Origin: Natroniella sulfidigena
GTDB lineage: Bacteria > Bacillota > Halanaerobiia > Halobacteroidales > Halobacteroidaceae
Reading direction: 5' to 3'
Assembly: GCF_023223645.1 (NCBI RefSeq)
Contig: NZ_JALKBY010000017.1
Coordinates: forward strand, 1 to 64,000
Length of the DNA stretch: 64,000 nt
Shown here: piece after piece, positions 1-64,000 of the stretch
Layout of the letters: each line of letters begins with the position of its first letter
Position numbering within the stretch: position 1 is the stretch's first letter
The notes under the pieces: generated by a model
Told to the model about the DNA's origin: nothing
Databases searched by the model: none
Seen by the model: only the letters and a program-made list of their open reading frames with translations
Position numbers and translations under genes: made by a program

Positions 1-20
1 AAGCTATAAATTTTTGATTG

Positions 21-209
21 CTAATTTGATTTGATTGAGTTAGTAAATCTATATTTTTTAACAATGCAACGATAGTGCCTTTCGATATTAATTACATGAA
101 TTAAAACAACTTCTTTTAATCCTGTTAATTTAAGCTTTTTAACAGTATCGATCAAACTGTTAGCTCGTTTAGAAAAATCAGTAGCTAATAATATTCTCTC
201 ACAAATCAT
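21..209 (-). pseudogene. Truncated universal stress protein (UspA N-terminal part)
   Basis: The N-terminal residues (ERILLATDFSKRAN and later VVLIHVI) match the first beta-strand, loop and second strand of the UspA/Usp fold. The frame stops after about 62 residues, whereas the family is usually about 140 residues and carries an ATP-binding G-rich motif near the C-terminus, which is absent. The start is set at the ATG at 209, 8 nt after AGGAGG; the GTG at 215 is too close to the ribosome binding site. Only 20 bases remain in the window after the stop, so a frameshift with the rest of the gene outside cannot be excluded. It lies downstream of the dmsAB-like pair in the same direction. Confidence 0.5.
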
Positions 210-290
210 TTTCACAGCCTCCTATTTACAGTCTATTAAAAACGTACATTATCCATTATATTCTCTAAGTTTATAAAAATTACCTTCTTG

Positions 291-875
291 TTAGGAGTAA
301 TTATTTTTTATAGCGGAATGTGGAACAATTATTATCGAAGGATTAGTAACAGATTTAGTTACTTCTTTAACCTGTTTAATACCATCATATTCTTTTTCTA
401 GTTGAGCAATTGAAGCTGCATCTAAAGCACGCATTGGACAAGCTGCTACGCAAGTCGGCTTTTTGCCCTGCTTTACTAACTCGATACAATAATCACATTT
501 AGCTACTTGCTTATCTTTTTTCAAATACTGAGGAGCATCATAAGGACAGCTTTGTTCACACTTTCTACAGCCAATACACTTTTTTTGCTCTATTATTACT
601 AACCCATCTTCTTCTCTTTTAGTAATTGCATCTACTGGACAGACAGTTAGACAAGCTGGCTTTTGACAATGATTACAGCTTAAACTGATCCAATAAGCAT
701 AAACTTGTGGCTTCAAAGCAGCTCCTTGCTCTAGATAGCTACCACCTTCTACTTCAATAACCTCCCTGAAAAACTGGCCTACCCCTAAATTATTCTTATC
801 TTTACAAGCTATTTGGCAAGCTTTACATCCCATGCATCGATTCTGTTCTATGGCAAATCCTAACTGCTTAGACAT
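291..875 (-). CDS. DmsB-like four-cluster [4Fe-4S] electron-transfer subunit
   Basis: A ferredoxin-type subunit of a DMSO-reductase-family enzyme. Four cysteine groups are visible in order: CMGCKACQIAC near the N-terminus, CNHCQKPACLTVCP, CIGCRKCEQSCP and CDYC...CVAACP, the arrangement that binds four [4Fe-4S] clusters in DmsB/NrfC/PhsB proteins. It would carry electrons between a quinol-oxidising partner and the molybdenum subunit encoded just upstream (19-nt gap, same operon). The start is ATG at 875, 6 nt after GGAGG; the TTG at 881 abuts the Shine-Dalgarno. No signal peptide. No DmsC-type membrane anchor gene follows inside the window, so the quinol link is unseen. Confidence 0.9.
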   Translation of the reverse strand: MSKQLGFAIEQNRCMGCKACQIACKDKNNLGVGQFFREVIEVEGGSYLEQGAALKPQVYAYWISLSCNHCQKPACLTVCPVDAITKREEDGLVIIEQKKCIGCRKCEQSCPYDAPQYLKKDKQVAKCDYCIELVKQGKKPTCVAACPMRALDAASIAQLEKEYDGIKQVKEVTKSVTNPSIIIVPHSAIKNNYS

Positions 876-894
876 CTGCAACCTCCTTCTTATT

Positions 895-3876
895 TTAAAT
901 AGTACTGACCTCCACTAAGTTGGTATGTTGAGGATTGCCTTTAGCTAAAGGGGTTGGACGGTGAGTAGTCAAGGTGTTAATATTTCCTCCTCTATCCACT
1001 CCATCTTGATCAGGCTCCCACCAAGCCCCTTGGGGAATGGCTACAACTCCTGGTATTATTCTTGGAGTTATCTTAGCTGGAATCTGTATCGTTCCTCGAT
1101 CATTAAATACTCTTACTTCCGCTCCATCTTCTATTCCTCTAACAGCAGCATCTTGAGGGTTAATCCAGATCTCTTGCCGAGCCACTTCTTCTAACCAATC
1201 ATTATTATCATGAGTCGAATGACAACGACGTTTATAATGCCACGCAATACATTGGAGTGGATATTTTTCAGTTAATTGATCACTTGGCCCTTCCCAAGCT
1301 GGAATATACTTAGGTATTGCTGGAATCTCTTGTGGTTGATTCATCTTAAATAGACGTTTAGAAAAGATTTCAATCTTACCAGATGGAGTAGGAAATGGAT
1401 TATTAGCTGGATCTTCAATCTGCTCCTTAAATGCTACCTTAGGCTCGTCATAACTCCACTTATAGATTCCACTTTTTTTAAACTCTTGATAAGTTGGAAA
1501 TTCAGGGTGGTGTTTTTGAATTCCTTCTACAATCCACTTACACCAATCTTCCATACTCTTTTTACCTGCACTAAATTCTTCTTTAATTCCTAGTTTATCA
1601 GCTACATCAACTAACCAATCATATTCACTCCGACATTCAAATGGAGCATCAACAACTTTATTATTATAGATTACATAATCTCCATAGCCCCAAGGGGTTG
1701 AAATATTATTTCGTTCAAAGAAGGTATCCCCAGGTAATAAAATATCCGCATATTTGGCACTAGAGGTCATAAATAGCTCACTGACAACAATAAATTCTAC
1801 TTTACTTTCATCTTTTAAGATCTGAGCTGTCCGATTACAATCGGAATGCTGATTAATTAAAGCATTACCAGCTAAATTCATGATCAATTTGATATTACTA
1901 GATAATTTATCAACACCTTTAACCCCATCTTCAGCTCCCATCTTCGTACCTCTCACAATAGCATCTGTCCATAAGAAGACAGGAATCTTAGCCTTAACGG
2001 GGTTAGGTGGAATCGGTACTTTAGGAACAGTCTGCCTGCTAACATAGCCAGCTCCTGAAGCCCAACCACCATTATTACCTACATTTCCAGTCATTGCTGC
2101 TAAGACAGTACCACCACGAACTACCTGTTCACCATAAGCATGGCGTTGTGGCCCCCAACCTTGGACTAAAGCTGCTGACTTAGCTGTTGCATACTCTCTA
2201 GCTAATCTTTTAATAGTATCAGCAGGTACTTTTGAAATCTCTTCAGCCCACTGCGGTGTCTTCGCTATATTATCAGATTCTCCTAAGATATATGATTTAT
2301 AAGACTGAGCATCAGCAACGCCGTTAGGCATTTGTGATTGATCAAAACCTATACAATACTTCTCAACAAACTCCTGATCATATAAATCTTCTGTAATCAT
2401 TACATAAGCCATAGCATCCATTACTGCATTATCAGTAGTCGGCAAGATTGAAATCCATTCATCTGCTAATGCCACAGCTGTATCACTATATCTAGGATCT
2501 ACAACTATAATCTTAGCTCCAGCCTCTTTAGCCTGGTGTAAATGATACATCGTCGGGCCAAAGACAGTTTCGGCAGGATTATGTCCCCACAAAATAATTA
2601 ATTCCGAATTGACCCAATCATCTAAGCTATTTCCTGTTTCTGTAGTTCCATAAGTATATGGCGTAGCATACTTTGTACAAGCAGTGCTATATGAGTTATA
2701 TTTACCTAAATAGCCCCCATCCAAAGCAAGTAACCTCTCAGCTAAGCTCATAGCTTGGATTCTAGCATTATAACCCCAAGCATAATGAACGTAACGAGAT
2801 GTTGGCCCGTATTGATCTCCAATCCTTCTAATCTCACTAGCAATAGTCTCAATAGCCTCTTTCCACGAAATTCGCTCAAACTTACCTTCTCCTCGCGGGC
2901 CAACCCTCTTTAGCGGATATTTCAAACGATGAGGACTGAAATTTGTCTTACGGTATGCTCGCCCCCTGACACAAGCTCTAGCCTGAGGAGTAGCTGGTTG
3001 ATCTGGCTTTTGATCATCAGTACTTAAGCGAACTATGATATCATCCTTGACATGGGCTTTGATCAAACATCGCCCTCCACAGTTGTTAGTACCTCCAGTA
3101 GGTATAATCCGCTCTACCTCTTGAAACTCTTCTACAAATTCTCCTCTTTCCAAACCCCTACCCTTACAGCCAGTCAGATCTAAGCGTTGACCAACTTCCA
3201 ACCCTACTAACTCATCTAAGTCAGAGATTAAGCCTTCTACTAATTTAGCATCTAGCTTTAAATACTGTAAAGTAAATAACGCTAATCCTGTATAAAAATT
3301 CTCTTCACTATTAGCAGTTACTCTAGTAACAAACTCATCTACCCACTGCAAAAGATGATCTGTTAGAAATTTGTGTTGTGTTTTAAGGAGTTTTAATAAC
3401 CTATCTCGCTCCTTACCTTCAATAGCCTGCAAAACATCTGCAGTAGTTAAGGCCATAAACTCTAATTCCAAACCAAGGTGGTCATCAGGTTCTTTGATCT
3501 GACTAGCCAGCTGAAAGCCCCAGCATCGATAAAATCGCCGTACAGCTAAAGTATCTGCACTGAAGATAATATTTCCATCATTTCGATAGACTGATTGCCA
3601 AGGTGGAGCTACTAACTCCCCCGGGCCAACAAATAATCGTCGATATTCAGCTTGCAATTGCTCTAACTTTAAATTTGATAATTCAGAAATTTGAGTTACA
3701 AATTCAGTTAGATGCTCTACATCTAAACCCTGATCTCTTCCTAATTTAATTACTTGCTCAAAATAATTATCCTGTTTTAACTTTGTTAAGTCTTTGTAAG
3801 TAGGCTGACGATAAAAATATCTGCCCAATAGATTATAAATCCACTCTTTAATCTTAAGATCATCTATTACTGTCAT
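895..3876 (-). CDS. TorD-DmsA fusion: chaperone domain fused to molybdopterin oxidoreductase
   Basis: 993 residues. Residues 1 to about 215 are a TorD/DmsD-type redox-enzyme maturation chaperone (LFVGPGELVAPPWQSVY at 81-97; EPDDHLGLELEFM at 129-141). From about 255 to the end it is a DmsA-like catalytic subunit binding bis-molybdopterin guanine dinucleotide, with NCGGRC (265-270), ACVRGR (301-306), a probable Mo-ligand serine in NSYSTAC (394-400), and a DmsA-type C-terminus (GNPQHTNLVEV). TorD chaperones are normally separate proteins. There is no Tat signal in front of the catalytic part, so the enzyme is probably cytoplasmic. The first cysteine of the usual N-terminal Fe-S motif is replaced by Gly262. 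GGAAGGAG precedes the ATG. Cotranscribed with the dmsB-like gene; substrate unknown (S- or N-oxide is a guess). Confidence 0.9.
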   Translation of the reverse strand: MTVIDDLKIKEWIYNLLGRYFYRQPTYKDLTKLKQDNYFEQVIKLGRDQGLDVEHLTEFVTQISELSNLKLEQLQAEYRRLFVGPGELVAPPWQSVYRNDGNIIFSADTLAVRRFYRCWGFQLASQIKEPDDHLGLELEFMALTTADVLQAIEGKERDRLLKLLKTQHKFLTDHLLQWVDEFVTRVTANSEENFYTGLALFTLQYLKLDAKLVEGLISDLDELVGLEVGQRLDLTGCKGRGLERGEFVEEFQEVERIIPTGGTNNCGGRCLIKAHVKDDIIVRLSTDDQKPDQPATPQARACVRGRAYRKTNFSPHRLKYPLKRVGPRGEGKFERISWKEAIETIASEIRRIGDQYGPTSRYVHYAWGYNARIQAMSLAERLLALDGGYLGKYNSYSTACTKYATPYTYGTTETGNSLDDWVNSELIILWGHNPAETVFGPTMYHLHQAKEAGAKIIVVDPRYSDTAVALADEWISILPTTDNAVMDAMAYVMITEDLYDQEFVEKYCIGFDQSQMPNGVADAQSYKSYILGESDNIAKTPQWAEEISKVPADTIKRLAREYATAKSAALVQGWGPQRHAYGEQVVRGGTVLAAMTGNVGNNGGWASGAGYVSRQTVPKVPIPPNPVKAKIPVFLWTDAIVRGTKMGAEDGVKGVDKLSSNIKLIMNLAGNALINQHSDCNRTAQILKDESKVEFIVVSELFMTSSAKYADILLPGDTFFERNNISTPWGYGDYVIYNNKVVDAPFECRSEYDWLVDVADKLGIKEEFSAGKKSMEDWCKWIVEGIQKHHPEFPTYQEFKKSGIYKWSYDEPKVAFKEQIEDPANNPFPTPSGKIEIFSKRLFKMNQPQEIPAIPKYIPAWEGPSDQLTEKYPLQCIAWHYKRRCHSTHDNNDWLEEVARQEIWINPQDAAVRGIEDGAEVRVFNDRGTIQIPAKITPRIIPGVVAIPQGAWWEPDQDGVDRGGNINTLTTHRPTPLAKGNPQHTNLVEVSTI

Positions 3877-3970
3877 TAGCTAACTTCTCCTTCCGATTGA
3901 TACGAATTACAATTATTTTATCAAAAGAAGAGTCTTCTTTCTATTTTTTTGACCAATTTTCTTAAAAATT

Positions 3971-4714
3971 TCACTTTAATCCCTGCAAACTGAAAATCTC
4001 CTCAGAAATATCAGGCTCAAAATCTATCCCTGTAACTCTAAATAAGGTTTTAGAACCTGACCTTAACTTATAATCAATCAGCGATTCAGTCACATACCAC
4101 CGTTTACCAAACTGCTCTACTTCTTCAGCTTCAATCGTTCTTAACAATCGTCCCTCGCGAGAATAAAGTTCTTCCTTTAAATAGACAAATCGCTCTTGAT
4201 CAACCCACAGCTTTCTACGATAATAGGAGTTATTTACTCCATCTTTAGTCACACCTTCGATTAAATAACTAGCTCTTCCTTGATACTCCTGATGATCGAT
4301 AATTTCAAAATCATACAACTCCAATAATTGCTCTTGTTCCATTAAATCCTGATAAGAAAAATCACTCCCTGCCATCCCTTGCTCTAACATCCGATTAGAA
4401 ATCCTAACTGGATCATCTACATCAGGAAATGAAATCCATAAATCATCTTCAATCATTAAATATTTAGTCCCTTTATCAGTAGCATTAGTGAATTCAACCA
4501 AGGCTGAATTGCCAGCAAGATAAATAATTAACTCCTTAGTCATCTCTTTTCTATCAGTCTTAATAACCAGTTCAGATTCCATTCTTGCTTGCTCTACGTA
4601 ATGATTATTATCTACCCGTTCTATGATCTCTTCAGCAGTCAACGCAGAAGCCTTTGGTGCTAATAACAAAATACTTGCTAATATTATAACTGCTAATAAT
4701 CTGGTTTTATTCAT
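3971..4714 (-). CDS. LolA-like outer-membrane lipoprotein-sorting protein
   Basis: About 247 residues with a signal peptide (hydrophobic stretch LLAVIILASILLLAP, then ASA) and the beta-rich LolA/LppX-like body typical of proteins annotated as outer membrane lipoprotein-sorting protein (TDKGTKYLMIEDDLWISFP; YYRRKLWVDQERFVYLKEE). In the family this fold carries lipids or lipoproteins across the periplasm. It lies 257 nt downstream of two FtsX-type permeases and an ABC ATPase, the same partners that LolA has in Lol systems; the gap holds a repeat element. The start is the ATG at 4714, 6 nt after GAGGGGG, rather than the upstream ATG at 4729. Cargo cannot be told from sequence. Confidence 0.75.
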   Translation of the reverse strand: MNKTRLLAVIILASILLLAPKASALTAEEIIERVDNNHYVEQARMESELVIKTDRKEMTKELIIYLAGNSALVEFTNATDKGTKYLMIEDDLWISFPDVDDPVRISNRMLEQGMAGSDFSYQDLMEQEQLLELYDFEIIDHQEYQGRASYLIEGVTKDGVNNSYYRRKLWVDQERFVYLKEELYSREGRLLRTIEAEEVEQFGKRWYVTESLIDYKLRSGSKTLFRVTGIDFEPDISEEIFSLQGLK

Positions 4715-4734
4715 CAGCAACCCCCTCAATATTA

Positions 4735-4886
4735 GTGTACAGTTTACAGTTTACAGTTGACAGTGGATACAATCTTTGTGGGTTTCATGGAGGGTCTTGA
4801 TAAAGACCCGTAAGGATAGAAAAAATCTAAGAACTGATTTTTTCATCACGAAGGGTTCAAAGAACCCGAAGGAAAACCATTAAAGC
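4735..4886. repeat. Intergenic repeat: heptamer arm plus two 30-bp hairpin modules
   Basis: Begins with iterated TTACAGT/TTGACAGT words (4735-4765). Then come two copies of a hairpin module: 4783-4815 with stem GGGTCTTGATAAAGACCC, and 4841-4872 with stem GGGTTCAAAGAACCC, each flanked by TTTCAYSRMGAA/TTTCATGGA on the left and CCGWAAGGA on the right. The same modules recur at 34.7, 36.1 and 51.7-52.0 kb. It fills most of the 257-nt gap between the permease and LolA-like genes. No coding capacity. Confidence 0.8.
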
Positions 4887-4971
4887 AGAGAAACCACGAA
4901 TCAATACAAGTTAAAATTAAAAAGTCTTAAATAACTTTAATAAGAACTTGATCTTCACTATTAATTGCACT

Positions 4972-6225
4972 TTAGTCCCGCAAGGCTTCACTAGGATCTA
5001 ATCTCGCTGCTCGCCAAGCTGGAAAGATACACGCTATCGTAACAATCACTACCCCTAACAAGAAGCTCAAAAATAAATTTTGAAAGCTAAAATCAGTATA
5101 AGCAACTGTCTCTATTAATAGATCATCACTTAAAGCATCCATTGCTTCTCCATAATCAATCCCTCGTACTGAAAAAACCTTGGTCACTGCTCCTCCCAAC
5201 AAGACCCCGCCCAAGCTACCAATTACTCCCATGAACATTCCTTCTAATAAGAAAAGTTGCCAAATCTCCCTCCTTTTAAGTCCTAGTGCTGACATCATAC
5301 CAATCTCTTTAACTCTATCTCTAATTATCATCAACATGGTATTGATTAAGACGACACAACCCATCAACAAAAAGAAAATATAGATTACATTATAGATTCT
5401 TTCTCCAACCTTAAAATAATCGATTAGATTACCAGGTGCATCCCAAGGAGTAATGCTATACTCTACAGAACCCACACCTTCAAACAAATGCTTTGTTTCC
5501 ATTAATAACTCCTCTGTTCGATTACGATGGGCTCCAATAAGCAGTAATTCTGTCGCTTCATCGGACATATTAAGCATCTGCTGGGCCTGAGCTAAATCAA
5601 GGACAAAGACATTACCATCAATCAAACCTAGTCCTGTCTCCAATGCTCCCACTATTTCAAATGTAGAACCTTGGAAGGAATCCAAGGCTGTATTGTATAA
5701 AATAGTAACCTCTTCTCCTACTGCTAGATCAAGTCGCTCTAGCAACCGTTGGCCCATAATTACCTCTTTACTATCTGCCAATGGCATCCGACCGGTCTTC
5801 AGTTGTTGGTCTAAGTCTATAGCCTCTATCTCTCGATCTATCTTTAACCCCCAGCCCATTACATTTGTCATCTCATCTCCTTGATTTACTGCCCCACCAA
5901 ACTTGATTCTTGGTAAGAGGTATTTGGCTTCATCAATTTCAGCTAACTCTTCTTTCATCTTAGAAAGCCCCTCTTGGGCAAAGCCAGCTACTGGATAATT
6001 TAAAGAAAGTAACCGCTCCCGCCCTTGATAATCTTGATTAACAATCTTGACATGACCAGTATCATAATTAATATATGACTCATAAGTCGCTTCTAAATAA
6101 CCTACAATATGTCCGCGGGCCATAGTAACTATGGCCACTACTAAAGCAATAGCAATAATCGAAACTAAAGTTCTTAATTTATGTCGACTTAAGTTTCTAG
6201 CAGCTATAACTAATAAATATTTCAT
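4972..6225 (-). CDS. FtsX/LolE-type ABC transporter permease (second of pair)
   Basis: 417 residues. One N-terminal membrane segment (after NLSRHKLRTLVSIIAIALVVAI), a roughly 230-residue extracytoplasmic domain, then three C-terminal membrane segments and the ending AWRAARLDPSEALRD, the signature of the MacB/LolCE/FtsX permease family. It directly follows the other permease (no gap between stop and start) and shares the operon with the ATPase. The pair plus LolD-like ATPase plus LolA-like protein resembles a Lol-type or envelope lipid/lipoprotein mobilising machine in a diderm cell; MacB-like efflux is the alternative. Confidence 0.85.
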   Translation of the reverse strand: MKYLLVIAARNLSRHKLRTLVSIIAIALVVAIVTMARGHIVGYLEATYESYINYDTGHVKIVNQDYQGRERLLSLNYPVAGFAQEGLSKMKEELAEIDEAKYLLPRIKFGGAVNQGDEMTNVMGWGLKIDREIEAIDLDQQLKTGRMPLADSKEVIMGQRLLERLDLAVGEEVTILYNTALDSFQGSTFEIVGALETGLGLIDGNVFVLDLAQAQQMLNMSDEATELLLIGAHRNRTEELLMETKHLFEGVGSVEYSITPWDAPGNLIDYFKVGERIYNVIYIFFLLMGCVVLINTMLMIIRDRVKEIGMMSALGLKRREIWQLFLLEGMFMGVIGSLGGVLLGGAVTKVFSVRGIDYGEAMDALSDDLLIETVAYTDFSFQNLFLSFLLGVVIVTIACIFPAWRAARLDPSEALRD

Positions 6226-7461
6226 TTAATTTGTTCCCCCTAAAGCATCGATTGGACTCTTGCAGGCGGCCCAATAAGCTGGAAAGATACTGGCTAATAA
6301 AGAAATAACAATAGAAAAAGTAATGATCAAAGTAAATGCTGAAGGATTGAAAACTCCATAAGTCCTCTCAATAACTGGTAAACCAAAGTCAGAATCTATT
6401 GCTCCCGTTAAATCTATTCCAAAATTGCTCAACCAATAGACACCAACTCCTCCCATCAAACTACCAAGCAAACTGCCGATTAGACCAATTCCTAACCCCT
6501 CGATCATAAAGACCTTAATAATCCCCTCTTCTTTCATTCCCATAGCCTTCATCATCCCAATCTCTTTAATCCGCTCTAAAGCAGCTAAAATAATCACATT
6601 TATGATCCCTACCGCTGCAATTAATAAAAATAAAGAACTAATAATTCGATTTTCAATACTATGTACCTCAGTTATAGCTACTATATCCTGAGCAGAATCC
6701 CGCCAGGTATAAACTCCATAGTCATCCGCCCCTGCAATTATATTATCCTTAATAAATTCCTTAGCCTTTATTACATTATTATTCTCTAATCTTAATATAA
6801 CCTCTGTTGCCTTATTCTTTAAATTAAGTGCTGTGCTAGCTTTGTGATAAGGTATATAAACTTGATGCTCATTAATTTGAGGATTAGGAGTATTAACTAA
6901 TCCCACTATCTCTACTTCTAAAGTATTAAAGGCCCCCTCTTGGGTTGTAAATACCAATAATAAGTAGTCGCCTATTTCAAAATCCATTAACTGGGCCAAA
7001 TTCTCTCCTAATACCGCTCCTGATTGGTCAGCACTAAATAACTCCCCTGCTACCAGATGCTCCTCTAATTTAAAGACATCCTTTTTTCTGTCTCCATCAA
7101 CCCCTACTGCCGTAATTGGCAACTCATCCAGTCCATTATTGATATTAGCCGAAAATCTAATTTGTGGTGCATAAGATTTCAATTCAGGAACTTGAGCAAG
7201 ACTCTGCTGTAACTCATCATCAATCGCAATCAAATCACTCAATGGCAATTCAGCTTGTGTAGTCCAATAATTATCATCAACTAACTGTAAATGGCCACTT
7301 TCAAAGTCAATTACATTATTATAATAATTTCTTTCTAATCCTAAGACCAATGAATCAAACATAACAAAGAAAGCTATTCCAAAGGCTACAATCAGAGCCA
7401 CTAATAAAGTTCTCTTCTTATTGCGAGTTAAATTTCTGATAGCTAACCTGACTAAAAACAT
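6226..7461 (-). CDS. FtsX/LolE-type ABC transporter permease (first of pair)
   Basis: 411 residues with the same four-segment topology as its neighbour: NLTRNKKRTLLVALIVAFGIAF at the start, an extracytoplasmic domain from about residue 45 to 260, then three membrane segments and the ending PAYWAACKSPIDALGG. The first extracytoplasmic strand region (NNVIDFESGHLQLVDDNYW) is recognisably the parent of a broken copy found at 63.2-63.5 kb. The gene is 6 nt downstream of the ATPase gene. The two permeases are paralogues and probably form a heterodimer, as LolC and LolE do. Confidence 0.85.
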   Translation of the reverse strand: MFLVRLAIRNLTRNKKRTLLVALIVAFGIAFFVMFDSLVLGLERNYYNNVIDFESGHLQLVDDNYWTTQAELPLSDLIAIDDELQQSLAQVPELKSYAPQIRFSANINNGLDELPITAVGVDGDRKKDVFKLEEHLVAGELFSADQSGAVLGENLAQLMDFEIGDYLLLVFTTQEGAFNTLEVEIVGLVNTPNPQINEHQVYIPYHKASTALNLKNKATEVILRLENNNVIKAKEFIKDNIIAGADDYGVYTWRDSAQDIVAITEVHSIENRIISSLFLLIAAVGIINVIILAALERIKEIGMMKAMGMKEEGIIKVFMIEGLGIGLIGSLLGSLMGGVGVYWLSNFGIDLTGAIDSDFGLPVIERTYGVFNPSAFTLIITFSIVISLLASIFPAYWAACKSPIDALGGTN

Positions 7462-7467
7462 AAAAAT

Positions 7468-8154
7468 TTAACCCCTCTCATCAGCAATAATCTCTCCATC
7501 CTTTAATTTAATTACTCTTCTAGCCGACTCCATAACTAAAGGATCATGAGTAGAAAAGATAAAGGTAGTCTTTAATTTTTGATTCATCTCAACCATCACT
7601 TCTAATACATCAAGACTGGTTTCTGAATCAAGATTAGCTGTTGGCTCATCAGCTAGTACAATCTTAGGTTCCTTAACCAAAGCTCTAGCAATGGCTACTC
7701 TCTGTTGTTGGCCCCCCGATAATTCATTCGGTTTGCGATCAGCCATTTTTCCTAAGCCAACTGCTGTTATAATCTTCATTACCTGCTCTTTGATATCTTT
7801 ATTTGATCTATCCTTTAACAATTTAAGGGCCAACTCTACATTTTCATAGACAGTTAAGACAGGTATCAGATTATACCCTTGAAAGATAAAGCCAAGATTT
7901 TCCCTTCTCAATAAGGCCAGTTGATCTTTATCCAAGCTACTAATTCCTGCTCCTTCTAAGTATACTTCACCAGTAGTTGGTTTGTCTAAACACCCCACCA
8001 TATTTAACAAAGTAGTCTTCCCCGAACCAGAAGGCCCTGCTATAGAGGTAAACTCCCCTTTACCAACCTCTAAGTTTACCCCTCCTAAAGCAGCTACTTC
8101 TATCTCACCTTGACGATAAATCTTTTCTACCTCTTCTAGCTTTAACAACCCCAT
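7468..8154 (-). CDS. LolD/MacB-type ABC transporter ATPase
   Basis: 228 residues, full length for the family. Walker A is GPSGSGKTT (residues 40-48), the Q-loop lies in FQGYNLIPVLTVYENV, the signature is LSGGQQQRVAIARAL and Walker B is KIVLADEPT followed by STHD with the switch histidine. The pattern is that of the three-component MacB/LolD/FtsE group. First gene of a likely operon with two FtsX-type permeases and, after a repeat-containing gap, a LolA-like protein. The 244-nt region upstream holds a repeat element and the nag operon terminator. Confidence 0.9.
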   Translation of the reverse strand: MGLLKLEEVEKIYRQGEIEVAALGGVNLEVGKGEFTSIAGPSGSGKTTLLNMVGCLDKPTTGEVYLEGAGISSLDKDQLALLRRENLGFIFQGYNLIPVLTVYENVELALKLLKDRSNKDIKEQVMKIITAVGLGKMADRKPNELSGGQQQRVAIARALVKEPKIVLADEPTANLDSETSLDVLEVMVEMNQKLKTTFIFSTHDPLVMESARRVIKLKDGEIIADERG

Positions 8155-8255
8155 ACTAATTCACCCTTCTTTTACTAAATCATTTATTGAGATCTATTCT
8201 AATTATTTACATAATGTATAAAAAATATTCTGAATTGAAATTTAATTGATATATA

Positions 8256-8336
8256 GCTTAAGTTTAAGGCTGAGGTTAAGTTTAAGTCAACCACTAGAAA
8301 CATAAGGCTTAGACTTAGACTCAAACTTAAACTGAA
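8256..8336. repeat. Inverted-arm intergenic repeat (TTAAGTTTAAG words)
   Basis: Left arm of AAGTTTAAGGCTGAGG-like words, a core with CAACCACTAGAAACATAAGG at 8288-8307, then a right arm of CTTAGACTTAGACTCAAAC words. The core is the reverse complement of the core seen at 36.1, 48.9 and 57.0 kb. Lies between the ABC ATPase start and the nagB terminator. Confidence 0.7.
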
Positions 8337-8365
8337 TTGTAATATAACCCTACAAAAACATGAAA

Positions 8366-8390
8366 AACACACCTGAAATCAGGTGTGCTT
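8366..8390 (-). terminator. Rho-independent terminator of the mur-nag operon
   Basis: Stem ACACCTGA/TCAGGTGT with a short loop, followed on the minus strand by GTTTTTC. It lies just after the nagB stop codon and ends the murQ-to-nagB transcription unit. Confidence 0.85.
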
Positions 8391-8398
8391 TAGTAAAA

Positions 8399-9130
8399 TC
8401 AACTATCCAGTTTAGAAGCTGCCTGTTCATCTAGCACAAATGTAACATCAGGATGTAACTGTAGTACTGATGCAGGTACTTGAGGTGAGATACTTCCCTC
8501 AATTGTCTTCTTGATTGCATCAGCTTTCTCTAAGCCATTAGCCAGCAATACTACTTTCTTAGCCTGCATAATATTCTTAATCCCCATACTAATAGCTGTT
8601 TGGGGTACATCTTCTGGATTATCAAAGAATCTAGCATTAGCTTCTATCGTCTCATCATCTAATTTCACAAAATGAGTACCTACTTTAAATTCAGTATCAG
8701 GCTCATTAAATCCAATATGACCATTTCTTCCAATCCCTAGCACCTGCAAATCAATACCACCTTCTGCCTCTAACAGTTGATTATATCTGTCACATTCTGC
8801 AGAAACATCATCTGCCATCCCATCAGGAATATGAATATTCTCAGGTTTAAGATTGATATCTTTAAAGAAGTTTTCCTCCATATAATATCTATAACTTTGC
8901 TCATCATCACCAGATAATCCATAGTATTCATCAAGATTGAAGGTAGTAACATTCTCAAAGTCGATCATTCCTTCTTGATAGAACCTGATCAACTCTTGAT
9001 ACATTCCTACAGGGGTTCCTCCAGTTGCTAAACCAAGAATAGAATCTTTCTTAAGCCCTATCTGGCTGGCAACAATAAAAGCAGCTTTCTTACTCATCAT
9101 CTCATAATCTTTAGTTTTAATAATTTTCAT
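8399..9130 (-). CDS. nagB: Glucosamine-6-phosphate deaminase
   Basis: 243 residues, the usual size of NagB. Converts glucosamine-6-phosphate to fructose-6-phosphate and ammonia in the cytoplasm. Visible family motifs: GLATGGTPVGMYQEL (phosphate binding), FNLDEYYGL (catalytic Asp), GIGRNGHIGFNEP (ring-opening His and active-site loop) and VLLANGLEKADAI. The start overlaps the end of nagA by 14 nt, so the two are translationally coupled. Last gene of the MurNAc/GlcNAc operon; delivers the amino sugar into glycolysis. Confidence 0.97.
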   Translation of the reverse strand: MKIIKTKDYEMMSKKAAFIVASQIGLKKDSILGLATGGTPVGMYQELIRFYQEGMIDFENVTTFNLDEYYGLSGDDEQSYRYYMEENFFKDINLKPENIHIPDGMADDVSAECDRYNQLLEAEGGIDLQVLGIGRNGHIGFNEPDTEFKVGTHFVKLDDETIEANARFFDNPEDVPQTAISMGIKNIMQAKKVVLLANGLEKADAIKKTIEGSISPQVPASVLQLHPDVTFVLDEQAASKLDS

Positions 9131-10259
9131 ACCTCACAACTCCTTCAATTATAGTTGTTACAATTTCAAAATCTTCGTCAAACATTATAAGATCAGCATA
9201 TTTCCCTTTCTCAAGGCTTCCTCGCTCAGAATCAACATTAATCACTTTAGCTGGATTTAAACTTGCAAAGTTTATCACTTGATTTAAGGATAGATCACTA
9301 TTTTGATATACATTCTTTACTGCCTGATTCATTTGCAGAACACTACCTGCTAAAGTCCCATCAGCTAGTCGTGCACTATTATCTTTAACCTCTACTTTTT
9401 GCCCTCCCAAATCATAGACTCCATCTTCAAGACAAGCAGCTCTCATAGCATCGGTGATCAATACCAGCTGATCGTTTTGCTTTATCTTACTCAACAAATC
9501 ATAGATAGCTTTATTTAAATGAATATTATCTGCAATAATTTCAGCACTTATTTCTGAATTCATAACTGCTCCAACTACTCCCAAAGCTCTATGATGTAAC
9601 GGGCTCATTGCATTAAACAGATGTGTAGCATGTTTTACTCCCCTATTTATTGCTGCCGCTGCTTCTTCATAACTAGCATCCGTATGTCCTAGTGCCAAGA
9701 CGACATCTTTATTCTCCAGTACTGAGTTTAAAAATAAAAATTGCTCATCTTCCTCTGGAGCATAGGTAATTATCTTGATCAAATCTAAATAATCCTTTAT
9801 CAGTTCATAATCCGGTTTTTTAATATACTTTGAATTCTGAGCTCCTTTATATTTCGAGCTGATAAATGGACCTTCAAGATGTGCTCCTAAAATCTTAGCC
9901 CCGTCTAAATCTTTCTCCATAGCTCTTCTAATTCCTTCTAATGCTTGATATATAAGTTCAAACTCCATCGTCATCGTCGTAGGCAAGAATGCTGTTACCC
10001 CGCTTCGAGCAATCGAGTTACTAATCTCTTCTAATGCTTCCATACTTCCATCCATCACATCGAATCCTTTTGCTCCATGAATATGAAGATCTATCAAACC
10101 AGGTGCTACATAATTTCTTTGAGCATCAATAATTTCAAGATCTTTACTATCAAACTTCTTTTGATCAACTATATCTATTATCTTGTCTTCAAATATAATA
10201 ACCTTTTCTTCAGATATTTTATCGGGAAAAATAACTTTACCATTAATTATTGCTTGCAT
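9117..10259 (-). CDS. nagA: N-acetylglucosamine-6-phosphate deacetylase
   Basis: 380 residues, amidohydrolase fold. Removes acetate from GlcNAc-6-phosphate, the product of the upstream MurQ/MupG steps. Motifs: DLHIHGAKGFDVMDG, GAHLEGPFISSKYKGAQ (metal Glu), GHTDASYEEA, ATHLFNAMSPLHHRALG and LITDAM (catalytic Asp). TGAGGTGAT precedes the ATG. Overlaps nagB and follows the murR gene by 34 nt in the same operon. Confidence 0.97.
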   Translation of the reverse strand: MQAIINGKVIFPDKISEEKVIIFEDKIIDIVDQKKFDSKDLEIIDAQRNYVAPGLIDLHIHGAKGFDVMDGSMEALEEISNSIARSGVTAFLPTTMTMEFELIYQALEGIRRAMEKDLDGAKILGAHLEGPFISSKYKGAQNSKYIKKPDYELIKDYLDLIKIITYAPEEDEQFLFLNSVLENKDVVLALGHTDASYEEAAAAINRGVKHATHLFNAMSPLHHRALGVVGAVMNSEISAEIIADNIHLNKAIYDLLSKIKQNDQLVLITDAMRAACLEDGVYDLGGQKVEVKDNSARLADGTLAGSVLQMNQAVKNVYQNSDLSLNQVINFASLNPAKVINVDSERGSLEKGKYADLIMFDEDFEIVTTIIEGVVRYENY

Positions 10260-10293
10260 ACTATCACCTCACAACTATAGCATATTAAATTCC

Positions 10294-11148
10294 TTATTTA
10301 TCTAACTTAAAATCTTCTACACTTGCCCTTGTCTTTTTAATGTAATTAGATATTATTTCAAAATCATTCTTGGTATAACCAACAAATAAAAGATCTATCG
10401 CAGTTAATTGAGCAATCCTTGATGTTATAGCTCCAACCCTGATATTTGATTCAGTACCTGCAACATCAATATTAATATCAGCTAGATCGCTTAAAGGATT
10501 TTGACCATATTTAGTTATAGATAGTGTAGTTGCTCCTTTTTGTCCTGCTTGTTTGAGTGCCTGATATATTTCAAGAGTCTGCCCACTATAAGAGATCCCG
10601 ATTGCTAAATCATCCTCTTCAATATTAACAGCAGATGCAAGTTGGGTATGACTATCAAGATATGAGATAACAGTCTTTTTTATTCTCATTAACTTATATT
10701 GAAAATCTTTAGCTACTAATCCCGAAGCACCAACACCAAATATATATATTCTTTCCGCAGTATCTATTGCTTCAATAGCCTTTTTTACTTCTTTTTCATC
10801 TATAAGTTTCATAGTATTCTCAATTACCTCAATATTCTGATGAGCCAACTTCTGCATCGTCTCAGCTATCGTATCATTAACAGTAATATCTTCATAGACT
10901 TTAGTTTCCTTATTTTTACTTTCAGTTAAATCTTTAACTAGATTAATCTTGAATTCTTGAAAACCATTATATCCTACTTTTTTACAAAATCTAATTACAC
11001 TTGCTGGGCTAGTACCTGCTAAATTAGCAAGCTTTTGCACCGAAAGATTAGATACCTCACTTTTATTCTCCAATACATACTCAGCAAGTTTTGTCTCAGA
11101 TTGTGTAAAATCATCTTTCCTCCTTTTAATTTTTAAGACTACACTCAT
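10294..11148 (-). CDS. murR: RpiR/MurR-family transcriptional regulator
   Basis: 284 residues. N-terminal helix-turn-helix of the RpiR type (LANLAGTSPASVIRFCKKVGYNGFQEFK) and a C-terminal SIS sugar-phosphate binding domain (IYIFGVGASGLVAKDFQYKL; AIGISYSGQTLEIYQALK). In MurR proteins the SIS domain senses MurNAc-6-phosphate. The operon promoter upstream of murQ carries two palindromes of the type RpiR proteins bind, so this protein probably represses its own operon. Starts 1 nt from the mupG stop, after AAGGAGGAG. Symbol assigned from operon context. Confidence 0.88.
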   Translation of the reverse strand: MSVVLKIKRRKDDFTQSETKLAEYVLENKSEVSNLSVQKLANLAGTSPASVIRFCKKVGYNGFQEFKINLVKDLTESKNKETKVYEDITVNDTIAETMQKLAHQNIEVIENTMKLIDEKEVKKAIEAIDTAERIYIFGVGASGLVAKDFQYKLMRIKKTVISYLDSHTQLASAVNIEEDDLAIGISYSGQTLEIYQALKQAGQKGATTLSITKYGQNPLSDLADINIDVAGTESNIRVGAITSRIAQLTAIDLLFVGYTKNDFEIISNYIKKTRASVEDFKLDK

Positions 11149-11149
11149 A

Positions 11150-12193
11150 CTACTCCTCCTTAATTTGAAATTCGAACTTATCCCCTGGTTCTAAAACTTC
11201 TATCAACATCGCAGCTTCCGTTGCATCTGCTACTACATTTACTCTTGGATCTGCTGTTAAATTCTTCTTCAAAATCTGTAAATCTCCTTCATACCTTAAA
11301 TATTTTTGATTATCTATTGTAACAGAATATTTTAATCTTTCAGTTGTATTATTAGGAAGAATCCTTCCCTGCTTGTAACCTCTAGCTTCCTGAGCTCTAA
11401 TTATAAATTCTCCAGGATCTTTTCTATTGGTATAAGTCTGCTTTAGTAGATATCTTTCCTGTTCATTTAAATTAGTATGAGCTTTAATAGGGAGTAATAC
11501 AGTATCTTTCTTAATTCTTGCTAACCTTAAAAGTTCATCATCAGAAGCACGAGAATCACCAACTAACACTAAATCAGTACCTAACTTAATTAAATGTTGA
11601 GCAGCAACCAAAGGATCACTGCCTCTATGTTTTTCAAGAGTCGGAAGCCCTTCATAAATTGGCCCTCTTGTTTTGTAATCAGAAGAAATAAAGGCTATCA
11701 CCTTAATCCCGTATTGATTGAATAGTCTATTTCTCTCTTTAAATAACTCTTCTGACATCCCTGTCTCTCTTCTAGGATAATAGTTATAACAAGCATTAAT
11801 TTTAGAAAGATCCCCGCCCGCTTTCAATATCTCTTCTAACTGAATTCGATCTAAAGTACTTGCATTTAATGTTATACTAAAATCACTACTATTGGTAAGT
11901 TCAGCAATCTCTTGCTTAGAAAAGCCAAAATCAAGCCGTAAAGAATCTAATTTATAATCTTTAAGTTCTAACCTTTCATAGTACTTTTTCGAAATATCAG
12001 CAATAATACTCATATTTAATTTGCTAGCCTCATTCAATAGCTCTAACATTTCAGCTTCAAATTCTTCACTAGCTTCTGGAATATGCAGTGAAGTAAATAA
12101 GTTATTAATTCCTAGCTCAGAAGCTTGCTGAATATATTCAATATTTTCAGTTAAAGTACTTTCCATCCCTGCAAAAACAGATATACCTATCAT
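11150..12193 (-). CDS. mupG: 6-phospho-N-acetylmuramidase (MupG/DUF871 family)
   Basis: 347 residues of the DUF871 'outer surface protein' family, a TIM barrel (GISVFAGMESTLTENIEYIQ at the start; LDFGFSKQEIAEL; CYNYYPRRETGMS; LVGDSRASDDELLRLA) followed by a small C-terminal beta domain. In Staphylococcus aureus the member MupG cleaves MurNAc-6-phosphate-GlcNAc taken up by MurP. Here it sits between the MurP-type PTS and MurR in the same operon as MurQ, which supports the same role; cytoplasmic, no signal peptide. AGGAGAG precedes the ATG. Confidence 0.88.
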   Translation of the reverse strand: MIGISVFAGMESTLTENIEYIQQASELGINNLFTSLHIPEASEEFEAEMLELLNEASKLNMSIIADISKKYYERLELKDYKLDSLRLDFGFSKQEIAELTNSSDFSITLNASTLDRIQLEEILKAGGDLSKINACYNYYPRRETGMSEELFKERNRLFNQYGIKVIAFISSDYKTRGPIYEGLPTLEKHRGSDPLVAAQHLIKLGTDLVLVGDSRASDDELLRLARIKKDTVLLPIKAHTNLNEQERYLLKQTYTNRKDPGEFIIRAQEARGYKQGRILPNNTTERLKYSVTIDNQKYLRYEGDLQILKKNLTADPRVNVVADATEAAMLIEVLEPGDKFEFQIKEE

Positions 12194-12219
12194 TTTATCT
12201 CTCCTATAAATAAAATAGT

Positions 12220-12264
12220 AAGGACGGCTCCTCTTCTATCTTTCCTAATAAAAGAACCGTCCCC
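12220..12264 (-). promoter_or_regulatory. Intercistronic hairpin between murP and mupG
   Basis: Arms GGACGG and CCGTCC with adjoining GTTC/GAGC-like bases enclose about 25 nt in the 81-nt gap between murP and mupG. There is no long T-run after it on the minus strand (TTACTATTTTAT follows), so it may be an mRNA-processing or stability element or a partial terminator that lowers expression of the downstream genes relative to murQ-murP. Confidence 0.5.
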
Positions 12265-12274
12265 CACTTTTAAA

Positions 12275-13699
12275 TTAGTTTAATTCTGCAATCTCTTGCT
12301 CTTTGATGAAGAAATAAGTTATTACAAAACCTCCTAAATATGAAATTGCTAATCCTAAGAAGTAAGTTAACATTGACCCAGGCTGCATTAAAGGTATCGC
12401 TGAAATACCTGATGGCCCCCAAGCACTAGACATAACATCTTGTAACATAATAAATGCTCCACCAAAACCTGCTCCTAATCCAGCAGTAATAAACGGCTTT
12501 CCTAAAGGTAATGTAACTCCATAGATTAATGGTTCTCCAATCCCTAAAATACCAGCTGGTAAAGCTCCAGATATTATCTGCTTCAATTTATCATTATTTA
12601 CTTTCTTAGCCTTCAAATAAATAGCAATTGCAGCACCTACCTGACCAGCTCCTGCCATCGCTAAGACTGGGAATAATGATACTCCACCCATACTCTCTAA
12701 CTGAAGTGCATAAATTGGTATCAAACCATGATGTAAACCTAGTAAAACCATCGGCAAAAAGAGTGCTGCTAAAATAAAGCCTGACATAATATTTACAGCA
12801 GCTATCTCTGAAGAAACCAATAAACTCAAGAAGTTAACCATCCCATCAGAGATAAATCCAGATAGAGGCATCACTACAAAGACCATTCCTAAAGCCATAA
12901 TTGATAAAGATATTACTGGAGTAAAGATTAAATCTAAGACATCTGGAACAATCTTTCTAACCTTCTTTTCAACTATAGAAAGAAGGAAGACACCTATAAT
13001 AACCCCTATAATTCCACCCCTGCCTGAAATCAAGATTGACTCTAAAGGTGTTTCGGCATTATACATTCCAACTGCCTGAGAAATATCATCAATTTGTTCC
13101 ATAATCGTTAAGGCACCTATCATTCCTCCTAAGCCTTCTGTAGCTCCAAATTGTTTTGCTGCATTAATCCCTGTAAAGATAGCAAAGTAACTAAGAAAAG
13201 CTCCTCCAAGTAATGATAAAATCAATTGAGTAATCTGCCAAAAACCTTCTGCAGGAAGAGTTCCTGTACTTTGAAAATTCGTTATTAATCCAGCAAACCC
13301 ATTAAAAATACCTGCAGCTATAATGGCTGGAATCAATGGAATAAATATTTCCCCAATCATTCTTAATCCTTGCTTAAGCTTACTTTGTTTTTGTTTGCCC
13401 TTAACTCTATCCTTATTCTCTTCCCAATCCTCTCCTACTTCTAAATCACCTTCAAGATCAACATTCTTCTGCAAAAGATTCAAAAGTTTAGCTGCTTTTC
13501 CAGGGCCAACAACCACTTGAAGCGTCTCATCTTCGACAACTCCTAATACCCCATCTAGCTCCTTTAATGCTTCTAACTTAACCAAACTGGAATCATTTAA
13601 CTTAAATCTTAAACGGGTCATACAATTTGTCACCTGCTGAATATTCTTTTCGCTTCCAACCAATTCAACAATTTTCAGCACTAACTCTTTGTTATTCAT
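12275..13699 (-). CDS. murP: PTS EIIBC component, MurNAc(-GlcNAc) specific
   Basis: About 474 residues. N-terminal EIIB domain with the phosphorylated cysteine in QVTNCMTRLRFKL (residues about 22-34), a charged linker around residues 90-115, and an EIIC domain of the glucose family with about ten membrane segments (GEIFIPLIPAIIAAGIFNG; LPAGILGIGEPLIYGVTLPL). No EIIA domain is present, as is usual for MurP, so a separate EIIA must serve it. The start is the ATG at 13699 after a GGGGGGGAAG Shine-Dalgarno, not the ATG at 13714. Neighbours murQ and mupG indicate that the sugar is MurNAc or the MurNAc-GlcNAc disaccharide. Confidence 0.92.
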   Translation of the reverse strand: MNNKELVLKIVELVGSEKNIQQVTNCMTRLRFKLNDSSLVKLEALKELDGVLGVVEDETLQVVVGPGKAAKLLNLLQKNVDLEGDLEVGEDWEENKDRVKGKQKQSKLKQGLRMIGEIFIPLIPAIIAAGIFNGFAGLITNFQSTGTLPAEGFWQITQLILSLLGGAFLSYFAIFTGINAAKQFGATEGLGGMIGALTIMEQIDDISQAVGMYNAETPLESILISGRGGIIGVIIGVFLLSIVEKKVRKIVPDVLDLIFTPVISLSIMALGMVFVVMPLSGFISDGMVNFLSLLVSSEIAAVNIMSGFILAALFLPMVLLGLHHGLIPIYALQLESMGGVSLFPVLAMAGAGQVGAAIAIYLKAKKVNNDKLKQIISGALPAGILGIGEPLIYGVTLPLGKPFITAGLGAGFGGAFIMLQDVMSSAWGPSGISAIPLMQPGSMLTYFLGLAISYLGGFVITYFFIKEQEIAELN

Positions 13700-13732
13700 T
13701 ATCTTCCCCCCCATTTTAATAAATTAATTAAC

Positions 13733-14641
13733 TTAAGCCTGAGCGGCTTTGATAGCCTTGCTTAAATGTCCAGCGTTCTCTGCAAGAACTCTTTTAGCTT
13801 CTTCTAATTTCAACCCTGTCTTAATCATCAAAATAGCCAACTTAACATTATAATCAGTCTTTTCTAAATATTCAGTAGCTATTTTTCGCTCACTACCAGT
13901 AGCTTGCATAACTATCTTTTTGGCCCGTTCTACTAACTTCTGATTACTGGTCTGAACATCAACCATCAAATTCTTATAAACTTTACCCAATTTAACCATT
14001 GTAGCAGTCGTTAGCATATTTAAGACCATCTTTTGAGCAGTACCAGCTTTCATTCTTGTAGAACCTGTTATTACCTCTGGCCCTACTACAGGAGCTATTG
14101 AAATATCTACTATTTGAGCTAACTCTGATTCTGGGTTACAAGTCAGGCCAATAAGATCAGACCCAATCTCTTTAGCATACTCTAACCCTCCTATAACATA
14201 AGGGGTTCTACCACTTGCAGCTATCCCTACTAGTACATCTCCTGCCTTAAAGCCTATCTCTTCAAGTTGTTTAACTGCTTCTTCCTTACTATCTTCAGCT
14301 CCCTCAACTGCATTTCTTATCGCTTCTTCTCCACCAGCAATAAGCCCTTGCACCAACTGATCACTAACTCCAAAAGTTGGAGGACATTCTGAGGCATCCA
14401 AGACACCTAATCTTCCACTTGTCCCTGCTCCTAAATAGATCAACCTTCCTCCAGCTTCTAGCCTCTCAGAAATAAGCTCAACAGCAGTTGCAATATTAGG
14501 TAATTCTTTCTCTACTGCTAAAGCTACTTTCTTATCTTCTTCATTAATCATTTTGACTACCTCTAATGTGCTTGCTTGATCAATATTAACTGTGCCTTCA
14601 TTTCTTGATTCAGTTACTAATTTGTCTAATTGCTTATTCAC
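13733..14641 (-). CDS. murQ: N-acetylmuramic acid 6-phosphate etherase
   Basis: About 302 residues. Cleaves the lactyl ether of MurNAc-6-phosphate to GlcNAc-6-phosphate and lactate. Has the SIS domain with [23 protein letters not shown], the catalytic region [16 protein letters not shown], and [18 protein letters not shown](V)LN. The GTG at 14641 is preceded 5 nt upstream by GGGGTGAT and gives the family length; the ATG at 14659 lies upstream of that Shine-Dalgarno. First gene of the operon, under the promoter at 14677-14705. Confidence 0.95.
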
Positions 14642-14676
14642 TTTATCACCCCATTGCAAATACTTTGTATACTAAT

Positions 14677-14705
14677 ATAATAACATCTTTGAAATAATAT
14701 TTCAA
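14677..14705 (-). promoter_or_regulatory. Sigma-A-type promoter of the mur-nag operon
   Basis: On the minus strand TTGAAA (14705-14700), a 17-nt spacer and TATTAT (14682-14677). The -35 box is part of the operator palindrome at 14689-14705, so bound regulator would exclude RNA polymerase. Confidence 0.75.
14689..14705. promoter_or_regulatory. MurR/RpiR-type operator 1
   Basis: TTGAAATAATATTTCAA is a perfect dyad around its central base and overlaps the -35 box. The GAAAT...ATTTC half-sites resemble known RpiR-family operators. Likely target of the MurR encoded in the same operon. Confidence 0.7.
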
Positions 14706-14723
14706 TAACTTTTTAAAAAATCA

Positions 14724-14736
14724 GAAATATTATTTC
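14724..14736. promoter_or_regulatory. MurR/RpiR-type operator 2
   Basis: GAAATATTATTTC, the same 13-bp dyad as in operator 1 read on the other strand, centred about 33 bp (three helical turns) upstream of operator 1. The spacing would put two dimers on the same face of the DNA. Confidence 0.6.
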
Positions 14737-14770
14737 AGAAGTGTGCTAAAATTTATCTGCGTAATAAAAA

Positions 14771-14806
14771 TAGACTAGCATTGGATAACGCTCCAACACT
14801 AGTCAG
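14771..14806 (-). terminator. Terminator of the GGDEF gene
   Basis: Long stem GACTAG(C/T)(A)TTGGA pairing with TCCAA(C/T)ACTAGTC around ACGC, followed on the minus strand by TATTTTTATT. Placed just after the diguanylate cyclase stop. Confidence 0.75.
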
Positions 14807-14830
14807 CTTTAAATACTTATTTTTTTAACT

Positions 14831-16339
14831 CTATCCTTTAATACTAGAGTAAAAAGTATAATCATTTTTTTCTTCCTTAGCCTCATACATTGCAGAATCA
14901 GCAATTTTAAGAAGTTGCTTTACTTTTTGAGCATCATCTGGATAAATACCGATCCCTATACTTGCTGTTACTGAAATTTTATTTCCTTTAATCTCCACTG
15001 GTTTAGCAAAGAGAGCAATTATTTTTTCTACCACATTCTTAACATCTGCTTTAGATTCGATATCATTTAGTAAAATAATAAATTCATCGCCCCCAATTCT
15101 AGATATAAAATCCCTTCTTCTTAAATTTGACTGCAATCTGCTCGCTACCTCACAAAGTAAAACATCACCTACATCATGACCATAATAATCATTAACCTCT
15201 TTAAAATTATCTAAATCAAGAAATAAAGTAGCAATTTTACTACCTCTATAATCAGCAATTTTAATCAATTTAGCAAATCTTTCTGTAAAGAACTTTCTAT
15301 TTGGTAAATTAGTCAAACTATCATGATAAGCTATATATTCAGCCTGTCGTATTAATTTATCCATCAGATAACTAAAAGCTAAAAAGACGAAACTGATCAA
15401 AATAATATCAACTACAAATGATCCTCGCTCTCTTCTTAAGGTTGCTATCTTAGAACTATTATCATAACTAATCTCAGCAATATAAGAATTCCACCAATCG
15501 ACCTCCCCATCAGCCAAGTAAACTAAATAAGGTATATAACGATAAATATTTGTAGCATTATCTTCAACTGTAATAGTTTCACCTTCAAAAAATGCCTCCT
15601 CAATAAACTCTTCTTTCTCTTCAAAAAGACCAGACTCTAAATAAGGCTCTTCATAATTTACCTTACGGCTCGATTTTTCTTCTATCCCTATATTTTTATA
15701 AAAAGAAATATCTTCAACCAAATCATAATTAGAACTTAATTGCTCAGCCACAGAGATCATATTAATCTGATCTATAATCGGAAGTTTTTCCTTGATATCA
15801 ATACCTAATTGTAACAAGTATTGTTGATCAAAAGTAGGCATATAACTATATTTTTTCAATTCTCCTGTATTTAATGAAAGGTTCATCCGATCAACTACAA
15901 ACTCATCTTTTGTTAAGCGCTCTTTAAGTAACTCGGCAAAAATAGGTACTTCCTTAAAATCAAGATTTAAATCTGGTTTGTAAGTTGTTGCTACAACCGT
16001 TAAGTCTTGATCTATAATATAAAGCTCATAACCTTCAAATTCAGCTTGTAAGCTCGTAAGATCCCAATTAGAAATGTCAGGCTCTTCTTTATACTTTTCC
16101 TGTAACAACAAAGAATATTCTTTCATTTCTTCATTCAAATTCTTTTCAAAGTTCTCATACACAATATTGGTATACTTAAAAGAATTTAAAATATTGCTTT
16201 CAATTAAAGATTTCTGAGTTTGATGTTCTTCCTTAATTGATTCAATCCTTTGTAGATACCCATGATAATAGATAAATACTAATAGCAAAAAGACAAAAAT
16301 CACAATCACATATCTATTTCTTTTAATAATCTGCAACAT
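14831..16339 (-). CDS. Membrane-anchored diguanylate cyclase
   Basis: 502 residues. Membrane segment at about 8-26 (YVIVIFVFLLLVFIYYHGYL), a roughly 270-residue extracytoplasmic sensor region with acidic composition, a second membrane segment near residues 305-325 (VVDIILISFVFLAFSYL), then a GGDEF domain. The active-site motif GGDEF is intact (416-420) and preceded by RRRD, the RxxD product-inhibition I-site, at the canonical five-residue distance. It should make cyclic di-GMP from GTP in response to an unknown external signal. No EAL domain. It has its own terminator and faces away from the plus-strand genes that follow. Confidence 0.93.
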   Translation of the reverse strand: MLQIIKRNRYVIVIFVFLLLVFIYYHGYLQRIESIKEEHQTQKSLIESNILNSFKYTNIVYENFEKNLNEEMKEYSLLLQEKYKEEPDISNWDLTSLQAEFEGYELYIIDQDLTVVATTYKPDLNLDFKEVPIFAELLKERLTKDEFVVDRMNLSLNTGELKKYSYMPTFDQQYLLQLGIDIKEKLPIIDQINMISVAEQLSSNYDLVEDISFYKNIGIEEKSSRKVNYEEPYLESGLFEEKEEFIEEAFFEGETITVEDNATNIYRYIPYLVYLADGEVDWWNSYIAEISYDNSSKIATLRRERGSFVVDIILISFVFLAFSYLMDKLIRQAEYIAYHDSLTNLPNRKFFTERFAKLIKIADYRGSKIATLFLDLDNFKEVNDYYGHDVGDVLLCEVASRLQSNLRRRDFISRIGGDEFIILLNDIESKADVKNVVEKIIALFAKPVEIKGNKISVTASIGIGIYPDDAQKVKQLLKIADSAMYEAKEEKNDYTFYSSIKG

Positions 16340-16448
16340 CTACATCAGTCCTTTTTATACATATTTATACAAAAATATAAAATATCCTCTTCGATACTAT
16401 AAAAATCATTATATACCCCTCTCTTATAAAATAAATTTATATTAGTTA

Positions 16449-16477
16449 TTGATTTTTTTTATTATTTGTGCTATATT
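16449..16477 (+). promoter_or_regulatory. Sigma-A-type promoter
   Basis: TTGATT (16449-16454), 17-nt spacer, TATATT (16472-16477). Lies 34 nt before the TTG start at 16511 and argues against the in-frame ATG at 16466 being used, since that would lie within the promoter. Confidence 0.6.
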
Positions 16478-16510
16478 ATAATCAAAAGTAATCTTAAGGG
16501 GGATCTAGTT

Positions 16511-16987
16511 TTGAATACAAATGTTAATAAAGAACAAGTAAGAGAAGATGCAGAAGAATTATTTAATAGTGGTCAATTTTACTGCTCGGAGGCAATCATC
16601 AGCAGTATTAAAGATCATTTTGAATTGGATATATCTGATCGGATCATTGCTATGGCTTCCGGTTTTCCTGTTGGCATCGGCAAATCTAAATGTGTCTGTG
16701 GTGCTGTCTCAGGTGGAGTAATGGCCATCAGTTATTTCTTTGGTCGTACTACAGGTGGGGATCCACGAGTTGAACATAATCTAAGACTGGTCCATGAACT
16801 CCAACAGAGCTTTAAAAATAATCATAACTACCTGTGCTGTAAAGTCTTGACCAAAGGATTTGATATGGCATCTGGTGAACATAAAGAACAATGTGCTTCA
16901 TTTACCGGTGAGATTGCTGCTAAAGCTACCGAGATAATTATAAGAGAACTAAAAGCAGGTAATGCTACTGTGGAAGGAGAAAAATAA
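16511..16987 (+). CDS. C_GCAxxG_C_C family (putative redox-active) protein
   Basis: About 158 residues with spaced cysteines in the pattern of the C_GCAxxG_C_C family: GQFYCSEA, KSKCVCGAVSGGVMAI, NYLCCKVL and EQCASFTG. Members are small cytoplasmic proteins, often next to redox or transport genes; a cofactor-binding or electron-transfer role is presumed but unproven. Start chosen at TTG 16511 because AAGGGGGAT lies just upstream and a promoter covers the earlier ATG. The following transporter starts 1 nt after its stop, so they form a two-gene operon. Confidence 0.8.
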   Translation: MNTNVNKEQVREDAEELFNSGQFYCSEAIISSIKDHFELDISDRIIAMASGFPVGIGKSKCVCGAVSGGVMAISYFFGRTTGGDPRVEHNLRLVHELQQSFKNNHNYLCCKVLTKGFDMASGEHKEQCASFTGEIAAKATEIIIRELKAGNATVEGEK

Positions 16988-16988
16988 T

Positions 16989-17948
16989 ATGGTTGAAATC
17001 TTTAAACAGACTCCAGTACCAATAGCAGGGTTAATGCTCGGTCTAGCCGGCACAGGTAATTTAATTCTTTCTTATGGTAGTCATTATCGTTATTTAGCTG
17101 GAATATTAGCCGTAGTAGTATCCTTACTTATAATTGGAAAAATAATCTTTGCTCAGAAGGGATTTATCAGTGAATTAAAAAATCCTATCATAGCAAGTGT
17201 TGCTCCAGCCTTTTCTATGGCAGTTATAATTTTAGCCAGTTATCTAATCCCATTTACTAAACAGTTAGCTTTATATATCTGGTATGGCGGAATTATTCTT
17301 CATAGCTTACTAGTTATCCTATTTTCAATTCGTTTTCTCTTAAACTTTGATCTAAAGAAGGTCTACCCTAGTTATTTTATCGTTTATGTAGGGATAGTAG
17401 TTGCCAGCGTAACTGCCCCAGCTTTTGATCAAATTCAATTAGGACAGGCAATCTTTTGGTTTGGTTTTATTGCTTATATGCTCTTACTTCCGATAGTTAC
17501 TTACCGGGTTTTCAAAATTGGAGAAATCAAAAAACCGGCCTTACCAACTATCTCTATCTTTACAGCTCCAGCAGGCCTTTGTCTAACTGGGTATATGAAT
17601 GCTTTTCCGGATAAAAATATGTTAATCTTTGGCTGGTTACTTTTACTAACCTTAATAATGATCATTGCTGTTACAATTTATCTACCAAAGATGCTCTCAG
17701 TTGGCTTTTATCCTAGTTATTCAGCCTTTACATTTCCTTTTGTAATTACAGCTATGGGATTAAAAGAAGCTACAGAATTTTTAAAGCTGAAATTTGGTAT
17801 TTCTCTACTTAATCATCCTACTCAAATAGTAGAAGCCCTAGCAGTCACCTTAGTCATCTTCGTCTTACTTAAATATTCAATCTACTTAACTCAAAACAGT
17901 AAAGAAAAAATTTATCAAAATAAAAAAGCTGCCTCTCGGCAACTTTAG
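16989..17948 (+). CDS. TDT/SLAC1-family transporter (TehA-like)
   Basis: About 319 residues with ten predicted membrane segments and the family opening PVPIAGLMLGLAGTGNL. The tellurite-resistance/dicarboxylate transporter family includes TehA, Mae1 and SLAC1 anion channels; here it probably moves a small anion. Start at ATG 16989 with GGAAGGAG 10 nt upstream inside the end of the previous gene; the TTG further upstream (16962) is less likely. Coupled to the C_GCAxxG gene. The end of the gene overlaps a terminator-like hairpin. Confidence 0.85.
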   Translation: MVEIFKQTPVPIAGLMLGLAGTGNLILSYGSHYRYLAGILAVVVSLLIIGKIIFAQKGFISELKNPIIASVAPAFSMAVIILASYLIPFTKQLALYIWYGGIILHSLLVILFSIRFLLNFDLKKVYPSYFIVYVGIVVASVTAPAFDQIQLGQAIFWFGFIAYMLLLPIVTYRVFKIGEIKKPALPTISIFTAPAGLCLTGYMNAFPDKNMLIFGWLLLLTLIMIIAVTIYLPKMLSVGFYPSYSAFTFPFVITAMGLKEATEFLKLKFGISLLNHPTQIVEALAVTLVIFVLLKYSIYLTQNSKEKIYQNKKAASRQL

Positions 17949-17982
17949 ATTAAACTTGTTTTAGCTCTTACTTAAACTCAGA
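17922..17982. repeat. Terminator-like hairpin plus TTAAACTCAGAC words
   Basis: AAAAAAGCTGCC-TCTC-GGCAACTTT forms a hairpin that can end transcription in both directions, between two convergent genes. It is followed by TTAAACT/CAGACTTAAA words as in the other family elements at 32.3, 51.3 and 56.1 kb. The hairpin overlaps the last codons of the TDT gene. Confidence 0.6.
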
Positions 17983-17989
17983 CTTAAAT

Positions 17990-18934
17990 TTATTCATCGT
18001 TAAGTATTGGAATTTCAGAAATACTATCTAAAAAGCTTAAGACCAGATCCGGCCGATCAGTTATATAACCACTAGATTGAAAATAAGCTAATAGTTTAAT
18101 CTGCCACAGTTCATTTATTGTATAAGGAAAGACAAATAGCCCTTGCTCATGAGCTTGAGCAATATACCAGGGCCAACTCATAAACCCCTTAGTACCTAAG
18201 CCATCAGCCAGCCCATCTGCTCTTTTCAACCACTTTCTCCAACTGCTTCTACTAATCATATTATCTGTAACCAATAAGAGTCTAGGTACTTGAGGGGCCA
18301 ACTCTTTAAATTTTTGCAAACTTTTTTCACTAAAAGAGAAGAAGATAGTCTTAGCAAACTCTTTTTTTTCATCACTTTCCATCCAGCCCTCTTCTTCTAA
18401 AATAGCAACTACTTCTTCTTCAATCCCAGGATATTTCTCAGAGTCTTTGGTTTCTAAAATCAAACCAGGAGTATATTGCCCCCCTTGAGCAATCTCTATC
18501 AACTCTTCTAAAGTAATAATCTCCAACCCTTCATACCTTTCATCAAACCAACTCCCAAAGTCCAATCTTTTTAATTCATCATAAGTAAAACTTCCAAGTT
18601 TGTCCTCTTTTCGTTCAGGAAATACTTCTTCGACATTTGAGGTTCGTTCTAAAGTTTGATCATGAAAGACAACTATCTTCCCATCTTTAGTGCGCTGTAA
18701 ATCTGCCTCTAGATAATCAACCCCCATATCCCGCGCCTTAAGATAAGCCTCAGCAGTAGATTCAGGAGCTTTAATGGAAGCTCCCCGATGGGCAATTACA
18801 GTTGGATAAGGTATCCCCCGCTTGGTGAGTATCTCTTCTCCACGCAGATCGGGATTGACTAAATAGTAAGCACCATAAAATAACAGCAACAGAGAAAATA
18901 AAATTACTACTCCTATAGCCAACTTTACTTCCAT
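17990..18934 (-). CDS. Membrane-anchored glycerophosphodiester phosphodiesterase
   Basis: 314 residues. An N-terminal membrane segment (residues about 5-25) precedes a GDPD TIM barrel with AHRGASIKAPEST (catalytic His), EADLQRTKDGKIVVFHDQTLER cut into EADLQ...FHD, and LETKDS. Hydrolyses glycerophosphodiesters to glycerol-3-phosphate. It follows the LTA-synthase-family gene by 29 nt, so both probably act on phosphoglycerol-containing envelope polymers or lipids at the outer face of the membrane. AAGGGTGAT precedes the ATG. Confidence 0.9.
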   Translation of the reverse strand: MEVKLAIGVVILFSLLLLFYGAYYLVNPDLRGEEILTKRGIPYPTVIAHRGASIKAPESTAEAYLKARDMGVDYLEADLQRTKDGKIVVFHDQTLERTSNVEEVFPERKEDKLGSFTYDELKRLDFGSWFDERYEGLEIITLEELIEIAQGGQYTPGLILETKDSEKYPGIEEEVVAILEEEGWMESDEKKEFAKTIFFSFSEKSLQKFKELAPQVPRLLLVTDNMISRSSWRKWLKRADGLADGLGTKGFMSWPWYIAQAHEQGLFVFPYTINELWQIKLLAYFQSSGYITDRPDLVLSFLDSISEIPILNDE

Positions 18935-18963
18935 TTAATCACCCTTAGTATTAAAGATAATCC

Positions 18964-20823
18964 TTATTCTAAACGTTGTGTAGACATCATCTTCTGTCGC
19001 ACATAATTAATAATCTGTAAAGCTTCATCCTTTTTAGCTTGCGGTAACCTTACATCTTCATTACTTTTATTCTTCAAATGACCGACCTGTTCAAACTGAT
19101 TAAATTGTTTAACAAAAAGATGATCTTGATAAAAAACCTGAGGTAATTCATGTAAAAAGAGAACTGGAGCTTCTTTCTCAGATAGCAAAGAAGTACCAAT
19201 AAATCCTTCCGGTTTTTCACTTACACCGATCAAATCCAAGAGTGTAGGTGCTAAATCAGTAATTGTACCTTTCTTTTCTATGCTCCCCGCTTCAAGCTCA
19301 GGATGGTTGATTAACAATGGAATATGCTCAGGCTTTTTGATATTTCTATCAACTTCAAAATTAATATTAGATGAATACTCTGGATTATCAACCGCCGCAT
19401 CATGATCAGAATAAATTACAACTAAAGTATCTTCCTTTAACCCCCGCTCTTCTAATTGATCAAAGAACATCTCTAAGGATTTATCGACAAAAGAGATTGA
19501 CTGAAAGAAGTCATGAACCAATTGATTTTCAATATCACTATACTCATCTATTTTCTGATCAGGAGGATAAAAGTTAAAAGGTGTATGGCTTGTTACCGTA
19601 ATCATATAAGCAAAGAATGGACTATCAGCCTCCTCTAAATAATCCAAAGACTGCTTAAAGAAATCATAATCATTAATCCCTAAATAAAATTCTTCCTCTA
19701 ACTCCATTACCTTATCGTCACTAGAAAAATCTTCTCTACTATAAAATTCATCAAATCCAAGTTCAGGATAAGCTTGATGGCGATTAAAAAAAGTTTTATC
19801 ATTACCATGAAAGGCTAAAGTTTGATAATCTTTCTCTTTGAAAACTCTAGCTAAAGAATCAAATTCAGTCATATCATTCGCTTTAAAAACAAAGTTACTA
19901 TTTGTCGGATAAAATGATGTTAAAAAAGAAAAGTCAGCATCAAAACTTCCATTTACATGCTTAGTATAAAAGTTTTCAGCATACAAGCTTTCCTCTTTTA
20001 ATTGATTTAAGAAAGGAGTCACTTCCCGCCCATTATGTTTATAATTGATCAACTTTTCATCTAAAGACTCCACTTGAATTACAACTATATTCTCAACTTC
20101 TTCTATTAATGCTTCATCATCTAGCTCATCTTCTAATAAAAACTCAGGAGTTTCTAACTCAGTTGCATATGAATTCTCAAAACTAATAGCGTCATAAGCT
20201 TCATAGACATAAAGAGGGAGAACTCCATAAACATTAACAAATCCAGCACTACTTCTTTGATAAAGCTCCATTGGACTTTCATTCTCCAATAATGAGTTTG
20301 TAATCAAGACTTGACTACTCAATAATAAAATTACAATCACTATAACCGTTCTTAATCCTTCTTTTCTCTTACTAAAAAGTGTAGCCGCTTTAACTTCTTC
20401 TTTCTTTTTATCAGAAGAAAGAAGAAATCCTAAAAATAATAGATCCAAAATAAAAGCAAGATCCCACAGATTAATAATATGTCTGAAAAGAACCTTAATA
20501 GATCCAATTCCTTCACTTCTAGTCATATCAGTAAAGCTTAAATAATTGCCAAAATAACGATTATACCAAAGATTCGCTAAAAAGAATAAAGAAGATACTG
20601 TTAATAACAGTATTAAAGAAATTCGCCCTTTTTTTAATTTAACCACTGGCAAAAATAGATATCCACTAAATATAACCAGGACTAAATTCCTTAAAATAAC
20701 ACCTGTAATAGAAGGAACATTAAATATACGAACTACTAGATAATTATATTTAATTAGAAATCCAACTAGGAAAGTAATTAAAAAGTATCTTTCTTTTTTT
20801 GTTAAGTTCTCAAACTGTTTCAT
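18964..20823 (-). CDS. LTA synthase / phosphoglycerol transferase family protein
   Basis: 619 residues. Five membrane segments in the first 175 residues, then a sulfatase-fold extracytoplasmic domain from about 245. Metal-site residues are visible in VVIQVESL (Glu252), YSDHDA and FHGNDKTFFNRH. The nucleophile position, a threonine in LtaS, reads NGSFDADFSFL here, so Ser293 would serve. Family enzymes transfer glycerol phosphate from phosphatidylglycerol to polymers (LtaS) or periplasmic glucans (OpgB). In a cell that seems to have an outer membrane the acceptor is unclear. Operon with a GDPD. Confidence 0.88.
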   Translation of the reverse strand: MKQFENLTKKERYFLITFLVGFLIKYNYLVVRIFNVPSITGVILRNLVLVIFSGYLFLPVVKLKKGRISLILLLTVSSLFFLANLWYNRYFGNYLSFTDMTRSEGIGSIKVLFRHIINLWDLAFILDLLFLGFLLSSDKKKEEVKAATLFSKRKEGLRTVIVIVILLLSSQVLITNSLLENESPMELYQRSSAGFVNVYGVLPLYVYEAYDAISFENSYATELETPEFLLEDELDDEALIEEVENIVVIQVESLDEKLINYKHNGREVTPFLNQLKEESLYAENFYTKHVNGSFDADFSFLTSFYPTNSNFVFKANDMTEFDSLARVFKEKDYQTLAFHGNDKTFFNRHQAYPELGFDEFYSREDFSSDDKVMELEEEFYLGINDYDFFKQSLDYLEEADSPFFAYMITVTSHTPFNFYPPDQKIDEYSDIENQLVHDFFQSISFVDKSLEMFFDQLEERGLKEDTLVVIYSDHDAAVDNPEYSSNINFEVDRNIKKPEHIPLLINHPELEAGSIEKKGTITDLAPTLLDLIGVSEKPEGFIGTSLLSEKEAPVLFLHELPQVFYQDHLFVKQFNQFEQVGHLKNKSNEDVRLPQAKKDEALQIINYVRQKMMSTQRLE

Positions 20824-21030
20824 TAATATTCCCTCCTAAATAATTGACAGCTTTTAGAGCAATTATATGAAATTTAAAAGCTATCTAACAATGCATTAAA
20901 ATTATATGACATTTTTATACTTTATGCAAATCAGATCTTTAAAAGTCTCCATCTTATCTAATCAAATATTTTGCACACTATATCTATCTTCTATACTTTT
21001 TTATTTAACTGTAATAAGATAATGACATAC

Positions 21031-22089
21031 TTAAATACTCTCTTCTGCCTGATTTAAGATCCCAATAATCCCTCTTACTGACGCATAAACAGGAACAGCA
21101 AACAAAGCACCTAAAATTCCAAATAGTAACGTCGCAATCAAAATTACAAAAATAATAATCACTGGATGAATATCTAACCTACCACCTTGCAAGATCGGTC
21201 TTACTACATTTCCCTCAAATTGCTGAACAATTAACATCAAAAGAGTTACTTTAATTACCAAATCTAAACTGGTAGTTAAAGCAATAAATACTGCTGGTAA
21301 AACCCCAATTGCTGGCCCTATAAAAGGAATTACTGAAGCAACTGCCAGTATAATAGATAAACCAATTGCATTAGGCATCCCAATAATTATATATCCCACA
21401 AACATAATAGCCCCCGAAACAAGCCCCACCATTAACTGACTTGGAATATAAATTCCAAATACCGAATCAATGACCTGTAAAATCTTTTTGACTAAAGGAC
21501 GCTTCTGTGGTGGAGCTATCTTTATTATACTCCGGGCCAACTTTTGATCATCTTTTAAAAAGTAGAGGACTAAAAATGGAATCAATAAAATTACTACTGC
21601 AAATTGAGTCAAAGAAGCAAAAACTCCAAAATAATCATAATCACTAATTCTATTCACCATATCTTGTACTAAAGAGGTAATCCTTCCTTCTAGATCAAAT
21701 TCACCTAAAAACCCTAACTCTTCTATCTGTTCAAATGCTTGATTGATTACCCTTCCACTTACCTCATAATCAGAAAGAAAATTAATCAATCTCCTGATCT
21801 CAATATAAATTATACTCCCACCAAAATAAGTAATAAAGGCGATTAAAGCTAGCACCCCTACAAAAGTAATTAAAATCGATAATTCTTTATTATCTATCTG
21901 TTGGTGCAAAAATTTAACCACTGGTCGCAACATGTAATAGAAGAAACCAGCCAATAAAATAGGTAACAAGACAAGATAAATCATATCTTTTAGAGCATTT
22001 GTAAGATTAGGTATCTGTAAGCTCAAAAAGACAATCAACAAAATCATGATTATTCCTGCTGTAACTCGAAAAAACTTATCAGTAAACAT
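21031..22089 (-). CDS. AI-2E family transporter (PerM/YtvI-like)
   Basis: About 352 residues with roughly eight membrane segments and family motifs ILLIPFLVLYFLKDD, PSQLMVGLVSGAIMFVGY, IPFIGPAIGVLPAV and QFEGNVVRPILQG. Family members export autoinducer-2 or exchange ions (some are Na+/H+ antiporters); function here is open. The start is ATG 22089, 7 nt after GGGAGG; upstream ATGs at 22131 and 22104 lack a good site. Single gene between two non-coding gaps. Confidence 0.88.
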   Translation of the reverse strand: MFTDKFFRVTAGIIMILLIVFLSLQIPNLTNALKDMIYLVLLPILLAGFFYYMLRPVVKFLHQQIDNKELSILITFVGVLALIAFITYFGGSIIYIEIRRLINFLSDYEVSGRVINQAFEQIEELGFLGEFDLEGRITSLVQDMVNRISDYDYFGVFASLTQFAVVILLIPFLVLYFLKDDQKLARSIIKIAPPQKRPLVKKILQVIDSVFGIYIPSQLMVGLVSGAIMFVGYIIIGMPNAIGLSIILAVASVIPFIGPAIGVLPAVFIALTTSLDLVIKVTLLMLIVQQFEGNVVRPILQGGRLDIHPVIIIFVILIATLLFGILGALFAVPVYASVRGIIGILNQAEESI

Positions 22090-22254
22090 TTGACAACCTC
22101 CCATCAACAAATAATTTTCTACTACCATCATATATATAAATTAATACTTTTCCCCAATATAACTAATTAACTATTACTTTTAGTTATATTTCTCTAAAAC
22201 TTCCTAAATTCCTAGCAAAAATCAAAATACATTTTTTACAAATGATAATAAGTA

Positions 22255-22281
22255 AAAACCAGGCTAAATACCTGGTTTTTA
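22255..22281 (-). terminator. Terminator of the Nudix/PilZ unit
   Basis: AAAAACCAGG-CTAAATA-CCTGGTTTTT, symmetrical and usable in both directions; lies 41 nt after the Nudix stop. Confidence 0.85.
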
Positions 22282-22321
22282 TCCGGAAGTAAATTCTTCT
22301 ATTTTTAGACCTTACTATTTA

Positions 22322-22732
22322 TTAAACAGTTGACTTAACTTCAAATGTCTCCTCAAACTTAAAATTTATTCTGCTTTTCCACTTATAATACTTTGCTATT
22401 ATCTCTTTAGTATCTTTTGTTATTTGAATCTTTTTGCCACGTTTATAAAAGTCAATGTACCTTACTTCATTTTTAGGTTTAGGATTTCCATTAGCTTTAA
22501 TTAAGACGACGGTATGACTATTATTAAGACCTTCATGCTCAAATAATACCCTAGCATAATGTGCGATCAAGTCTGTCTCTTCTTTTAGTTCCCTAATTGT
22601 AGCACTAAATCTACTCTCGCCTTGCTTTGCTTCTCCCCCAGGCAAACGATATCTATTCTTATTCATAGCAGTTAAGAGTATCCCTCTATCAGTCTCAACA
22701 ATTGCAGTTCCTCTACGCCGTTTATTCACCAT
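22322..22732 (-). CDS. Nudix hydrolase
   Basis: 136 residues. The Nudix box reads GEAKQGE...RELKEETDL (residues about 33-55), matching GX5EX7REUXEEXGU except that the last glycine is Asp. The metal-binding RE..EE core is intact, so the protein should be active on a nucleoside-diphosphate-linked substrate. It is not clear which. It is encoded 35 nt downstream of the PilZ gene, preceded by AAAGGGGGA. Confidence 0.85.
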   Translation of the reverse strand: MVNKRRRGTAIVETDRGILLTAMNKNRYRLPGGEAKQGESRFSATIRELKEETDLIAHYARVLFEHEGLNNSHTVVLIKANGNPKPKNEVRYIDFYKRGKKIQITKDTKEIIAKYYKWKSRINFKFEETFEVKSTV

Positions 22733-22767
22733 TTTTCCCCCTTTACTCTTAATTTAATAATAGTCAA

Positions 22768-23388
22768 TCAATATAACCAATCCTGTAATTCACGATAATC
22801 ACTGATATTTTCAAAATCAAATTTCAGTCCATAAAAATAACCATCATCTTTCTGATTTCTCCAAACAACCTCAGCAGATAATTTATTAAATGAAAGACCA
22901 ATAAAACTTAAATCTAATTCTATCTTATTTGCAGAAATCTTTTTCTCACTAATTAACTTAGCACCAGTAGCACTTAAATTTTCAAGTAAGCCTACTCTTT
23001 CTTGAGCAGAAAAGAAATAATTGACCTCTTTGTTAATTTCTATCCTCTCAAAACCCCTTCGCTCAATATGCAATACGAAATTATCCAAATTAGCAAGACA
23101 GATAATTTCATCTTCCTCCATTCTTTTATCTGTGATAATAATCGGCAAGTGATAAATACCACTATCAACTCTAAAGGCTAGCACCAGTTTTTTCTCAAGT
23201 GTCAATTTTTCTAATAAGCTACTTTTATTCGATAAGAACTTCAAACTCATCCTTTTTTCAGCTAGTATCTCGTTTATTAGCAAAGAATACGATTGACCAC
23301 CTATCTTTATTTCAATTTCCTTAGTAGATAGTCCATTTTCTTCAAAGAAAGCTTTCAAATCAAGGTCATCAATCAATTTTGTGGCCAT
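22768..23388 (-). CDS. PilZ domain cyclic di-GMP receptor (YcgR-like)
   Basis: About 207 residues: an N-terminal YcgR-like domain (residues 1-100) and a C-terminal PilZ domain. The two c-di-GMP binding motifs are visible: RxxxR in RRGFERIE and NxSxxG in NLSATGAKL. YcgR-type proteins slow flagellar rotation or alter envelope functions when c-di-GMP is high. The start is ATG 23388 after GAGGTGG; the GTG at 23397 lies inside the Shine-Dalgarno. Cotranscribed with a Nudix gene. Confidence 0.9.
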   Translation of the reverse strand: MATKLIDDLDLKAFFEENGLSTKEIEIKIGGQSYSLLINEILAEKRMSLKFLSNKSSLLEKLTLEKKLVLAFRVDSGIYHLPIIITDKRMEEDEIICLANLDNFVLHIERRGFERIEINKEVNYFFSAQERVGLLENLSATGAKLISEKKISANKIELDLSFIGLSFNKLSAEVVWRNQKDDGYFYGLKFDFENISDYRELQDWLY

Positions 23389-23550
23389 TTCTTCCACCTC
23401 TATCCTAAAAAAAATTGATCATTAAATTTAAACTACTACATTTTAAATTCTATAAGATATAATATTCTCCTGCAAATTTAGTGAATTTTTTAACATTTAT
23501 ACTACTAAAAAATTATTCTTGCTAATTATCGTTTATGCTATTAATTTCAT

Positions 23551-24309
23551 CTAAAAACCAAAACTCAATCTAAGAGTAGCTGTTGGCCCGTGAGTATTGC
23601 TCATTGGCCCACCTCGAACAGCTGAATCAGCAATTTCCCAATTATCACCAAAATCATGGGTCAAGATATATCCTACTCCCAGATCAACTCCAGTGAAAGC
23701 TCCAAATTGATAACGCAAATTTAGCCTTGGCTCCAATAAAGCAAACTTCTTTTCTAAGGTAGCAGTATTTGAACTTCCCTCTGCTGTCTTATCAACTATA
23801 TCTTCAAAACCTTCTACACTATCATGTAATAAATCTAACCTTAAATTACCACCACCCAATAAAGCACCAACAGCAAGATCAAACTTTTCACCAACCCAAA
23901 CTCCTCTTTCATACACAAATCCACCATAGTTAAGTTCTAAAATTGCTTCATTAGTTGTTCCAGTTTCATCCTTCTTACTTGTACTTGTTCTTCCATGCAT
24001 ACCAAAACCACCAAAACGACTACCATTTCTAATTCCAATACTTCCACCACCACCGATTAAGACTATATAATCATCAAACTGACCAAAATCATTGTCAATT
24101 ATTTCATTTAAGTCACTTAAATCAAGCCCTACAACTCCCAACTGTGGCCCACCACCAATACGAAAACCTCCAGAATCAGAAAATTGAGAAGTAATCTTCT
24201 CTACCCTTTCTTCCTCTAGTTCCACACTTTTTACATCTTCTTCAGCACCAACAATAGTACTAGTTAAAATAGCTGTCAATAACATTATAATAATTAATAG
24301 CTTCTTCAT
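23551..24309 (-). CDS. Probable outer-membrane beta-barrel protein
   Basis: 252 residues with a clear signal peptide (KKLLIIIMLLTAILTSTIVGAEE). The mature part is glycine-rich with alternating hydrophobic residues and ends in TLRLSFGF, a final strand with terminal Phe as used for outer-membrane barrel insertion. No family recognised. Single gene with AAGGAGG before the ATG. Confidence 0.6.
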   Translation of the reverse strand: MKKLLIIIMLLTAILTSTIVGAEEDVKSVELEEERVEKITSQFSDSGGFRIGGGPQLGVVGLDLSDLNEIIDNDFGQFDDYIVLIGGGGSIGIRNGSRFGGFGMHGRTSTSKKDETGTTNEAILELNYGGFVYERGVWVGEKFDLAVGALLGGGNLRLDLLHDSVEGFEDIVDKTAEGSSNTATLEKKFALLEPRLNLRYQFGAFTGVDLGVGYILTHDFGDNWEIADSAVRGGPMSNTHGPTATLRLSFGF

Positions 24310-24403
24310 ACTTCCTACCTCCTTCTATAATTTAGACTTATTTCGCTTTATAGTAAAATTATACTAATAATTTTTAAGATTGTCACTCCTATCCCTTTAT
24401 ATC

Positions 24404-24565
24404 AGTTGACAGTGAACAGTTGACGGTTGACAGTTAAAACCATTTAAAACTTAAACCCAAAACCAATCTAAAGCTATAATTTTAAGGCTTTTTATAGCTC
24501 TTAAGATTTTAAGATTTTGATCTTAACTGTAAACTGTAAACCGTAAACTGTCAACTCAATATTGT
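24404..24565. repeat. Inverted heptamer-arm element; 45 bp identical to one at 52 kb
   Basis: Left arm of CAGTTGACAGT-type words (24404-24437), AT-rich core, right arm of ACTGTAAACTGTAAACCG-type words (24525-24557) complementary to the left arm. Positions 24521-24565 are identical base for base to 52033-52077. It occupies about half of the 361-nt gap before the cyclodeaminase-family gene; the rest shows only its leader. Confidence 0.8.
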
Positions 24566-24670
24566 AATAAAGTCCTATTCTATGGTATCGTAATTGAAGT
24601 ATAAAAATCACCTTTTTAGCAAAAAATTATTAGTAAAACAGCTAAAAATTTAAACTAGGAGCTGATTGAG

Positions 24671-25213
24671 ATTATTACCGATAAATCAATTAAAGAACTG
24701 GCTGAATTAATCGGTTCTACTGAAGAAACAATTCCCGGTGGCGGGCCAACAATTGCCATTACAGCCTTACTGGCAGTCCAATTACTAAAACTGACTTATA
24801 ATATTAGTGATATCAAAAATTATCAAGAACAAAAGTTGGCCCTTGATCAATTAGAAACTACTTTATTACAAGCAGTTGATAATGATGTAGAAGCTTTCTT
24901 AGAAAATAATGAAAACCACTTTACAGACCAAGAACAATTACAAGAAATTATCGACATCCCCTTAAGTATAGTTGATAGTGCACTTACAACTTTAAAGATA
25001 GCTCAACAGATCAAACCTCAAATCAGCCCCACAGTCAAAGCTGATCATCAAGTAGCCATCTTCAACCTAATAACTAGCTGCAAAGGCGGAATCAGCATCA
25101 TAGAATCTAATTATCACTTCTTCCCTGCAGAAAATGAATATCTAACAGAGGTTAAAAAACAAGTAACAGACTTTAAAAAACGACTGAACAACTATGAAAA
25201 TACTGGTTGTTGA
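24671..25213 (+). CDS. Cyclodeaminase/cyclohydrolase (FTCD_C) family protein, probable ATT start
   Basis: About 180 residues, all-helical FTCD_C family (formimidoyl-THF cyclodeaminase or methenyl-THF cyclohydrolase). The family hallmark ETIPGGGPTIAITALLAV lies at the N-terminus and is only seen if the frame is read upstream of the TTG at 24836. In that frame a TAG occurs at 24656 and no ATG, GTG or TTG follows before the conserved region. AGGAG at 24657-24661 is 9 nt before ATT at 24671 (ATT ATT ACC GAT AAA TCA), so an ATT start is most likely. Otherwise the gene lost its ATG. Its terminator follows. Confidence 0.75.
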   Translation: MITDKSIKELAELIGSTEETIPGGGPTIAITALLAVQLLKLTYNISDIKNYQEQKLALDQLETTLLQAVDNDVEAFLENNENHFTDQEQLQEIIDIPLSIVDSALTTLKIAQQIKPQISPTVKADHQVAIFNLITSCKGGISIIESNYHFFPAENEYLTEVKKQVTDFKKRLNNYENTGC

Positions 25214-25253
25214 TTGAATAAAAATTTAACTCTAACTACTTCTTTAACCTCAA

Positions 25254-25285
25254 ATAGGGTAAGCACTGATCAGTGCTTACCCTAT
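25254..25285 (+). terminator. Terminator of the FTCD_C-family gene
   Basis: GGGTAAGCACTGATCAGTGCTTACCC, a perfect palindrome, followed by TATTAATTATATTTTTTT. Confidence 0.8.
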
Positions 25286-25310
25286 TAATTATATTTTTTT
25301 AGTTTCGGTT

Positions 25311-25361
25311 TTACTTAGACTTAAACTCAGACTTAGCCTAAAGTGGGCAATTGCCCACTTT
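25311..25361 (-). terminator. Terminator hairpin of the CoA-disulfide reductase gene with repeat words
   Basis: AAAGTGGGCAATTGCCCACTTT (split as AAAGTGGGCA and TGCCCACTTT) at 25340-25361 lies 4 nt after the stop codon. The adjoining 25311-25339 carries CTTAGACTTAAACTCAGAC words, an inverted copy of the repeat words linked to other terminators in this window. Confidence 0.7.
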
Positions 25362-25365
25362 ATTC

Positions 25366-27099
25366 TTAATCTAATATTTCTGCCTCTTCAGGATTAGAAG
25401 CTGTTGCTAACTTCTTTTCTTCAGCAGAAGCAGTCTTTTCCGTCTGATCAAGCTCGACCTCCCGATACAACTTATAACCCCCACTTAAATTCTTAACTTG
25501 CTTAAACCCTCGTTGCATCAAAATCCTACTGGCTAAATAACCCCGCAGTCCAACAGCACAATAGATTACTACTTCTCGCTCCCGATCAAGTTCATCTAAT
25601 CTATCTCGTAAACTATTAAGTGAAATATTGATTGCTCCTTCTAAAGCTCCAAACTTCAACTCAACCTCTCTTCGAACATCTAACAATATAACATCTTCTC
25701 CTAATTCATCAACTTGATCCCACTGTATTACCTCAACATCCCCATTGACAATATTCCCTGCTACATAACCTGCCATATTGACTGGATCCTTCGCCGAACC
25801 AAACGGAGGAGCATAAGCTAACTCCAATTCTTGTAAATCATAAACTGTCTTTTGATACCTTAATGCAGTCGCTAACACATCAATTCGCTTATCAACACCC
25901 CGTTGGCCAACAATTTGAGCTCCAAGCAACTTTCCTTCAGTCGGAGTAAAGAGTAATTTAATCGTCATTGAAGTAGCATTAGGATAATAACCAGCATGGC
26001 TCTTAGAATTAGTATAAGATACCTGATAATCAATCCCAGCTTCTGTAAGTCTTTGTTCATTACTTCCCGTCGTAGCTACCGTCAAATCAAAGACCTTAAG
26101 TACTGAAGTTCCTTGTGTCCCTTTATATTCCTCAGTTCTTCCAGCAATATTATTAGCAACAATCCTACCTTGCTTATTGGCCGGCCCAGCTAATGGAATA
26201 TGAGCTGGTTTCTTAGTAACATAATCTTCTACTTCAATCACATCACCAATAGCATAAATATTTTGATCAGAAGTCTGTAAATAACTATCAACCTTAATTC
26301 CTCCTGTTACTCCCAACTCCAAACCAGCCTGCTCAGCCAACTCAACACTTGGACTAACTCCAATTGCTAATAAGACTAAATCTGCTTCTAATTCTCGCTC
26401 ACTATCTAATTTAACTCTAGTCTTATCTTCTTGCTTGCTAAATTCTGTTACACCATCATTTAAGTACAACTTAACCCCTTGTTCTCGTAAGTGATTATGT
26501 ACTATGGCAGCCATTTCATAATCTAGAGGACCCATTACCTGCTCGCCTCGTTCAACAACAGCAACATCAACTCCTCGTTCAACTAAATTTTCTGCCATTT
26601 CTAATCCAATAAACCCTCCACCAACCACTACTGCCTGCTCAGGCTGATTTTGATCAACAAACTCTTTAATCTGATCAGTGTCAGGAATACTCCGTAGACT
26701 GAAGATGTTTTCTCCCTCAATTCCAGGAATCGGAGGTCTAATTGGATCAGCTCCTGGGGCCAACAATAAATAATCATAATCTTCATTATAAGTCTCATTT
26801 GCAACTAAATTTTTGACCTTGATCTGTTGTTCTTGAGAATCAATTTCAACTACTTCCTGCTTAACTCGAACCTCAAGGTTGAATCTATCCTCCATTGCCT
26901 CTGGAGTCTGAATTAATAGATCACTCCGTTCCTCAATTACCTCACCTATATGATACGGCAGGCCACAATTAGCAAATGAAATATAGTCCCCTTTTTCAAA
27001 AAGAATTATTTCAGCTTCTTCATCAACTCGACGCAAACGAGCAGCCGCGCTAGCTCCTCCAGCTACTCCCCCTACAATCAAAACTTTTTTACTCATCAT
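25366..27099 (-). CDS. CoA-disulfide reductase with C-terminal rhodanese domain
   Basis: 577 residues. Residues 1-445 are an FAD/NAD(P)-linked pyridine nucleotide-disulfide oxidoreductase of the single-cysteine type: KVLIVGGVAGGASAAARLRR (FAD), SFANCGLPYH with redox Cys45, AVVVGGGFIGLEMAENL (NAD). Residues about 460-555 are a rhodanese domain with active-site loop CAVGLRGY. Such CoADR-RHD proteins reduce CoA or bacillithiol persulfides, polysulfide or NAD(P)H-linked thiols. The strong promoter with a CsoR/CstR-like operator (27218-27268) fits control by copper or, more likely, persulfide. An ATG at 27096 is an equally good start. Confidence 0.92.
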   Translation of the reverse strand: MMSKKVLIVGGVAGGASAAARLRRVDEEAEIILFEKGDYISFANCGLPYHIGEVIEERSDLLIQTPEAMEDRFNLEVRVKQEVVEIDSQEQQIKVKNLVANETYNEDYDYLLLAPGADPIRPPIPGIEGENIFSLRSIPDTDQIKEFVDQNQPEQAVVVGGGFIGLEMAENLVERGVDVAVVERGEQVMGPLDYEMAAIVHNHLREQGVKLYLNDGVTEFSKQEDKTRVKLDSERELEADLVLLAIGVSPSVELAEQAGLELGVTGGIKVDSYLQTSDQNIYAIGDVIEVEDYVTKKPAHIPLAGPANKQGRIVANNIAGRTEEYKGTQGTSVLKVFDLTVATTGSNEQRLTEAGIDYQVSYTNSKSHAGYYPNATSMTIKLLFTPTEGKLLGAQIVGQRGVDKRIDVLATALRYQKTVYDLQELELAYAPPFGSAKDPVNMAGYVAGNIVNGDVEVIQWDQVDELGEDVILLDVRREVELKFGALEGAINISLNSLRDRLDELDREREVVIYCAVGLRGYLASRILMQRGFKQVKNLSGGYKLYREVELDQTEKTASAEEKKLATASNPEEAEILD

Positions 27100-27217
27100 A
27101 TCGCCTCCCTTTTTAATTTTACACTAATCTAACTACTACTAGTATAAACATCACAATCAAGATTAATCAAATTATTTAAAATAACTCTTTCTAATAAACA
27201 ATAATCAATACCACCCC

Positions 27218-27236
27218 TATACCCCTCGGGAGTATA
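27218..27236. promoter_or_regulatory. CsoR/CstR-like operator
   Basis: TATACCCCTCGGGAGTATA, a pseudo-palindrome with the TATACnCCC...GGGnGTATA layout known for CsoR/CstR/RcnR-family regulators. It begins just downstream of the -10 box, covering the expected transcription start of the CoA-disulfide reductase gene. No regulator of this family is encoded in the window. Confidence 0.6.
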
Positions 27237-27239
27237 TTA

Positions 27240-27268
27240 ATTATAAGACTTTTCCCTCTTATTGTCAA
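27240..27268 (-). promoter_or_regulatory. Perfect-consensus sigma-A promoter of the CoADR-rhodanese gene
   Basis: On the minus strand TTGACA (27268-27263), 17-nt spacer, TATAAT (27245-27240). Both boxes match consensus exactly, which implies high strength unless repressed, consistent with the overlapping operator. The rest of the 27100-27410 gap holds the long CoADR leader and the upstream region of the histidine kinase. Confidence 0.8.
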
Positions 27269-27410
27269 GCAAAGTGTTGAACTAGTTTTGTAATAAATTT
27301 ATGATCTGTTAAAATTATGATAAATATCACAAAATAAGCAGGGATTTTACTGATAGTTATTTAATTTATAGTATTAGTTAAAACTATATCTATTGTGAGG
27401 TGCTAGTAAA

Positions 27411-28607
27411 TTGAATTTAAAACAATTATTAAAAGATAATTTTAGGCAGGAAGGAATAAATTTTGCAGAAAATTATATAGAGATTTTAAATAATTCTCAT
27501 GATATTATAATTTATCTAAATTTAGATTATAAGATAGTCTGGGCCAACAAAGCAGCTCTAAAAGAGTTAGCTAAAACTCCTGATGAAATAGTAGGACATT
27601 ACTGTTATCAAGCAATTCATAACCGTAATCAAATCTGTAAAGATTGTATCGCAAAAATGACCGAACAGACAGGAAAAGTTGAAGAAGATGAAGTTGTGCT
27701 TTCTAATGGAAATAAATATCTGATTCGAACATATCCCTTGAAAAATAATCAGCAAAAGTTAGCAGGAATTATTATTTCTGCTTTGAACATAACTAAGCGT
27801 AAGGTGTTAAAAGAAGAACTTGAACAGAGTAAATTAAAGACAAAAATCTTTGCTAATCTTTCCCATGAATTTAAAACACCACTCAACTTAACATATTGTA
27901 ACACGCAGATGTTAGAAGCAAAACTTAAAGAAAATGAAAATTTTGCTAACTACAATAGATATCTCAATATTATCAAGCAGAATAATAGCCGCTTATTAAA
28001 GCTGATTACTAATTTAATTGACATCACTAAAATAAACTCTGGAGCTTACAAATTAAGCTTACAAAATCTTGACCTAGTAGATCTGATCAAACAAATAGTC
28101 TCTTCTATTGAAGAGTATGCTACAAATAAGAAGAGGAACTTAGAATTCAAATCAGAAATAAAGAGTAAAATAATTGCCTGCGATCCTTTAAATCTAGAAA
28201 GAATCATCTTAAACTTACTCTCTAACGCTATCAAATTTACAGATTCAAATGATGCCATAACAGTAAATATCCAAGACAAAAATAGCAAGGTTCTTATTTC
28301 CGTAAAAGACACTGGAATTGGCATTCCCAAAGATAAACAACAGATTATCTTCAACCGCTTTGGTCAAGTAGATAAATCATTTACAAGAAATAGTGAAGGC
28401 AGTGGTATAGGTCTCTCTCTTGTTAAATCACTCGTCGAAATTCATGGAGGAGAGATCTATTTTGAAAGTGAATACGGCATAGGTAGTGAATTTATTGTAG
28501 AACTTCCAGTAAAAAGATTAGCAGAAAATAATCAAAAAGAATTAGAAAACAATCATAAACACTCTTTTAACAAAGCAGATATAGAATTATCAGATATCTA
28601 CTTTTAA
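27411..28607 (+). CDS. Orphan PAS-domain sensor histidine kinase (paralogue 1)
   Basis: 398 residues, cytoplasmic (no membrane segment). PAS domain at about 22-130 with three cysteines, Cys65 (GHYCYQ) and Cys76/Cys79 (QICKDC). HisKA with phospho-acceptor His152 in NLSHEFKTPLN, HATPase with N box NLLSNAIKFT, G1 DTGIGIP, F box FNRFGQ and G2 GSGIGLSLV. No response regulator is adjacent. TTG start after GTGAGGTGC. Orphan PAS kinases of this layout feed Spo0A in many Clostridia, but that is inference here. Close paralogue at 30228-31427. Confidence 0.9.
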   Translation: MNLKQLLKDNFRQEGINFAENYIEILNNSHDIIIYLNLDYKIVWANKAALKELAKTPDEIVGHYCYQAIHNRNQICKDCIAKMTEQTGKVEEDEVVLSNGNKYLIRTYPLKNNQQKLAGIIISALNITKRKVLKEELEQSKLKTKIFANLSHEFKTPLNLTYCNTQMLEAKLKENENFANYNRYLNIIKQNNSRLLKLITNLIDITKINSGAYKLSLQNLDLVDLIKQIVSSIEEYATNKKRNLEFKSEIKSKIIACDPLNLERIILNLLSNAIKFTDSNDAITVNIQDKNSKVLISVKDTGIGIPKDKQQIIFNRFGQVDKSFTRNSEGSGIGLSLVKSLVEIHGGEIYFESEYGIGSEFIVELPVKRLAENNQKELENNHKHSFNKADIELSDIYF

Positions 28608-28640
28608 AGAGAAGAATCCTTACTCTTGCCGATTCTTCCT
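28608..28640. terminator. Possible terminator between convergent genes
   Basis: GAAGAATC (28611-28618) and GATTCTTC (28631-28638) form a stem that overlaps the stop codon of the cNMP-binding gene. T-runs on either side are short, so this is tentative. Confidence 0.4.
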
Positions 28641-29831
28641 CTGCTCTGCCCTCAAGTCCAGATATCTCTCCTTGGCCATCTGTTTATGAACATGCTTTGT
28701 TTTAGGATTATGTACCAGCTTACCCAATACTGATATAGCTTCTTTAATCTCACCATGTCGATAACATAACATAGCCAGTAACAAGGCCAACTTGTCCTCC
28801 TGATCAGACCCTTGCTGATTAGAAGAACTAAAATAAAAATCACGTAAATTCTCCATTGCTCTAAATGAAGCAGCAGAGGAGAGTTTCTCTTCTTCTAAAT
28901 CTTCATAAATCCAGCTCAATCTTAACCATATATAAGCAAAATTATCCTTAGAAGCATCAATCAATTTATAAAGCTGCAAACTCACATAATAAGCATTAAA
29001 AACTTCTGTCAACTGGCGTGGTTGACTATAACCTACTTGATAATCATCTCCAAATAATTGTTGAATCTTAGCTTTGAATTCAGCTCTGATCTTACTCTTT
29101 TGCTCAGGCTCCAAATCAAAATAACTAGCTTTACGGGCTGTATAAAAACATTCTGGACAACACCATATTTTATACCACTCCGGTTTGAAATTTTTATAGA
29201 TTGGTCGAAGATCATCTCTGATCTCTTGTAGTCGCAAACGAGATTGGCGAACCTTCTTCACCTCAATTTTAGCATTACAGACTGGACATTCTATCTCTTT
29301 ACTATACAGATAATGATCAAAATTATCCTCAGTAATCTCAGAATAATCTCCATGTCCAGAAAGGTAAAGATCAATTCCCTCTTCAGCTTTAGCTGTCTGT
29401 TTTTGAACCTTCTCTTTTTCATCTGATCCTAAAACTTCAGTCAGTTCTGGCAAATCTATTACTGGCTTTTGAAGAATTTGAATTCGCTTACAAAGGCCAG
29501 TGATTAATTTTTGATTTAAGACAGGTTGTTTCTGCATCAATTCTTTCATCTCTTCAGCAGTAAATACAACTACTAAAGTATCCTGATAGGCAGTTGCTCG
29601 AGAGCTTCGTGTCCCCTCTTCTAACAAAGCTAACTCACCAAAGATATGCCCGGCTGTAAACCTAGTTACTTCTTCTTCCTGTCCATCTTTATTCTTAGTA
29701 AATAACCGAACTAAACCTTTGATAACCAGATAAATCTCTACTGCAGCTTCTCCATAACTGAAGATATCTTCACCTGCAGTTATCTGCCGACGAGTACGCT
29801 CCCCTAATGAAGTATTGATTGAATCTGCCAT
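28620..29831 (-). CDS. Cyclic-nucleotide-binding domain protein with DUF2225
   Basis: 403 residues. Residues 10-125 are a CRP-type cyclic-nucleotide-binding domain (FSYGEAAVEIYLVIKGLVRL; GHIFGELALLEEGTRSSRATA). There is no helix-turn-helix after it. Residues about 175-395 are DUF2225, with zinc-ribbon-like cysteine pairs CPVC and CCPEC followed by TPR-like helices. The combination suggests a sensory adaptor rather than a DNA-binding regulator; ligand and partner are unknown. It stands between the two paralogous kinases, convergent with the first. Confidence 0.85.
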   Translation of the reverse strand: MADSINTSLGERTRRQITAGEDIFSYGEAAVEIYLVIKGLVRLFTKNKDGQEEEVTRFTAGHIFGELALLEEGTRSSRATAYQDTLVVVFTAEEMKELMQKQPVLNQKLITGLCKRIQILQKPVIDLPELTEVLGSDEKEKVQKQTAKAEEGIDLYLSGHGDYSEITEDNFDHYLYSKEIECPVCNAKIEVKKVRQSRLRLQEIRDDLRPIYKNFKPEWYKIWCCPECFYTARKASYFDLEPEQKSKIRAEFKAKIQQLFGDDYQVGYSQPRQLTEVFNAYYVSLQLYKLIDASKDNFAYIWLRLSWIYEDLEEEKLSSAASFRAMENLRDFYFSSSNQQGSDQEDKLALLLAMLCYRHGEIKEAISVLGKLVHNPKTKHVHKQMAKERYLDLRAEQRKNRQE

Positions 29832-30227
29832 CTAACTATCGCTCCTTTCAAAATCATACCTTATAAATCATTTCAATCTATTATACCATAAAAATCCAAG
29901 CAATTTAAATTTATGCTTGTAGATTGAATTTTTTGAAAATAATGAATGTTTTAAATAAGCAGGATTTTTAATCACTTAAGCTTAAATTATAGATAGTTAA
30001 AGGATTATAAAATTATTCTCAGTTAAAATAAATATTGTAAATTAAGGAATATGATTGTTTGACAGCTCTTGATTATTGAGTCTTTAGATTTTTTGCTTTT
30101 GATACTTTAAATTTAATTGTGAATCGTTTTTATTACGAAAAGAAAGTTTGATAAAACTTGTAGATAGAATCGAAAGGCTATGCCTTAAACTGAGAGCATT
30201 ATATAACTGTTGTGGGGTGTTGACAAA
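29832..30227. other. 396-nt non-coding gap upstream of kinase 2
   Basis: No gene, strong promoter or known RNA motif could be assigned. A block at 29953-30000 (AAATAAGCAGGATTTTTAAT and following ATTATAGATAGTTAAA) resembles 27332-27382 upstream of kinase 1, so the duplication that made the two kinases seems to have included upstream sequence. Confidence 0.5.
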
Positions 30228-31427
30228 ATGGATTTAAAAGAATTATTAAAAGAAGTTTTACATCAAGAAGGAGTAAATTTTGAAGATAATTATTTGGATA
30301 TCTTAAATAATTCTCAAGATATAATAGTCTATCAAGACTTAGATTATAAAATAGTCTGGGCCAACAAAAGAGCTCTAAAGGAGTTTAGTAAACTAAGTAG
30401 CGAAGTGATAGGCCACCACTGTTACCAAGTAGTTAAAAACCGTGATCAAATCTGTGAAGAATGTATGGTCAAGAAGGTTGAAGAAACAGGAAAAGTTCAA
30501 GAAGCAGAAATACATAATCCCAATGGGAATAAGTATCTGTCCCGAGCATATCCTATCAAAAATGAGCAGGATGAATTAACAGGAGTTATTAAATCCTCTT
30601 TAAATATAACTGAGCGGAAAATTTTAAAAGAACAGCTTGAAGAAAGTAAGCTGAAGACAAAGATATTTGCTAATCTTTCCCATGAATTTAAGACGCCATT
30701 AAATCTGACCTCCTGTGGAGTACAGATGCTAGAAACAAAACTTAAATCTAACAATATCTTTGCTGAATACGAGAAATATATTGATATTATCAAACAGAAC
30801 AATAAGCGCTTGTTACAGTTAATTACTAATCTAATTGACATTACTAAAATAGATTCTGGGGCTTATGAATTGAATTTACAAAATCATGACCTAGTAGACC
30901 TGATCGAAAAGATAGTCTCTTCCGTTAAAGAATATGCTACAAGCAAAGAGATAAAATTGCAATTTAAATCAGAAATAGAGAGTAAAATAATTGCCTGTGA
31001 TCCTTTCAATCTAGAAAGAATCATCTTAAACTTACTCTCAAATGCCATCAAATTTACCGATGCAGGTGATCAAATAGAGGTCACTATCCGTGATAAAGAT
31101 TCTAAGACCCTTATTTCAGTAAAAGATACTGGTGTTGGTATTCCTAAAGATAAGCAAAAGAACATCTTCAACCGCTTTGGACAAGCAGATAAATCTCAGG
31201 CAAGAAATAGTGCAGGAAGCGGCATCGGTCTCTCCCTCGTTAAGCTACTTGTCGAAATGCATGGTGGTGAGATCTATTTGGAGGGTGAGTATGGGGTAGG
31301 TAGTGAATTTATTGTAGAACTTCCCGCAGAGAAATTAAAAAAAGAAAATAATCAAAAAGAACTAGAAAAGGATCATGAATCTCTTTTAAATAAGGCCAAT
31401 ATGGATATCGCAGATATATATTTCTAA
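30228..31427 (+). CDS. Orphan PAS-domain sensor histidine kinase (paralogue 2)
   Basis: About 399 residues, alignable end to end with the kinase at 27411-28607, including the same three PAS cysteines (GHHCYQ; QICEEC), His in NLSHEFKTPLN, all ATP-binding boxes and the shared C-terminal tail (NKANMDIADIYF). The start is ATG 30228 by comparison with the paralogue; the upstream ATG at 30210 lacks a ribosome binding site. No membrane segment and no response regulator nearby. The cysteine set may sense redox state or bind a metal or Fe-S centre; this is a guess. Confidence 0.9.
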   Translation: MDLKELLKEVLHQEGVNFEDNYLDILNNSQDIIVYQDLDYKIVWANKRALKEFSKLSSEVIGHHCYQVVKNRDQICEECMVKKVEETGKVQEAEIHNPNGNKYLSRAYPIKNEQDELTGVIKSSLNITERKILKEQLEESKLKTKIFANLSHEFKTPLNLTSCGVQMLETKLKSNNIFAEYEKYIDIIKQNNKRLLQLITNLIDITKIDSGAYELNLQNHDLVDLIEKIVSSVKEYATSKEIKLQFKSEIESKIIACDPFNLERIILNLLSNAIKFTDAGDQIEVTIRDKDSKTLISVKDTGVGIPKDKQKNIFNRFGQADKSQARNSAGSGIGLSLVKLLVEMHGGEIYLEGEYGVGSEFIVELPAEKLKKENNQKELEKDHESLLNKANMDIADIYF

Positions 31428-31503
31428 AAAGATTTAAAAAAGAGAAAAACCGTGTTATAATTAAATTGAGCTATTTAAAAATGAATAAAAGGAGGAACTA
31501 CTT

Positions 31504-32340
31504 ATGCATAAAATGAAGACCTTTATGCTAATGTTTGCACTATTTATTGTATTCATCTTTCTCGGTGGAGCTATTGCAGGAGAAGATGGGATGGTCATGG
31601 CCTTTATCTTTGCCTTAGGAATCAATTTCTTAAGTTATTGGCATAGTGACAAGATCGCCATCAAGATGACCAAAGCAAAACCATTGAGTGAACAAGAAGC
31701 ACCAGAGATTCATGATATGGTGCGACGACTGAGTAATAAGGCTCGCATTCCAATGCCGAAAATTTATATTACTCCATCTAGCCAACCCAATGCTTTCGCT
31801 ACAGGTAGAAATCCAGCTAATGGTGTGGTAGCAGTAACCAGAGGGATTGTCAATCTCTTAAATAGAGATGAATTAGAAGGGGTTATTGCCCATGAGTTGG
31901 CCCATATCAAAAATCGTGATACCCTAATCAGTACCATTGCTGCAGTAATGGCTGGAGCTTTGGCGTTTTTGGCCCGGATGGGAAGGTATCGCATGATCTT
32001 TGGCAGACGCCGTCGTAATAATGATGGAGGAGCTTTATTACAGATTGCAGCTATGATCTTGGCCCCATTGGCAGCAGTCATTATCAAAATGGCTATCTCT
32101 CGCTCCCGAGAATATTTAGCAGATCAAGAAGGAGCACGAATAGCAGGCAAACCCGATGGACTAGCCAACGCTTTACAGAAGATGCAACGCCATGTCCATG
32201 GTAAGCAGATGAAGGTCAATGAGGCCACATCTCATATGTTCATCTTAAATCCTTTCTCTGGTCGAGGAGGAATGACTAAATTATTTAGCAGTCATCCCCC
32301 AACCGAGGAAAGAATTCAAAAATTAAGAACTATGAGATAG
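31504..32340 (+). CDS. htpX: HtpX-family membrane zinc metalloprotease
   Basis: 278 residues, typical of HtpX. Two N-terminal membrane segments (MLMFALFIVFIFLGGAIAG; GMVMAFIFALGINFLSY), then the zinc motif HELAHIKNRD in the cytoplasmic domain, a membrane hairpin (LLQIAAMILAPLAAVIIKM), and the third ligand Glu in SREYLADQEGA. Degrades misfolded membrane proteins. AAAGGAGGAACT precedes the ATG; a TATAAT box at about 31455 may be its -10. A hairpin follows immediately after the stop. Confidence 0.93.
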   Translation: MHKMKTFMLMFALFIVFIFLGGAIAGEDGMVMAFIFALGINFLSYWHSDKIAIKMTKAKPLSEQEAPEIHDMVRRLSNKARIPMPKIYITPSSQPNAFATGRNPANGVVAVTRGIVNLLNRDELEGVIAHELAHIKNRDTLISTIAAVMAGALAFLARMGRYRMIFGRRRRNNDGGALLQIAAMILAPLAAVIIKMAISRSREYLADQEGARIAGKPDGLANALQKMQRHVHGKQMKVNEATSHMFILNPFSGRGGMTKLFSSHPPTEERIQKLRTMR

Positions 32341-32343
32341 AAT

Positions 32344-32481
32344 AAAGTTGCCCAATGGCAACTTTAGATTAAGTATAAATCTCAGTTTAAGTCTAAGATT
32401 GAGCTTAAGTAAAATCAACAAATACAAACTAGTAAAAGTTATCTACAACCTCTAAAAACATAATTTCCTTAATGATAAAAA
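32344..32481. repeat. Family C intergenic element (copy 1)
   Basis: Starts with hairpin AAAGTTGCC-CAAT-GGCAACTTT (32344-32365), then TTAAGTCTAAGATTGAGC words, then a conserved tail from about 32410 to 32480 (AAATCAACAAATACAAACTA ... CTACAACCTCTAAAAACATA). The same order and tail recur at 51319-51425 and 56133-56252. Sits between htpX and the terminator of the next minus-strand gene. Confidence 0.75.
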
Positions 32482-32524
32482 ACACTAAGATTAAAACTTA
32501 AGTTTTAATCTTAGTGTTTTTTTA
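32482..32524. terminator. Bidirectional terminator between htpX and the TPR-CsgG-like gene
   Basis: ACACTAAGATTAAAACTT pairs with AAGTTTTAATCTTAGTGT, an 18-bp perfect stem, with TTTTTTT on the plus side and TTTTTTATC on the minus side. Confidence 0.9.
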
Positions 32525-32537
32525 GTAAATCAAACTT

Positions 32538-33599
32538 TTAAAATTCTTCTACTAACTTTTCAGCTAGCCGATCCATATAACGGGTTATCTCATTTGAACC
32601 TATTCCTTCAGCAAATTCATACTCATATTCAATCTCCTCTAAGACACTATTATCTTCAACATCTATAATCTCCAATTCAAATTCTAAAGTAACTTGATCG
32701 GAGCTGGCATCAAGATCTGTAAGTTGGCCCATGATAATTTCTTGAGCACCTACCAGATTGGCTATATCTAAGCCAAGGGTTCTGTCTCGATTATCACTTA
32801 AGGCCTGACCTTGTTCATCCATTATCTGTTGGACATTCTTACGATCGATCATATAGAATTCATCAGTAATCTTAGCTTCTAAACGAGACTGTAAAGCATT
32901 GATAAATGTTCTCTCTAAACCAGATTGACCGGTTCGATTAAGCACAAAAATCAAGGCTCTTAAAGGTATATCTCCTTCAACTTTAGCTTGGGCTCGATGA
33001 TAGCGATCTGCTAAATCTTGATAGTTAGGATCGACATTATAAGCTTCTTGATACTCCAAATATGCCTCTTCCCAATTACCTTGTACTTCAAAGCTATGTC
33101 CTCTGCGATAATGGACTGCTACCAAATCCTGTTCCATCTCATCTAATCTATTTTGAGCTCTAAAAGCAGTAGGATGGTATTTTAAAGCTAATTGATAGTA
33201 CTTTCGAGCTTCTTCAAATTGTTCTGCTTCTTTAGCTTCATCCCCTAACTCAACATACATTGCTTCTGCTTCAACCCTAGCTTTTTCTAAACGGACTTTA
33301 GTATCTTCATAATCATCGACATATTCTAAAGCTGCTTCGTAAGCCTCTACAGCTTGGCCCCACTCTCCTCTACTAGCATAGGCTTGAGCTTCATCATATA
33401 AATCTCCTGCCTTAGATCTTCTATAATACCGTCTTCCAAAATAGAACAAGCCACCGACTACTACTAATGCACTTCCAACCTTAATGGCAGTATCAGAGTC
33501 AGAGCTACCATTATCATTATTAGAATTACTAGCTAATGCAGGTGCTGTAGTACTAAAGATCAATACGAATATTAAACAAAAGATAATCTGTTTTTTCAT
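32538..33599 (-). CDS. Signal-peptide protein with TPR repeats and CsgG/LpoB-like domain
   Basis: 353 residues. Signal peptide (KKQIIFCLIFVLIFSTTAPALA), a second hydrophobic segment at about 38-57 followed by RRYYRRSK, three to four TPR-like repeats between residues 65 and 205 (WGQAVEAYEAALEYV; YYQLALKYHPTAFRA; WEEAYLEYQEAYNV), then a CsgG/TolB-N-like alpha/beta domain (RALIFVLNRTGQ...RKNVQQIMDEQGQ...GAQEIIMGQLTDL). Probably envelope-located with the TPR part outside the inner membrane. Last gene of the five-gene envelope cluster. AGGAGGAATT precedes the ATG. Confidence 0.7.
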   Translation of the reverse strand: MKKQIIFCLIFVLIFSTTAPALASNSNNDNGSSDSDTAIKVGSALVVVGGLFYFGRRYYRRSKAGDLYDEAQAYASRGEWGQAVEAYEAALEYVDDYEDTKVRLEKARVEAEAMYVELGDEAKEAEQFEEARKYYQLALKYHPTAFRAQNRLDEMEQDLVAVHYRRGHSFEVQGNWEEAYLEYQEAYNVDPNYQDLADRYHRAQAKVEGDIPLRALIFVLNRTGQSGLERTFINALQSRLEAKITDEFYMIDRKNVQQIMDEQGQALSDNRDRTLGLDIANLVGAQEIIMGQLTDLDASSDQVTLEFELEIIDVEDNSVLEEIEYEYEFAEGIGSNEITRYMDRLAEKLVEEF

Positions 33600-33661
33600 C
33601 TTCTAATTCCTCCTATCAATTCTTCAATTTACAATGTACAATCAAATCCAAAAAATAAGAT

Positions 33662-33707
33662 AAAAACCAACTCCTAAGTATACTTAATCTTGGTTGTTAT
33701 TTTTTGC
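33662..33707 (-). terminator. Terminator of the LPP20-like gene
   Basis: AACCAA and TTGGTT arms enclosing TTAAGTATACTTAG, followed by TTTTTA on the minus strand and by TTATTTTTTG on the plus strand. The 3' flank (33714-33746) consists of iterated TAATTACTAATTACCAAT words, another example of the word repeats in this window. Confidence 0.6.
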
Positions 33708-33740
33708 TTTTACTAATTACTAATTACCAATTACTAGTTA

Positions 33741-34655
33741 CTAATCGATAATAAAGACAACTGCTCTTCGCTCAACAATCCCATGTTCCTTATCTAAATC
33801 TCTAAATAATCTAGCATTATCAGAATCTAAAATCAGATCAGTTGGTGCCTCACCAGAACGATTTATTACACTAGCTGCTTCAATTATCAATGGATTGTCT
33901 CCCACTCTATCGATCCCCATAATCCCCTCTTCACTGCGAGAATAAGCAACTAAAGAAGATACATTATCTGGATTGTCAGCACTTACTTCTGTTGGCCCGT
34001 AAAGACTATAACCTTGGCTATCAAAAATTTGAGGATATAAAGCAGTTGCTACATCAAAGCCACGAGTATCTATAACTACCGAAGTATATTCGATCCCCCG
34101 TTCCACCTCTTCTTCTATTTCTATTTCCTCTCTAGGAGGAACTTCACGCCTTGGCTGATCAAGATGTTCTTCAACATCATCAATCCTATCTTGTGAATCT
34201 TCTCGAGCATCATCCTCTAAATAATAAGCTAAACCTTCTCTACCATCTAACGGTAACTCCATTGTTACTGTACTGATCTTCATATCTGGATCATATTCAG
34301 AATCGACAAATAAAGCACCTTCTATAAAACCACGTACTTGGGTCTCTACACGATCAGATGTTGCTATCATATCTTCCATAGTAGTCTGACTGTTAACCCT
34401 AACTCCATCAATAAACTCAGCAGCATTTCGGTAAGCATCAACTCTAGCAGCTCGCTGAGCCATTAACTTAGCTTGGCCCCCAATATGATGTTCAGCAGCC
34501 ACACCTTGACCTTGAACTACAACAACCCCTCTCTCCCAATCAACTTCAGCAGTCTCTTCTTCAACACCAAAAGCTCCTGCCTCAAGATTGATCAATAATA
34601 ATAAAGAAAGAATTAATACAGGTATATAAATCGCTTTTTTTAAATTCATTATCAT
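33741..34655 (-). CDS. LPP20/FlgP-like envelope protein
   Basis: 304 residues with a signal peptide (IYIPVLILSLLLLINLEAGAFG). Residues about 40-140 have the LPP20 pattern (VVVVQGQGVA ... AQRAARVDAYRNAAEFIDGV ... VETQVRGFIEGA), the fold of the flagellar outer-membrane protein FlgP. A proline/glutamate-rich linker follows (residues 160-195), then a C-terminal region (ALYPQIFDSQGYSLYGP) seen in related proteins. No lipobox. A start at ATG 34649 is also possible. Lies between the FlgT-like and the TPR-CsgG-like genes. Confidence 0.65.
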   Translation of the reverse strand: MIMNLKKAIYIPVLILSLLLLINLEAGAFGVEEETAEVDWERGVVVVQGQGVAAEHHIGGQAKLMAQRAARVDAYRNAAEFIDGVRVNSQTTMEDMIATSDRVETQVRGFIEGALFVDSEYDPDMKISTVTMELPLDGREGLAYYLEDDAREDSQDRIDDVEEHLDQPRREVPPREEIEIEEEVERGIEYTSVVIDTRGFDVATALYPQIFDSQGYSLYGPTEVSADNPDNVSSLVAYSRSEEGIMGIDRVGDNPLIIEAASVINRSGEAPTDLILDSDNARLFRDLDKEHGIVERRAVVFIID

Positions 34656-34673
34656 TAACTCCCTTCAATTAGA

Positions 34674-34897
34674 TGACAGTGTACAGTTTACGGTTTACAG
34701 TTGATAGTTGATAGTTGATAGAAAAAATCTAAGATCTGATTTTTTCATCACGAAGGGTTCAAAGAACCCGAAGGAAAATCATTTAAAGACCAAAATCAAG
34801 AACATCATAATCCTATAATCATAATAATTTTCAGCCTTCGTAATCTTTTTAGGTTTTGATCTTTAATTGTAAATTGTACATTGTCAACTGTACATTA
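34674..34897. repeat. Inverted word-arm element with one 30-bp hairpin module
   Basis: Left arm of GTACAGTTTACGGTTTACAG words and TTGATAG repeats, a hairpin module at 34743-34775 with stem GGGTTCAAAGAACCC (identical to the one at 4851-4867), and a right arm of TAATTGTAAATTGTACATT words (34862-34893). It fills the whole gap between the FlgT-like and LPP20-like genes. Confidence 0.8.
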
Positions 34898-34899
34898 TA

Positions 34900-36036
34900 T
34901 TACTCCTTACTTAAATTAATCTGACTACCAGAAACTCCAGTCACCTCAAGTGAAAACTCACTTTCATTTGCAATTTCTCTAGACAGCTGCATAGGCAGAA
35001 TACTAGTATTTAGATCAAATCTGGCTGAACCTCCTGAAAAATCCCTTAAATAGACAGCATCAACAAAGCTCATCTCCTTTAATTCAGCTTCAAAATCATC
35101 AACATCTGAAAAGCTAATCCCACTAATAGTTAGTTGAACACTTCGTTCACCATCTGAGATAGCCTCAGAAACTACATCCAATAAGTACTCACCCATCTTG
35201 GCCCCTGCATTGGCCAATGAGTCTCTAGCAGCAGCAGTCTCTGTGATATCGATCCCACTCTCACTGACACCATGTGAGGCAACTAGCTCAGCTGTATCAG
35301 TCTCAACAACCTCAGTACTCAATGTAGCTCGATAGGAGTAAAAACCTTGCCTCTCTTCTACAAACTGACTAGTAGCTTCTCCAATCACCAACAGATCAGC
35401 ATCATACTCTGCTCTCAACTCACGAAAAGCATCTGCATCACCAGCTAATGCCCGTCGGACTCCTTCACTATTTCGAGCTTGATCTACCTGGTTTTGATCG
35501 ATCAATCTAAACCCAGCATCTAACAGTTGCCGAGTAATCTCTCTCTCTGCTGCAGGAGTTGAAATAGCTCTAGCACTATTCCACCTTCTTCTAATATACT
35601 CTTCACCAGGGATAACAACCATAACCCTTGGATCTCCTGCCCGATGAATAACCAGATCTAAAGCATCTAAATCATCTTCTAAAAGTTCTTCTTGTACCAA
35701 AGCTCTTATTTTTACATAAAAGACACCATCTTGATTCCAAGTATCTAAAACCTCATAATCAGCTACATAACCTTGTGCTTGGCTGAAAATAGAGTCCTCA
35801 ATTAACTCATAATTATTAGTTTTGGTCTGACTATCTATAAAAACACCGACTCCTTTTTCTACTGCATTGCGAAAAGCATCCGTAGTTGCCATATCTCTAG
35901 CTTGGACTAGATTTCCAGCACTTATATTGGCCCTTCCTTCTACCTCTACATAGTTACCTTCTTGAGCAAAGGCTATTGGAGAAGAGAATAAAACTATAAT
36001 CAAAGCCAGTAAGACAGCTCTTTTATTAATTCGCAT
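34900..36036 (-). CDS. FlgT-like envelope protein
   Basis: About 378 residues. Signal peptide (NKRAVLLALIIVLFSSPIAFAQ). Residues 28-125 match the FlgT N-terminal domain pattern (VEVEGRANISAGNLVQARDM ... DAFRNAVEKGVGVFIDSQ ... QGYVADYEVLD), followed by a TolB-N/FlgT-middle-like region (RVMVVIPGEEYIRRRW ... LLDAGFRLIDQNQVDQ ... DADLLVIGEA). FlgT builds the H-ring of sheathed or outer-membrane flagella with FlgO and FlgP in Vibrio. Start at ATG 36036 with GAAGTGAG upstream; the ATG at 36060 gives an unlikely charged extension. Confidence 0.65.
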   Translation of the reverse strand: MRINKRAVLLALIIVLFSSPIAFAQEGNYVEVEGRANISAGNLVQARDMATTDAFRNAVEKGVGVFIDSQTKTNNYELIEDSIFSQAQGYVADYEVLDTWNQDGVFYVKIRALVQEELLEDDLDALDLVIHRAGDPRVMVVIPGEEYIRRRWNSARAISTPAAEREITRQLLDAGFRLIDQNQVDQARNSEGVRRALAGDADAFRELRAEYDADLLVIGEATSQFVEERQGFYSYRATLSTEVVETDTAELVASHGVSESGIDITETAAARDSLANAGAKMGEYLLDVVSEAISDGERSVQLTISGISFSDVDDFEAELKEMSFVDAVYLRDFSGGSARFDLNTSILPMQLSREIANESEFSLEVTGVSGSQINLSKE

Positions 36037-36077
36037 TAAACTCACTTCTCTTTCAATCAAATTGTTTTTTATTGATA

Positions 36078-36210
36078 TTAAGTTTAAGGCTAAGTCTAAG
36101 TTTAAGTAAAACCTAAGCCCTTATGCTTTTAACGGTTGGCTTAGACTTACCTTCGGGTTTATAAAAACCCTTCGTAATAAAAACCATTTCCTCAACCTTA
36201 GACTTAAGCT
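36078..36210. repeat. Inverted-arm element (AAGTTTAAGG words) containing a reversed hairpin module
   Basis: Left arm 36078-36107, core AACCTAAGCCCTTATGCTTT at 36110-36129, a hairpin module in reverse orientation at 36150-36178 with stem GGGTTT-ATAA-AAACCC, and right arm ACCTTAGACTTAAGC. It shows that the module and the arm/core families combine. Confidence 0.75.
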
Positions 36211-36239
36211 ATTTTGTAATTAAGCTTCACTTTTCTCAA

Positions 36240-37574
36240 TTAAAAGATATTCATCGGTATAGTAGCAATAATATTAAATCCTATTCCACTCAAATCAATC
36301 TCAGAATGAATACCTTCATCAACACTATTACCTGAGTCTGTATCCTCCCAATTATCAATAGTTGAACCTAACTGACCTTGCAGACCTGCTCTAATTCTAA
36401 AGCCCTGATCATAATCAGAATAATACTTTATTCCTGTTCCTAGATTGCCATAAAAGCCTGAGTCAGAAGCTGTTCCACTAGCCCCCATATGATTATCATC
36501 ATGATCTTGCCTAGCAACATTAAAGCCAGCTCCAGCACTACCTAGTAGATAAAGCCTACCTGGAGTTAAAGCTTTCTCATAAACTCCTTCTACACCTATA
36601 TCAAACATAGTTACATCATTTGCTCTACCACCAGAAAGAATTACATTCATTTCAGATTCAAAAGCCCGCTCCATAACTCCCCTAAATTCAAACATAGGCA
36701 TCATTTTAGACTCCCCATCAAATGAGTAATTTCTAGCACTAAAACCGATCGCAGTCATTGTCTGACGATCATATGGAACCTCTTTAACTGTATCATTCTC
36801 CTCAATCGGCTCTTCTTGCCACAAAATCTTGGCCCGCGAATCATCAGAAATTACCTGTTCTACCTCGATCATTCCTACCTTCCTACCAAAGCCTGCTTCA
36901 TCTTGACGCATAACATAATAACGATGACCAGTTCGAATTCCCATCTCTGCTCCACCAAGTAGATCTACATTATCTCTACTGACATTAGTCACAAAAGAAG
37001 TAATCGCAAACGCCTCACGAATTGGATTGCTTAAATCACTAATTGCTGCTTCTAAAGCCTCATTTCTGGCTTCAGTCCTATTATCTTCCGAAGAGGAACT
37101 CCCTTCACTTTGAAAAGACTGTAATACAGTCCCTGTCTCTACATCGATCAATTGGACAGTAACCCTAGCTTCACCATCATAATCACTCCAAGACCCGCTA
37201 GTAGTCAATCGATCAATATTTCCTACAAAGATTCGCTCGACTCCTAATACATTCCCAGCATCTCCTGCTGTATCACCATCTACGAAGCCGGACTTTTGAA
37301 AATGTTGTTCATCTAAAATACGATCAATCTCATTTCTAGAAATAACATCTACCCTATCTAAATCAATTAAAATTTGAGTTAGATAATTGGCTGCTGCTTG
37401 CTGATATTGGCTACTTCCTTCCCCTCCAAACTCCAAAACTGCAACACCATCTTCTGCAAATCCGGGAGTAGAAATAACAGATACAATTAATATAGCTAAT
37501 AAAATAGTAATTAAACTACGCATTTTCCCCCAAAAATAATCTCCTAAAAATTTATTTCTTACTTCTTGATTCAT
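36240..37574 (-). CDS. CsgG/FlgO-like domain protein with C-terminal beta-barrel
   Basis: 444 residues. Signal peptide starts at about residue 18 (MRSLITILLAILIVSVISTPGFA) after a long N-region; the strong AGGAGGGG site nevertheless favours ATG 37574. Residues 43-190 are CsgG/LpoB-like (VAVLEFGGEGSSQ ... RVDVISRNEIDRILDEQHFQ ... LGVERIFVGNID). Residues about 205-275 resemble a FlgT C-terminal or SH3-like domain (GIRTGHRYYVMRQDE). Residues 280-444 alternate hydrophobic and polar residues and end in IIATIPMNIF, like an outer-membrane barrel. The fusion suggests an outer-membrane-inserted member of this cluster. Confidence 0.65.
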   Translation of the reverse strand: MNQEVRNKFLGDYFWGKMRSLITILLAILIVSVISTPGFAEDGVAVLEFGGEGSSQYQQAAANYLTQILIDLDRVDVISRNEIDRILDEQHFQKSGFVDGDTAGDAGNVLGVERIFVGNIDRLTTSGSWSDYDGEARVTVQLIDVETGTVLQSFQSEGSSSSEDNRTEARNEALEAAISDLSNPIREAFAITSFVTNVSRDNVDLLGGAEMGIRTGHRYYVMRQDEAGFGRKVGMIEVEQVISDDSRAKILWQEEPIEENDTVKEVPYDRQTMTAIGFSARNYSFDGESKMMPMFEFRGVMERAFESEMNVILSGGRANDVTMFDIGVEGVYEKALTPGRLYLLGSAGAGFNVARQDHDDNHMGASGTASDSGFYGNLGTGIKYYSDYDQGFRIRAGLQGQLGSTIDNWEDTDSGNSVDEGIHSEIDLSGIGFNIIATIPMNIF

Positions 37575-37704
37575 TCTAAACCCCTCCTAGAAATATGTAA
37601 ATCATACTATTAAGTATTCAATTCAATAAAACCACTTAAAACCCTTTATAAACCCAATTTTATTCTCAGGTTACATAAAACTACATTAGCTTTTAAAAAA
37701 ATAA

Positions 37705-37747
37705 AACCTCTAAGCTCTTTTTAAAATACTGGAAACTTAGAGGTGTT
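37705..37747 (-). terminator. Terminator of the small barrel gene
   Basis: CCTCTAAG and CTTAGAGG arms around 23 nt, followed on the minus strand by TTTTATTTTTTT. Located 18 nt past the stop of the 37765-38289 gene, so that gene and the CsgG-barrel gene are separate units. Confidence 0.75.
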
Positions 37748-37764
37748 ATTATCTTTTAACATAA

Positions 37765-38289
37765 CTAAAATTCAAGCATCAAATTCCCACCAAACTCAAG
37801 ACCACTATAGTCATCCTCACCAAGCTCTAACGATCTATAACCCCCTCGAGCTACCAAGCTTATATCACTACCGAGTAATTTGGCTTCTATCCCCGCTTTG
37901 TAACCAATACTTGAATCTTCATCTTCTGAATAATGCCCAACAGAACCAACCAGATTTATACTCTCCTCTACCATAATAGTAGCAGTCCCTAAGGCTCCAA
38001 CTATAGAAGTATCTATTTCATTATCATCTATAGTTAAATATTCGACCTCACCACCTACTGCCAAATCCTCTAATACCCATCTTCTCATTCCTCCATATAC
38101 ACCAGGAGCAGAATCATCAACAAAATCTATCTGGTTATTACTCCCCCCTAGATAACCTTCAATCAATCCCACTCTAGTCTCTTTCCACGGGTTTAATTCC
38201 TCTAATAATTCTCCTAATGCTACCGCTGGTGAGCTAAATAAGATCACTGTCGATACCACCAACATAACAACTAGCCCCTCTTTTTTCAT
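37765..38289 (-). CDS. Small outer-membrane beta-barrel-like protein
   Basis: About 174 residues with signal peptide (KKEGLVVMLVVSTVILFSSPAVA) and a body of short alternating strands (GGEVEYLTIDD; GYKAGIEAKLLGSDISLVARGGYRSLEL) ending in GGNLMLEF with terminal Phe. No family recognised. The start is ATG 38289, after GGGGGAG; ATG 38307 lies ahead of that site. Neighbour of the CsgG/FlgT-like group, which supports an envelope location. Confidence 0.6.
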   Translation of the reverse strand: MKKEGLVVMLVVSTVILFSSPAVALGELLEELNPWKETRVGLIEGYLGGSNNQIDFVDDSAPGVYGGMRRWVLEDLAVGGEVEYLTIDDNEIDTSIVGALGTATIMVEESINLVGSVGHYSEDEDSSIGYKAGIEAKLLGSDISLVARGGYRSLELGEDDYSGLEFGGNLMLEF

Positions 38290-38349
38290 TTTAACTCCCC
38301 CTTCCATATTTTTTAGTTTCCAAGTTCATCGCTCCCATTGCTAATCTAA

Positions 38350-38952
38350 TTAAACCCAATCAACTATTAATTGATCTAACTTTAATCTAGGTCTCTGACT
38401 TCTTTCTTCCTGAGGATACCCAAGCGGTAATAAAGATACAATCTCTAAGCTATCATCTAGCTCTAAAAGTTGTTTCACTTTTTGTTGATTAAACATCATT
38501 ATCCAACAGCTTCCTAAACCCAATTCAGTAGCCTGCAAAGTCATATTTTCAATAGCAATTGCACAATTCAAACGTAAGTAAGCCTTCATCTCCTCTTCAG
38601 CCTTCTGCCTACCTTTATAATTAGAAAAATCCATTTTCTCTAATTCTGTCCCCTTAAAAGCACCTGCCTTATGCAACTCTACGATTCTTCTTTGACGATA
38701 TTGATCAGCATCCAACTTAGCACAGCAGACTATTACTGCAGGAGCTTCAGCTACAAAATCTAAAGTATAATCCTTTAACTTTTCTCTCATTTCCTCTGAT
38801 TCCACCACTACAAATCTCCAAGGTTGAAGATTAGTCCCTGACGGGGCCAACCTCCCTGCTTCTAAAACCTTTTTAATATCCTCTTGACTGACTGGATCAG
38901 ATTTAAAGTTTCTGATACTCCTTCTTTTCTCAATTGCTTCTTTAACCTTCAT
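38350..38952 (-). CDS. Nitroreductase family protein (FMN)
   Basis: 200 residues. N-terminal FMN-binding RRSIRNFKSDPVSQEDI and RLAPSGTNLQPWRF, and the LGLGSCWI segment near residue 145, typical of the NfsA/FRP superfamily. Flavin-dependent reduction of a nitro compound, quinone or other small electrophile; substrate unknown. Follows the DUF456 gene by 24 nt, so the GTPase, DUF456 and nitroreductase genes may be one operon. Confidence 0.9.
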   Translation of the reverse strand: MKVKEAIEKRRSIRNFKSDPVSQEDIKKVLEAGRLAPSGTNLQPWRFVVVESEEMREKLKDYTLDFVAEAPAVIVCCAKLDADQYRQRRIVELHKAGAFKGTELEKMDFSNYKGRQKAEEEMKAYLRLNCAIAIENMTLQATELGLGSCWIMMFNQQKVKQLLELDDSLEIVSLLPLGYPQEERSQRPRLKLDQLIVDWV

Positions 38953-38976
38953 TATTCCACATCCTTTTAATAAATT

Positions 38977-39462
38977 TTAGCGAAAAATAAGATATAGATA
39001 CCAACTGATCATTGTCAACTGGAGGCCAATCTTGATTATACTACTACTAAAGAAGGCCATTATCGTACCTAGTGCCCTTTTAAAAGCAGAAATCACACCA
39101 GTCTGCTCTACAAAAAAGGTTACTGTAAAGACCATTACAAACGGGCCAACAATAATCCCAATAGGCCCTAAAAGTAATGAACCTCCAATCAAGCCTATAC
39201 TCCCCGCCAATATTGTCCATTTACTACCACCTTGCTTCTTGATAAAAAAACTATTCATAATAAAATCTGAGCTCAAATTTAATAGAGTAATTAACAACAT
39301 GGCAATCCAGAAGCTAGTAGGTATACTTATCGGCGGTTCAAAGAATCTACTTAGAAAGAAAGCAACCCATAATAAGATAGTGTCTGGAATTAAAGGCACA
39401 ACAACCCCTATTAGACTAGTAATAAATAAGATGGCTGTTAGACTTACTAAAAAAAGATTCAT
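38977..39462 (-). CDS. DUF456 family membrane protein
   Basis: 161 residues with four membrane segments (FLVSLTAILFITSLIGVVVPLIP; TILLWVAFFLSRF; FWIAMLLITLLNLSSDFI; GLIGGSLLLGPIGIIVGPFVMVFTVTFFV). The glycine-rich GGSKWTILAGSIGLIGG...GPIGIIVGPF is typical of DUF456. Function unknown in the family. The start is preceded by CAGGGGGGA. Downstream of the GTPase gene by 30 nt. Confidence 0.75.
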   Translation of the reverse strand: MNLFLVSLTAILFITSLIGVVVPLIPDTILLWVAFFLSRFFEPPISIPTSFWIAMLLITLLNLSSDFIMNSFFIKKQGGSKWTILAGSIGLIGGSLLLGPIGIIVGPFVMVFTVTFFVEQTGVISAFKRALGTIMAFFSSSIIKIGLQLTMISWYLYLIFR

Positions 39463-39492
39463 ATTTCCCCCCTGTTCTCTAAATGATCTACC

Positions 39493-40764
39493 CTACATCT
39501 TCCTTTCCTCATATAGTTGCTTATACTTTTTAAACTCTTCTTTAAAAAGGCTCATCAAATGATCAACACTCTTACCTTCACCATAATATTTGTAAGCTAC
39601 TCGACCAACTGCCCAAGTTCCTCCAGCAGCAATACCAGCACTGACAGCACTTCCTAAACCAGGAATCACATTTAATGCTTTAGCTGCTTGTTGAAAACCT
39701 AAAGCAGCACTCCCCAGCAGACCAAAAGAGCCCATAAATTCTTTAGCAGACTGATAATTAATATCCCTACCTGATAAGTAAGCAATCACTGTTACCAGCA
39801 TAGCCTGCAACGGAGTTAAAACATATAAATCAGAAGTTGGGATTGGAGTAGCTCCTATAACTCCTGCTACCTTAGCAAAACCTGTAGTTAGCTCTTCAGA
39901 TAAATACTCAGCAAGCCTTTCATACTCGATTAAATTAATTGCAGCTCTAACCTCTATATTACTTACTAAAACATCCAATAACTTATCTATATTATAAAAA
40001 CCTTCAAACTCAATCTCTAACTGATTAGAAGAACTAACCCCTTCAGGATTAGCACTCCATTCAACATAAGCCGAAACAGGAATAATCTCTAAGGGATTAA
40101 TATTATTTTGCTGACAAATCCTTTCTAATTCTGTAACCGACTTCTTTATATTTTCACGTTTCCTTGCTGGATAATTACTAGGCTTTTTATAGCGTGATGG
40201 CTCCAATTCATCAACTTGGGTTCGCAAAGCAACTATCGGTATTTGATTATTAAAGAGATTACTGATCATTTTTAAACTCTTTATATCTTGATCAAGATGA
40301 CCTCTTTCTTTAGCTTTAGCCAAAAATAAAATTGCATCAGGAGAAAAATCTTCAATAGTTCTTTTTAAAGCTTCTTTTGCCTCATTATTATTTCGAGATT
40401 CTCCAATTCCACGTGTATCAATAATTTCAACAATAGTCTCTCCATTACTTTGATAATTATATTGAGTACTAGTTTGAGTTCCTATCTCTACATCACTAGT
40501 TTCAGCTAAATATTCTCCAAACATAGCATTGATTAAACTACTCTTTCCTGCTCCAGTTCTTCCAACCAAAACAAATCTAGGGGGACGTCGTTCTTTAACT
40601 TCAGTAATTAATTGATTTATCTGGTCATTATTGAATAAGTTATCGATAATCATTTCCCTAATCTTGGTTGGGATATTAATCGGAAGTGACTTTATTAAAC
40701 CATCCAAATAACCATAAAAGTTTTCAATTTTACTCAGTCTTTCTTCTAACTCAATATTATCCAT
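39493..40764 (-). CDS. Era-like GTPase with C-terminal DUF697 membrane domain
   Basis: 423 residues. G1 is GRTGAGKSSLINAMFG, G3 is DTRGIGES; the G4 position reads TQVDEL instead of NKxD. C-terminal region from about 295 matches DUF697 (AGVIGATPIPTSDLYVLTPLQ; LGFQQAAKALNVIPGLGSAVSAGIAAGG), with two hydrophobic hairpins. Related to YfjP/HSR1-type membrane GTPases of unknown role. AAAGGGGTAAT precedes the ATG. Confidence 0.85.
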   Translation of the reverse strand: MDNIELEERLSKIENFYGYLDGLIKSLPINIPTKIREMIIDNLFNNDQINQLITEVKERRPPRFVLVGRTGAGKSSLINAMFGEYLAETSDVEIGTQTSTQYNYQSNGETIVEIIDTRGIGESRNNNEAKEALKRTIEDFSPDAILFLAKAKERGHLDQDIKSLKMISNLFNNQIPIVALRTQVDELEPSRYKKPSNYPARKRENIKKSVTELERICQQNNINPLEIIPVSAYVEWSANPEGVSSSNQLEIEFEGFYNIDKLLDVLVSNIEVRAAINLIEYERLAEYLSEELTTGFAKVAGVIGATPIPTSDLYVLTPLQAMLVTVIAYLSGRDINYQSAKEFMGSFGLLGSAALGFQQAAKALNVIPGLGSAVSAGIAAGGTWAVGRVAYKYYGEGKSVDHLMSLFKEEFKKYKQLYEERKM

Positions 40765-40891
40765 ATTGATTACCCCTTTCTAAAATTGGCTTTTAACTAA
40801 TTATATCATCTTTCAAGATTGATTATTATATTTCCTCTTTAGTAAAATAAAAATACTTGCTTCTAATTAAAAGCAATCCTAAAAGTAAAAA

Positions 40892-40931
40892 AGAGTTAGT
40901 ATGACAACCCCAATTGTCTAATACTAACCCC
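40892..40931 (-). terminator. Terminator of the men operon
   Basis: GTTAGTAT and ATACTAAC arms with an inner GACAA/TTGTC pair, followed on the minus strand by TCTTTTTTACTTTT. No other gene on the minus strand lies between it and menH. Confidence 0.8.
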
Positions 40932-40932
40932 C

Positions 40933-41040
40933 GGTTCAATTAATAATTTACAATGTACAATTAACAATTTATAGTTAAAGATCAACCCCTTAAATTCAAA
41001 GACTTTTAATTGTAAATTGTACATTTCGTCAATTGTCAAG
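40933..41040. repeat. Inverted word-arm element (ACAATGT words)
   Basis: Left arm TAATTTACAATGTACAATTA and TAACAATTTATAG, core with AAAGATCAAC, right arm TTAATTGTAAATTGTACATT and GTCAATTGTC. It accounts for a third of the 317-nt gap between menH and the GTPase gene; the terminator and AT-rich upstream region of the GTPase gene fill the rest. Confidence 0.7.
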
Positions 41041-41081
41041 TGTGAAGCTATTTTATAACCAAGCTAAACCCTCTCGCTAAT

Positions 41082-41888
41082 TTAACAATATTTATCTAAA
41101 TCTTTTTCATAATCTTTAATACTAGCCAACAAAGCATCGTCAAACCGCGGTTGTGCCCGTGGTAGATCATGTGTAGCTTCAGGTATATCGATCAACTTAG
41201 CAGTTGGTAACTTCTTAACAGTCTCATAAGCAATCTTGCGTAACCCTAACTGACTTCTTCCACCAGTATAGATATAGATCGGTAGAGATAGATCTGTAAT
41301 TTTCTCAGAAGAATACTCCGCTGGATATTCTTCATTGATTAAACGCTCTGTCTCATCTAATACCTTTTGCCAAGCTAGTGAGTCTCGTAAATGCTCTGCA
41401 GCTTCAGTACCGATCATTGTCTCAAAAAATCCTTTAGCTAGCTCTTCAATCCCTCGCTCAGAACTTTCTTCAAACAGTGATTTAATCTTATTATTTAATG
41501 AACTTACCTCAGGATCATTAGAAAATAAACTAAAACAAGGTGGCTCTAATAAGTGCAGAGTCGATATCTTATCTGCTAGCTGGTAAGCTACTTCAATAGC
41601 TACTAGCCCTCCATAAGAATGACCAACAAGATGAAAAGAATCGATCCCTATCTCTTTTAAGATAGCTATAATATCTTGAGCATCCTGAGCAATAGTATAT
41701 GGTTTTGGATCTTGAGGACTCTTGCCATGCCCTCTCCGATCACAAATAATCAACCGATACTGCTCACCAAGAGTATCTATCTGTCTCCTCCAAGTTAAAT
41801 AGCCATTACTAAAACCACCATGGATTAAAACTAATGTATCTTCTGCTGATTGATTTAAGTCTCGATAAAATAAAGGTTTCTTCTGCAT
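41082..41888 (-). CDS. menH: SHCHC synthase-like alpha/beta hydrolase
   Basis: 268 residues. Alpha/beta hydrolase with oxyanion region LIHGGFSNGYLTW, nucleophile elbow GHSYGGLVA (Ser near residue 94) and a C-terminal His in PEATHDLPRAQP. In menaquinone synthesis MenH removes pyruvate from SEPHCHC to give SHCHC. The assignment rests largely on its place as the last gene of the men operon, 14 nt after menE; another hydrolase activity is possible. Confidence 0.75.
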   Translation of the reverse strand: MQKKPLFYRDLNQSAEDTLVLIHGGFSNGYLTWRRQIDTLGEQYRLIICDRRGHGKSPQDPKPYTIAQDAQDIIAILKEIGIDSFHLVGHSYGGLVAIEVAYQLADKISTLHLLEPPCFSLFSNDPEVSSLNNKIKSLFEESSERGIEELAKGFFETMIGTEAAEHLRDSLAWQKVLDETERLINEEYPAEYSSEKITDLSLPIYIYTGGRSQLGLRKIAYETVKKLPTAKLIDIPEATHDLPRAQPRFDDALLASIKDYEKDLDKYC

Positions 41889-41902
41889 TTTTAGCTCCTA
41901 TT

Positions 41903-43357
41903 TTAATTATTTGTTATAGTCATATCTGCTAGTTTTCGTCGCATCAACTTACCAGTAGCATTTCTAGGTAATTGAGGAACGAAATAGATAGATTTCGGCA
42001 CTTTATAGCCGGCTAAGTGTTCTCGACAGAAACTAATTAACTCTTCTTGCTCAACTTCTGCCTCTGCTTTAACATATGCCACTGGTACGTGGCCCCACTG
42101 CTCATCAGCTTCTCCAACAACCCCAGCAGCTTCGACTGCTGGATGATTGGTCAGTACATCCTCTACTTCCGCAGGATAGATATTTTCACCACCACTAATA
42201 ATTAAATCATGTAGGCGATCAACAACATAAAGATAACCTTCATCATCTAAATAACCCAAATCTCCTGTATGTAACCAACCATCTTGAATAGCAGTTGCTG
42301 TTGCCTCCGGCTTATTGAAGTATCCTTGCGTAATAGTTGGCCCGCGAACTATGATTTCTCCTACTGTACCAGAAGCTACCTGTTGGCCCTTCTGGTCGGC
42401 AATATAAAGTTCAGTAGGAAATAATGGTTTCCCAGCTGAACCTAATTTATCTAAGGCCTCTTCAGGGGCCAAAGTAGCTACTTGAGAAGTAGTTTCAGTT
42501 AAGCCATAGGTCTGAACTACAGGAGCCTTTATTTGAGCACAACGCCTTAAGAGATCCTCAGGTACTGGTCCTCCTCCTACTAATAAACAACGAAGAGTTT
42601 CAGGATAAGGTCGATCATTACGTTGATTTAGCATTCGTAAAAGCATATTACTGACCAATGAAATATGGCTTACCTTGCCTGCATCTATTGCCTGATTGAT
42701 TATCTCTGGCTCAAAAGAAGAATGAAGCATCATCGGAATACCATAAATCACACTGCGGATTAAAATCGAAAGTCCCCCTACATGAAAGAGGGGCAGACAA
42801 GCCAACCAACAGTCATCATCATAAAGACCTAGATTAAGAAGAGAGCCCATAGCACTTGACCAATAATTTCCATAGGTCAATAAAGCTCCTTTAGGATTAC
42901 CAGTTGTACCTGAGGTATAGATAATACTATGAATATCAGACTTTTGGTGTTGCTGCTGAAGTGAAATTTTTGCTTTGCTGTCTGGTAGTTCGGTAATTTT
43001 AACTTTTTCTTCTAGGTTCAACTTAGTTCCTAATTCTTCAGTCTGCTGATCATAAATTAATAATGAAGCTTCAACATCTTGAAGTTGAAAATTTAACTCT
43101 GAAGTAATTAGGCGGGTGTTCAAAGGAACTAGGATAGCTCCTAGTTTATTCAAAGCATAGATAACTCGCACAAAATCTAGACTATTATACATTAAGACAG
43201 CTACCCGATCTTTAGAGTTTATTCCACAAGCAGCCAACTGCCGGGCCAACTCTATAGCCTGATTGTTAAGCTCTGAAAATGACCAGTGCTTATCTCCAAC
43301 AATTACTGCAGTTTTGTCAGGTGAAATATGAGCCCGCTTACTGAGCCAATCTTTCAT
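41903..43357 (-). CDS. menE: o-Succinylbenzoate-CoA ligase
   Basis: 484 residues, acyl-adenylate ligase fold. P-loop-like IYTSGTTGNPKGALLT, QTYGLTETTSQVATL, TGDLGYLDDEGYLYVVDRLHD and the C-terminal catalytic lysine region PRNATGKLMRRKL. Activates o-succinylbenzoate to its CoA thioester, feeding MenB. AAAGGGGCG precedes the ATG. 20 nt downstream of menA. Confidence 0.93.
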   Translation of the reverse strand: MKDWLSKRAHISPDKTAVIVGDKHWSFSELNNQAIELARQLAACGINSKDRVAVLMYNSLDFVRVIYALNKLGAILVPLNTRLITSELNFQLQDVEASLLIYDQQTEELGTKLNLEEKVKITELPDSKAKISLQQQHQKSDIHSIIYTSGTTGNPKGALLTYGNYWSSAMGSLLNLGLYDDDCWLACLPLFHVGGLSILIRSVIYGIPMMLHSSFEPEIINQAIDAGKVSHISLVSNMLLRMLNQRNDRPYPETLRCLLVGGGPVPEDLLRRCAQIKAPVVQTYGLTETTSQVATLAPEEALDKLGSAGKPLFPTELYIADQKGQQVASGTVGEIIVRGPTITQGYFNKPEATATAIQDGWLHTGDLGYLDDEGYLYVVDRLHDLIISGGENIYPAEVEDVLTNHPAVEAAGVVGEADEQWGHVPVAYVKAEAEVEQEELISFCREHLAGYKVPKSIYFVPQLPRNATGKLMRRKLADMTITNN

Positions 43358-43377
43358 AACTAACGCCCCTTTCTAAT

Positions 43378-44280
43378 CTAGAGCAGACTGATAGCAAACA
43401 ACACTCCGAAGATTAGATGTAATTTACCAGTATTTTTTAAAGTTAGATTAAGTACTGTTCCACTCTTTTGAAAAACATCCTTAATCAATTGACCACCCAA
43501 TGGTAAAGTTAGAAGTGGTAACCAGAAAAGGTTAGTAGCCAACATTCCATTAATCCATAATAAAAGCGGAACAAGATATGCTCCTACAATCAAAAGAGTA
43601 AATTGAAAACAAGTACCCTGTCGCCCTAAACGTACAGCCAGGGTTCTTTTATTTGCTTTACGATCTGTTTTAATATCCCGTAGATTATTTACAACTATGA
43701 TAGCTGTTACCAAAAACCCAACCGGTAGGGAAATATAAAACGAAAATAAATTAATACTGCCAGTATGAAGATAAAAAGTCCCCATCACTGCAACCAATCC
43801 AAAAAAGATAAAGACAAAAAGATCCCCCAACCCATGATATGCTAAAGGCCACGGGCCAGCAGTATAAAGAATCCCTGAAATGATACCCGAAACACCGATC
43901 ACAAAAATTGGCCAACCACCAATCTGGATTAGATAGAGACTGGCTAAAAAAGCCAGTCCAAAAGTAATCCAAATTCCAGCAGTAACCTCTTTGATCGAAA
44001 GAAGACCAGTCTGTGTCACCCTTGTTGGGCCAAGACGTTCTTCAGTATCACTACCTTTTTTGAAATCATATAAATCATTAGTTAGATTCGTTCCTATTTG
44101 AATTAACAAAGTTACTACAAGTGTTACTATAGCTGCTGATAGATTAAAATAACCAAATCTAATGGCAGCAGTTGTGCCTACCAGCACTGGCACTATTGCT
44201 GCTGGTAGTGTCGGTAACCTTGCTGCCATTATCCAAGCTTGAACCTTAGTTACTTCATCTAGCTGTTGATTAATTCCCAT
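43378..44280 (-). CDS. menA: 1,4-Dihydroxy-2-naphthoate polyprenyltransferase
   Basis: 300 residues with eight to nine membrane segments. UbiA-superfamily aspartate motifs NLTNDLYDFKKGSDTEER and NNLRDIKTDRKANKRT are intact. Attaches the prenyl tail to DHNA in the membrane. The next step, the methyltransferase MenG/UbiE, is not encoded in the window. AAAGGAGAGG precedes the ATG. Confidence 0.93.
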   Translation of the reverse strand: MGINQQLDEVTKVQAWIMAARLPTLPAAIVPVLVGTTAAIRFGYFNLSAAIVTLVVTLLIQIGTNLTNDLYDFKKGSDTEERLGPTRVTQTGLLSIKEVTAGIWITFGLAFLASLYLIQIGGWPIFVIGVSGIISGILYTAGPWPLAYHGLGDLFVFIFFGLVAVMGTFYLHTGSINLFSFYISLPVGFLVTAIIVVNNLRDIKTDRKANKRTLAVRLGRQGTCFQFTLLIVGAYLVPLLLWINGMLATNLFWLPLLTLPLGGQLIKDVFQKSGTVLNLTLKNTGKLHLIFGVLFAISLL

Positions 44281-44321
44281 AAGATACCTCTCCTTTCTTC
44301 TGCTTCGCTAGCTCTATATTA

Positions 44322-45140
44322 TTAAGGAAAGCGAGGGAATTGACCAAAGTCAGGCTTTCGCTTTTCTAAGAAAGCATTCTTTCCTTCCTGAGCTTCTTCT
44401 GTCAAGTAATAAAGAAGTGTTGCATCTCCAGCTAACTGCTGAATACCTGCTAGTCCATCTGTATCAGCATTGAAAGAAGCTTTAAGGAATCGTAAAGCTG
44501 TTGGGCTCTTTTCTAAGATTTCGTTGGCCCATTTAATCGTTTCTGCCTCAAACTCTTCAAGTGGTACTACAGTATTCACAAGTCCCATATCCAAAGCTTC
44601 CTCAGCAGAATACTGGCGACATAAATACCAAATTTCTCTAGCTTTTTTATGTCCTACAGTCCGGGCCAACAATGTTGCTCCATACCCAGCATCGAAACTA
44701 CCGACCTTAGGGCCAGTCTGTCCAAAGACCGCATTATCTGCTGCAATTGTAAGATCACAGATTAAATGTAATACATGACCTCCACCAATAGCATAACCTG
44801 AAACAGCAGCAATAACTGGCTTAGGCAAAGTTCTAATCTGACGTTGTAGATCGAGTACATTTAACCGAGGTACGCCATCATCACCAATATAACCTCCATC
44901 TCCTTTTACATTCTGATCTCCTCCGGCACAAAAAGCTTTCTCTCCAGCACCAGCCAAAATAATGACACCTACTTCATGATCTTCTCTAGCTCGAGCAAAA
45001 GCATCCATCAACTCCATAACTGTCTCTGGTCGAAAAGCATTACGAACCTCCGGTCGATCAATGGTAATTCTAGCAATTCCTTGATATGTCTCATATACAA
45101 TATCTGTGTAATCTCCAAATGATTCCCAATTTACTTCCAT
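44322..45140 (-). CDS. menB: 1,4-Dihydroxy-2-naphthoyl-CoA synthase
   Basis: 272 residues, crotonase fold. MenB-specific features: [81 protein letters not shown] and the C-terminal [14 protein letters not shown]. Cyclises OSB-CoA to DHNA-CoA. Preceded by an inverted word-repeat in the 187-nt gap from menD. Confidence 0.97.
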
Positions 45141-45167
45141 GATTTACACTTCCTTTCATTTATTTTG

Positions 45168-45282
45168 TGTCAGTGTGAGTAATGAGTGTCAGTTAAAGTC
45201 AAGAACTTAAAAACACCTTGAATTAAAGGTTTTGTACTTATGTTGTTTCACTCACACAACCACTAACCACTCACACTAGATA
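45168..45282. repeat. Inverted word-arm element (GTGTGAGTG words)
   Basis: Left arm GTCAGTGTGAGTAATGAGTG, a core with AAAGTCAAGAAC, right arm CACTCACACAACCACTAACC and CACTCACAC. Same layout as the elements at 24.4 and 40.9 kb with a different arm word. Lies inside the men operon between menD and menB. Confidence 0.7.
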
Positions 45283-45327
45283 TTAATAAACCTTTTATTT
45301 TAAATAATTACACTCAGCTTAACTTAT

Positions 45328-47109
45328 TTATATAATATTACTTTGTCGCAAGGCAGCAGTCACTACCTCCCACATTTCACGATGTCTAGCTGCATTTATC
45401 TCTCGGTCAGTACAAACTTCAATAACCTGCAATCCACCATCTGACATGCTAGCTTCAATGGCACTATTAAACTCTGGCCAAGTATCTGCCTTGATAAATT
45501 CCCCTTGATACATCTGAACAGCATGCTCAAAATCAAGCCCAATCGGTGTCCCAAATAACTCTTCAAAGTATTCAGGATAATTAGCCTGGGGTAGAAATGA
45601 GAAGATTCCCCCTCCATCATTATTAACCACGATTATCGATAGATCCAATTGATGAAGTTTGGCAGCCAATAGACCATTGAGATCATGATAGAATGATAAA
45701 TCACCAATCACTAAGATCACTGGATCATCAGTAGTGGTACTTACCCCTAAAGCAGTAGAGACAACACCATCGATCCCATTTGCTCCTCGATTAGCTACTA
45801 ACTTAATCTCTTTATCAGTATTAGCAAAAAATGTATCCAAATCACGTACCGGCATACTATTTCCAGCAACAAGGGTTGCCTTATCAGGAAGCAATTCTGC
45901 TAACTCAGTAAAGATTCGACCTTCAAATAGGTCATCATAATCAGACAATCTCTCTTCTATTGCTTCCTTACTAACTTGAGCAGCTTTTAACCAACTTTCA
46001 CTCCAGTCAGTATGCACAGTTGAATGCTTTCTACCTTTTAACTCCCCTGCTAACATTGAGCAAAAAGAGTCTGGATCTACATAGATAAACTCACTTGCTA
46101 AGGCAGTAGGATCATGCCAACCAGCTCCACCATCAATCACAAGCTGTCTCGTATACTGATGCTCCTTTAAATACAGAAATACGGCCTTAGAAGTAGGCAT
46201 CGCTCCAAAGCGAATGATAACTTCCGACTGATAAGAATCACAAAACTCATGATTTCTCAAAAAAGCATCATAATTATCAATCACAAGTTCTTGATTATGC
46301 TTACCACAACGGATTTGTGATAAAGGATCAGCCAAAATTGGAAAGTCAAGTTGATTGGCCAACTCAATAACCGAAGTCGGTAGCTCTTCACCAATTTGAG
46401 GGCCACAGACAATTAAGCCTTCTTCCACTTTGTCCAGTTCAGTAGCCAACTCTTCTAATTGTGCTTGAGCAAGCTTAGGATCTGCCTGTGTAACAGTAAC
46501 ATAACCTTGATTATTTTCACGTCCATTCCGCCCCAGAGATTTTGCTTGTTGAGCCTGATTCCCCGCTAGCGGTACCAATGGCTTACGGAATGGGAAGTTT
46601 AGATGTACCGGCCCAGCAGGAGAATGCTTAGCAGTAGCAACAGCTCGTCCTGCTGTAGTACGAACATAACGTAACATATCTTCTGTTGCCTCAGGCAAAG
46701 CCATTTCAAGAGACCACTTGGCATGGCTTCCATATAGATTCATCTGATCAATAGCTTGAGGAGCCCCTATATTCTGTAATTCAGGAGGACGATCAGCAGT
46801 CAATACCACTAGAGGAATTCGAGAATAATTAGCCTCAATAACCGCTGGTAAAAAATTAGCAGCTGCAGTTCCTGAAGTACAGACTAAAGCCACTGGCTCT
46901 TGATTAACTTTGGCCCTACCTAAAGCAAAAAAAGCAGCTGAACGTTCATCTATATGCCGCCAAACCCTAACTTCTTGATGTTGAGCCAAGATCATAGCTA
47001 GGGGTGTTGATCTAGAGCCAGGACATAAGCAGACATCTTTCAATCCAGCTTTGACCAATTCATCAACAAAAGCTGTAACATAATCATGAGTTATTTGCTG
47101 TTTATTCAT
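45328..47109 (-). CDS. menD: SEPHCHC synthase (ThDP enzyme)
   Basis: 593 residues. Thiamine-diphosphate enzyme: N-terminal CPGSRSTPLAMILAQH, GTAAANFLPAVIEANYSRIPL, and the ThDP/Mg motif GDLSFYHDLNGLLAA...NNDGGGIFSFLPQA. Condenses isochorismate with 2-oxoglutarate. It overlaps the end of menF by 8 nt, so the two are coupled. Confidence 0.97.
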   Translation of the reverse strand: MNKQQITHDYVTAFVDELVKAGLKDVCLCPGSRSTPLAMILAQHQEVRVWRHIDERSAAFFALGRAKVNQEPVALVCTSGTAAANFLPAVIEANYSRIPLVVLTADRPPELQNIGAPQAIDQMNLYGSHAKWSLEMALPEATEDMLRYVRTTAGRAVATAKHSPAGPVHLNFPFRKPLVPLAGNQAQQAKSLGRNGRENNQGYVTVTQADPKLAQAQLEELATELDKVEEGLIVCGPQIGEELPTSVIELANQLDFPILADPLSQIRCGKHNQELVIDNYDAFLRNHEFCDSYQSEVIIRFGAMPTSKAVFLYLKEHQYTRQLVIDGGAGWHDPTALASEFIYVDPDSFCSMLAGELKGRKHSTVHTDWSESWLKAAQVSKEAIEERLSDYDDLFEGRIFTELAELLPDKATLVAGNSMPVRDLDTFFANTDKEIKLVANRGANGIDGVVSTALGVSTTTDDPVILVIGDLSFYHDLNGLLAAKLHQLDLSIIVVNNDGGGIFSFLPQANYPEYFEELFGTPIGLDFEHAVQMYQGEFIKADTWPEFNSAIEASMSDGGLQVIEVCTDREINAARHREMWEVVTAALRQSNII

Positions 47110-48532
47110 TAAAATCCCCCTTTAATGCAGACAAAATTGGTTTTAACTTAAGATATGTTTCTTGGTATTCATCTTCTGGCTCTGAATCAGCTACAATTCC
47201 ACAACCAGCATACAGGTAAGCATTATTTTCCTCTAATAAAGCAGAACGAATAGCTACTGCAAATTCCCCATCTCCAGCAACATCAGTCCAACCGATAGGA
47301 GCACTATACCAACCACGATCAATACCTTCCCTCTTACGAATAAGTTCAATAGCAATCTTTTTAGGCAATCCCCCTACAGCAGGAGTAGGATGTAACTCTT
47401 TGATCACATCAAATAAAGAAGCCTCATCTTTTAATCTACCTCTTACTGGAGTATGTAAATGTTGCACATTTTCTAATTTCAATAATCTTGGTTGATCAGG
47501 AATCTCAAGTTCTGCAGCTACCCTCTTTAAGGAATTACGAATACTTCTGAGCACTATCATATGTTCATGATAATTCTTTGTACTATTAAGTAATCTACTA
47601 CCCAATAGTTGATCTTCTCTCTCTGACACTCCTCGAGCAGTAGAACCAGCCAAACAGCTTGTTTGGAGTTGATCGCCTGCAAATTTGACCAACCGTTCAG
47701 GTGTAGCCCCTAAAAAACATTCACTTCCTTGACCAACTGCAAAGATATAACAAGTCGGATACTGACTCTGTAATTGATCAAGAATACGGGTAGCCGAAAA
47801 ATCCTGTTCAGCCTTAACATGTACTTGACGGGCCAACACAGCTTTTTCTAACTGCTCATCTTTTATATCTTCAGTAAGCTGTTCTACTGCTGCTTTCCAC
47901 TCTAGTGCCTCATCTTCATCATCTTGTAACTCAACCTCATCAGCAACAGTCCTCTTCCAACTTCTATCGCTAGCTTTACTTTCAATCAAACTCCACTCTT
48001 GTTCTATTTCTTCCAACAGTTGATCAGCCTTACTATCCGGTTCAACCATAATATTTGTAGTCAGCCAATATTCTCCCTGAGATATAGTTAGGAGAAATTT
48101 TGGTAGAACCAATAGGGCATCAGGGTAGTTGGCCCAAATAGTAGATGATTGATGTTCAGGGTCAAAATTAAAACCACCCATTAAGAGTGGCCCTGTACCC
48201 TTCAATTGGGTAGCATTCTCTATAATAGCCTCTTCTAAAATCTCAGACCAAGCTTTTTTAACTACAGAAAAACGCTCTTTACCTTCAGCAGCTATAATCT
48301 GACTAGCTCCTAAGCCGACTAAATAAAAATCCTTGCTAGGCCTGCCCCAAAAAAGAACTTCTTCAAATAATTGACGTCCAGCTGCAAAATATGTAAGGGG
48401 CTCAAAAACAGATAACTGTCGACTACAGCTAACTAGCAAACTTCGTTCTTCTTGGCGAGCTTGATTAATCCCTCTTTCTAGCAATTTGTATAAATCTTTA
48501 TGTATCGAAAAAACCGTATTAGTAATAGACAT
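47102..48532 (-). CDS. menF: Menaquinone-specific isochorismate synthase
   Basis: About 476 residues of the chorismate-utilising family: ARQVHVKAEQDFSATRI, FLGATPERLV, STARGVSEREDQLLG, LHPTPAVGGLPKKIA and the C-terminal YAGCGIVADSEPEDEYQET. Converts chorismate to isochorismate, first step of the pathway and first gene of the men operon. ATG 48532 has AGATGAG about 5 nt upstream; ATG 48541 is an alternative. Confidence 0.94.
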   Translation of the reverse strand: MSITNTVFSIHKDLYKLLERGINQARQEERSLLVSCSRQLSVFEPLTYFAAGRQLFEEVLFWGRPSKDFYLVGLGASQIIAAEGKERFSVVKKAWSEILEEAIIENATQLKGTGPLLMGGFNFDPEHQSSTIWANYPDALLVLPKFLLTISQGEYWLTTNIMVEPDSKADQLLEEIEQEWSLIESKASDRSWKRTVADEVELQDDEDEALEWKAAVEQLTEDIKDEQLEKAVLARQVHVKAEQDFSATRILDQLQSQYPTCYIFAVGQGSECFLGATPERLVKFAGDQLQTSCLAGSTARGVSEREDQLLGSRLLNSTKNYHEHMIVLRSIRNSLKRVAAELEIPDQPRLLKLENVQHLHTPVRGRLKDEASLFDVIKELHPTPAVGGLPKKIAIELIRKREGIDRGWYSAPIGWTDVAGDGEFAVAIRSALLEENNAYLYAGCGIVADSEPEDEYQETYLKLKPILSALKGDFNE

Positions 48533-48541
48533 TATTCTCAT

Positions 48542-48825
48542 CTCTTTCTGTCTCTTTACTTTTTATGTAAGTAATTTATATTAGAATTCAACTTAATCAA
48601 TAGTTTAACACTAATTAAAATTAATATGTGTAGTAATTATTAATAATCGATGCTAGCAAACAAAGGATAGATTACTACAATAAGTCCCTTGATGTGGCTT
48701 CATGTACAGCTTTCTAACCATAATTATAATATCATAATTATTAAATTTTTGCAATTAATATCTTATAGTTGTTAATTTTTAAAAACAAGCTAGATCTTAA
48801 GATGATATGTAATCTTAACCAAATT
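48542..48825. other. Non-coding region upstream of menF
   Basis: AT-rich gap between menF and the repeat array behind menC. A more GC-balanced segment at 48690-48720 was examined on both strands; no known riboswitch or terminator was recognised. It should hold the men operon promoter, but no box is convincing. Confidence 0.4.
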
Positions 48826-48977
48826 AAGTTTAAGGTTAAGTCTAAGTTTAAGTAAGACCTAAGATCTTATGCTTTTAATGATTGACTTAGCCTTAAACTT
48901 AGCCTTAAACTTAGCCTTAAACTTAGCCTTAAACTCAGCCTTAAACTCAGCCTTAAGCTCAGCTTTAAACTTAGTTA
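48826..48977. repeat. Inverted-arm element ending in a 12-bp tandem array
   Basis: Left arm AATTAAGTTTAAGGTTAAG and GTCTAAGTTTAAGT, core GACCTAAGATCTTATGCTTT, then a tandem array of CTTAGCCTTAAA with seven full units from 48886 to 48969 (four exact, three with one or two changes) and a partial eighth. The array runs into the menC stop codon (48971-48973). Confidence 0.85.
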
Positions 48978-50080
48978 ACAAACTCCTCTTTCCTGACCGT
49001 ATATTCCTCCAATAAGTCTCGCTTCACCTTAAATCCTAACCCTGGCCCTGTTGGCAGTTCAATATAACCATCTTCGGACAATGTCACTTCCGGAGTAATA
49101 ATATCTTCCTCCCAATATCTAGCCGAGGCTGAAATATCACCTGGCAAACTAAAACCTGGCAAACTAGATAAAGCCAACGCATGGGCCCGACCAACGCCAG
49201 ATTCAAGCATTCCTCCACACCAGACAGGAACTTCTCTTTCCTGGCAAAGTTGATGAATCAACAATGCCTGCCTTAACCCTCCAACTCTAGCAATCTTGAT
49301 ATTAATAATCTGACAACTACCAAGCTCTATGGCCTTCCGAGCTTGGGCAACACTCTCTATACTCTCATCTAAACAGATTGGAGTACCTATCACCTGCTGT
49401 AATTTAGCATGATCAATAATATCATCCTGGGCCAACGGCTGCTCAATCATCATTAATCCAAAACGATCTAATCTCTTTAATCGATTAGCATCAGCCAGTG
49501 TGTAGCTAGCATTGGCATCTACCATCAATGGAAAATTACCATACTTTTCTCTTAACGCCTGTAATGGCTTTTTATCCCAACCAGGTTTAATCTTGATCTT
49601 AATTCGCTGATAACCTAACTCTAAATAATCCCCCACTACTTCAACTAACTGATCCAGATCAGGATAGATACCCACACTGACTCCAGATGGTACTGCTCTT
49701 GATTTTCCATTAAGCAAAGAGATCAAAGAAGTATTATTCTCACGGGCATAAAGATCCCAAACTGCTCCTTCTAACCCAGCTTTAGCCATATGATGTCGCC
49801 TAACTTGTTCTAATAATTCAGCTAATTGAACCGGCTTATCCCACTCCTCTTTAAAAGCTAAAGGAAGCAAAAATTCTTTTAAGACATACCAAGATGTTTG
49901 GGTCGTTTCCTCAGTATAATAAGGAGCAGACAATGCTGAAACCTCACCATAACCTATTCCTTGCTCTGAATGGGCTTCAACTATGATCAAACGCCGCTCA
50001 TCTTCCTTACCAGAACCAGTGACAAAAGGATTCTTCATCTTCATTCCAATTTCACGCAATATAACTTTAGATAACTTCAT
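48971..50080 (-). CDS. menC: o-Succinylbenzoate synthase
   Basis: 369 residues of the enolase superfamily, MenC/NSAR group. Catalytic lysines in RIKIKIKPGWD, metal ligands in PLMVDANASYTL, MIEQPLAQDD and ICLDESIES, and the Lys in INIKIARVGGLRQ. Makes o-succinylbenzoate from SHCHC. Transcribed in the same direction as the men operon but separated by 430 nt with a repeat array, so probably its own unit. AAGGAGTAAT precedes the ATG. Some members also racemise N-succinylamino acids. Confidence 0.92.
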   Translation of the reverse strand: MKLSKVILREIGMKMKNPFVTGSGKEDERRLIIVEAHSEQGIGYGEVSALSAPYYTEETTQTSWYVLKEFLLPLAFKEEWDKPVQLAELLEQVRRHHMAKAGLEGAVWDLYARENNTSLISLLNGKSRAVPSGVSVGIYPDLDQLVEVVGDYLELGYQRIKIKIKPGWDKKPLQALREKYGNFPLMVDANASYTLADANRLKRLDRFGLMMIEQPLAQDDIIDHAKLQQVIGTPICLDESIESVAQARKAIELGSCQIINIKIARVGGLRQALLIHQLCQEREVPVWCGGMLESGVGRAHALALSSLPGFSLPGDISASARYWEEDIITPEVTLSEDGYIELPTGPGLGFKVKRDLLEEYTVRKEEFVN

Positions 50081-50215
50081 GCGATTACTCCTTATCTTCT
50101 TTTATCCCGCTCAGTGATAATTTTCACTTTCATTATTAAAGATTAATTATTCATCATCCTCTTAAGTATTATACTAACGCATTGTGCTAGTATAAAAAAT
50201 GAACTTTATTGATAT

Positions 50216-50335
50216 ATAGATTAAGTTTAACCCAACCATTAAAAAACATAAGGGTTTAGCTCTTACTTGGACTTAGACTTGGACTTAGACTTGGACTTAG
50301 ACTTAAACTCAGACTTAAACTTAGACTTAATTATA
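50216..50335. repeat. Inverted-arm element with 12-bp tandem array
   Basis: Left arm TAGATTAAGTTTAA, core CCCAACCATTAAAAAACATA (reverse of the core at 48.9 kb), then five 12-bp units from 50269 to 50328: three exact GGACTTAGACTT and two AAACTYAGACTT. Lies between the hypothetical gene and menC. Confidence 0.85.
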
Positions 50336-50364
50336 GTTAAGCCAGTTTAATTTGTCAAATATAT

Positions 50365-51081
50365 CTATTCCTGATAAAACTGATTAAACTCCCCCAGCCA
50401 AATACTATTAAAATCCTGCTCAATCTTCAACTTTTTAGCTTCCTCCCAAGTTGTTGGCCCGCCTTGCTCCTTAATCTCCTCTATATCACGCTTGAATTTT
50501 TGATAGTTGTTACGCCTAATTTTGCTACCAGAAATTATATTTCCAGCGGTATCAAGCCCAAATGAACTGACCAAGACCCCTCGTTGATCCCAATATTTCT
50601 TGGCAGGATAATCAATTAGTAACTTATCACCGATCAAGCCTCCAGTCACTTCTAAGTATAAGTCATACTCTTCCGCTCCCCAAAAATTAAGTTCCTGATA
50701 CTTCTCAACAAAGCTCTGATAAGCCTTAATAAATTCCCCTTCAAACTCTTCATAAGTACAAAAGCCCCTAAAGAACCAACATGCTGAGTCATCATCATTT
50801 TTTCTCGGGCCAACAGGCACATCCTTACGCCCTATAAATATTACCCCTTCAAACTCATCCATAGTATAATCAATAATCACTCTACTTTTTAACTCATCTT
50901 TAGCGATTGCTCTTTCAATATTTTCCAAATCATTTTCGATCATTACCTTTTTATGTACCTTATTAATTTCACCTAATAACTTCTTTGCTTCTGCTAAATC
51001 AGGATTATCGATTGCCTCTTCTAAACTTACATACATCCCTTCTAATCTACTAAGAGCCTCTAATACCCTTTCGTTTCCCAT
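50365..51081 (-). CDS. Hypothetical cytoplasmic protein
   Basis: 238 residues, not recognised. No signal peptide or membrane segment. The N-terminal 70 residues look helical and charged (ALSRLEGMYVSLEEAIDN), the rest has mixed alpha/beta character with WGAEEYDLYLEVTGGLIGDK and an acidic, tryptophan- and aromatic-rich C-terminus. A good GTGAGGTGAG site precedes the ATG, and the reading frame shows the same codon style as its neighbours, so it is very likely a real gene. Single unit between two repeat-bearing gaps. Confidence 0.75.
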   Translation of the reverse strand: MGNERVLEALSRLEGMYVSLEEAIDNPDLAEAKKLLGEINKVHKKVMIENDLENIERAIAKDELKSRVIIDYTMDEFEGVIFIGRKDVPVGPRKNDDDSACWFFRGFCTYEEFEGEFIKAYQSFVEKYQELNFWGAEEYDLYLEVTGGLIGDKLLIDYPAKKYWDQRGVLVSSFGLDTAGNIISGSKIRRNNYQKFKRDIEEIKEQGGPTTWEEAKKLKIEQDFNSIWLGEFNQFYQE

Positions 51082-51318
51082 CTTCTCACCTCACAATTTT
51101 ATAATGTCATTCTAAACAATAATTGCTATTCTATAGATTTACTTTAAATTTTTTATTTTAAAAATTTCATCTCACTATATTAAGAAAATCTTTAGTTCAA
51201 TTTAGAACCTTTTTTAAATCTACTTAATATCAATACCACTAAAAATTGAGATTATTAAATTAAGTATATCATATACTGGAGAAGAAAAAAATATTTCACT
51301 CTAAATAATTAATAAAAA
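51082..51318. other. Non-coding AT-rich gap
   Basis: Upstream region of the hypothetical gene at 50365-51081. Nothing beyond short AT-rich runs was recognised; it is followed by a family C repeat. Confidence 0.4.
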
Positions 51319-51428
51319 GTTGCCTCCGCCAACTCAGCTTAAGTCTAAGATTAAATTTAAGTAAAACTAACAAATACAAACTAATAAAAGTTATTCACAA
51401 CCTCTAAAAATTATACCTTCCTAAAATA
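51319..51428. repeat. Family C intergenic element (copy 2)
   Basis: AGTTGCCTCCGCCAACT hairpin remnant, TTAAGTCTAAGATTAAATT words, and the conserved tail (AACTAACAAATACAAACTAA ... CACAACCTCTAAAAATTAT). Directly follows the terminator of the 51462-51674 gene, as copies 1 and 3 do for their genes. Confidence 0.8.
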
Positions 51429-51460
51429 ACAAAAAAGCCATCATATATGATGGCTTTTTT
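51429..51460 (-). terminator. Terminator of the small membrane protein gene
   Basis: AAAAAAGCCATCATATATGATGGCTTTTTT: 13-bp stem with T-run on either strand, 2 nt after the stop codon. Confidence 0.9.
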
Positions 51461-51461
51461 A

Positions 51462-51674
51462 TTAATTCAATATAATTTCAATAATTTCTGTAAGTAACAC
51501 GAAAGGACTAACTAAAGGTATCTCTAAAACTACTACTGAAGCATACACCGTTGCCATTAACCACAACCCAAGAAAAGCAAACAAATCTTTATAATATCCT
51601 TTTTGAATTAAGTCAGACACCTGTAAAAAGGCAATCGTCAACATTATTGCTAGTAACCCCATCAGTCGCAACAT
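51462..51674 (-). CDS. Small two-segment membrane protein
   Basis: 70 residues: LRLMGLLAIMLTIAFLQV and LFAFLGLWLMATVYASVVVL form two membrane segments, and the C-terminus PFVLLTEIIEIILN is hydrophobic. Family not recognised. It has a strong GGAGGAA site and its own terminator. It lies downstream of gerABC but is separated from gerC by a 430-nt repeat-rich gap. Confidence 0.65.
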   Translation of the reverse strand: MLRLMGLLAIMLTIAFLQVSDLIQKGYYKDLFAFLGLWLMATVYASVVVLEIPLVSPFVLLTEIIEIILN

Positions 51675-51699
51675 ACTTTATTCCTCCGAAACAATTATT

Positions 51700-52100
51700 G
51701 ATATAAAGTGGCAAGTGCCACTTTATATCAGTGTACAGTTTACAGTAGATATGGTTTCTATGGGTTTCACGAAAGGTCTTGACAAAGACCTGTAGGGACG
51801 GTTGACAGTAGATACGATCTTTGTGGATATGATTTCTATGATTTTCACGAAAGGGCTGATAAGCCCTGTAGGGGTTTCATGGAGGGTCTTGATAAAAACC
51901 CGTAAGGATAGAAAAAATCTAAGAACTGATTTTTTCATCACGAAGGGTTCAAAGAACCCGAAGAAAAACCTTAAAACCAAAACCACTCTAAGCCTATATC
52001 TTTTCATAGATTTTAATCTCTTAAGATTTTGCTCTTAACTGTAAACTGTAAACCGTAAACTGTCAACTCAATATTGTGGCACCTTGGTGCCACAATATTG
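51700..52100. repeat. Compound repeat block bounded by two perfect palindromes
   Basis: The 431-nt gap between the small membrane protein and gerC is almost entirely repeats. It starts with a 14-bp-stem palindrome (51700-51729, core AAAGTGGCAAGTGCCACTTT). Then come TTTACAGTAGATA words and four hairpin modules (51764-51798, 51843-51872, 51874-51907, 51933-51964). After an AT-rich core follows the right arm (52033-52077, identical to 24521-24565) and a final 15-bp-stem palindrome (52069-52100, core GTGGCACCTTGGTGCCAC). An apparent reading frame through it encodes nothing recognisable. Confidence 0.85.
52069..52100 (-). terminator. Perfect palindrome after gerC, probable terminator
   Basis: CAATATTGTGGCACC and GGTGCCACAATATTG with a 2-nt loop, 5 nt past the gerC stop. 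It lacks a T-run, so it may stop transcription weakly or protect the mRNA 3' end. Confidence 0.5.
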
Positions 52101-52105
52101 TAACC

Positions 52106-53308
52106 CTACCGCGGTTGCGCATCACGATTGACCACACCACTTCTCACTACTGTCGCCTTGACATCAATATCAACAGGCAACTGGGCAAAGGTGCTCTTCC
52201 AATCTTCTTCCAATTCAGCCCACACCTTAGGTTTAATTCGATAAAAAGCAAACCCAAACCCAAAGACATCACTCTTTACTGATTGCGCCTTCTCTAACCC
52301 CTGGTTAATATCATTTTCAATCACTTGAGCCATCCGCCGTTCAATCCTCCTAGTAATCTCTGACTCTTCTTTGAAACTGGTTGGCCCAGAAGTATTAACA
52401 ATTATCCCTCTAGCATTAACTTCAACTTCTATTCTAGGTCGACCATCCTTAATTACCGGTTTAATTTCCGAATCTGCCCGCAGAACCCTAATATCTACTT
52501 CAATCTCTTCATCCCTAGGATACGGTACAAATAAGTTAGCTGAATTTATTTCACCTTTGACCCAATTGATCCCTCTCGTCTGGCGATCATTAGCATAACC
52601 TACTGCTTTACCATTATCAAACAGATAGGCACCAGAAATCATAATCGGGGCAGATCGACCAGGATCAGCCATTTCCTCTGCCCCTTCATCCTCTTCTCTT
52701 TTAAACTTCAAAGCGCCTAGATATGGTTGGTACCCCGGCTGACCAAATTTTTTAAAGAAATCATTTGTATTTTCTCTTGCAGTCCCCCCTACATTTTCAA
52801 CAGTGAGATCGATTAAATTCATCACCCCTAAAGCATTAGCCGATTCAAGTGGTATCTCTGTTGATAATAACTCTTTTACATCATTACCTTTAACAACTGC
52901 TAAGACCATAACCCGCCGACTCTCTCTACTTCGAGCTATAGTATTAGCTACAGGTAATACTCCTTTATGATAGGCCATCCTTTCCGAAACCATATAGATC
53001 AAAGAATGGGCAAACAAAATATTTCTCGATGTCTTTTGCCTCAAATTAGCAAGTGCATCATAGATAGAGTGACCCCAGGCTGAGACAGTCCAGAACCTCT
53101 CATCTCCCCCTTCTCCTTCAAATTCTCCTCCCGCTAAACCTAAAGGGCTAGCCATCTGGAAGATCATTTGATATAATTCCGTTTCGGGATCATAATCATA
53201 ACCCCCAGCAATTACAATTGCATGCTCTTCTGGTTCCATTCTATCCCAACAGCCACTTACTAAAAGAAGAGAAGAAATCATAAGCAAAATCAGCAACCTC
53301 TTATTCAC
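52106..53308 (-). CDS. gerC: Spore germination lipoprotein GerC
   Basis: 400 residues. Lipoprotein signal with lipobox LLLVSGCWDRMEPEE (the GCWD motif is typical of Ger(x)C), then VAGGYDYD-like and EVNARGIIVN regions of the family. It is the lipoprotein subunit of a nutrient germinant receptor at the inner spore membrane. GTG start after GGAAGGAG. Third gene of gerABC; gerB ends 2 nt upstream. Confidence 0.9.
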   Translation of the reverse strand: MNKRLLILLMISSLLLVSGCWDRMEPEEHAIVIAGGYDYDPETELYQMIFQMASPLGLAGGEFEGEGGDERFWTVSAWGHSIYDALANLRQKTSRNILFAHSLIYMVSERMAYHKGVLPVANTIARSRESRRVMVLAVVKGNDVKELLSTEIPLESANALGVMNLIDLTVENVGGTARENTNDFFKKFGQPGYQPYLGALKFKREEDEGAEEMADPGRSAPIMISGAYLFDNGKAVGYANDRQTRGINWVKGEINSANLFVPYPRDEEIEVDIRVLRADSEIKPVIKDGRPRIEVEVNARGIIVNTSGPTSFKEESEITRRIERRMAQVIENDINQGLEKAQSVKSDVFGFGFAFYRIKPKVWAELEEDWKSTFAQLPVDIDVKATVVRSGVVNRDAQPR

Positions 53309-53310
53309 GA

Positions 53311-54417
53311 TCAGTTCTCCTTCCTAACTTTATTGACAATAGTTCGTACACCATAAGCTGACCACAGCAAAACTAATGGCCCCAGTAAATAAGCAGCTCC
53401 ATAAGGGCCAACAATAGATGGCTTTAAGAAGCTATAAACTTCAAAAATACTATCAAAACCATGAACTGTCAAAAAGACCCAGAGAACAGCCATTGGCCAG
53501 ATAATAGATCTATAATCCTCTAAACCTAACCACTGAGCCATACCTTTAGCTCCAGCATAAAGAAAGGTCGAAAGTGAAATAAAAACTCCAAACCCCCAAG
53601 AAAAAATAACCAGAATTTCAATTCGTTCTATAAATTTACTGACACGAACCGCCCTCATCAAGACCATGAATGGAAAATTAACTCGGGCCCCCTCCTGCGG
53701 ACTTAAAACAGCAATAGTTGTTAAAACTATCAACAATAAAGTGAATAAAGAAGCAGCTATTGAGGTTAAAGCAACTTGAATACTTTTTTCTGGCTCTGCT
53801 GTTACAGGGGCCAACATCCCCAACACCCAGATCTGAACAATAAAAACAATCGGAACGACTGCTCCTCTCAGTACTGGGCCCCAGCCACGAGCCAAGACTG
53901 GCTGCAGATTAGTTAACTCTATTTCAGTACCTGTTAAGAAAAGTGCTATCAAGATTGCAATCACAAAAACAATAAATAAAAGATCAGCTACTCGCCCCAA
54001 TACCTCAACACCTTGCTGAACACAGATAGTAGCAGGTAAGACCATTCCAACAGCAATAAAGAGTAACGGAGTTTGGGGCAAAAAACCGGTCATAAGTAAT
54101 TCACCATACAATCGCAACTCTACTACCGACAACTGAAGAAAGAGTGCCAAAAAGGCTAAACCAAGTATCTTACCCAACCAATTTCCTAATAAGACCTGAC
54201 TATACTCAATCAAGGTCAACTCAGGAAATTTAGCACACAACATTGCCACTAATAGAACAATAATTTCTGAACCTACCAAGACAACTAAGACAGAAATCCA
54301 GGCATCCTGTAAAGCATCTGCCGTAGTTAAAACCGGAAGAAAAGCTAGAACTGCTGACATTCGCATTATAAATAAAATAAACCATAATTGCCGATTAGCA
54401 ATCTGCTCTTGACTCAT
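53311..54417 (-). CDS. gerB: Spore germination permease GerB
   Basis: 368 residues with about ten membrane segments, APC-superfamily endospore germination permease (QLWFILFIMRMSAVLAFLPV; VELRLYGELLMTGFLPQTP; VLGRVADLLFIVFVIAIL; ILVIFSWGFGVFISLSTFLY). Binds germinant within the receptor complex. Starts 3 nt after gerA, with AAAGGATG inside the gerA end. Confidence 0.9.
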   Translation of the reverse strand: MSQEQIANRQLWFILFIMRMSAVLAFLPVLTTADALQDAWISVLVVLVGSEIIVLLVAMLCAKFPELTLIEYSQVLLGNWLGKILGLAFLALFLQLSVVELRLYGELLMTGFLPQTPLLFIAVGMVLPATICVQQGVEVLGRVADLLFIVFVIAILIALFLTGTEIELTNLQPVLARGWGPVLRGAVVPIVFIVQIWVLGMLAPVTAEPEKSIQVALTSIAASLFTLLLIVLTTIAVLSPQEGARVNFPFMVLMRAVRVSKFIERIEILVIFSWGFGVFISLSTFLYAGAKGMAQWLGLEDYRSIIWPMAVLWVFLTVHGFDSIFEVYSFLKPSIVGPYGAAYLLGPLVLLWSAYGVRTIVNKVRKEN

Positions 54418-54420
54418 CCT

Positions 54421-56031
54421 TTAGTTGCCCCCTCTATTAGGAGGCTGGGATTGTTGGCCCTTCTCTTTTCTCTGTAATTCCCTCTTAGCTGTAGTCTGAG
54501 GTCGAGTTTGATTAAACCAGCGGGGCAATCTGACTATACTATCTTTGAGATCCTGCCAGATTAAAGGAGCAAAAGGCTTGAAATAAGGTTGCCCAAAAGA
54601 ACGCAAAGCAGCTAAATGAACTATTGTAATTAAGATTCCAAATTGAAGCCCAAACAGACCACTAGCCCCTCCTAGAATTAGAAAAACAAACCTGAGTATA
54701 CGAGCCGTAATTGAAAAAGAAAAATCAGGAGTCGTAAAGGACGAAATAGCAGTTAAGGCTACAACTACTACCATCGGTGGTGAAGCCAATCCAGCTCCAA
54801 TAGCTGCCTCTCCCAAAATTAACGCCCCTACAATACTGATCGCAGGACCAATAGCCTGCGGTAAACGAAGACCTGCCTCCCGTAAAATTTCAAAAATCAC
54901 TTCCATTAACAGTGCTTCAACAGTTAATGGAAAAGGAATCCCATCTCTAGTAGAGGTTACTCTCATCAATAACTCAACAGGAATCAATTCAGGGTGATAA
55001 TTAAGAATTGCTACATAAAACCCAGGCAACAATACCGAGATAAAATAAGCAAAATATCTCAATGCCCTAATCAAAGAACCAACAGGAAATATTTCATAAT
55101 AATCATCAGGTGCCTGTAATAAAGCATGAAAATCGACCGGTAATAATAAGCAAAAAGGAGTCCCTTCAGTTAAAATTGCAACCTTCCCTTCTAACAGATA
55201 GGACACAACTATATCTGGTCGCTCTGTCCGCTTGACCAGCGGAAAAATAGTCATCTCATCCATAATACTTTCTTCTATATAACCTGATTCCAATACAGCA
55301 TCAGTATCCATCTCTTCTAAACGTGACTTAACTTCTGTGATCAATTCTTCATTGACCAGACCTTTAATATAAGCTAAAGCTACTTTAGTTTTAGATAATG
55401 AACCTAGTTCATTATTTTCAATCCACAGATGCGGAACCCTTATTCTATGGCGCAAAAGAGCAACATTAGTACTCAATGTCTCCACAAAGCCATCTCTAGA
55501 GCCTCTCAGCGTAATTTCTGCTTCAGGCTCTTGAATATCTCGCGTCTCAAACTTTGTTGTATCACAGATAATTGCTTCCTTTAATCCTGTAACAACAATA
55601 ATCGTACTACCTAATGCCAACTGCTTCAATATTTCTGCTATCTGATCTGTAAAGCTTAAATCCTTATTATTCAAAACTCTATCAATTAAATCAAGAGATA
55701 ACGAACCCTCTACAGTCAACTGTTGGATCTCTAATAAATTTATTTGTAATTTTTCCAAGATCTCTTCAATTGCCTGCTCATCTGTTACTCCATCCATAAA
55801 AAAGATCGCACACTCTGTCTTTGTGACACCTATTTTAGTCTCTCTAATGCTCAAATCAAGACTAGAACCTAGCAATCCTTTAATATGATCAATATTTTTT
55901 TGAAAATCAGCTTCCATCTTCATCTGATTAACATACTCTTCTCTTTCACTTAAATCAAGATCCTCTAATTGATAAACTTCATCCTCTTGCTGTTTACCAA
56001 TTAAGCTCTTAAGAAATTCGATTATCTCCAT
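54421..56031 (-). CDS. gerA: Spore germination protein GerA
   Basis: About 536 residues. Soluble N-terminal region (1-270) with DLSIRETKIG and GSSLDLSI, then the conserved PDIVVSYLLEGKVAILTEGTPF and FHALLQAPDDYYE, and a membrane region with about five segments (RVTSTRDGIPFPLTVEALLMEV; RLPQAIGPAISIVGALILGEAA). GerA subunits form the ion channel of the germinant receptor. The start is ATG 56031 after GAGGTG; ATG 56061 lacks a site. C-terminal tail is basic (RPQTTAKRELQRKEKG). Confidence 0.92.
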   Translation of the reverse strand: MEIIEFLKSLIGKQQEDEVYQLEDLDLSEREEYVNQMKMEADFQKNIDHIKGLLGSSLDLSIRETKIGVTKTECAIFFMDGVTDEQAIEEILEKLQINLLEIQQLTVEGSLSLDLIDRVLNNKDLSFTDQIAEILKQLALGSTIIVVTGLKEAIICDTTKFETRDIQEPEAEITLRGSRDGFVETLSTNVALLRHRIRVPHLWIENNELGSLSKTKVALAYIKGLVNEELITEVKSRLEEMDTDAVLESGYIEESIMDEMTIFPLVKRTERPDIVVSYLLEGKVAILTEGTPFCLLLPVDFHALLQAPDDYYEIFPVGSLIRALRYFAYFISVLLPGFYVAILNYHPELIPVELLMRVTSTRDGIPFPLTVEALLMEVIFEILREAGLRLPQAIGPAISIVGALILGEAAIGAGLASPPMVVVVALTAISSFTTPDFSFSITARILRFVFLILGGASGLFGLQFGILITIVHLAALRSFGQPYFKPFAPLIWQDLKDSIVRLPRWFNQTRPQTTAKRELQRKEKGQQSQPPNRGGN

Positions 56032-56132
56032 CACAAACACCTCATTTATAATCAAAATCACTACTAAGTATTATGATCATAAAATAGATAATTATACCTT
56101 TATTTGAATCTATTATTACTTATTCCAGATAA

Positions 56133-56252
56133 AAAAGTTGCCTCCAGCAACTCAGTTTAAGTCTAAGATTGAGTTTAAGTAAAACCAACAAATACAAGCT
56201 AGTAAAAATTATCTACAACCTCTAAAAAACATAATTTCCTTAATGATAAAAA
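56133..56252. repeat. Family C intergenic element (copy 3)
   Basis: AAAAAAGTTGCCTCCAGCAAC hairpin, TTAAGTCTAAGATTGAGTTT words, and a tail nearly identical to copy 1 (AACCAACAAATACAAGCTAG ... CTACAACCTCTAAAAAACAT). It lies in the 391-nt gap between gerA and the Spo0E-like gene, beyond two hairpins belonging to the latter. Confidence 0.8.
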
Positions 56253-56253
56253 A

Positions 56254-56351
56254 AGAACAGATCCATTAAGATCTGACCACCTTTACTTCCTGCTTTGACA
56301 AAAGTTAAATCAAATAAAAAATTCCTAACCTATAATAGTCAGGAATTTTTT
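56254..56351 (-). terminator. Terminators of the Spo0E-like gene
   Basis: Two hairpins: AAAAAATTCCT...AGGAATTTTTT at 56316-56351, about 70 nt after the stop codon, and a weaker CAGATC-CATTAA-GATCTG at 56262-56278 followed by TTCTTTTTTTATC on the minus strand. Confidence 0.7.
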
Positions 56352-56422
56352 GTTAACTATCACTATCCAATTGTCACTAATCTAATCACAAACTTTGACC
56401 CGTTAACCTCTTAATTTATTAT

Positions 56423-56605
56423 TCATTCAGCCAGATATAATTCATTCGAAGCTTGTACATTATAGAAAGATACTATTGATTGATCTAATTTTTGACTTTC
56501 TTTGACCACTTCTTCAGAAACAAGGCTTCGTTCTTTCTCTATCACTTCTGAAAGCTTTAACTTTGATCTACTTATTTTTTCTTTCAATTCCTTAATATTA
56601 GACAT
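56423..56605 (-). CDS. Spo0E-like aspartyl-phosphate phosphatase
   Basis: 60 residues, two-helix Spo0E family: SNIKELKEKISRSKLKLSEV forms helix 1 and the hallmark SQKLDQSIVSFYN (S-x-x-L-D-x-x-I) lies in helix 2. These proteins remove phosphate from Spo0A and delay sporulation. The start is ATG 56605 with GGGAGG 8 nt upstream; the longer frame from 56647 runs through leader sequence. The gene stands behind a c-di-GMP-II-type riboswitch and its terminator (56677-56775), so c-di-GMP probably sets its expression. Confidence 0.85.
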   Translation of the reverse strand: MSNIKELKEKISRSKLKLSEVIEKERSLVSEEVVKESQKLDQSIVSFYNVQASNELYLAE

Positions 56606-56676
56606 TGCAGGCACCTCCCTATTATATCTTAACAGTCCAAAAAACAAGAACGTGATGAGTGAGTTTGATTGAAAAT

Positions 56677-56706
56677 AAAAAAACCTAGAATAGTTAAATT
56701 CTAAGG
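56677..56706 (-). terminator. Riboswitch expression platform terminator
   Basis: On the minus strand CCTTAGAAT-TTAAC-ATTCTAGG (one bulged base) followed by TTTTTTTATTTTC. The 5' arm overlaps the 3' end of the aptamer (ACCCACC, TTAG), so aptamer closing and terminator formation compete. Confidence 0.8.
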
Positions 56707-56775
56707 TGGGTTCGCTACTAACTCCATATAGCTCAAGCGACCAGATACAAGCTATACTTCATCGTTTCTTTATGA
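56701..56775 (-). ncRNA. Cyclic di-GMP-II class riboswitch aptamer
   Basis: Minus-strand sequence from 56775 to 56701 matches the layout of the c-di-GMP-II aptamer known from Clostridium: AAACGATGAAG, then TCTGGTCGCTTGA, a variable hairpin, and the hallmark TTAGTAGCGAACCCACC. In the published aptamer the corresponding parts are AACAATGATGAA, TTGGGCACTTGA and TTAGTAGTGCAACCGACC. CGCT pairs with AGCG and GGT with ACC, with covariation relative to the known aptamer (GCAC/GTGC). A terminator and a Spo0E-like gene follow. The P1 stem looks weak, the main uncertainty. Confidence 0.8.
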
Positions 56776-56939
56776 TATTAATCCTATATTCATTTTTAAA
56801 TTATGGTATAAATTTACATCAATTGACATAATATATGTTATCTTAATTTCTGATTGATCTCATTATACATTCTTATCTAATAATTGTCAAATAAGAATAA
56901 AAATCCTAAAAAATTGTTCTTGTGATTAATTCAAATATG

Positions 56940-57018
56940 AGTAGTGTATGAGCAAAAGCAAAACCTTAGCCCTTATGTTTTTGACCTTACCCACACTTCT
57001 ACACAAAACTGACACATA
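56940..57018. repeat. Word-arm element with shared core
   Basis: Core AAACCTTAGCCCTTATGTTT at about 56962 matches the cores at 36.1 and 48.9 kb, but the arms use different words (GAGTAGTGTATGAG and CCCACACTTCTACAC). Immediately downstream of the chemoreceptor stop codon. Confidence 0.6.
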
Positions 57019-57024
57019 ATTGTC

Positions 57025-58656
57025 TTACATCTTGTATTCAGCTACTAACTCCTGTAATTCTTGAGCCATTTTAGCTAACTCTTGTGATGAATTAGAAATC
57101 TCTACAGACATATTATTTACATCATCTGTTGCATTTGTTATTTCATCACTATCCTGGGCCAACTCATTAGTTGCACTAGCAGTCTGTTCTATCTGTTTTG
57201 ATGTTTTTTGAACTGAACTCTTAATTTGATCAAATACATCCCCTGTATTTTCTACAATTTTTTGACCTTGCTTAGTCTTTTTTGCTACTTCTTTGATCTT
57301 TTTTATACCTGCTTGGGATTGTTGCTGTGTTCTTCTAACTAAATTAGCAATTTGACCCGTTGCTTCAGCAGTTTGACTTGCTAACTCCCTTATTTCTTCT
57401 GCTACCACAGCAAAGCCTTGTCCCCCTTCTGCACTAGACATAGAACTTGCTCTAGCTGCTTCAATTGCTGCATTCAAAGCTAATAGGTTGGTCTGTTCTG
57501 CAATATTATTAATCAAATCAATAATCTGGCTTATCTCTTGGGATGTATTATCTAAATCAGCAATTACCCCTACTGTCTCTTCAACCACCTGATTAATTTC
57601 TTCAATACTCTTTACTGTAGTCTCAATATTTTGACTACCTAACTCAGTCTGTGAAGTAGCTTCTTGAGAAAAACCTGCTACTTCTTCAGCACTAACTGAA
57701 ATCTGTTGAATACCTGCTGAGATATTTTGAATTAAATCATTAGTAGTCTCTATAGTAGCATTCCCTTCTTCCGCTGAAGCCGATAATTCCTCACTATAAG
57801 CTGATAGATTTTCAACTGTATTGTTTATTTTAGAAATTACCCCTTGAAAATTATCAATGATTAAATTAAAAGTGGCAATTAACTCTCCTATTTCATCTCT
57901 AACAAAAAATGATAACCTTTTAGTAAAATCTCCTTCTTCTCCTTGAGAAATCAATGCAGTTAAAGGTTTAATAATCTGCTTAGACAATGTAATAAAATTA
58001 ATCCAACATATAATTAAGCTGATAATTATCAAAAAGATATTCTTAAATATTAATTCACCATACTCTAATTGCAAATCGAGGCTAAAGACTATAAGATTAA
58101 ATAGACTGAATAACGATAATATTCCAACAGTCGTAACAATAATATTAATCCCTAGTTTAGTCTTTAGTGATAAAAACTTATTTTCATTAGATAAAGGAAT
58201 TTCTGCAGCATATTCTTGAAATTGATAAATTATCGAATTGAAAAAAGGTAAGTTGAATAATAAAATAAGAGTCAACCCCAATAATAAACCATATGTATAT
58301 TCCATTCTGGTTAAAAAATCTACCATTAACATTCCTGTATTTGGCCCTACAATACAGTAAATAATAATATTAATCAGATAAAATTTAGGGAAAAAGGATG
58401 TTATCTTTTGAACCTCCTCTAAGCCTTCCTGTTCTTGATTATATTCTTCTATCTTTTTTAAATATTTATCAGTCTTGAAAAAAACAAAAGAAATATATCC
58501 AATTGCAAATATCCCTTGTGCAGGAACTGAGGCTAAAGTAATCAGCTCATCAATACTGATTATTTCAAAAAACCACATAATAAAATTCCAGACTAAGGGA
58601 GGAAATAAAAACCCTAGTGCTAATAAAAATAATATTTTACTTCTCCGTTTATTCAT
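57025..58656 (-). CDS. Methyl-accepting chemotaxis protein with six-segment membrane sensor
   Basis: 543 residues. Six hydrophobic segments in the first 230 residues (for example [54 protein letters not shown]) with no large extracytoplasmic domain, then HAMP ([19 protein letters not shown]) and a signalling domain with the hairpin tip [17 protein letters not shown]. The membrane part itself probably senses, for example, a hydrophobic ligand or energy state. Shows that the organism is chemotactic. AGAGGAGAA precedes the ATG. Confidence 0.9.
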
Positions 58657-59004
58657 CTTAAATTCTCCTCTCAGTTTTATAACTTTAATATTGGAAATAG
58701 TATGAGGCCATTATGATTTTTCGACATAACCAGACTACATTCCTCCCTATTGATGACTATTATTATTAATTTTACCTTATTTTTCTCTAAGGGCTACACT
58801 TAAAATAACCATTGCTGTCCTCTTAATCTGAGGTTCAATGGTAATATTTTTATATTATGTTGATTAAATCTTAATAATCTAAAATTATAATATTTATTAA
58901 TTAAAATGTAAAACTTTGCAGGATATTAGTCCCAATATATCAAATTAAAACTATAAGGTCTATTTACATAAGAATTAAAGTTAAATAATATTGGAGGGCT
59001 AATG
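58657..59004. other. Non-coding gap between divergent chemoreceptor and HD-GYP genes
   Basis: 348 nt. A hairpin with arms ACCATTG and CAATGGT and an inner CCTC/GAGG pair (58818-58852), followed by AATATTTTT on the plus strand, looks terminator-like but no gene precedes it. No c-di-GMP riboswitch was found here on either strand. Confidence 0.4.
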
Positions 59005-60111
59005 ATGGTTTTAACCAAGGTGAGCAATTTAGAAGAAGGGAATGTTTTATCAAAAAGTATCTACTCTTCTGATGGAAAGATATTATTAAGAGAAGGGGTC
59101 AAATTGAGCAGAAATACTATCAATAAATTGAAGAACTATGGAATTACACATGTTTATATAAAGAATGAATTACTTAAAAAAATCAAGAAAAAGACTTTAG
59201 TAAAAGAAAGTATAAAAAAATTAGCAGTATCTACCGTTAAAAAGTATATGACTATTTTTGATCCGCCAGATACTCTAGATAATAATACTAAAGGTCAAGA
59301 AGAATTGTTAAATAAAGAAGAGTTGATTAATATAATTGATGAAATTATAAATGATATTTGTAATTGTGAAGATTTATTTGTTAATTTACGAGATATTAGA
59401 AGATTAAATGATGAATTATTTTTTCATTCAACTAATGTAGCAATCCTATCAGTTATATTTGGTAAAATTTTAAACTATAATGCTCAAGAGCTGAAATCAT
59501 TAGGTATGGGAGCCTTATTACATGATATTGGTAAATTAAAGATTCCTTCTAAAATATTAAATAAACCAGGCAAGCTGACTGATAAAGAATTTGAACAAGT
59601 TAAAAAACATTCTTTGTATAGCTATCAAACTTTAAAGTCATGTACTAAAATATCTGAAGTTTCTGCCACTATAGCCTATCAGCATCACGAAAAATGTGAT
59701 GGCTCTGGTTATCCTTTAGGATTAACCAAAGATAAGATCCATCCTTTTTCTAGAATAGTAACTATAGCAGATATCTTTGATGCTTTACAAAATAATAGAA
59801 GTTATCGGTCCGGTTTAAAAAATGAGGAAGTAATCAAACACTTAATCTCTATGACAAAAGATAATAAGCTGGATAGTACTATTCTCAAAAAAATCTTACA
59901 CTATCTAGTTCCATTTCCTATTGGTAGCAGGGTACGACTGTATAATCATAAAGTTAACAGCTTATTAGAAGGAGCGGTAATAGAACTTAATAATGACATT
60001 TCAAAGCCATTAGTTCAGATTTTAAAGGTCAATAATAGAAAAGTTCATAAACCCTTGACAGTTAATTTGGAAGAAGAATTGACTGATTATCAGATTGAAG
60101 AAGTTATTTAA
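59005..60111 (+). CDS. HD-GYP cyclic di-GMP phosphodiesterase
   Basis: About 368 residues. N-terminal 110 residues of DUF3391-like type (GNVLSKSIYSSDGKILLREG), then an HD-GYP domain with LLHDIGKLKIP, HHEKCDGSGYP (the diagnostic GYP), FSRIVTIADIFDAL and the C-terminal PFPIGSRVRLYN extension. Degrades c-di-GMP. No receiver domain. The ATG at 59005 is better spaced from GGAGGG than the one at 59002. Third enzyme or receptor of c-di-GMP in the window. Confidence 0.92.
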   Translation: MVLTKVSNLEEGNVLSKSIYSSDGKILLREGVKLSRNTINKLKNYGITHVYIKNELLKKIKKKTLVKESIKKLAVSTVKKYMTIFDPPDTLDNNTKGQEELLNKEELINIIDEIINDICNCEDLFVNLRDIRRLNDELFFHSTNVAILSVIFGKILNYNAQELKSLGMGALLHDIGKLKIPSKILNKPGKLTDKEFEQVKKHSLYSYQTLKSCTKISEVSATIAYQHHEKCDGSGYPLGLTKDKIHPFSRIVTIADIFDALQNNRSYRSGLKNEEVIKHLISMTKDNKLDSTILKKILHYLVPFPIGSRVRLYNHKVNSLLEGAVIELNNDISKPLVQILKVNNRKVHKPLTVNLEEELTDYQIEEVI

Positions 60112-60136
60112 CTTTATAACTAATCACTATAACGCT

Positions 60137-60177
60137 AAAAAAAAGCCTCTTGGTGATTAAAAACAAGAGGCTTTTTT
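60137..60177. terminator. Bidirectional terminator between HD-GYP and MBL-HhH genes
   Basis: AAAAAAAAGCCTCTTG and CAAGAGGCTTTTTT around an 11-nt loop, between two convergent genes. Confidence 0.9.
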
Positions 60178-60197
60178 ATTTCTAATGTTGACTTTTA

Positions 60198-61337
60198 TTA
60201 GATTTTTATCTCATCTTTCATATTTTTAAATCTAACCTCTCCTATTCCCGAAATATTTTTAATCTCTTCAATACTGTTAAATCCACTGCGAGTTTGCCGA
60301 TAATCAATAATATTCTCTGCTATCGCCGGGCCAACTCCAGTTATTTCCTGCAATTTTTCATAATCAGCTGTATTGATACTTATTTTATCAGTCATCTTTT
60401 CTTCCTTTTGATCTGGTTGATAAGGATTATCCTCAATCCAGTAATCAACACCGTCTGTAGAGATAACTACATCGCCCTGATAGTCATTTCTGTAAATATC
60501 TACTTCTGCCCCAGCTAATCTATCAATAACCTCATCGGCAGGATGACCATAACTATTATCTATACCAGATTGAATCACTGCTACCTCTGGATTGACAGCA
60601 GCTAAAAAATCTTGATTCGTCGAAGTAGCAGAACCATGATGGCCTACCTTAAGGATTTGATTTTCAAGATCGTCCATTCTAGTTAAAACCTCTTCTTCTC
60701 CAGCTGCTTCAAGATCCCCAGTAAAGAGAAATCCGACATCATTATACCTTAATTGCCCTACAATAGATTCATCATTCAAATTATCGGTTAACGGCTCAGC
60801 AGGATGAATTATTTCAAAATCTAGCCCCTCTGCTAATCCTACACTCATCCCTGCTCGCCCTACAATAAATTCTATCTCTTCCTCATAAATGGCAGTTAGA
60901 TAATCAGCAAAGGTAATTGTAGTATGCTCCACCCCTGGATCAATAACCTTCTTAACATCAAAGGTCTCAAAAACTTCAATCAACCCTCCAATATGATCAG
61001 CATGAGCATGAGTACCTACCGCTAGATGAATCTTTTCTATATCTAAATCTTTCAAATACTCTACAACCTGTGAACCTGCTGACCTTGTACCAGCATCAAT
61101 CAACATCTTATGTCTGTCATCACCTTCAATCGCCTTAACCAAGATTGCATCGCCTTGCCCAACATCAATAAAGTGGGTTCTAATTTCTCCGTTAAACTCT
61201 TGCTCAGCTTCAACATGATCATCTTCAAACTCAATATCATCTTGTTGAGCAAATACCTCTTTTTCATTATTACAAGCAGAAATAAAACTGACTAGAGCAA
61301 TAATTGCAATTAATAAAACTATTTTTTTGTTTTTCAT
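60198..61337 (-). CDS. Lipoprotein with ComEC-like metallo-beta-lactamase and helix-hairpin-helix domains
   Basis: 379 residues. Lipoprotein signal with lipobox SFISACN (Cys22). Residues 50-305 are the metallo-beta-lactamase domain found at the C-terminus of ComEC (FIDVGQGDAILVK; VGTHAHADHIGGL; LLFTGD-like FLFTGDLEAAGEEE; VGHHGSATST). Residues 318-379 are a ComEA-type HhH pair (ISINTADYEKLQEITGVGPAIAENIIDYR ends here; SGIGEVRFKNMK). The protein should be anchored outside the cytoplasmic membrane and may cut or hold DNA for uptake or nutrition. No comEC or comEA gene is near. Confidence 0.88.
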   Translation of the reverse strand: MKNKKIVLLIAIIALVSFISACNNEKEVFAQQDDIEFEDDHVEAEQEFNGEIRTHFIDVGQGDAILVKAIEGDDRHKMLIDAGTRSAGSQVVEYLKDLDIEKIHLAVGTHAHADHIGGLIEVFETFDVKKVIDPGVEHTTITFADYLTAIYEEEIEFIVGRAGMSVGLAEGLDFEIIHPAEPLTDNLNDESIVGQLRYNDVGFLFTGDLEAAGEEEVLTRMDDLENQILKVGHHGSATSTNQDFLAAVNPEVAVIQSGIDNSYGHPADEVIDRLAGAEVDIYRNDYQGDVVISTDGVDYWIEDNPYQPDQKEEKMTDKISINTADYEKLQEITGVGPAIAENIIDYRQTRSGFNSIEEIKNISGIGEVRFKNMKDEIKI

Positions 61338-61399
61338 CTTTTATCTCCTTACTAAAATAGATTGTATTTCATTTCATTCTACATCATTGGCTAACTAAT

Positions 61400-61436
61400 G
61401 TAAAATCATGCCCGTCAATTTAATGCATGATTTTAC
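61400..61436. repeat. 11-bp inverted repeat
   Basis: GTAAAATCATG (61400-61410) and CATGATTTTAC (61426-61436) with a 15-nt loop, without T-run. It precedes the gene remnant at 61450-61677; it could be a regulatory hairpin or the end of a lost element. Confidence 0.5.
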
Positions 61437-61449
61437 AACAATATTGAAC

Positions 61450-61677
61450 TGAATGGTATAAAAACTCTTATGACCTATACCCTGGTCGTAAATTAATTAT
61501 TCTGACTGAAGAGAGAAAAAGAGGAAGTAAATACGGACCAACAGTTATTAATGCCTGTTAATTCAGCTTTCTTTGCTAAGCATAAAGTATATCAAATCGC
61601 AGAAGATAGAGAATATATCTTCGATCTTGCTTATGAAAATAATATCACAAGATGGATTACAAATGATTACAGTTAAT
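61450..61677 (+). pseudogene. Unrecognised gene remnant with frameshift
   Basis: Two consecutive stretches without internal stops read as protein-like sequence: frame one gives WYKNSYDLYPGRKLIILTEE and onwards to a stop at 61558-61560, frame two continues with NSAFFAKHKVYQIAEDREY and ends in ITRWITNDYS before a TAA at 61675-61677. There is no start codon with a ribosome binding site. A C-terminal fragment of a decayed gene is the simplest reading; the family is not recognised. Confidence 0.4.
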
Positions 61678-61690
61678 CAGTAATTTTAAT

Positions 61691-61728
61691 AAAAAACCTC
61701 CCAGTATAATATTATACTGGGAGGTTTT
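61691..61728. terminator. Strong bidirectional terminator
   Basis: AAAAAACCTCCCAGTATAAT pairs with ATTATACTGGGAGGTTTT, an almost perfect stem with T-runs on both sides, between the remnant and the soluble chemoreceptor. Confidence 0.9.
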
Positions 61729-61794
61729 CTATATCCAGAGTAGTTTTAATTCTCATCTAACTAGACAATTAAACTATCTTCTTAATCTTTAACT

Positions 61795-62631
61795 TTATTC
61801 AGAAAATAATCTAGCCGCCATATTATTTAATTTTTCTGCCATTCCACTAAGTTCTTCAACACTAACAGTAATTTCTTCCATAGCCGCACTCTGTTCTTGA
61901 AAATGACCATCATTAGTTTGAATCGCTTCAACAATTCCTCCCACTCTATTATCTATATGTTCAAGGTAGTCAGTAATTTCCTTAACCGATTTTTCACTAC
62001 GATTAGCCAGTTTTTGAATTTCTTCAGCAACAACCTTAAAACCTTGACCTGATTTTCCAGCTCTAGTTGCTTCTATAGAAGCATTAAGACCTAATAAGTT
62101 TGTTTTTCGACTTATATCTTTAATGATTTTTAAGATCTCATCAATATTTGTTAATAAATTTTTAGCCTTATCTGCCTCTTCAACCATCTTTGAAAAATCA
62201 TCAGCTAAATCTTCTGTATTAACAGTAACCTGCTGAGTACTCGCACTAGTCTGCTGCATAGCACTAGCCAATTCATTAGAAATTCGTTGCAACTTCTCTT
62301 CCATCTCTGCTTTCTCAGTTACATCAATAGCATAGCCAAAACCACCAATCACATTACCATCATCATCATGGATTGGAGCTCCTGTAGCCATAAATGGTAT
62401 CCCATAAACTTCTTTTGGAACAAAGGTCTGTATTGTTCTATTCTCCTTCATTGCGGACGAAATAGCATCATCACCAATTGGCATCCCCACCTCTATACCT
62501 ACATCAATCCTTTCTCCAGAACAATAAGCAATAAATTTCTCAGTATCAGTTACTCCTACTGCACAATCTTCAACCATTGCTGCTGCTAAAAATGGTGTCA
62601 CATCCACAAAAGACCTTAATCTGTTATGCAT
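61795..62631 (-). CDS. Soluble methyl-accepting chemotaxis protein with PAS-like sensor
   Basis: 278 residues, no membrane segment. Residues 1-115 form a small sensor domain ([41 protein letters not shown]) that ends like a PAS domain in [12 protein letters not shown]. The signalling domain carries [17 protein letters not shown] at the tip, a Thr variant of the usual EAAR. It is short and lacks methylation-helix length, as in other cytoplasmic receptors of this family. AAGGAGGATT precedes the ATG. Confidence 0.88.
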
Positions 62632-62783
62632 TATCTAAATCCTCCTTGATTTACAAAAACCACTTTACTAAATACTCCTCCACTATGTACAAATTAATTA
62701 TAACAAAAAATTCTATTTTTTTCTACATAAAAAGACTTTTTGTATTGTTTGAAATATTAAGAATAATTGATTCCTAGCTATAA

Positions 62784-62814
62784 AATATAAAAAAGCCAGA
62801 TCTAGTTAAGACCT
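62784..62814 (-). terminator. Terminator downstream of the decayed barrel gene
   Basis: CAGGTC-TTAACTA-GATCTG (one G-T pair) followed by GCTTTTTT on the minus strand, 28 nt after the barrel stop. Its survival suggests that the region was once a working operon end. Confidence 0.65.
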
Positions 62815-62841
62815 GACTAAAAGAAAAACCATTATAATTAA

Positions 62842-63282
62842 CTAAAATGGATAGCTGAACTTAACCTCTACCATCCTTTGAGGAATTCTGCCTCCAGAAC
62901 CAAACAACTCCCCCTCATCCCCAATAAAGAATCCACCATTGATCTCAAAATCAAGGTTACTAGCAACTTGATTACTATAGCCCGGGGCCAACATCAAACT
63001 TCCATCATCCAAACTATAAGTAGTATTCAATTGCAGGCTAGAAAAATCATCCAGTTCATAATTGATCATCCCTACCAATAATCTATTTCTTTCCTCTGTT
63101 TCTAAATCTATTCCACCTAAGAGACTATTAATTATCATCGCTCCATCATCTAAATACTCAAACTGAAAAAAGAGTTGATTGACATCTCTTAGCTGCCAGC
63201 TATAATCACCACCTATTAGATAGACTTGATCGTCACTATCAGGATAATAAGAAACTGCTCCATAGATCCCCTCTCCCATCAA
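62842..63282 (-). pseudogene. C-terminal fragment of an outer-membrane beta-barrel protein
   Basis: About 146 residues of alternating strands (QVYLIGGDYSWQLRDVNQLF; LLVGMINYELDDFSSLQL; NLDFEINGGFFIGDEGE) ending in VEVKFSYPF with terminal Phe. No signal peptide. The frame opens at a TTG right at the point where the permease fragment's homology ends, and overlaps that fragment in another frame. This is the 3' end of a larger gene joined by deletion to the permease remnant. Confidence 0.75.
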
Positions 63283-63499
63283 TTCCTACAACTGTAACTG
63301 ACAATTCATCTAGACCATTATTGAGATTAGCAAGAAATCTAACCTGTGATGTATAAGCTTTCAGATCTGGAATCTGAGCTAAGTCATCTTTTAACTGTTC
63401 ATCGACTGTTATTAAATTATCTAAAGGTAACTCATCTCTTTCCTCCCAATAGTCTTGATTAACCACTTGTAGATGTCCACTCTCAAAATCAATTACATT
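63239..63499 (-). pseudogene. Internal fragment of an FtsX-type permease
   Basis: From 63497 the translation NVIDFESGHLQVVNQDYW and later LNNGLDELSVTVVGIDG matches residues about 51-127 of the intact permease at 6226-7461 (NNVIDFESGHLQLVDDNYW; NNGLDELPITAVGVDG). N-terminal membrane segment and everything after about residue 127 are missing; after VVGIDG the frame runs into out-of-frame barrel sequence and stops. Confidence 0.85.
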
Positions 63500-63589
63500 T
63501 TAAAATAGATCGACTCCCCTTAAAGCAGCCACCTCAACCTTACCTTGCTGATAGATCTTTTCTACCCCTTTCAATTCTAATAAAGCCAT
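63500..63589 (-). pseudogene. N-terminal fragment of a LolD-type ATPase
   Basis: ATG 63589 with GAGGTAGAAAA upstream. MALLELKGVEKIYQQG and then VEVAALRGVDL match the first 28 residues of the intact ATPase at 7468-8154 (MGLLKLEEVEKIYRQG), after which a TAA occurs and permease sequence begins. Walker A and all other motifs are lost. Lies 14 nt after the TetR-type gene. Confidence 0.85.
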
Positions 63590-63603
63590 TTTTCTACCTC
63601 CTC

Positions 63604-64000
63604 TTAGTCACTCTTAATTCCATGTTTAATTAAACTTAAAAGCTTATCAACAAAGACCATCATTTCATTCTCTTCTAAATTTAAAATATCCTCTTCACTA
63701 TCAAGCTGTAACCTCTTTACAAAATAATCTTCTAAAACCGACATATTTAACTTAGTAATTAAGTATGCTGTAAACTCAAGATCAATCTCTGAATCAATCT
63801 CCCCTTTATTAACCCCATCTTTTAACAACTGAATAAAAAATTGTTCACTTCTATCTTTACTCCTATTCATAATCTCTTTTTTGAGCTGATTATCCAGATT
63901 AATAATCCGAAAAGCAATTAACTGCAAACGTGGATTATCCTTACCAAAACGAAAACCAGCTAGATAGATCTCTCTTAATAATTCAAAGAAGTCCAAACTC
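63604..64000 (-). CDS. TetR-family regulator, C-terminal part (5' end outside window)
   Basis: At least 130 residues of helical ligand-binding domain of a TetR/AcrR-type regulator (FFELLREIYLAGFRFGKDNP; RSEQFFIQLLKDGVNKGEID; LEFTAYLITKLNMSVLEDYF). The DNA-binding part lies beyond the window edge. The gene is immediately upstream of the decayed ABC genes, so it was probably their regulator. Assignment rests on the overall pattern of the C-terminal domain. Confidence 0.65.
   Translation of the reverse strand, partial: SLDFFELLREIYLAGFRFGKDNPRLQLIAFRIINLDNQLKKEIMNRSKDRSEQFFIQLLKDGVNKGEIDSEIDLEFTAYLITKLNMSVLEDYFVKRLQLDSEEDILNLEENEMMVFVDKLLSLIKHGIKSD

Follow-up and report, generated by a model that had tools for sequence, protein, structure and literature searches.

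Five consecutive minus-strand genes in the window, the whole 64-kb stretch of DNA analysed here, probably encode a periplasmic ring or scaffold of the FlgT-FlgP-CsgG type, anchored to the outer membrane and not proven to be flagellar (probability roughly 0.55, judged from sequence). Because the same set of genes is found in non-flagellated bacteria, we read the cluster as an older outer-membrane ring or scaffold, which is only sometimes used by flagella. Its ring-forming domains would be those that also make up the H-ring of Vibrio and the basal disk of Campylobacter.

All five genes were confirmed as real in the list of open reading frames of the window (Table 1). A hydrophobic, signal-like N-terminal stretch is present in each of the products, in agreement with the original prediction of five exported proteins. 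The cluster end given in that prediction (38289) falls 18 bases inside the longest frame, which reaches 38307. The genes are separated by gaps of 141–244 bases, and the only terminator-like site found on the minus strand by a pattern scan is located just past the last of them. The GC content of the cluster (0.373 vs 0.352) does not exceed the variation among 5.77-kb segments (sd 0.023) and gives no sign of a recent transfer. Sigma-70-type sites were more numerous than in shuffled sequences (31 vs 19.7, sd 4.6), but were spread over both strands. A sigma-28 consensus was also scanned upstream of the cluster genes, with flagellin genes as controls, and these controls failed to stand out.

Table 1. 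Features of the cluster, with positions in the window.
Feature	Position	Strand	Evidence
180-aa exported protein ending in F, possible small outer-membrane beta-barrel	37765..38307	-	ORF
444-aa CsgG-FlgT_C-barrel protein	36240..37574	-	Pfam, hhalign, AF2 model, VIA
386-aa FlgT-like protein	34900..36060	-	Pfam FlgT_N, AF2 model, Foldseek, VIA
304-aa FlgP-like protein	33741..34655	-	family profile vs PDB; Pfam LPP20 below cut-off
353-aa protein with TPR and a C-terminal CsgG/LpoB-like domain	32538..33599	-	Pfam; homologues of the same layout
Terminator-like hairpin after the last gene	32343..32366	-	pattern scan only

The 386-aa protein, predicted to be FlgT-like, scores above the Pfam cut-off for FlgT_N (34.3 vs 28.8 bits). 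It consists of FlgT_N (residues ~36–123), a FlgT_M/TolB_N-like middle domain (143–301), as indicated by the AF2 model (pLDDT 75.9), Foldseek and VIA, and a C-terminal domain (306–385). The best Foldseek matches of the model in the PDB are Vibrio FlgT structures (8z5n_0 and 3w1e, E 6.5e-11 and 8.8e-11), with the fold searches listing mainly residues 141–303, and VIA aligns it with FlgT 3w1e over residues 36–303 (Z 11.7). FlgT_C is absent from this chain, both in Pfam and in the AF2 model past residue 301. Residues 306–385 are modelled as beta-alpha-beta-beta-alpha-beta, a strand order that raises the idea of a secretin-like 'ring-building motif'. A FlgT_C-like domain sits on the neighbouring 444-aa protein (hhalign, VIA), and together the two proteins hold the domains of Vibrio FlgT, split over two genes. 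The NCBIfam model of Leptospira LipL46 also matches the FlgT-like protein over residues 30–287 (E 1.8e-14), yet with 53 bits vs a cut-off of 400, and LipL46 is called a lipoprotein.

The CsgG-barrel and TPR-CsgG fusions, described in the original prediction, appear genuine, as indicated by Pfam matches and homologues, and for the former also by the AF2 model and fold match. The 444-aa protein carries a signal peptide, a CsgG/TolB_N-like domain (~41–190), a FlgT_C-like SH3 domain (~190–268), and a predicted C-terminal outer-membrane beta-barrel (~280–444). CsgG is matched with 31.5 bits (Pfam cut-off 20.8); phmmer found no match of the fusion among PDB sequences, and the assignment of its CsgG part comes from Pfam and the fold. 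The closest solved fold of this part is PelC (VIA Z 13.8, 125 residues, rmsd 2.4), and residues 42–274 align with FlgT 3w1e (Z 12.7); the fold searches of this model list mainly residues 41–268. Using hhalign, the fusion was aligned to the CsgG-FlgT_C family of Negativicutes (E 2.8e-26 over 261 columns), and 11 of the 13 members in the family alignment of the CsgG partner carry FlgT_C.

For the fused barrel, VIA matched residues 271–443 with OmpT (Z 10.2), and the low-confidence AF2 model predicts about nine strands (pLDDT mostly ~50–60). The predicted barrel has a period-2 signal (z 2.9), and the protein ends in F, as do five of seven fusion homologues, though not those of the genus-mate G001 and UBA4881a. 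A lipobox was found in none of the five window proteins; the fused barrel could stand in for the customary lipid anchor.

The 304-aa protein contains an LPP20/SHS2 domain with a ring-forming insert, and its C-terminal domain is of the Tp0624-D2 type from Treponema. Pfam LPP20 remains below the cut-off for the single sequence (E 0.016). The family profile bears out the predicted LPP20/FlgP likeness, by matching Campylobacter jejuni FlgP (9hmf_C) with E 1.3e-22 and without gaps across the ring-forming insert, as well as Tp0624 (5jir, E 2.1e-12) and Vibrio FlgP (8z5n_2, E 1.7e-6). A lipoprotein signal of the FlgP type was not found, as there is neither a lipobox nor a cysteine in the first 40 residues. 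LPP20 proteins form rings depending on context. To our knowledge, Lpp20 of Helicobacter pylori is not a ring protein. It has the same fold, and ring formation in FlgP involves the SHS2 insert, according to PMC12222027.

In the 353-aa protein, Pfam recognised TPR_2 (51.9 bits) and, weakly, LpoB (E 0.0024) and CsgG (E 0.028), and homologues of the same layout are present in UBA4881 (phmmer 5e-25) and other genomes of family f1. The 180-aa protein as an outer-membrane beta-barrel is the weakest part of our reading. Its reading frame and export signal stand, but the predicted barrel gave only a weak Pfam match (OMP_b-brl, E 0.12) and no period-2 signal (z 0.2). Among the loci compared, it has a relative only in G001 (79%).

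All five genes are kept in G001, with 79–88% identity, on two contigs. In UBA4881, from an unrelated lineage, an LPP20-like, a TPR-CsgG, a FlgT-like and two CsgG-FlgT_C-barrel-like genes form one row. This conservation suggests that the cluster is more than a chance arrangement. A full LPP20-like gene was found in 13 of 61 relatives, all of them among the 15 FlgT-positive ones (0/46 of the FlgT-negative). Of 19 FlgT loci in a class of 300 genomes, which we label Negativicutes on the strength of its Pelosinus and Schwartzia members, 14 combine CsgG, FlgT and LPP20. Lipoboxes are rare in these families, with one among 53 Halanaerobiia proteins, compared with five of six Campylobacterota FlgP-like proteins. 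Two of 29 Negativicutes CsgG proteins have one, but inside a longer hydrophobic stretch, and these two may be false.

Could the cluster form a genuine collar of the flagellum, encircling the L and P rings and bracing the motor as a Firmicute equivalent of the Vibrio H-ring? We consider this unlikely, although part of the evidence fits. The host, a salt-loving Firmicute, is diderm, as predicted, and its genome is flagellated, encoding FliG, P-ring FlgI and L-ring FlgH. All 13 relatives with both FlgT and LPP20 are FliG- and FlgI-positive (Fisher p 0.028 for FliG, kinship ignored). In the Negativicutes class, FlgT and FliG co-occur with an odds ratio of 13, phylogeny ignored (both in 111 genomes, FlgT only in 19, FliG only in 52, neither in 118). 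This association would also be explained by a flagellar role if FliG was lost later or some genomes are incomplete. In two genera of family f4, the neighbours of the FlgT/LPP20 pair include flgK/flgL and other flagellar genes, and in Halanaerobium saccharolyticum the trio directly precedes flagellin, its third member matching Pfam FlgO above the cut-off (26.2 bits). In Vibrio and Shewanella, flgT, flgO and flgP are adjacent, judging by the locus tags in PMC6375700. However, late flagellar genes adjoin the pair in just these three of 15 FlgT-positive Halanaerobiia relatives, flagellar genes were found at one of 28 FlgT loci in the Negativicutes class, and no homologue of the E. coli flagellar proteins was found in the window. 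Moreover, 33 of 47 FliG-positive relatives are without FlgT, and 19 of 130 FlgT-positive Negativicutes genomes are without FliG. FliG-negative genomes keep intact FlgT-like/CsgG/LPP20 sets, six of these 19 fall in a tree clade with 100/100 support, where they make up all but one of the seven rows, and the trio is also present in FliG-negative Omnitrophota and Acidobacteriota. The predicted flagellar ring is thus supported in its homology to FlgT and FlgP and in its flagellated host, but conservation without flagella, which goes part of the way to the refutation named with the original prediction, and the unlinked position of the window cluster speak against it.

An export apparatus of the CsgG or PelC type, for amyloid or polysaccharide, would agree with the CsgG domain, the PelC-like fold and the presence of a barrel, and the original prediction had included a secretion device. 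Yet at the positions of the two membrane hairpins per CsgG subunit, the strands of the model are joined by loops only 2 and 5 residues long (128–131 and 144–150). The CsgG part looks in the model like a ring domain of the PelC/TolB-N type, with no room for such hairpins. A barrel of about nine strands would probably be too small for a secretion pore, a lipobox is missing, no pel or curli genes, CsgE and CsgF included, were recognised among the neighbours in a domain scan, and the partners that recur are FlgT- and FlgP-like, all of which makes export improbable. It is even harder to reconcile the data with peptidoglycan-synthase activators or Tol-like factors, which would act on the cell wall rather than form a ring. 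LpoB and TolB_N do have the same fold, but their Pfam scores are weaker than those of FlgT_N and, in the 444-aa protein, of CsgG, an outer-membrane lipoprotein anchor is absent, and the partners are FlgP-like.

In the preferred reading, a ring or scaffold at the outer membrane, the FlgP-like and FlgT-like proteins would oligomerise through their SHS2 domains, as suggested by their keeping the insert from which the ring sheet of FlgP is formed. A further ring layer could consist of the TolB_N/CsgG-type domains, the CsgG-FlgT_C-barrel protein would pin the assembly to the outer membrane by its own barrel and not by a lipid anchor, and the TPR-CsgG protein may be an assembly factor or a peripheral component. 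Such a structure would not be dedicated to flagella in general, but in flagellated Natroniella-like hosts it may serve around the flagellar P/L ring.

The resemblance to the Vibrio H-ring includes the FlgT_N and FlgT_M fold and the FlgP-type SHS2 domain, the FlgT_M/FlgT_C-type domains of the 444-aa protein, and the adjacency of the genes. In contrast to the H-ring, the FlgT_C-like domain is here on another gene, FlgO (PF17680) had no match at E up to 1 in any of the five proteins, lipoboxes are absent, an extra Tp0624-D2 domain and a fused barrel are present, and the genes lie outside a flagellar locus. The FlgP of the Campylobacter basal disk is similar through its ring-forming insert, but most FlgP-like proteins of Campylobacterota carry a lipobox, which the 304-aa protein lacks, and the latter has a second domain. 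Compared with the CsgG/PelC ring lipoproteins, with which it shares the TolB_N-like domain, the 444-aa protein has a FlgT_C-like domain and a separate barrel. A FlgP relative in diderm Firmicutes had already been noticed, as FlgP of the Negativicute Acetonema longum was used as a search query by Chaban et al. 2018 (PMC5758724); the excerpt of that paper at hand describes no Firmicute cluster, FlgT, CsgG or barrel fusion.

The cluster bears on how the accessory rings bracing high-torque motors originated. As a tentative scenario, to which we give less than even odds, the FlgT, FlgP and FlgO-like flagellar rings may descend from an older, flagella-independent outer-membrane ring module across diderm phyla. 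The module would be held by a barrel of its own rather than by lipid anchors in Natroniella, in one other genus of the same order and in UBA4881, with the domains that were later joined in Vibrio FlgT shared between two genes. The occurrence of a FlgT/FlgP/CsgG module in diderm Firmicutes with and without flagella makes the recruitment of rings from a general outer-membrane scaffold testable. For envelope biology, it also offers a candidate structural complex in Negativicutes and Halanaerobiales, two groups whose outer-membrane machinery has received little study, and it connects the orphan Tp0624-D2 domain with a broad family.

The tree of FlgT-like proteins joins some long branches, such as f4 with Bacteroidota, and these joins were not used. 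A single clade holding the f1 FlgT-like proteins is rejected by the AU test (p 0.0003, for a hypothesis chosen with the tree already in view).

Five consecutive minus-strand genes form a row in the window, as originally predicted, on contig 9 of the 2.63-Mb window genome (see table). The host is Natroniella-like, within the Halobacteroidaceae (Halanaerobiales); the TPR protein of its nearest relative, G001, has the same score as that of Natroniella acetigena Z-7937 (L070). The protein families named for them were right in kind: FlgT_N and CsgG models scored above cut-off in the 386-aa and 444-aa proteins, respectively, and FlgP was recovered by a family profile. The weak part was the small barrel. 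Taken together, sequence matches and predicted models suggest that the cluster encodes a variant of the outer-membrane ring proteins of FlgT/FlgP/CsgG type. In the open-licence literature, no paper was found that joins Halanaerobiales with FlgT; three pair LPP20 with FlgT, but none pairs CsgG with either, and among the matches listed for CsgG, LPP20, FlgP, Negativicutes and Halanaerobi, no title concerned such a cluster. FlgP relatives in diderm Firmicutes were already known, as indicated by the use of an Acetonema longum FlgP sequence as query in Chaban et al. 2018 (PMC5758724).

Coordinates of the five-gene row, its proteins and related genes
Feature	Coordinates	Strand	Assignment
Five-gene row, window	38307-32538	minus	ORFs
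180-aa protein, window cluster		minus	possible barrel, weakly supported
444-aa protein, window cluster		minus	CsgG-FlgT_C-barrel fusion
386-aa protein, window cluster	34900-36060	minus	FlgT-like
304-aa protein, window cluster	33741-34655	minus	FlgP/LPP20-like
353-aa protein, window cluster		minus	TPR + CsgG/LpoB-like
Second TPR-CsgG protein, window genome	G000:C23:31087-31503 (L050:8962-10008)		CsgG 66.6 bits
Second fusion, G010	L054:7399-8955		518 aa
CsgG protein, Negativicutes	L125:10120-10992		family A6, with FlgT_C domain

The AF2 model of the FlgT-like protein (ten sequences, pLDDT 75.9) starts with FlgT_N, continues with a middle domain of TolB_N-like fold and ends in a beta-alpha-beta-beta-alpha-beta domain. 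Vibrio FlgT took the first two places in the Foldseek search of the PDB, once as part of the LPHT ring (8z5n, E 6.5e-11) and once as an isolated protein (3w1e, E 8.8e-11). VIA aligned it with TolB over 123 residues (Z 12.1, rmsd 2.9) and with FlgT over 215 residues (Z 11.7), the large rmsd of the latter (13.3) being probably caused by turned domains. The NCBIfam model of Leptospira LipL46 also matches this protein (E 1.8e-14), and therefore LipL46 may share its family; no open-licence paper was found that joins LipL46 with FlgT.

In the AF2 model of the 444-aa protein (pLDDT 66.1), residues 41-191 resemble PelC (Z 13.8), and residues 42-274 resemble the middle and C-terminal domains of Vibrio FlgT (99-356; Z 12.7, 216 residues, rmsd 10.2). 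Thus, the three domains that Vibrio FlgT carries in one protein are here divided between the 444-aa and 386-aa genes. When compared profile to profile with a CsgG family of 13 members drawn from Negativicutes and Halanaerobiia, the protein aligned over 261 columns (E 2.8e-26), spanning the family's FlgT_C domain. The predicted C-terminal part (residues 271-443) is similar to outer-membrane barrels, for example OmpT (Z 10.2, rmsd 3.9, 164 residues). The FlgT_C domain of Negativicutes CsgG proteins also matches TsaP (3jc8, E 4.1e-12), a partner of the type IV pilus secretin.

As a single sequence, the 304-aa protein stayed under the cut-off for Pfam LPP20 (E 0.016). A profile of 11 family members gave E 1.3e-22 against C. 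jejuni FlgP, in an alignment that runs gapless across the ring-forming insert region, and E 1.7e-6 and 1.1e-7 against Vibrio FlgP. In C. jejuni, FlgP assembles into rings by means of a beta-hairpin inserted in its SHS2 domain, and the study ties ring formation across the family, FlgT included, to this insert (PMC12222027). The C-terminal half is similar to domain 2 of Treponema pallidum Tp0624 (5jir, E 2.1e-12), described in 2016 as previously uncharacterised and lacking structural analogues (PMC5104382). This orphan domain corresponds to the C-terminal half of a broad two-domain LPP20-like family of diderm bacteria.

FlgP and CsgG are known lipoproteins, as are FlgO and PelC. None of the five window proteins has a lipobox, and it was similarly rare in Halanaerobiia (CsgG 0/20, FlgT 0/15, LPP20 1/13, fusion 0/5) and Negativicutes (CsgG 2/29, FlgT 0/30, LPP20 1/22), with 5/6 in the Campylobacterota control. 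Its absence from Bacteroidota LPP20 proteins (0/10) indicates that this is not peculiar to Firmicutes. LolA is reported as missing in Negativicutes and present in Halanaerobiales (PMC5007114), so that a lack of lipoprotein sorting may explain the pattern in Negativicutes, but not in the window. Here, the barrel fused to the CsgG-FlgT_C protein could provide the outer-membrane foot of the assembly.

Among 61 relatives, 15 matched the FlgT-like protein as a single-sequence query. The full two-domain LPP20-like profile was found in 13, all within these 15 (Fisher p 1.6e-11), leaving out G010 (C-terminal domain and cross-matches only) and G056 (cross-match of its FlgT-like gene only). The fusion query gave a CsgG-like match in 23/61, and reached at least residue 415 in eight genomes: the window genome, its nearest relative and genus-mate G001, G010, and five of one genus in family f5. 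These five have no FlgT-like match; three f5 loci (L062, L063, L064, in G024, G015 and G022) carry the full-length fusion without FlgT-like genes in flagellated hosts. In the FlgT-like tree, the window, G010 and G001 group together (100/100), separate from six other rows of family f1. For the TPR-CsgG protein, the strongest outside match came from the separate lineage UBA4881 (5e-25, versus 1.5e-16 to 7e-8 in other f1 genomes), which has the same gene kinds in a single row. G010 has a second type of fusion, in which CsgG is followed by middle repeats and a barrel-like end with a terminal F; its neighbours are the CsgG-FlgT_C-barrel gene and a gene for an OMP_b-brl protein of 251 aa (32.1 bits). 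The second TPR-CsgG gene of the window genome neighbours genes for a possible barrel (402 aa, DUF5723-like) and for a likely lipoprotein (476 aa), and other f1 genomes have genes like this set together with FlgT-like and LPP20-like genes.

Is the assembly flagellar? The window genome encodes FliG, FlgI and FlgH, in line with the P/L-ring genes already reported for Halanaerobiales flagella (PMC5007114, whose main text has zero occurrences of CsgG). In both f4 genomes (L067, L158) a few genes separate the LPP20-FlgT pair from flgK/flgL, and in H. saccharolyticum (L065) FlgT-LPP20-CsgG directly precede flagellin, the CsgG member scoring above cut-off for FlgO. FliG accompanies the pair in two Thermotogaceae. 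Across 300 genomes of the class of G064, taken as Negativicutes because Schwartzia and Pelosinus belong to it, kinship ignored, FlgT-like and FliG co-occurred in 111, with FlgT-like alone in 19, FliG alone in 52 and neither in 118.

Against this stands the lack of any flagellar homologue in the 64-kb window, as well as within the stretches examined around the trios of G019 and G058, of the same genus as H. saccharolyticum. In Negativicutes, flagellar genes were in reach at 1/28 FlgT loci examined (G331), and all three families occurred together at 14 of 19 selected loci. Nine further FliG-negative Negativicutes loci held all three families in 4/9 and FlgT-like with CsgG in 8/9; in FliG-negative G128, the trio sits on a 2.23-Mb contig. 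One fully supported FlgT-like clade has 6/7 FliG-negative members and terminal branch lengths of 0.18-1.0 changes per site, which indicates that the protein was long kept without FliG. All three families also share a locus in FliG-negative genomes of Omnitrophota (L080) and Acidobacteriota (L088); the pair is present in two Bacteroidota that lack FliG. Among the 15 FlgT-positive Halanaerobiia, G056 is without FliG and FlgI in an assembly only 76% complete. A flagellar role is possible, but not required. The FlgT clade to which G331 (L123/L124) belongs is mostly FliG-negative; G331 alone has FliG there, and its CsgG-FlgT pair lies ~12 kb from fliG.

Follow-up and report, generated by a model that had tools for sequence, protein, structure and literature searches.

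REP elements and BIMEs, the repeats associated with RAYT proteins, are palindromes of 20 to 60 bp that are present at high copy number, mostly between genes, as singletons and in tandem clusters, with stems that vary while pairing is kept and with some copies inside genes (PMC3733652, PMC2817692). A RAYT has its REPs to either side, and the two are inverted relative to each other (PMC2817692). The Y1 transposases of IS200/IS605 elements insert seamlessly beside a short tetranucleotide (PMC7290912), and PATEs are ends-only derivatives of such elements. In Halanaerobium hydrogeniformans, IS605 tnpB carries 64-nt and 28-nt inserts, and a 271-nt PATE-like sequence is also described (PMC7290912). 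Rickettsia palindromic elements are palindromic units of approximately 150 bp that lie in frame in protein genes (PMC10969869).

The hairpins reported here were found in a window (the whole 64,000-nt stretch that was analysed) of a 2.6-Mb draft Natroniella genome, and resemble REPs and BIMEs in each of the general features listed above. Unlike REPs and BIMEs, they have no constant GTAG head 5' of the stem, GNAG being found on both sides and GNAGG forming the 3' terminus, no RAYT is flanked by copies, a further stem lies upstream in one sub-type (type B), and the repeats are restricted to a single bacterial family. Like PATEs, they insert with no target-site duplication, apparently 3' of a short tetranucleotide, type B contains two hairpins, and they are presumably moved in trans. 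Unlike PATEs, their ends match no IS605 seen in these genomes, and they are roughly five times shorter than the PATE-like sequence of H. hydrogeniformans. In common with the 64-nt inserts of that organism, a member of the Halanaerobiales, they include short hairpin-bearing inserts in IS605 tnpB; the H. hydrogeniformans inserts, of unexplained origin and compared by description, were found only inside tnpB. Rickettsia palindromic elements, again compared by description, share the in-frame placement but are far longer than the 33 to 36 nt seen here, where most copies are intergenic. The family works like a REP or a PATE, fails the tested defining features of both REP/RAYT systems and IS605-end PATEs, and is therefore classed as a variant of the palindromic non-autonomous elements. 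The literature was searched for repeats in these organisms, and no description of a palindromic repeat of Halobacteroidaceae was found.

Hairpin modules in the window

A covariance search of the window returned exactly eight places and nothing else with E < 0.07; the model includes the eight window sequences, hence this result shows completeness, not independence. All eight copies reported in the initial annotation were present, each within about 3 bases of where it had been placed. The features are as follows.

4783-4815, forward strand: type A hairpin, covariance match, in a module at 4766-4815
4844-4873, forward strand: type B hairpin, covariance match, in a module at 4815-4872 with stem 1 (GAAAAAATC/GATTTTTTC) upstream
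34746-34775, forward strand: type B hairpin, covariance match, in a module at 34717-34774
36149-36179, reverse strand: divergent hairpin, covariance match, within another interspersed repeat of about 145 bp (36066-36211)
51697-52103, forward strand: composite ('host') intergenic element, whose boundaries recur in many copies in the second Natroniella species (G001; query 18498-18904 of window 33200-53199)
51699-51730, no strand: left hairpin of the composite element, a GTGGCA..TGCCAC palindrome (TGATATAAAGTGGCA/TGCCACTTTATATCA)
51765-51797, forward strand: type A hairpin, covariance match, in a module at 51748-51796
51843-51873, forward strand: type A hairpin, covariance match, in a module at 51826-51872 that is nested in the type A module 51811-51907
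51875-51907, forward strand: type A hairpin, covariance match, in a module at 51811-51907 that is interrupted at 51826-51872
51936-51965, forward strand: type B hairpin, covariance match, in a module at 51907-51964, preceded by an AT-rich stem 1
52069-52100, no strand: right hairpin of the composite element, a GTGGCA..TGCCAC palindrome (CAATATTGTGGCACC/GGTGCCACAATATTG)

Two main sub-types were distinguished among the eight, type A (51765, 51843, 51875, and 4783; for example TTTCACGAAAGGTCTTGACAAAGACCTGTAGGG) and type B (4844, 34746, and 51936; for example GATAGAAAAAATC..GATTTTTTCATCACGAAGGGTTCAAAGAACCCGAAGG, with an additional stem upstream), the copy at 36149 being divergent. The second, AT-rich stem upstream in type B was not part of the initial annotation. 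The hairpin is the conserved 3' portion of each unit: a variable 5' part, in type B a complete AT-rich hairpin, precedes YACGNAG, a stem-loop of 5 to 7 bp, and (C/T)GNAGG, which is the exact 3' end. A loose 'flank + stem' rule gave 76 matches versus 53 to 83 in Markov controls and was not discriminating. The significance of the family comes instead from long-range similarity, whereby BLASTN with window positions 4770-4885, containing one A and B pair, matched 45 places in the genome, with E values as low as 1e-44 away from the query's own locus.

The hairpin cluster at 51764-51964 is a single composite element carrying four nested modules, namely one uninterrupted type A, a second type A that is split by a third, and one type B. 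In order, the element comprises the left hairpin, a heptamer arm, the nested modules, a middle of about 80 nt, the inverted heptamer arm, and the right hairpin. GTGGCA..TGCCAC palindromes number 59 in this genome (G000), 111 in G001, and 0 in a control, and module-free composite elements of approximately 200 bp exist. Among the copies compared for their arm units (window 51697-52103 and L156-L171), both heptamer arms switch unit in concert (ACAGTTT/ACTGTAA, ACAATTT/ATTGTAA, and AAGTTTAAGTCTAAG/CTTAGACTTAAGC), and the arms are again matched in Orenia (GAGTGAC/GTCACTC). The composite element also contains the whole of a 94-aa reverse-strand ORF (window 51723-52007), most likely a spurious one.

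Stem pairing and distribution of the family

The proposal that the stems differ yet remain paired was borne out in the window copies, and double substitutions far exceeded those in shuffled controls. Across an alignment of 22 distinct hairpins, 98.5% of cells were paired compared with 80.6% after shuffling, both sides had changed in 34 cells compared with 11.9, double changes occurred at five of the six stem pairs, and pairing dropped to between 14 and 58% in slid registers. A second alignment, of 21 two-stem units, contained 23 double-changed cells against 6.7 in the control; members of both alignments were chosen for diversity. When copies were instead harvested by similarity only, 12 stem pairs carried a double change, 11 of them with pairing kept; by our estimate from the per-site rate, independence of the two sides would give about 2.6. 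Across genera, stem 1 was rewritten outright and still paired (GAAAAAATC/GATTTTTTC, AAAAATGAC/GTCATTTTT, GATAAATTCT/AGAATTTATC, and GATAAGTGCCC/GGGCAGTTATC). The observation that the initial annotation had named as contrary to its claim, genome-wide copies with no excess of paired substitutions, was looked for; an excess was found, and the claim of compensatory change holds. Either selection or the way in which the units are copied may maintain the paired form.

A genome-wide search with a covariance model, as had been proposed at the outset, detected at least 83 to 101 copies in this genome. With the single-hairpin model there were at least 101 copies in G000, at least 142 in G001, and at least 18, 41, 5, 52, 90, and 75 in the other six family genomes (G002 to G007 in order), whilst five genomes of the neighbouring family contained 0 to 2 and 28 class-mates none. 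At a stricter threshold, and with a model lacking the hairpin beside the RAYT gene, the counts were at least 83, 128, 6, 10, 2, 34, 49, and 35 (G000 to G007 in order). All of these counts are lower bounds, 150 candidates per genome having been scored. The family is therefore present in all eight Halobacteroidaceae genomes examined and almost absent outside them. A strict type B pattern occurred in Natroniella and Orenia only among 84,980 GTDB species genomes, a search from which records of the window's own genome were possibly left out, and the core pattern had no exact match in viral contigs. As expected of REPs, the units are short imperfect palindromes of high copy number (at least 83 to 142 in the two Natroniella genomes) and mainly intergenic: 80 of 84 sampled copies are in no called ORF, and three of the remaining four are inside a 94-aa ORF that is most likely spurious.

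Mobility of the hairpin units

The hairpin units are mobile and have entered the composite element, IS605 tnpB genes, and other hairpin copies. This was established from seven empty and filled site pairs at the DNA level, in which 36 to 58 nt were gained and no target site was duplicated (0 of 7), bearing out the earlier suggestion of non-autonomous mobile hairpins. In the composite element, a type A unit of 49 nt, the same unit as at window 51748-51796, was gained at ACAGTT^GACGG (read by eye in the G001 copies), and in another pair a type B unit of 58 nt was gained. In tnpB, L147 (G003) gained 43 nt relative to L037 (G000), L146 (G005) gained 36 nt in frame relative to L151 (G003), and L151 gained 42 nt relative to L146, creating a stop. 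The remaining two pairs are type A units nested in type A units, each a gain of 47 nt; in the window this is the unit at 51843, for which the copy at 4766-4815 represents the empty site, and in G001 the empty-like site was taken from another copy.

In all seven pairs GNAGG formed the 3' end of the inserted unit and a WRYN-like tetranucleotide stood directly 5' of the insertion, although the number of independent events is small, since two share the heptamer array and two are nested in A. At the junctions, position -3 was G in six pairs and A in one, -2 was always a pyrimidine, and +1 was always a purine; in three of the seven, the last base before the unit differed from that of the empty site. 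Insertion without target-site duplication, as seen in all seven, is a property of PATEs, whereas DDE-type MITEs, defined by terminal inverted repeats and target-site duplication, do not fit, as none of the seven shows a duplication.

In G001 the intergenic site (C114) that is orthologous to the one with the type B module at 34717-34774 has no such module, another orthologous intergenic site carries a different element in each of the two Natroniella species, and in G007 one unit apparently lies, by reading, within the loop of another. An MCP gene of G004 contains a 33-nt unit in frame (SSTTEGSRTRR) where its homologs read EAARA-G; judged from the protein homologs, this copy is probably an insertion, and an Orenia MCP appears to keep a remnant at the same place. 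Several MCP genes of G004 and G005 (L223, L220, L216, L217, and L218) have 9 to 33 extra bases at this shared EAARA-G signalling-tip site, one set being an intact hairpin unit and another resembling its remnant.

Candidate enzymes and alternative readings

With moderate confidence, we regard the family as non-autonomous palindromic elements of approximately 36 to 60 nt that an HUH/Y1-type transposase, acting in trans, mobilises in single-stranded form. The enzyme, either an IS200/IS605 TnpA or the RAYT, would recognise the hairpin in the single-stranded DNA of the lagging strand. Y1-type single-strand transposition would account for seamless insertion beside a short tetranucleotide, for nesting, and for stems that change but stay paired, and an RNA function is not needed to explain the hairpins. 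While movement is demonstrated by the empty sites, the mobilising enzyme is inferred. This genome encodes three intact Y1 genes beside tnpB plus one RAYT, and Y1 genes, intact or broken, occur in seven of the eight family genomes, the exception (G004) having the fewest copies. G006 and G007 have only broken Y1 genes, yet contain at least 49 to 90 and 35 to 75 copies, respectively, so the copies there are either old or were moved by something else. Type A units are oriented with the neighbouring genes in 2 cases and against them in 13, as a replication-strand preference would give, and type B units show a weak bias (34 with, 20 against). No transposase with family hairpins on both sides was found, nor was IS608-like complementarity between guide and cleavage site when sought by eye. 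The units are unusually small for mobile DNA, their empty sites are resolved to the base, their stems covary, and their target is short. If a Y1 enzyme does move them, the hairpins would come close to the minimal substrate of single-strand transposition and could be used to study the origin of REP-like repeats in the absence of a cognate RAYT. They also offer a candidate explanation for the unexplained hairpin inserts in Halanaerobium IS605 tnpB.

Strict REP elements mobilised by the resident RAYT appear unlikely, despite hairpin size, intergenic position, and tandem clusters that resemble REPs. One Y1 protein of this genome, 181 aa long, is RAYT-like (its score of 71.5 bits is below the curated cut-off of 80); it has relatives in G001 and G005, a fragment in G006, and none in the other 37 related genomes. 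Upstream of the RAYT gene in G000, at a distance of 226 bp, there is a family hairpin (E = 1.4e-6 with a model trained without that hairpin). However, this is a single hairpin on one side of one RAYT locus, with none at the other three of the four loci, and at a density of about one copy per 26 kb it is not strong evidence. The palindromes nearest to the G000 gene are of another kind (ordinary GTAGGGG..CCCC), copy number does not follow RAYT (copies are numerous in G003 and G007, which gave no RAYT match), and in place of a GTAG/CGTC tag at one end, GNAG flanks both sides of the stem, mostly as GAAG in type B. The REP-like character first proposed for the repeats thus stands for palindrome, copy number, and intergenic position, and fails for the RAYT link, the tag, and the flanking inverted pair. 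The search for a RAYT-type or other transposase with matching ends yielded the RAYT, which has no flanking pair of hairpins, and IS605 elements whose ends differ. The RAYT genes of G001, G005, and G000 (L071, L072, and L070) contain GTAG-type palindromes within the reading frame, and that of G001 has a stop.

Somewhat more doubtful is the idea that the two sides of a stem are made complementary during copying, through arm-templated repair or template switching, and not by selection on point mutations, the flanks alone being constant; the hairpins would then form a distinct class of single-strand transposons of less than 60 nt. If stems are re-made in this way, both the rewriting of stem 1 and the joint change of the heptamer arms would follow from the same copying process.

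We consider it improbable that the hairpins are PATEs, i.e., ends-only derivatives of resident IS605 elements. In several IS605 copies (L037, L147, and L152) a hairpin does lie 9 to 10 nt past the stop codon of tnpB, and in a second subfamily (L146 and L151) it lies at the stop itself. The true ends of these elements, however, are other hairpins located further out (..ACGGGCTTGCCCTT..), and the identity of ends with an autonomous element that characterises PATEs was not found. L148, of the same IS605 subfamily, is without the unit, and up to four units occur per IS605, some inside tnpB with an empty counterpart. The units in IS605 are guests, the elements being targets, and not ends. A role as IS605 right end or as a native part of the omegaRNA was likewise rejected, given the unit-free L148 and the empty counterparts of the tnpB units. 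The IS605 element in L037 (G000:C29:40500-45000) splits a tyrosine integrase gene.

We give even less credence to a structured cis-acting RNA (a regulator, processing, or terminator hairpin) held in place by selection, which covariation and intergenic position would fit, as would retention behind tRNA-Glu genes in Orenia and G012 and in the feoA-feoB gap in G005 and G007. Against this, copies run both with and against transcription, sister species differ in their presence or absence, some insertions break tnpB or lengthen it in frame, and no terminator signature was found over the modules. Rfam assigned no family to the window copies, its only match being a c-di-GMP-II riboswitch at a different place in the window, and gave no match on six Orenia loci. 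Spread by recombination or slippage only, with tandem amplification of the composite element and units that are not self-mobile, is scarcely credible, for although tandem arrays of 77- to 145-bp units occur in several genomes, the empty and filled pairs speak against this being the only process, as they are single clean insertions into unrelated sequence (tnpB and hairpin interiors) with an identical 3' end.

Units after tRNA-Glu genes and between feoA and feoB could have been recruited. Directly after tRNA-Glu(TTC) in G005, G007, and G012, hairpins are followed by a repeat of the last ~9 bases of the tRNA (GGGGTACCA and GGGATGCCA) and are sometimes in tandem (L153 520-595, L154 581-656, L105 778-853, L115 1553-1628, L186, and L187). 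In the feoA-feoB gap of two Orenia genomes (L050 and L057; G005:C7 and G007:C8), tandem units of ~134 and 145 bp each contain one hairpin. The c-di-GMP-II riboswitch (window 56696-56778, reverse strand) is located upstream of a GerA-type spore germination operon (54421-56061 and following).

Follow-up and report, generated by a model that had tools for sequence, protein, structure and literature searches.

A c-di-GMP-II riboswitch precedes a Spo0E-like gene in Natroniella sulfidigena: a proposed RNA link between c-di-GMP and sporulation

Introduction

How c-di-GMP bears on a cell's decision to form spores is a standing question. The messenger is a signal for attachment and biofilm, and proteins of the Spo0E family act at the other end of the problem: they remove phosphate from Spo0A, the master regulator of spore formation.

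In the stretch of N. sulfidigena DNA analysed here (64 kb, hereafter the window) a c-di-GMP-II aptamer lies on the minus strand in front of a Spo0E-like gene. The locus raises the question of whether c-di-GMP is connected to Spo0A directly through RNA, as an earlier reading made from the sequence alone had proposed. In Clostridioides difficile, c-di-GMP inhibits early sporulation by a pathway that has not been identified, and none of the riboswitches of that species appears to affect sporulation genes (PMC8653836). The sequence-only reading knew of no described case of the connection; that held in the literature we searched, in which no link between a c-di-GMP riboswitch and Spo0E was described, with subscription papers mostly outside our reach.

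Results

The aptamer

The covariance-model scan that had been suggested as a check on the minus-strand aptamer gave a significant, full-length match. RF01786 (c-di-GMP-II) matches at 56778-56696 (minus strand) over model positions 1-84 of 84, with 59.4 bits against a gathering threshold of 53.5 (E 1.2e-10 for 64 kb), and TTAGTAGCGAACCCACC is found at 56721-56705 on the same strand. RF01786 was the sole curated RNA family detected across the window. The variant family c-di-GMP-II-GAG (RF03169) was considered and rejected: it scored 37.0 bits, under its own cut-off of 40 and below the RF01786 score. Family membership confirms the RNA as a genuine c-di-GMP-II aptamer; the identity of the ligand and the binding of c-di-GMP are inferred. 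The element thus stands as it was first described, except that its aptamer starts at 56778 and not at 56775, and that the regulated unit also takes in a promoter at 56890-56862. The parts of the aptamer are as follows.

56696-56778, minus strand: c-di-GMP-II riboswitch aptamer (RF01786, full length)
56703-56770, minus strand: P1, a minimal and weak helix, AAG 56770-56768 with CTT 56705-56703 (duplex -0.9 kcal/mol)
56720-56766, minus strand: P2, AAC 56766-56764 with GTT 56722-56720 (pairing and covariation analysis)
56726-56757, minus strand: P3, GTATAGCT 56757-56750 with AGCTATAT 56733-56726 (8 pairs, double changes in each across 27 relatives)
56712-56740, minus strand: pseudoknot, TCGCT 56740-56736 with AGCGA 56716-56712 (two pairs differ from kin by compensatory change)

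Every one of the 16 pairs of P2, P3 and the pseudoknot is a standard pair in the window aptamer. When it was aligned with 26 others from the same order (27 sequences in all), 97.5% of the P2, P3 and pseudoknot cells were standard pairs and double changes were seen at 14 of the 16 pairs, against 6.7 in shuffles; neither shuffled nor slid versions of the alignment came anywhere near this. The compensatory change reported earlier as GCAC/GTGC to CGCT/AGCG proved right in substance, its exact form being TCACC/GGTGA in the kin and TCGCT/AGCGA in the window, a double compensation in which A-U becomes G-C and C-G becomes U-A. The columns involved are otherwise invariant, or nearly so, among the relatives. 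Outside P1 the window aptamer deviates at five columns of at least 80% conservation; four are these pseudoknot letters and one is a letter of P3, and all five preserve their pairs. P1 itself consists of AAG/CUU alone and is among the weakest in the order, where a short P1 is common and other members also have one of 3 bp.

There are three RF01786 matches in the whole genome. The two outside the window precede a FapA-like (DUF342) gene and a type IV pilus ATPase-like gene, names that were given by sequence resemblance without profile support. Several genomes of the order also carry sub-threshold c-di-GMP-II-like aptamers (L042-L050) with the pseudoknot GGTTGCC/GGCAA, several of them in arrays upstream of paralogous small membrane or secreted proteins; this group may be a subclass deserving a model of its own.

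The leader and its predicted direction of switching

Around the aptamer lies a leader that runs from a consensus promoter to a ribosome-binding site.

56862-56890, minus strand: promoter TTGACA, 17-nt spacer, TATAAT (12/12 in the promoter scan; transcription start inferred near 56855)
56677-56705, minus strand: terminator hairpin with T7 tract, its 5' arm CTTAGAAT reusing CTT, the 3' strand of P1 (folding energy, shuffles)
56614-56619, minus strand: Shine-Dalgarno sequence GGGAGG, 8 nt 5' of the ATG

Perfect promoter sites with 17-nt spacing are rare, with three in the window and nine in the 553 kb scanned. A second candidate promoter, with TATAAT at 56626-56621 just 5' of the ribosome-binding site, was rejected: its -35 element is poor, it is absent from the promoter scan, and transcription starting there would lose the Shine-Dalgarno sequence.

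The terminator-like hairpin, CTTAGAAT(TTAACT)ATTCTAGG followed by T7 at 56705-56677 (minus strand), begins within the 3' strand of P1, as the sequence-only reading had noted when it placed the 5' arm over the end of the aptamer. The trinucleotide CTT is at once the first three bases of the terminator and the 3' strand of P1; with CTT locked in P1 the residual hairpin has only -1.5 kcal/mol, and AGG then stands between it and the T run. No antiterminator strand is present between the aptamer and the hairpin. Among 29 aptamers of the order, about 20 have a terminator that also starts inside or just before the 3' strand of P1, a recurrence that points to a shared design with ON logic.

The leader terminator has a folding energy of about -6.0 to -7.2 kcal/mol, equalled by 3 of 500 shuffles, and a generic terminator scan of the window did not report it, weak as it is. 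Within their set, P1 (-0.9 kcal/mol) and the terminator (about -6) rank last or close to last in strength, and since both are weak, switching may be leaky. This leader is best read as an ON switch, with both the switching and its direction inferred from the anatomy. Class II c-di-GMP switches of C. difficile are ON switches (PMC11477304, PMC6200980).

The Spo0E-like gene and its surroundings

The gene behind the leader is the 60-residue Spo0E-family gene that had been recognised in the first place.

56423-56605, minus strand: Spo0E-like gene, 60 aa, with SQKLD (SxxxD) at residues 37-41 (PF09388, motif, structural model)
56316-56351, minus strand: terminator 3' of the Spo0E-like gene (terminator scan)

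The open reading frame (ATG 56605..56423) matches PF09388 with 31.7 bits against a cut-off of 23. It contains the SxxxD signature as S37-QKL-D41, and S37, L40 and D41 are invariant in 19 relatives; SxxxD is the motif of the Spo0E family (PMC11115286). The predicted structure is Spo0E-like, a confidently modelled two-helix hairpin within the 40-100 aa looked for in the family (helices 2-24 and 31-59, pLDDT 88.5), and its top structural match is the aspartyl-phosphate phosphatase 2c0s (TM 0.78, Foldseek probability 0.99, E-value 0.34 for this short chain). The family profile retrieves PDB entries 2bzb and 2c0s.

Germination genes resembling gerKA-KB-KC lie directly downstream at 52106-56061 (minus strand), and the intervening terminator suggests that the Spo0E-like transcript carries a single gene and ends before them. 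The family offers this receptor operon no relatives closer than about 40% identity, and a clear ortholog is missing from the congener. In that genome (G009) orthologs of the Spo0E-like gene and of the flanking ger genes were not found. Following the neighbouring GerKA-like and MCP genes to their orthologs led to no syntenic locus. As the Spo0E-like gene is without an ortholog in the sole congener, synteny cannot show selection on the riboswitch-gene pair. A protein search of genome contigs with the Spo0E query returned no relatives; the query is too short and divergent.

The same genome encodes Spo0A, seven Spo0E-like genes (that of the window included) and seven GGDEF domains, one of them inside the window. 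This GGDEF gene is at 14831-16339 (minus strand). An HD-GYP gene, its motif recognised in the sequence, is at 59002-60111 (plus strand), 2.2 kb from the riboswitch. These two genes likely encode enzymes of c-di-GMP synthesis and breakdown, respectively. Near a different Spo0E-like gene of the genome there is a group II intron match (RF02003, L007:1-112, minus strand).

c-di-GMP riboswitches before other Spo0E-like genes

A positional comparison of class II aptamers (about 95, from 59 genomes of the class) with PF09388 matches showed the window pair to be the only instance of such an aptamer adjacent to a Spo0E gene in the correct order. A phylum-wide sample of 120 further class II aptamers contained one that precedes a Spo0E-like gene. 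It is found on contig 32 of genome G318, which belongs to a family distant from the window organism (L204:1-346, plus strand; L235:3321-3666), with RF01786 at 54.9 bits, PF09388 at 38.9 bits and a gap of about 78 nt between aptamer and gene. Its leader has no obvious terminator, and a SleB-like cell-wall hydrolase is encoded downstream. A DNA pattern combining the class II core with SxxLD at fixed spacing gave 27 matches in 85,462 genomes, none of which was an aptamer before Spo0E; several were true c-di-GMP-II aptamers. The pattern required GGAG and limited spacing, so the G318 case was undetectable by design.

Class I aptamers provide further instances. In G003, a genome of the same order, a tandem pair of Spo0E genes has a c-di-GMP-I riboswitch before each member (RF01051 59.7 and 58.5 bits, cut-off 35), the two leaders being at L053:1838-1650 and L053:2428-2260 on the minus strand. 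A model built from these two leaders finds two more aptamers before Spo0E genes in G003 (49.0 and 48.6 bits, E about 1e-10), which were identified by this model alone and have no Rfam score. All four proteins match PF09388.

L053:1477-2428, minus strand: G003 class I/Spo0E locus
L236: G003 class I/Spo0E locus
L242:751-1115: G003 class I/Spo0E locus
L243:768-1141: G003 class I/Spo0E locus
(four Spo0E-like genes over these entries)

The tandem pair adjoins genes resembling dacF, spoIIAA, spoIIAB and sigF, named by sequence resemblance. The terminator is strong in each of the four leaders (-18.6 to -21.9 kcal/mol). The tandem leaders have an alternative helix, at about -18 kcal/mol, in which the 3' strand of the aptamer pairs with the 5' arm and loop of the terminator; in the other two this helix is weaker (-11.6 and -13.6 kcal/mol). 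Because the antiterminator helix uses the aptamer 3' strand, an OFF architecture is predicted, and the four leaders look like OFF switches, although their switching is inferred. With ON architecture in the window and OFF architecture in G003, the sign of c-di-GMP control over Spo0E is not generalisable.

An upstream c-di-GMP aptamer is present at at least five of about 60 Spo0E loci in the class, those of the window and the four of G003. This is a lower bound: the curated class I model was applied to part of the loci only. A weak class-I-like match in L247 was discarded, as it is oriented away from its Spo0E gene.

Discussion

At the level of sequence, the aptamer, the CTT strand that it shares with the terminator, the Spo0E-like gene and the presence of Spo0A, GGDEF and HD-GYP in the genome are established. 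We consider it probable that the c-di-GMP-II riboswitch is a transcriptional ON switch of a single spo0E-like gene and delays sporulation when c-di-GMP is high; ligand, switching, direction and action on Spo0A are all inferred. Transcription would start about 77 nt before the aptamer. In the absence of c-di-GMP, the hairpin of CTTAGAAT and ATTCTAGG and its T7 tract would form and RNA polymerase would halt before the gene. With c-di-GMP bound, the pseudoknotted aptamer would fold, P1 would take CTT, the base of the terminator would be prevented from forming, and the Spo0E-like protein would be made. Like other members of its family, the protein would then strip phosphate from Spo0A~P or block the phosphorylation of Spo0A, and sporulation would be delayed. 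That high c-di-GMP lowers sporulation is itself an inference, drawn by way of Spo0E and Spo0A, and the six other Spo0E-like genes of the genome could mask the effect of this one.

The ON switch forecast by the sequence-only reading finds support in the family score, the covariation, the overlap of terminator and P1 here and in most relatives, and the consensus promoter. Against it stand the weakness of P1 and terminator, the lack of a congener ortholog and the opposite sign predicted for G003. That weakness, together with the failure of the generic scan to report the hairpin, would also fit a real aptamer that switches OFF or is nearly ineffective, with the gene expressed largely by read-through. 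We regard this as unlikely: an antiterminator strand is missing between aptamer and hairpin, the sharing of CTT by terminator and P1 is the ON layout usual in the order, and the compensatory change preserves the pseudoknot, contrary to decay. The pseudoknot is unlike that of close relatives, as it might be in a variant of the class that prefers another ligand and does not sense c-di-GMP; its changes preserve base pairs, however, the remaining conserved core positions are kept, and the GAG variant family scores well below RF01786, so that a variant of this kind seems very improbable.

A working switch could also act through a Spo0E-like protein whose target is not Spo0A but another receiver or a motility regulator. 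The seven Spo0E-like genes of the genome leave room for this, Spo0E of C. difficile binds the motility regulator RstA too, and Spo0E-like proteins occur in non-sporulating species (PMC11115286). Such a target is not to be dismissed but remains improbable, given that Spo0E of Bacillus and of C. difficile inhibits Spo0A (PMC11115286) and that the contexts are those of sporulation: germination-type genes near the window locus and the G318 locus, and the spoIIAA-AB-sigF-like cluster beside the G003 pair. The possibility that a chance rearrangement put the riboswitch before a Spo0E gene without selected function draws on the fact that, of the 95 or so class II aptamers in the class, that of the window alone is so placed, and on the absence of a congener ortholog. 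We hold it to be distinctly unlikely in view of the independent repeats (a class II aptamer in a distant family and four class I aptamers in G003), the pseudoknot maintained by compensation, and a leader that is complete from promoter through ribosome-binding site.

Beyond the single locus, we incline, with less assurance than for the ON switch itself, to the proposal that spore-forming Bacillota have repeatedly placed Spo0E-like genes under c-di-GMP riboswitches of two unrelated classes, as ON or OFF switches, giving a direct RNA link from c-di-GMP to Spo0A whose sign is set by the lineage. Taken singly, the RNA and the protein are unremarkable representatives of known families; what is new, as far as the searched literature shows, is how they are connected. 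If true, a riboswitch on a Spo0A phosphatase would bring the messenger to the master regulator in very few steps, so that attachment and biofilm signalling may set the sporulation threshold directly, and its recurrence with two riboswitch classes of opposite predicted sign would mark an RNA-level wiring point that evolution reuses.

Comparison with known systems

Among the closest known systems are the c-di-GMP-II riboswitches (RF01786), for example Cdi2_4/pilA1 of C. difficile, which the window element resembles in fold, pseudoknot, core and ON control through a terminator that shares P1, the window logic being inferred. The targets differ: those known in C. difficile are pili, adhesins and CmrRST (PMC11477304), whereas the window aptamer serves a Spo0E-like gene. 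The spo0E gene of C. difficile is CD630_32710 and the riboswitch Cdi2_1 serves CD630_32670 (PMC11115286, PMC6200980); the closeness of these locus numbers may be coincidence. The c-di-GMP-I leaders of G003 (RF01051) have in common with the window the messenger, the target family and the platform of a transcription terminator, but they differ in aptamer class and in an antiterminator drawn from the aptamer 3' strand, with OFF switching predicted.

The window protein is like Spo0E, YisI and YnzD (PF09388; 2bzb, 2c0s) in size, helical hairpin and SxxxD motif, and no member of that family has been described under a c-di-GMP riboswitch in the literature searched. Spo0E of C. difficile binds Spo0A and represses sporulation (PMC11115286). 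The outcome predicted for the window, a lower initiation of sporulation, is the same as that of c-di-GMP inhibition in C. difficile (PMC8653836); the pathway is unidentified there, whereas for the window we propose that it runs from riboswitch to Spo0E.
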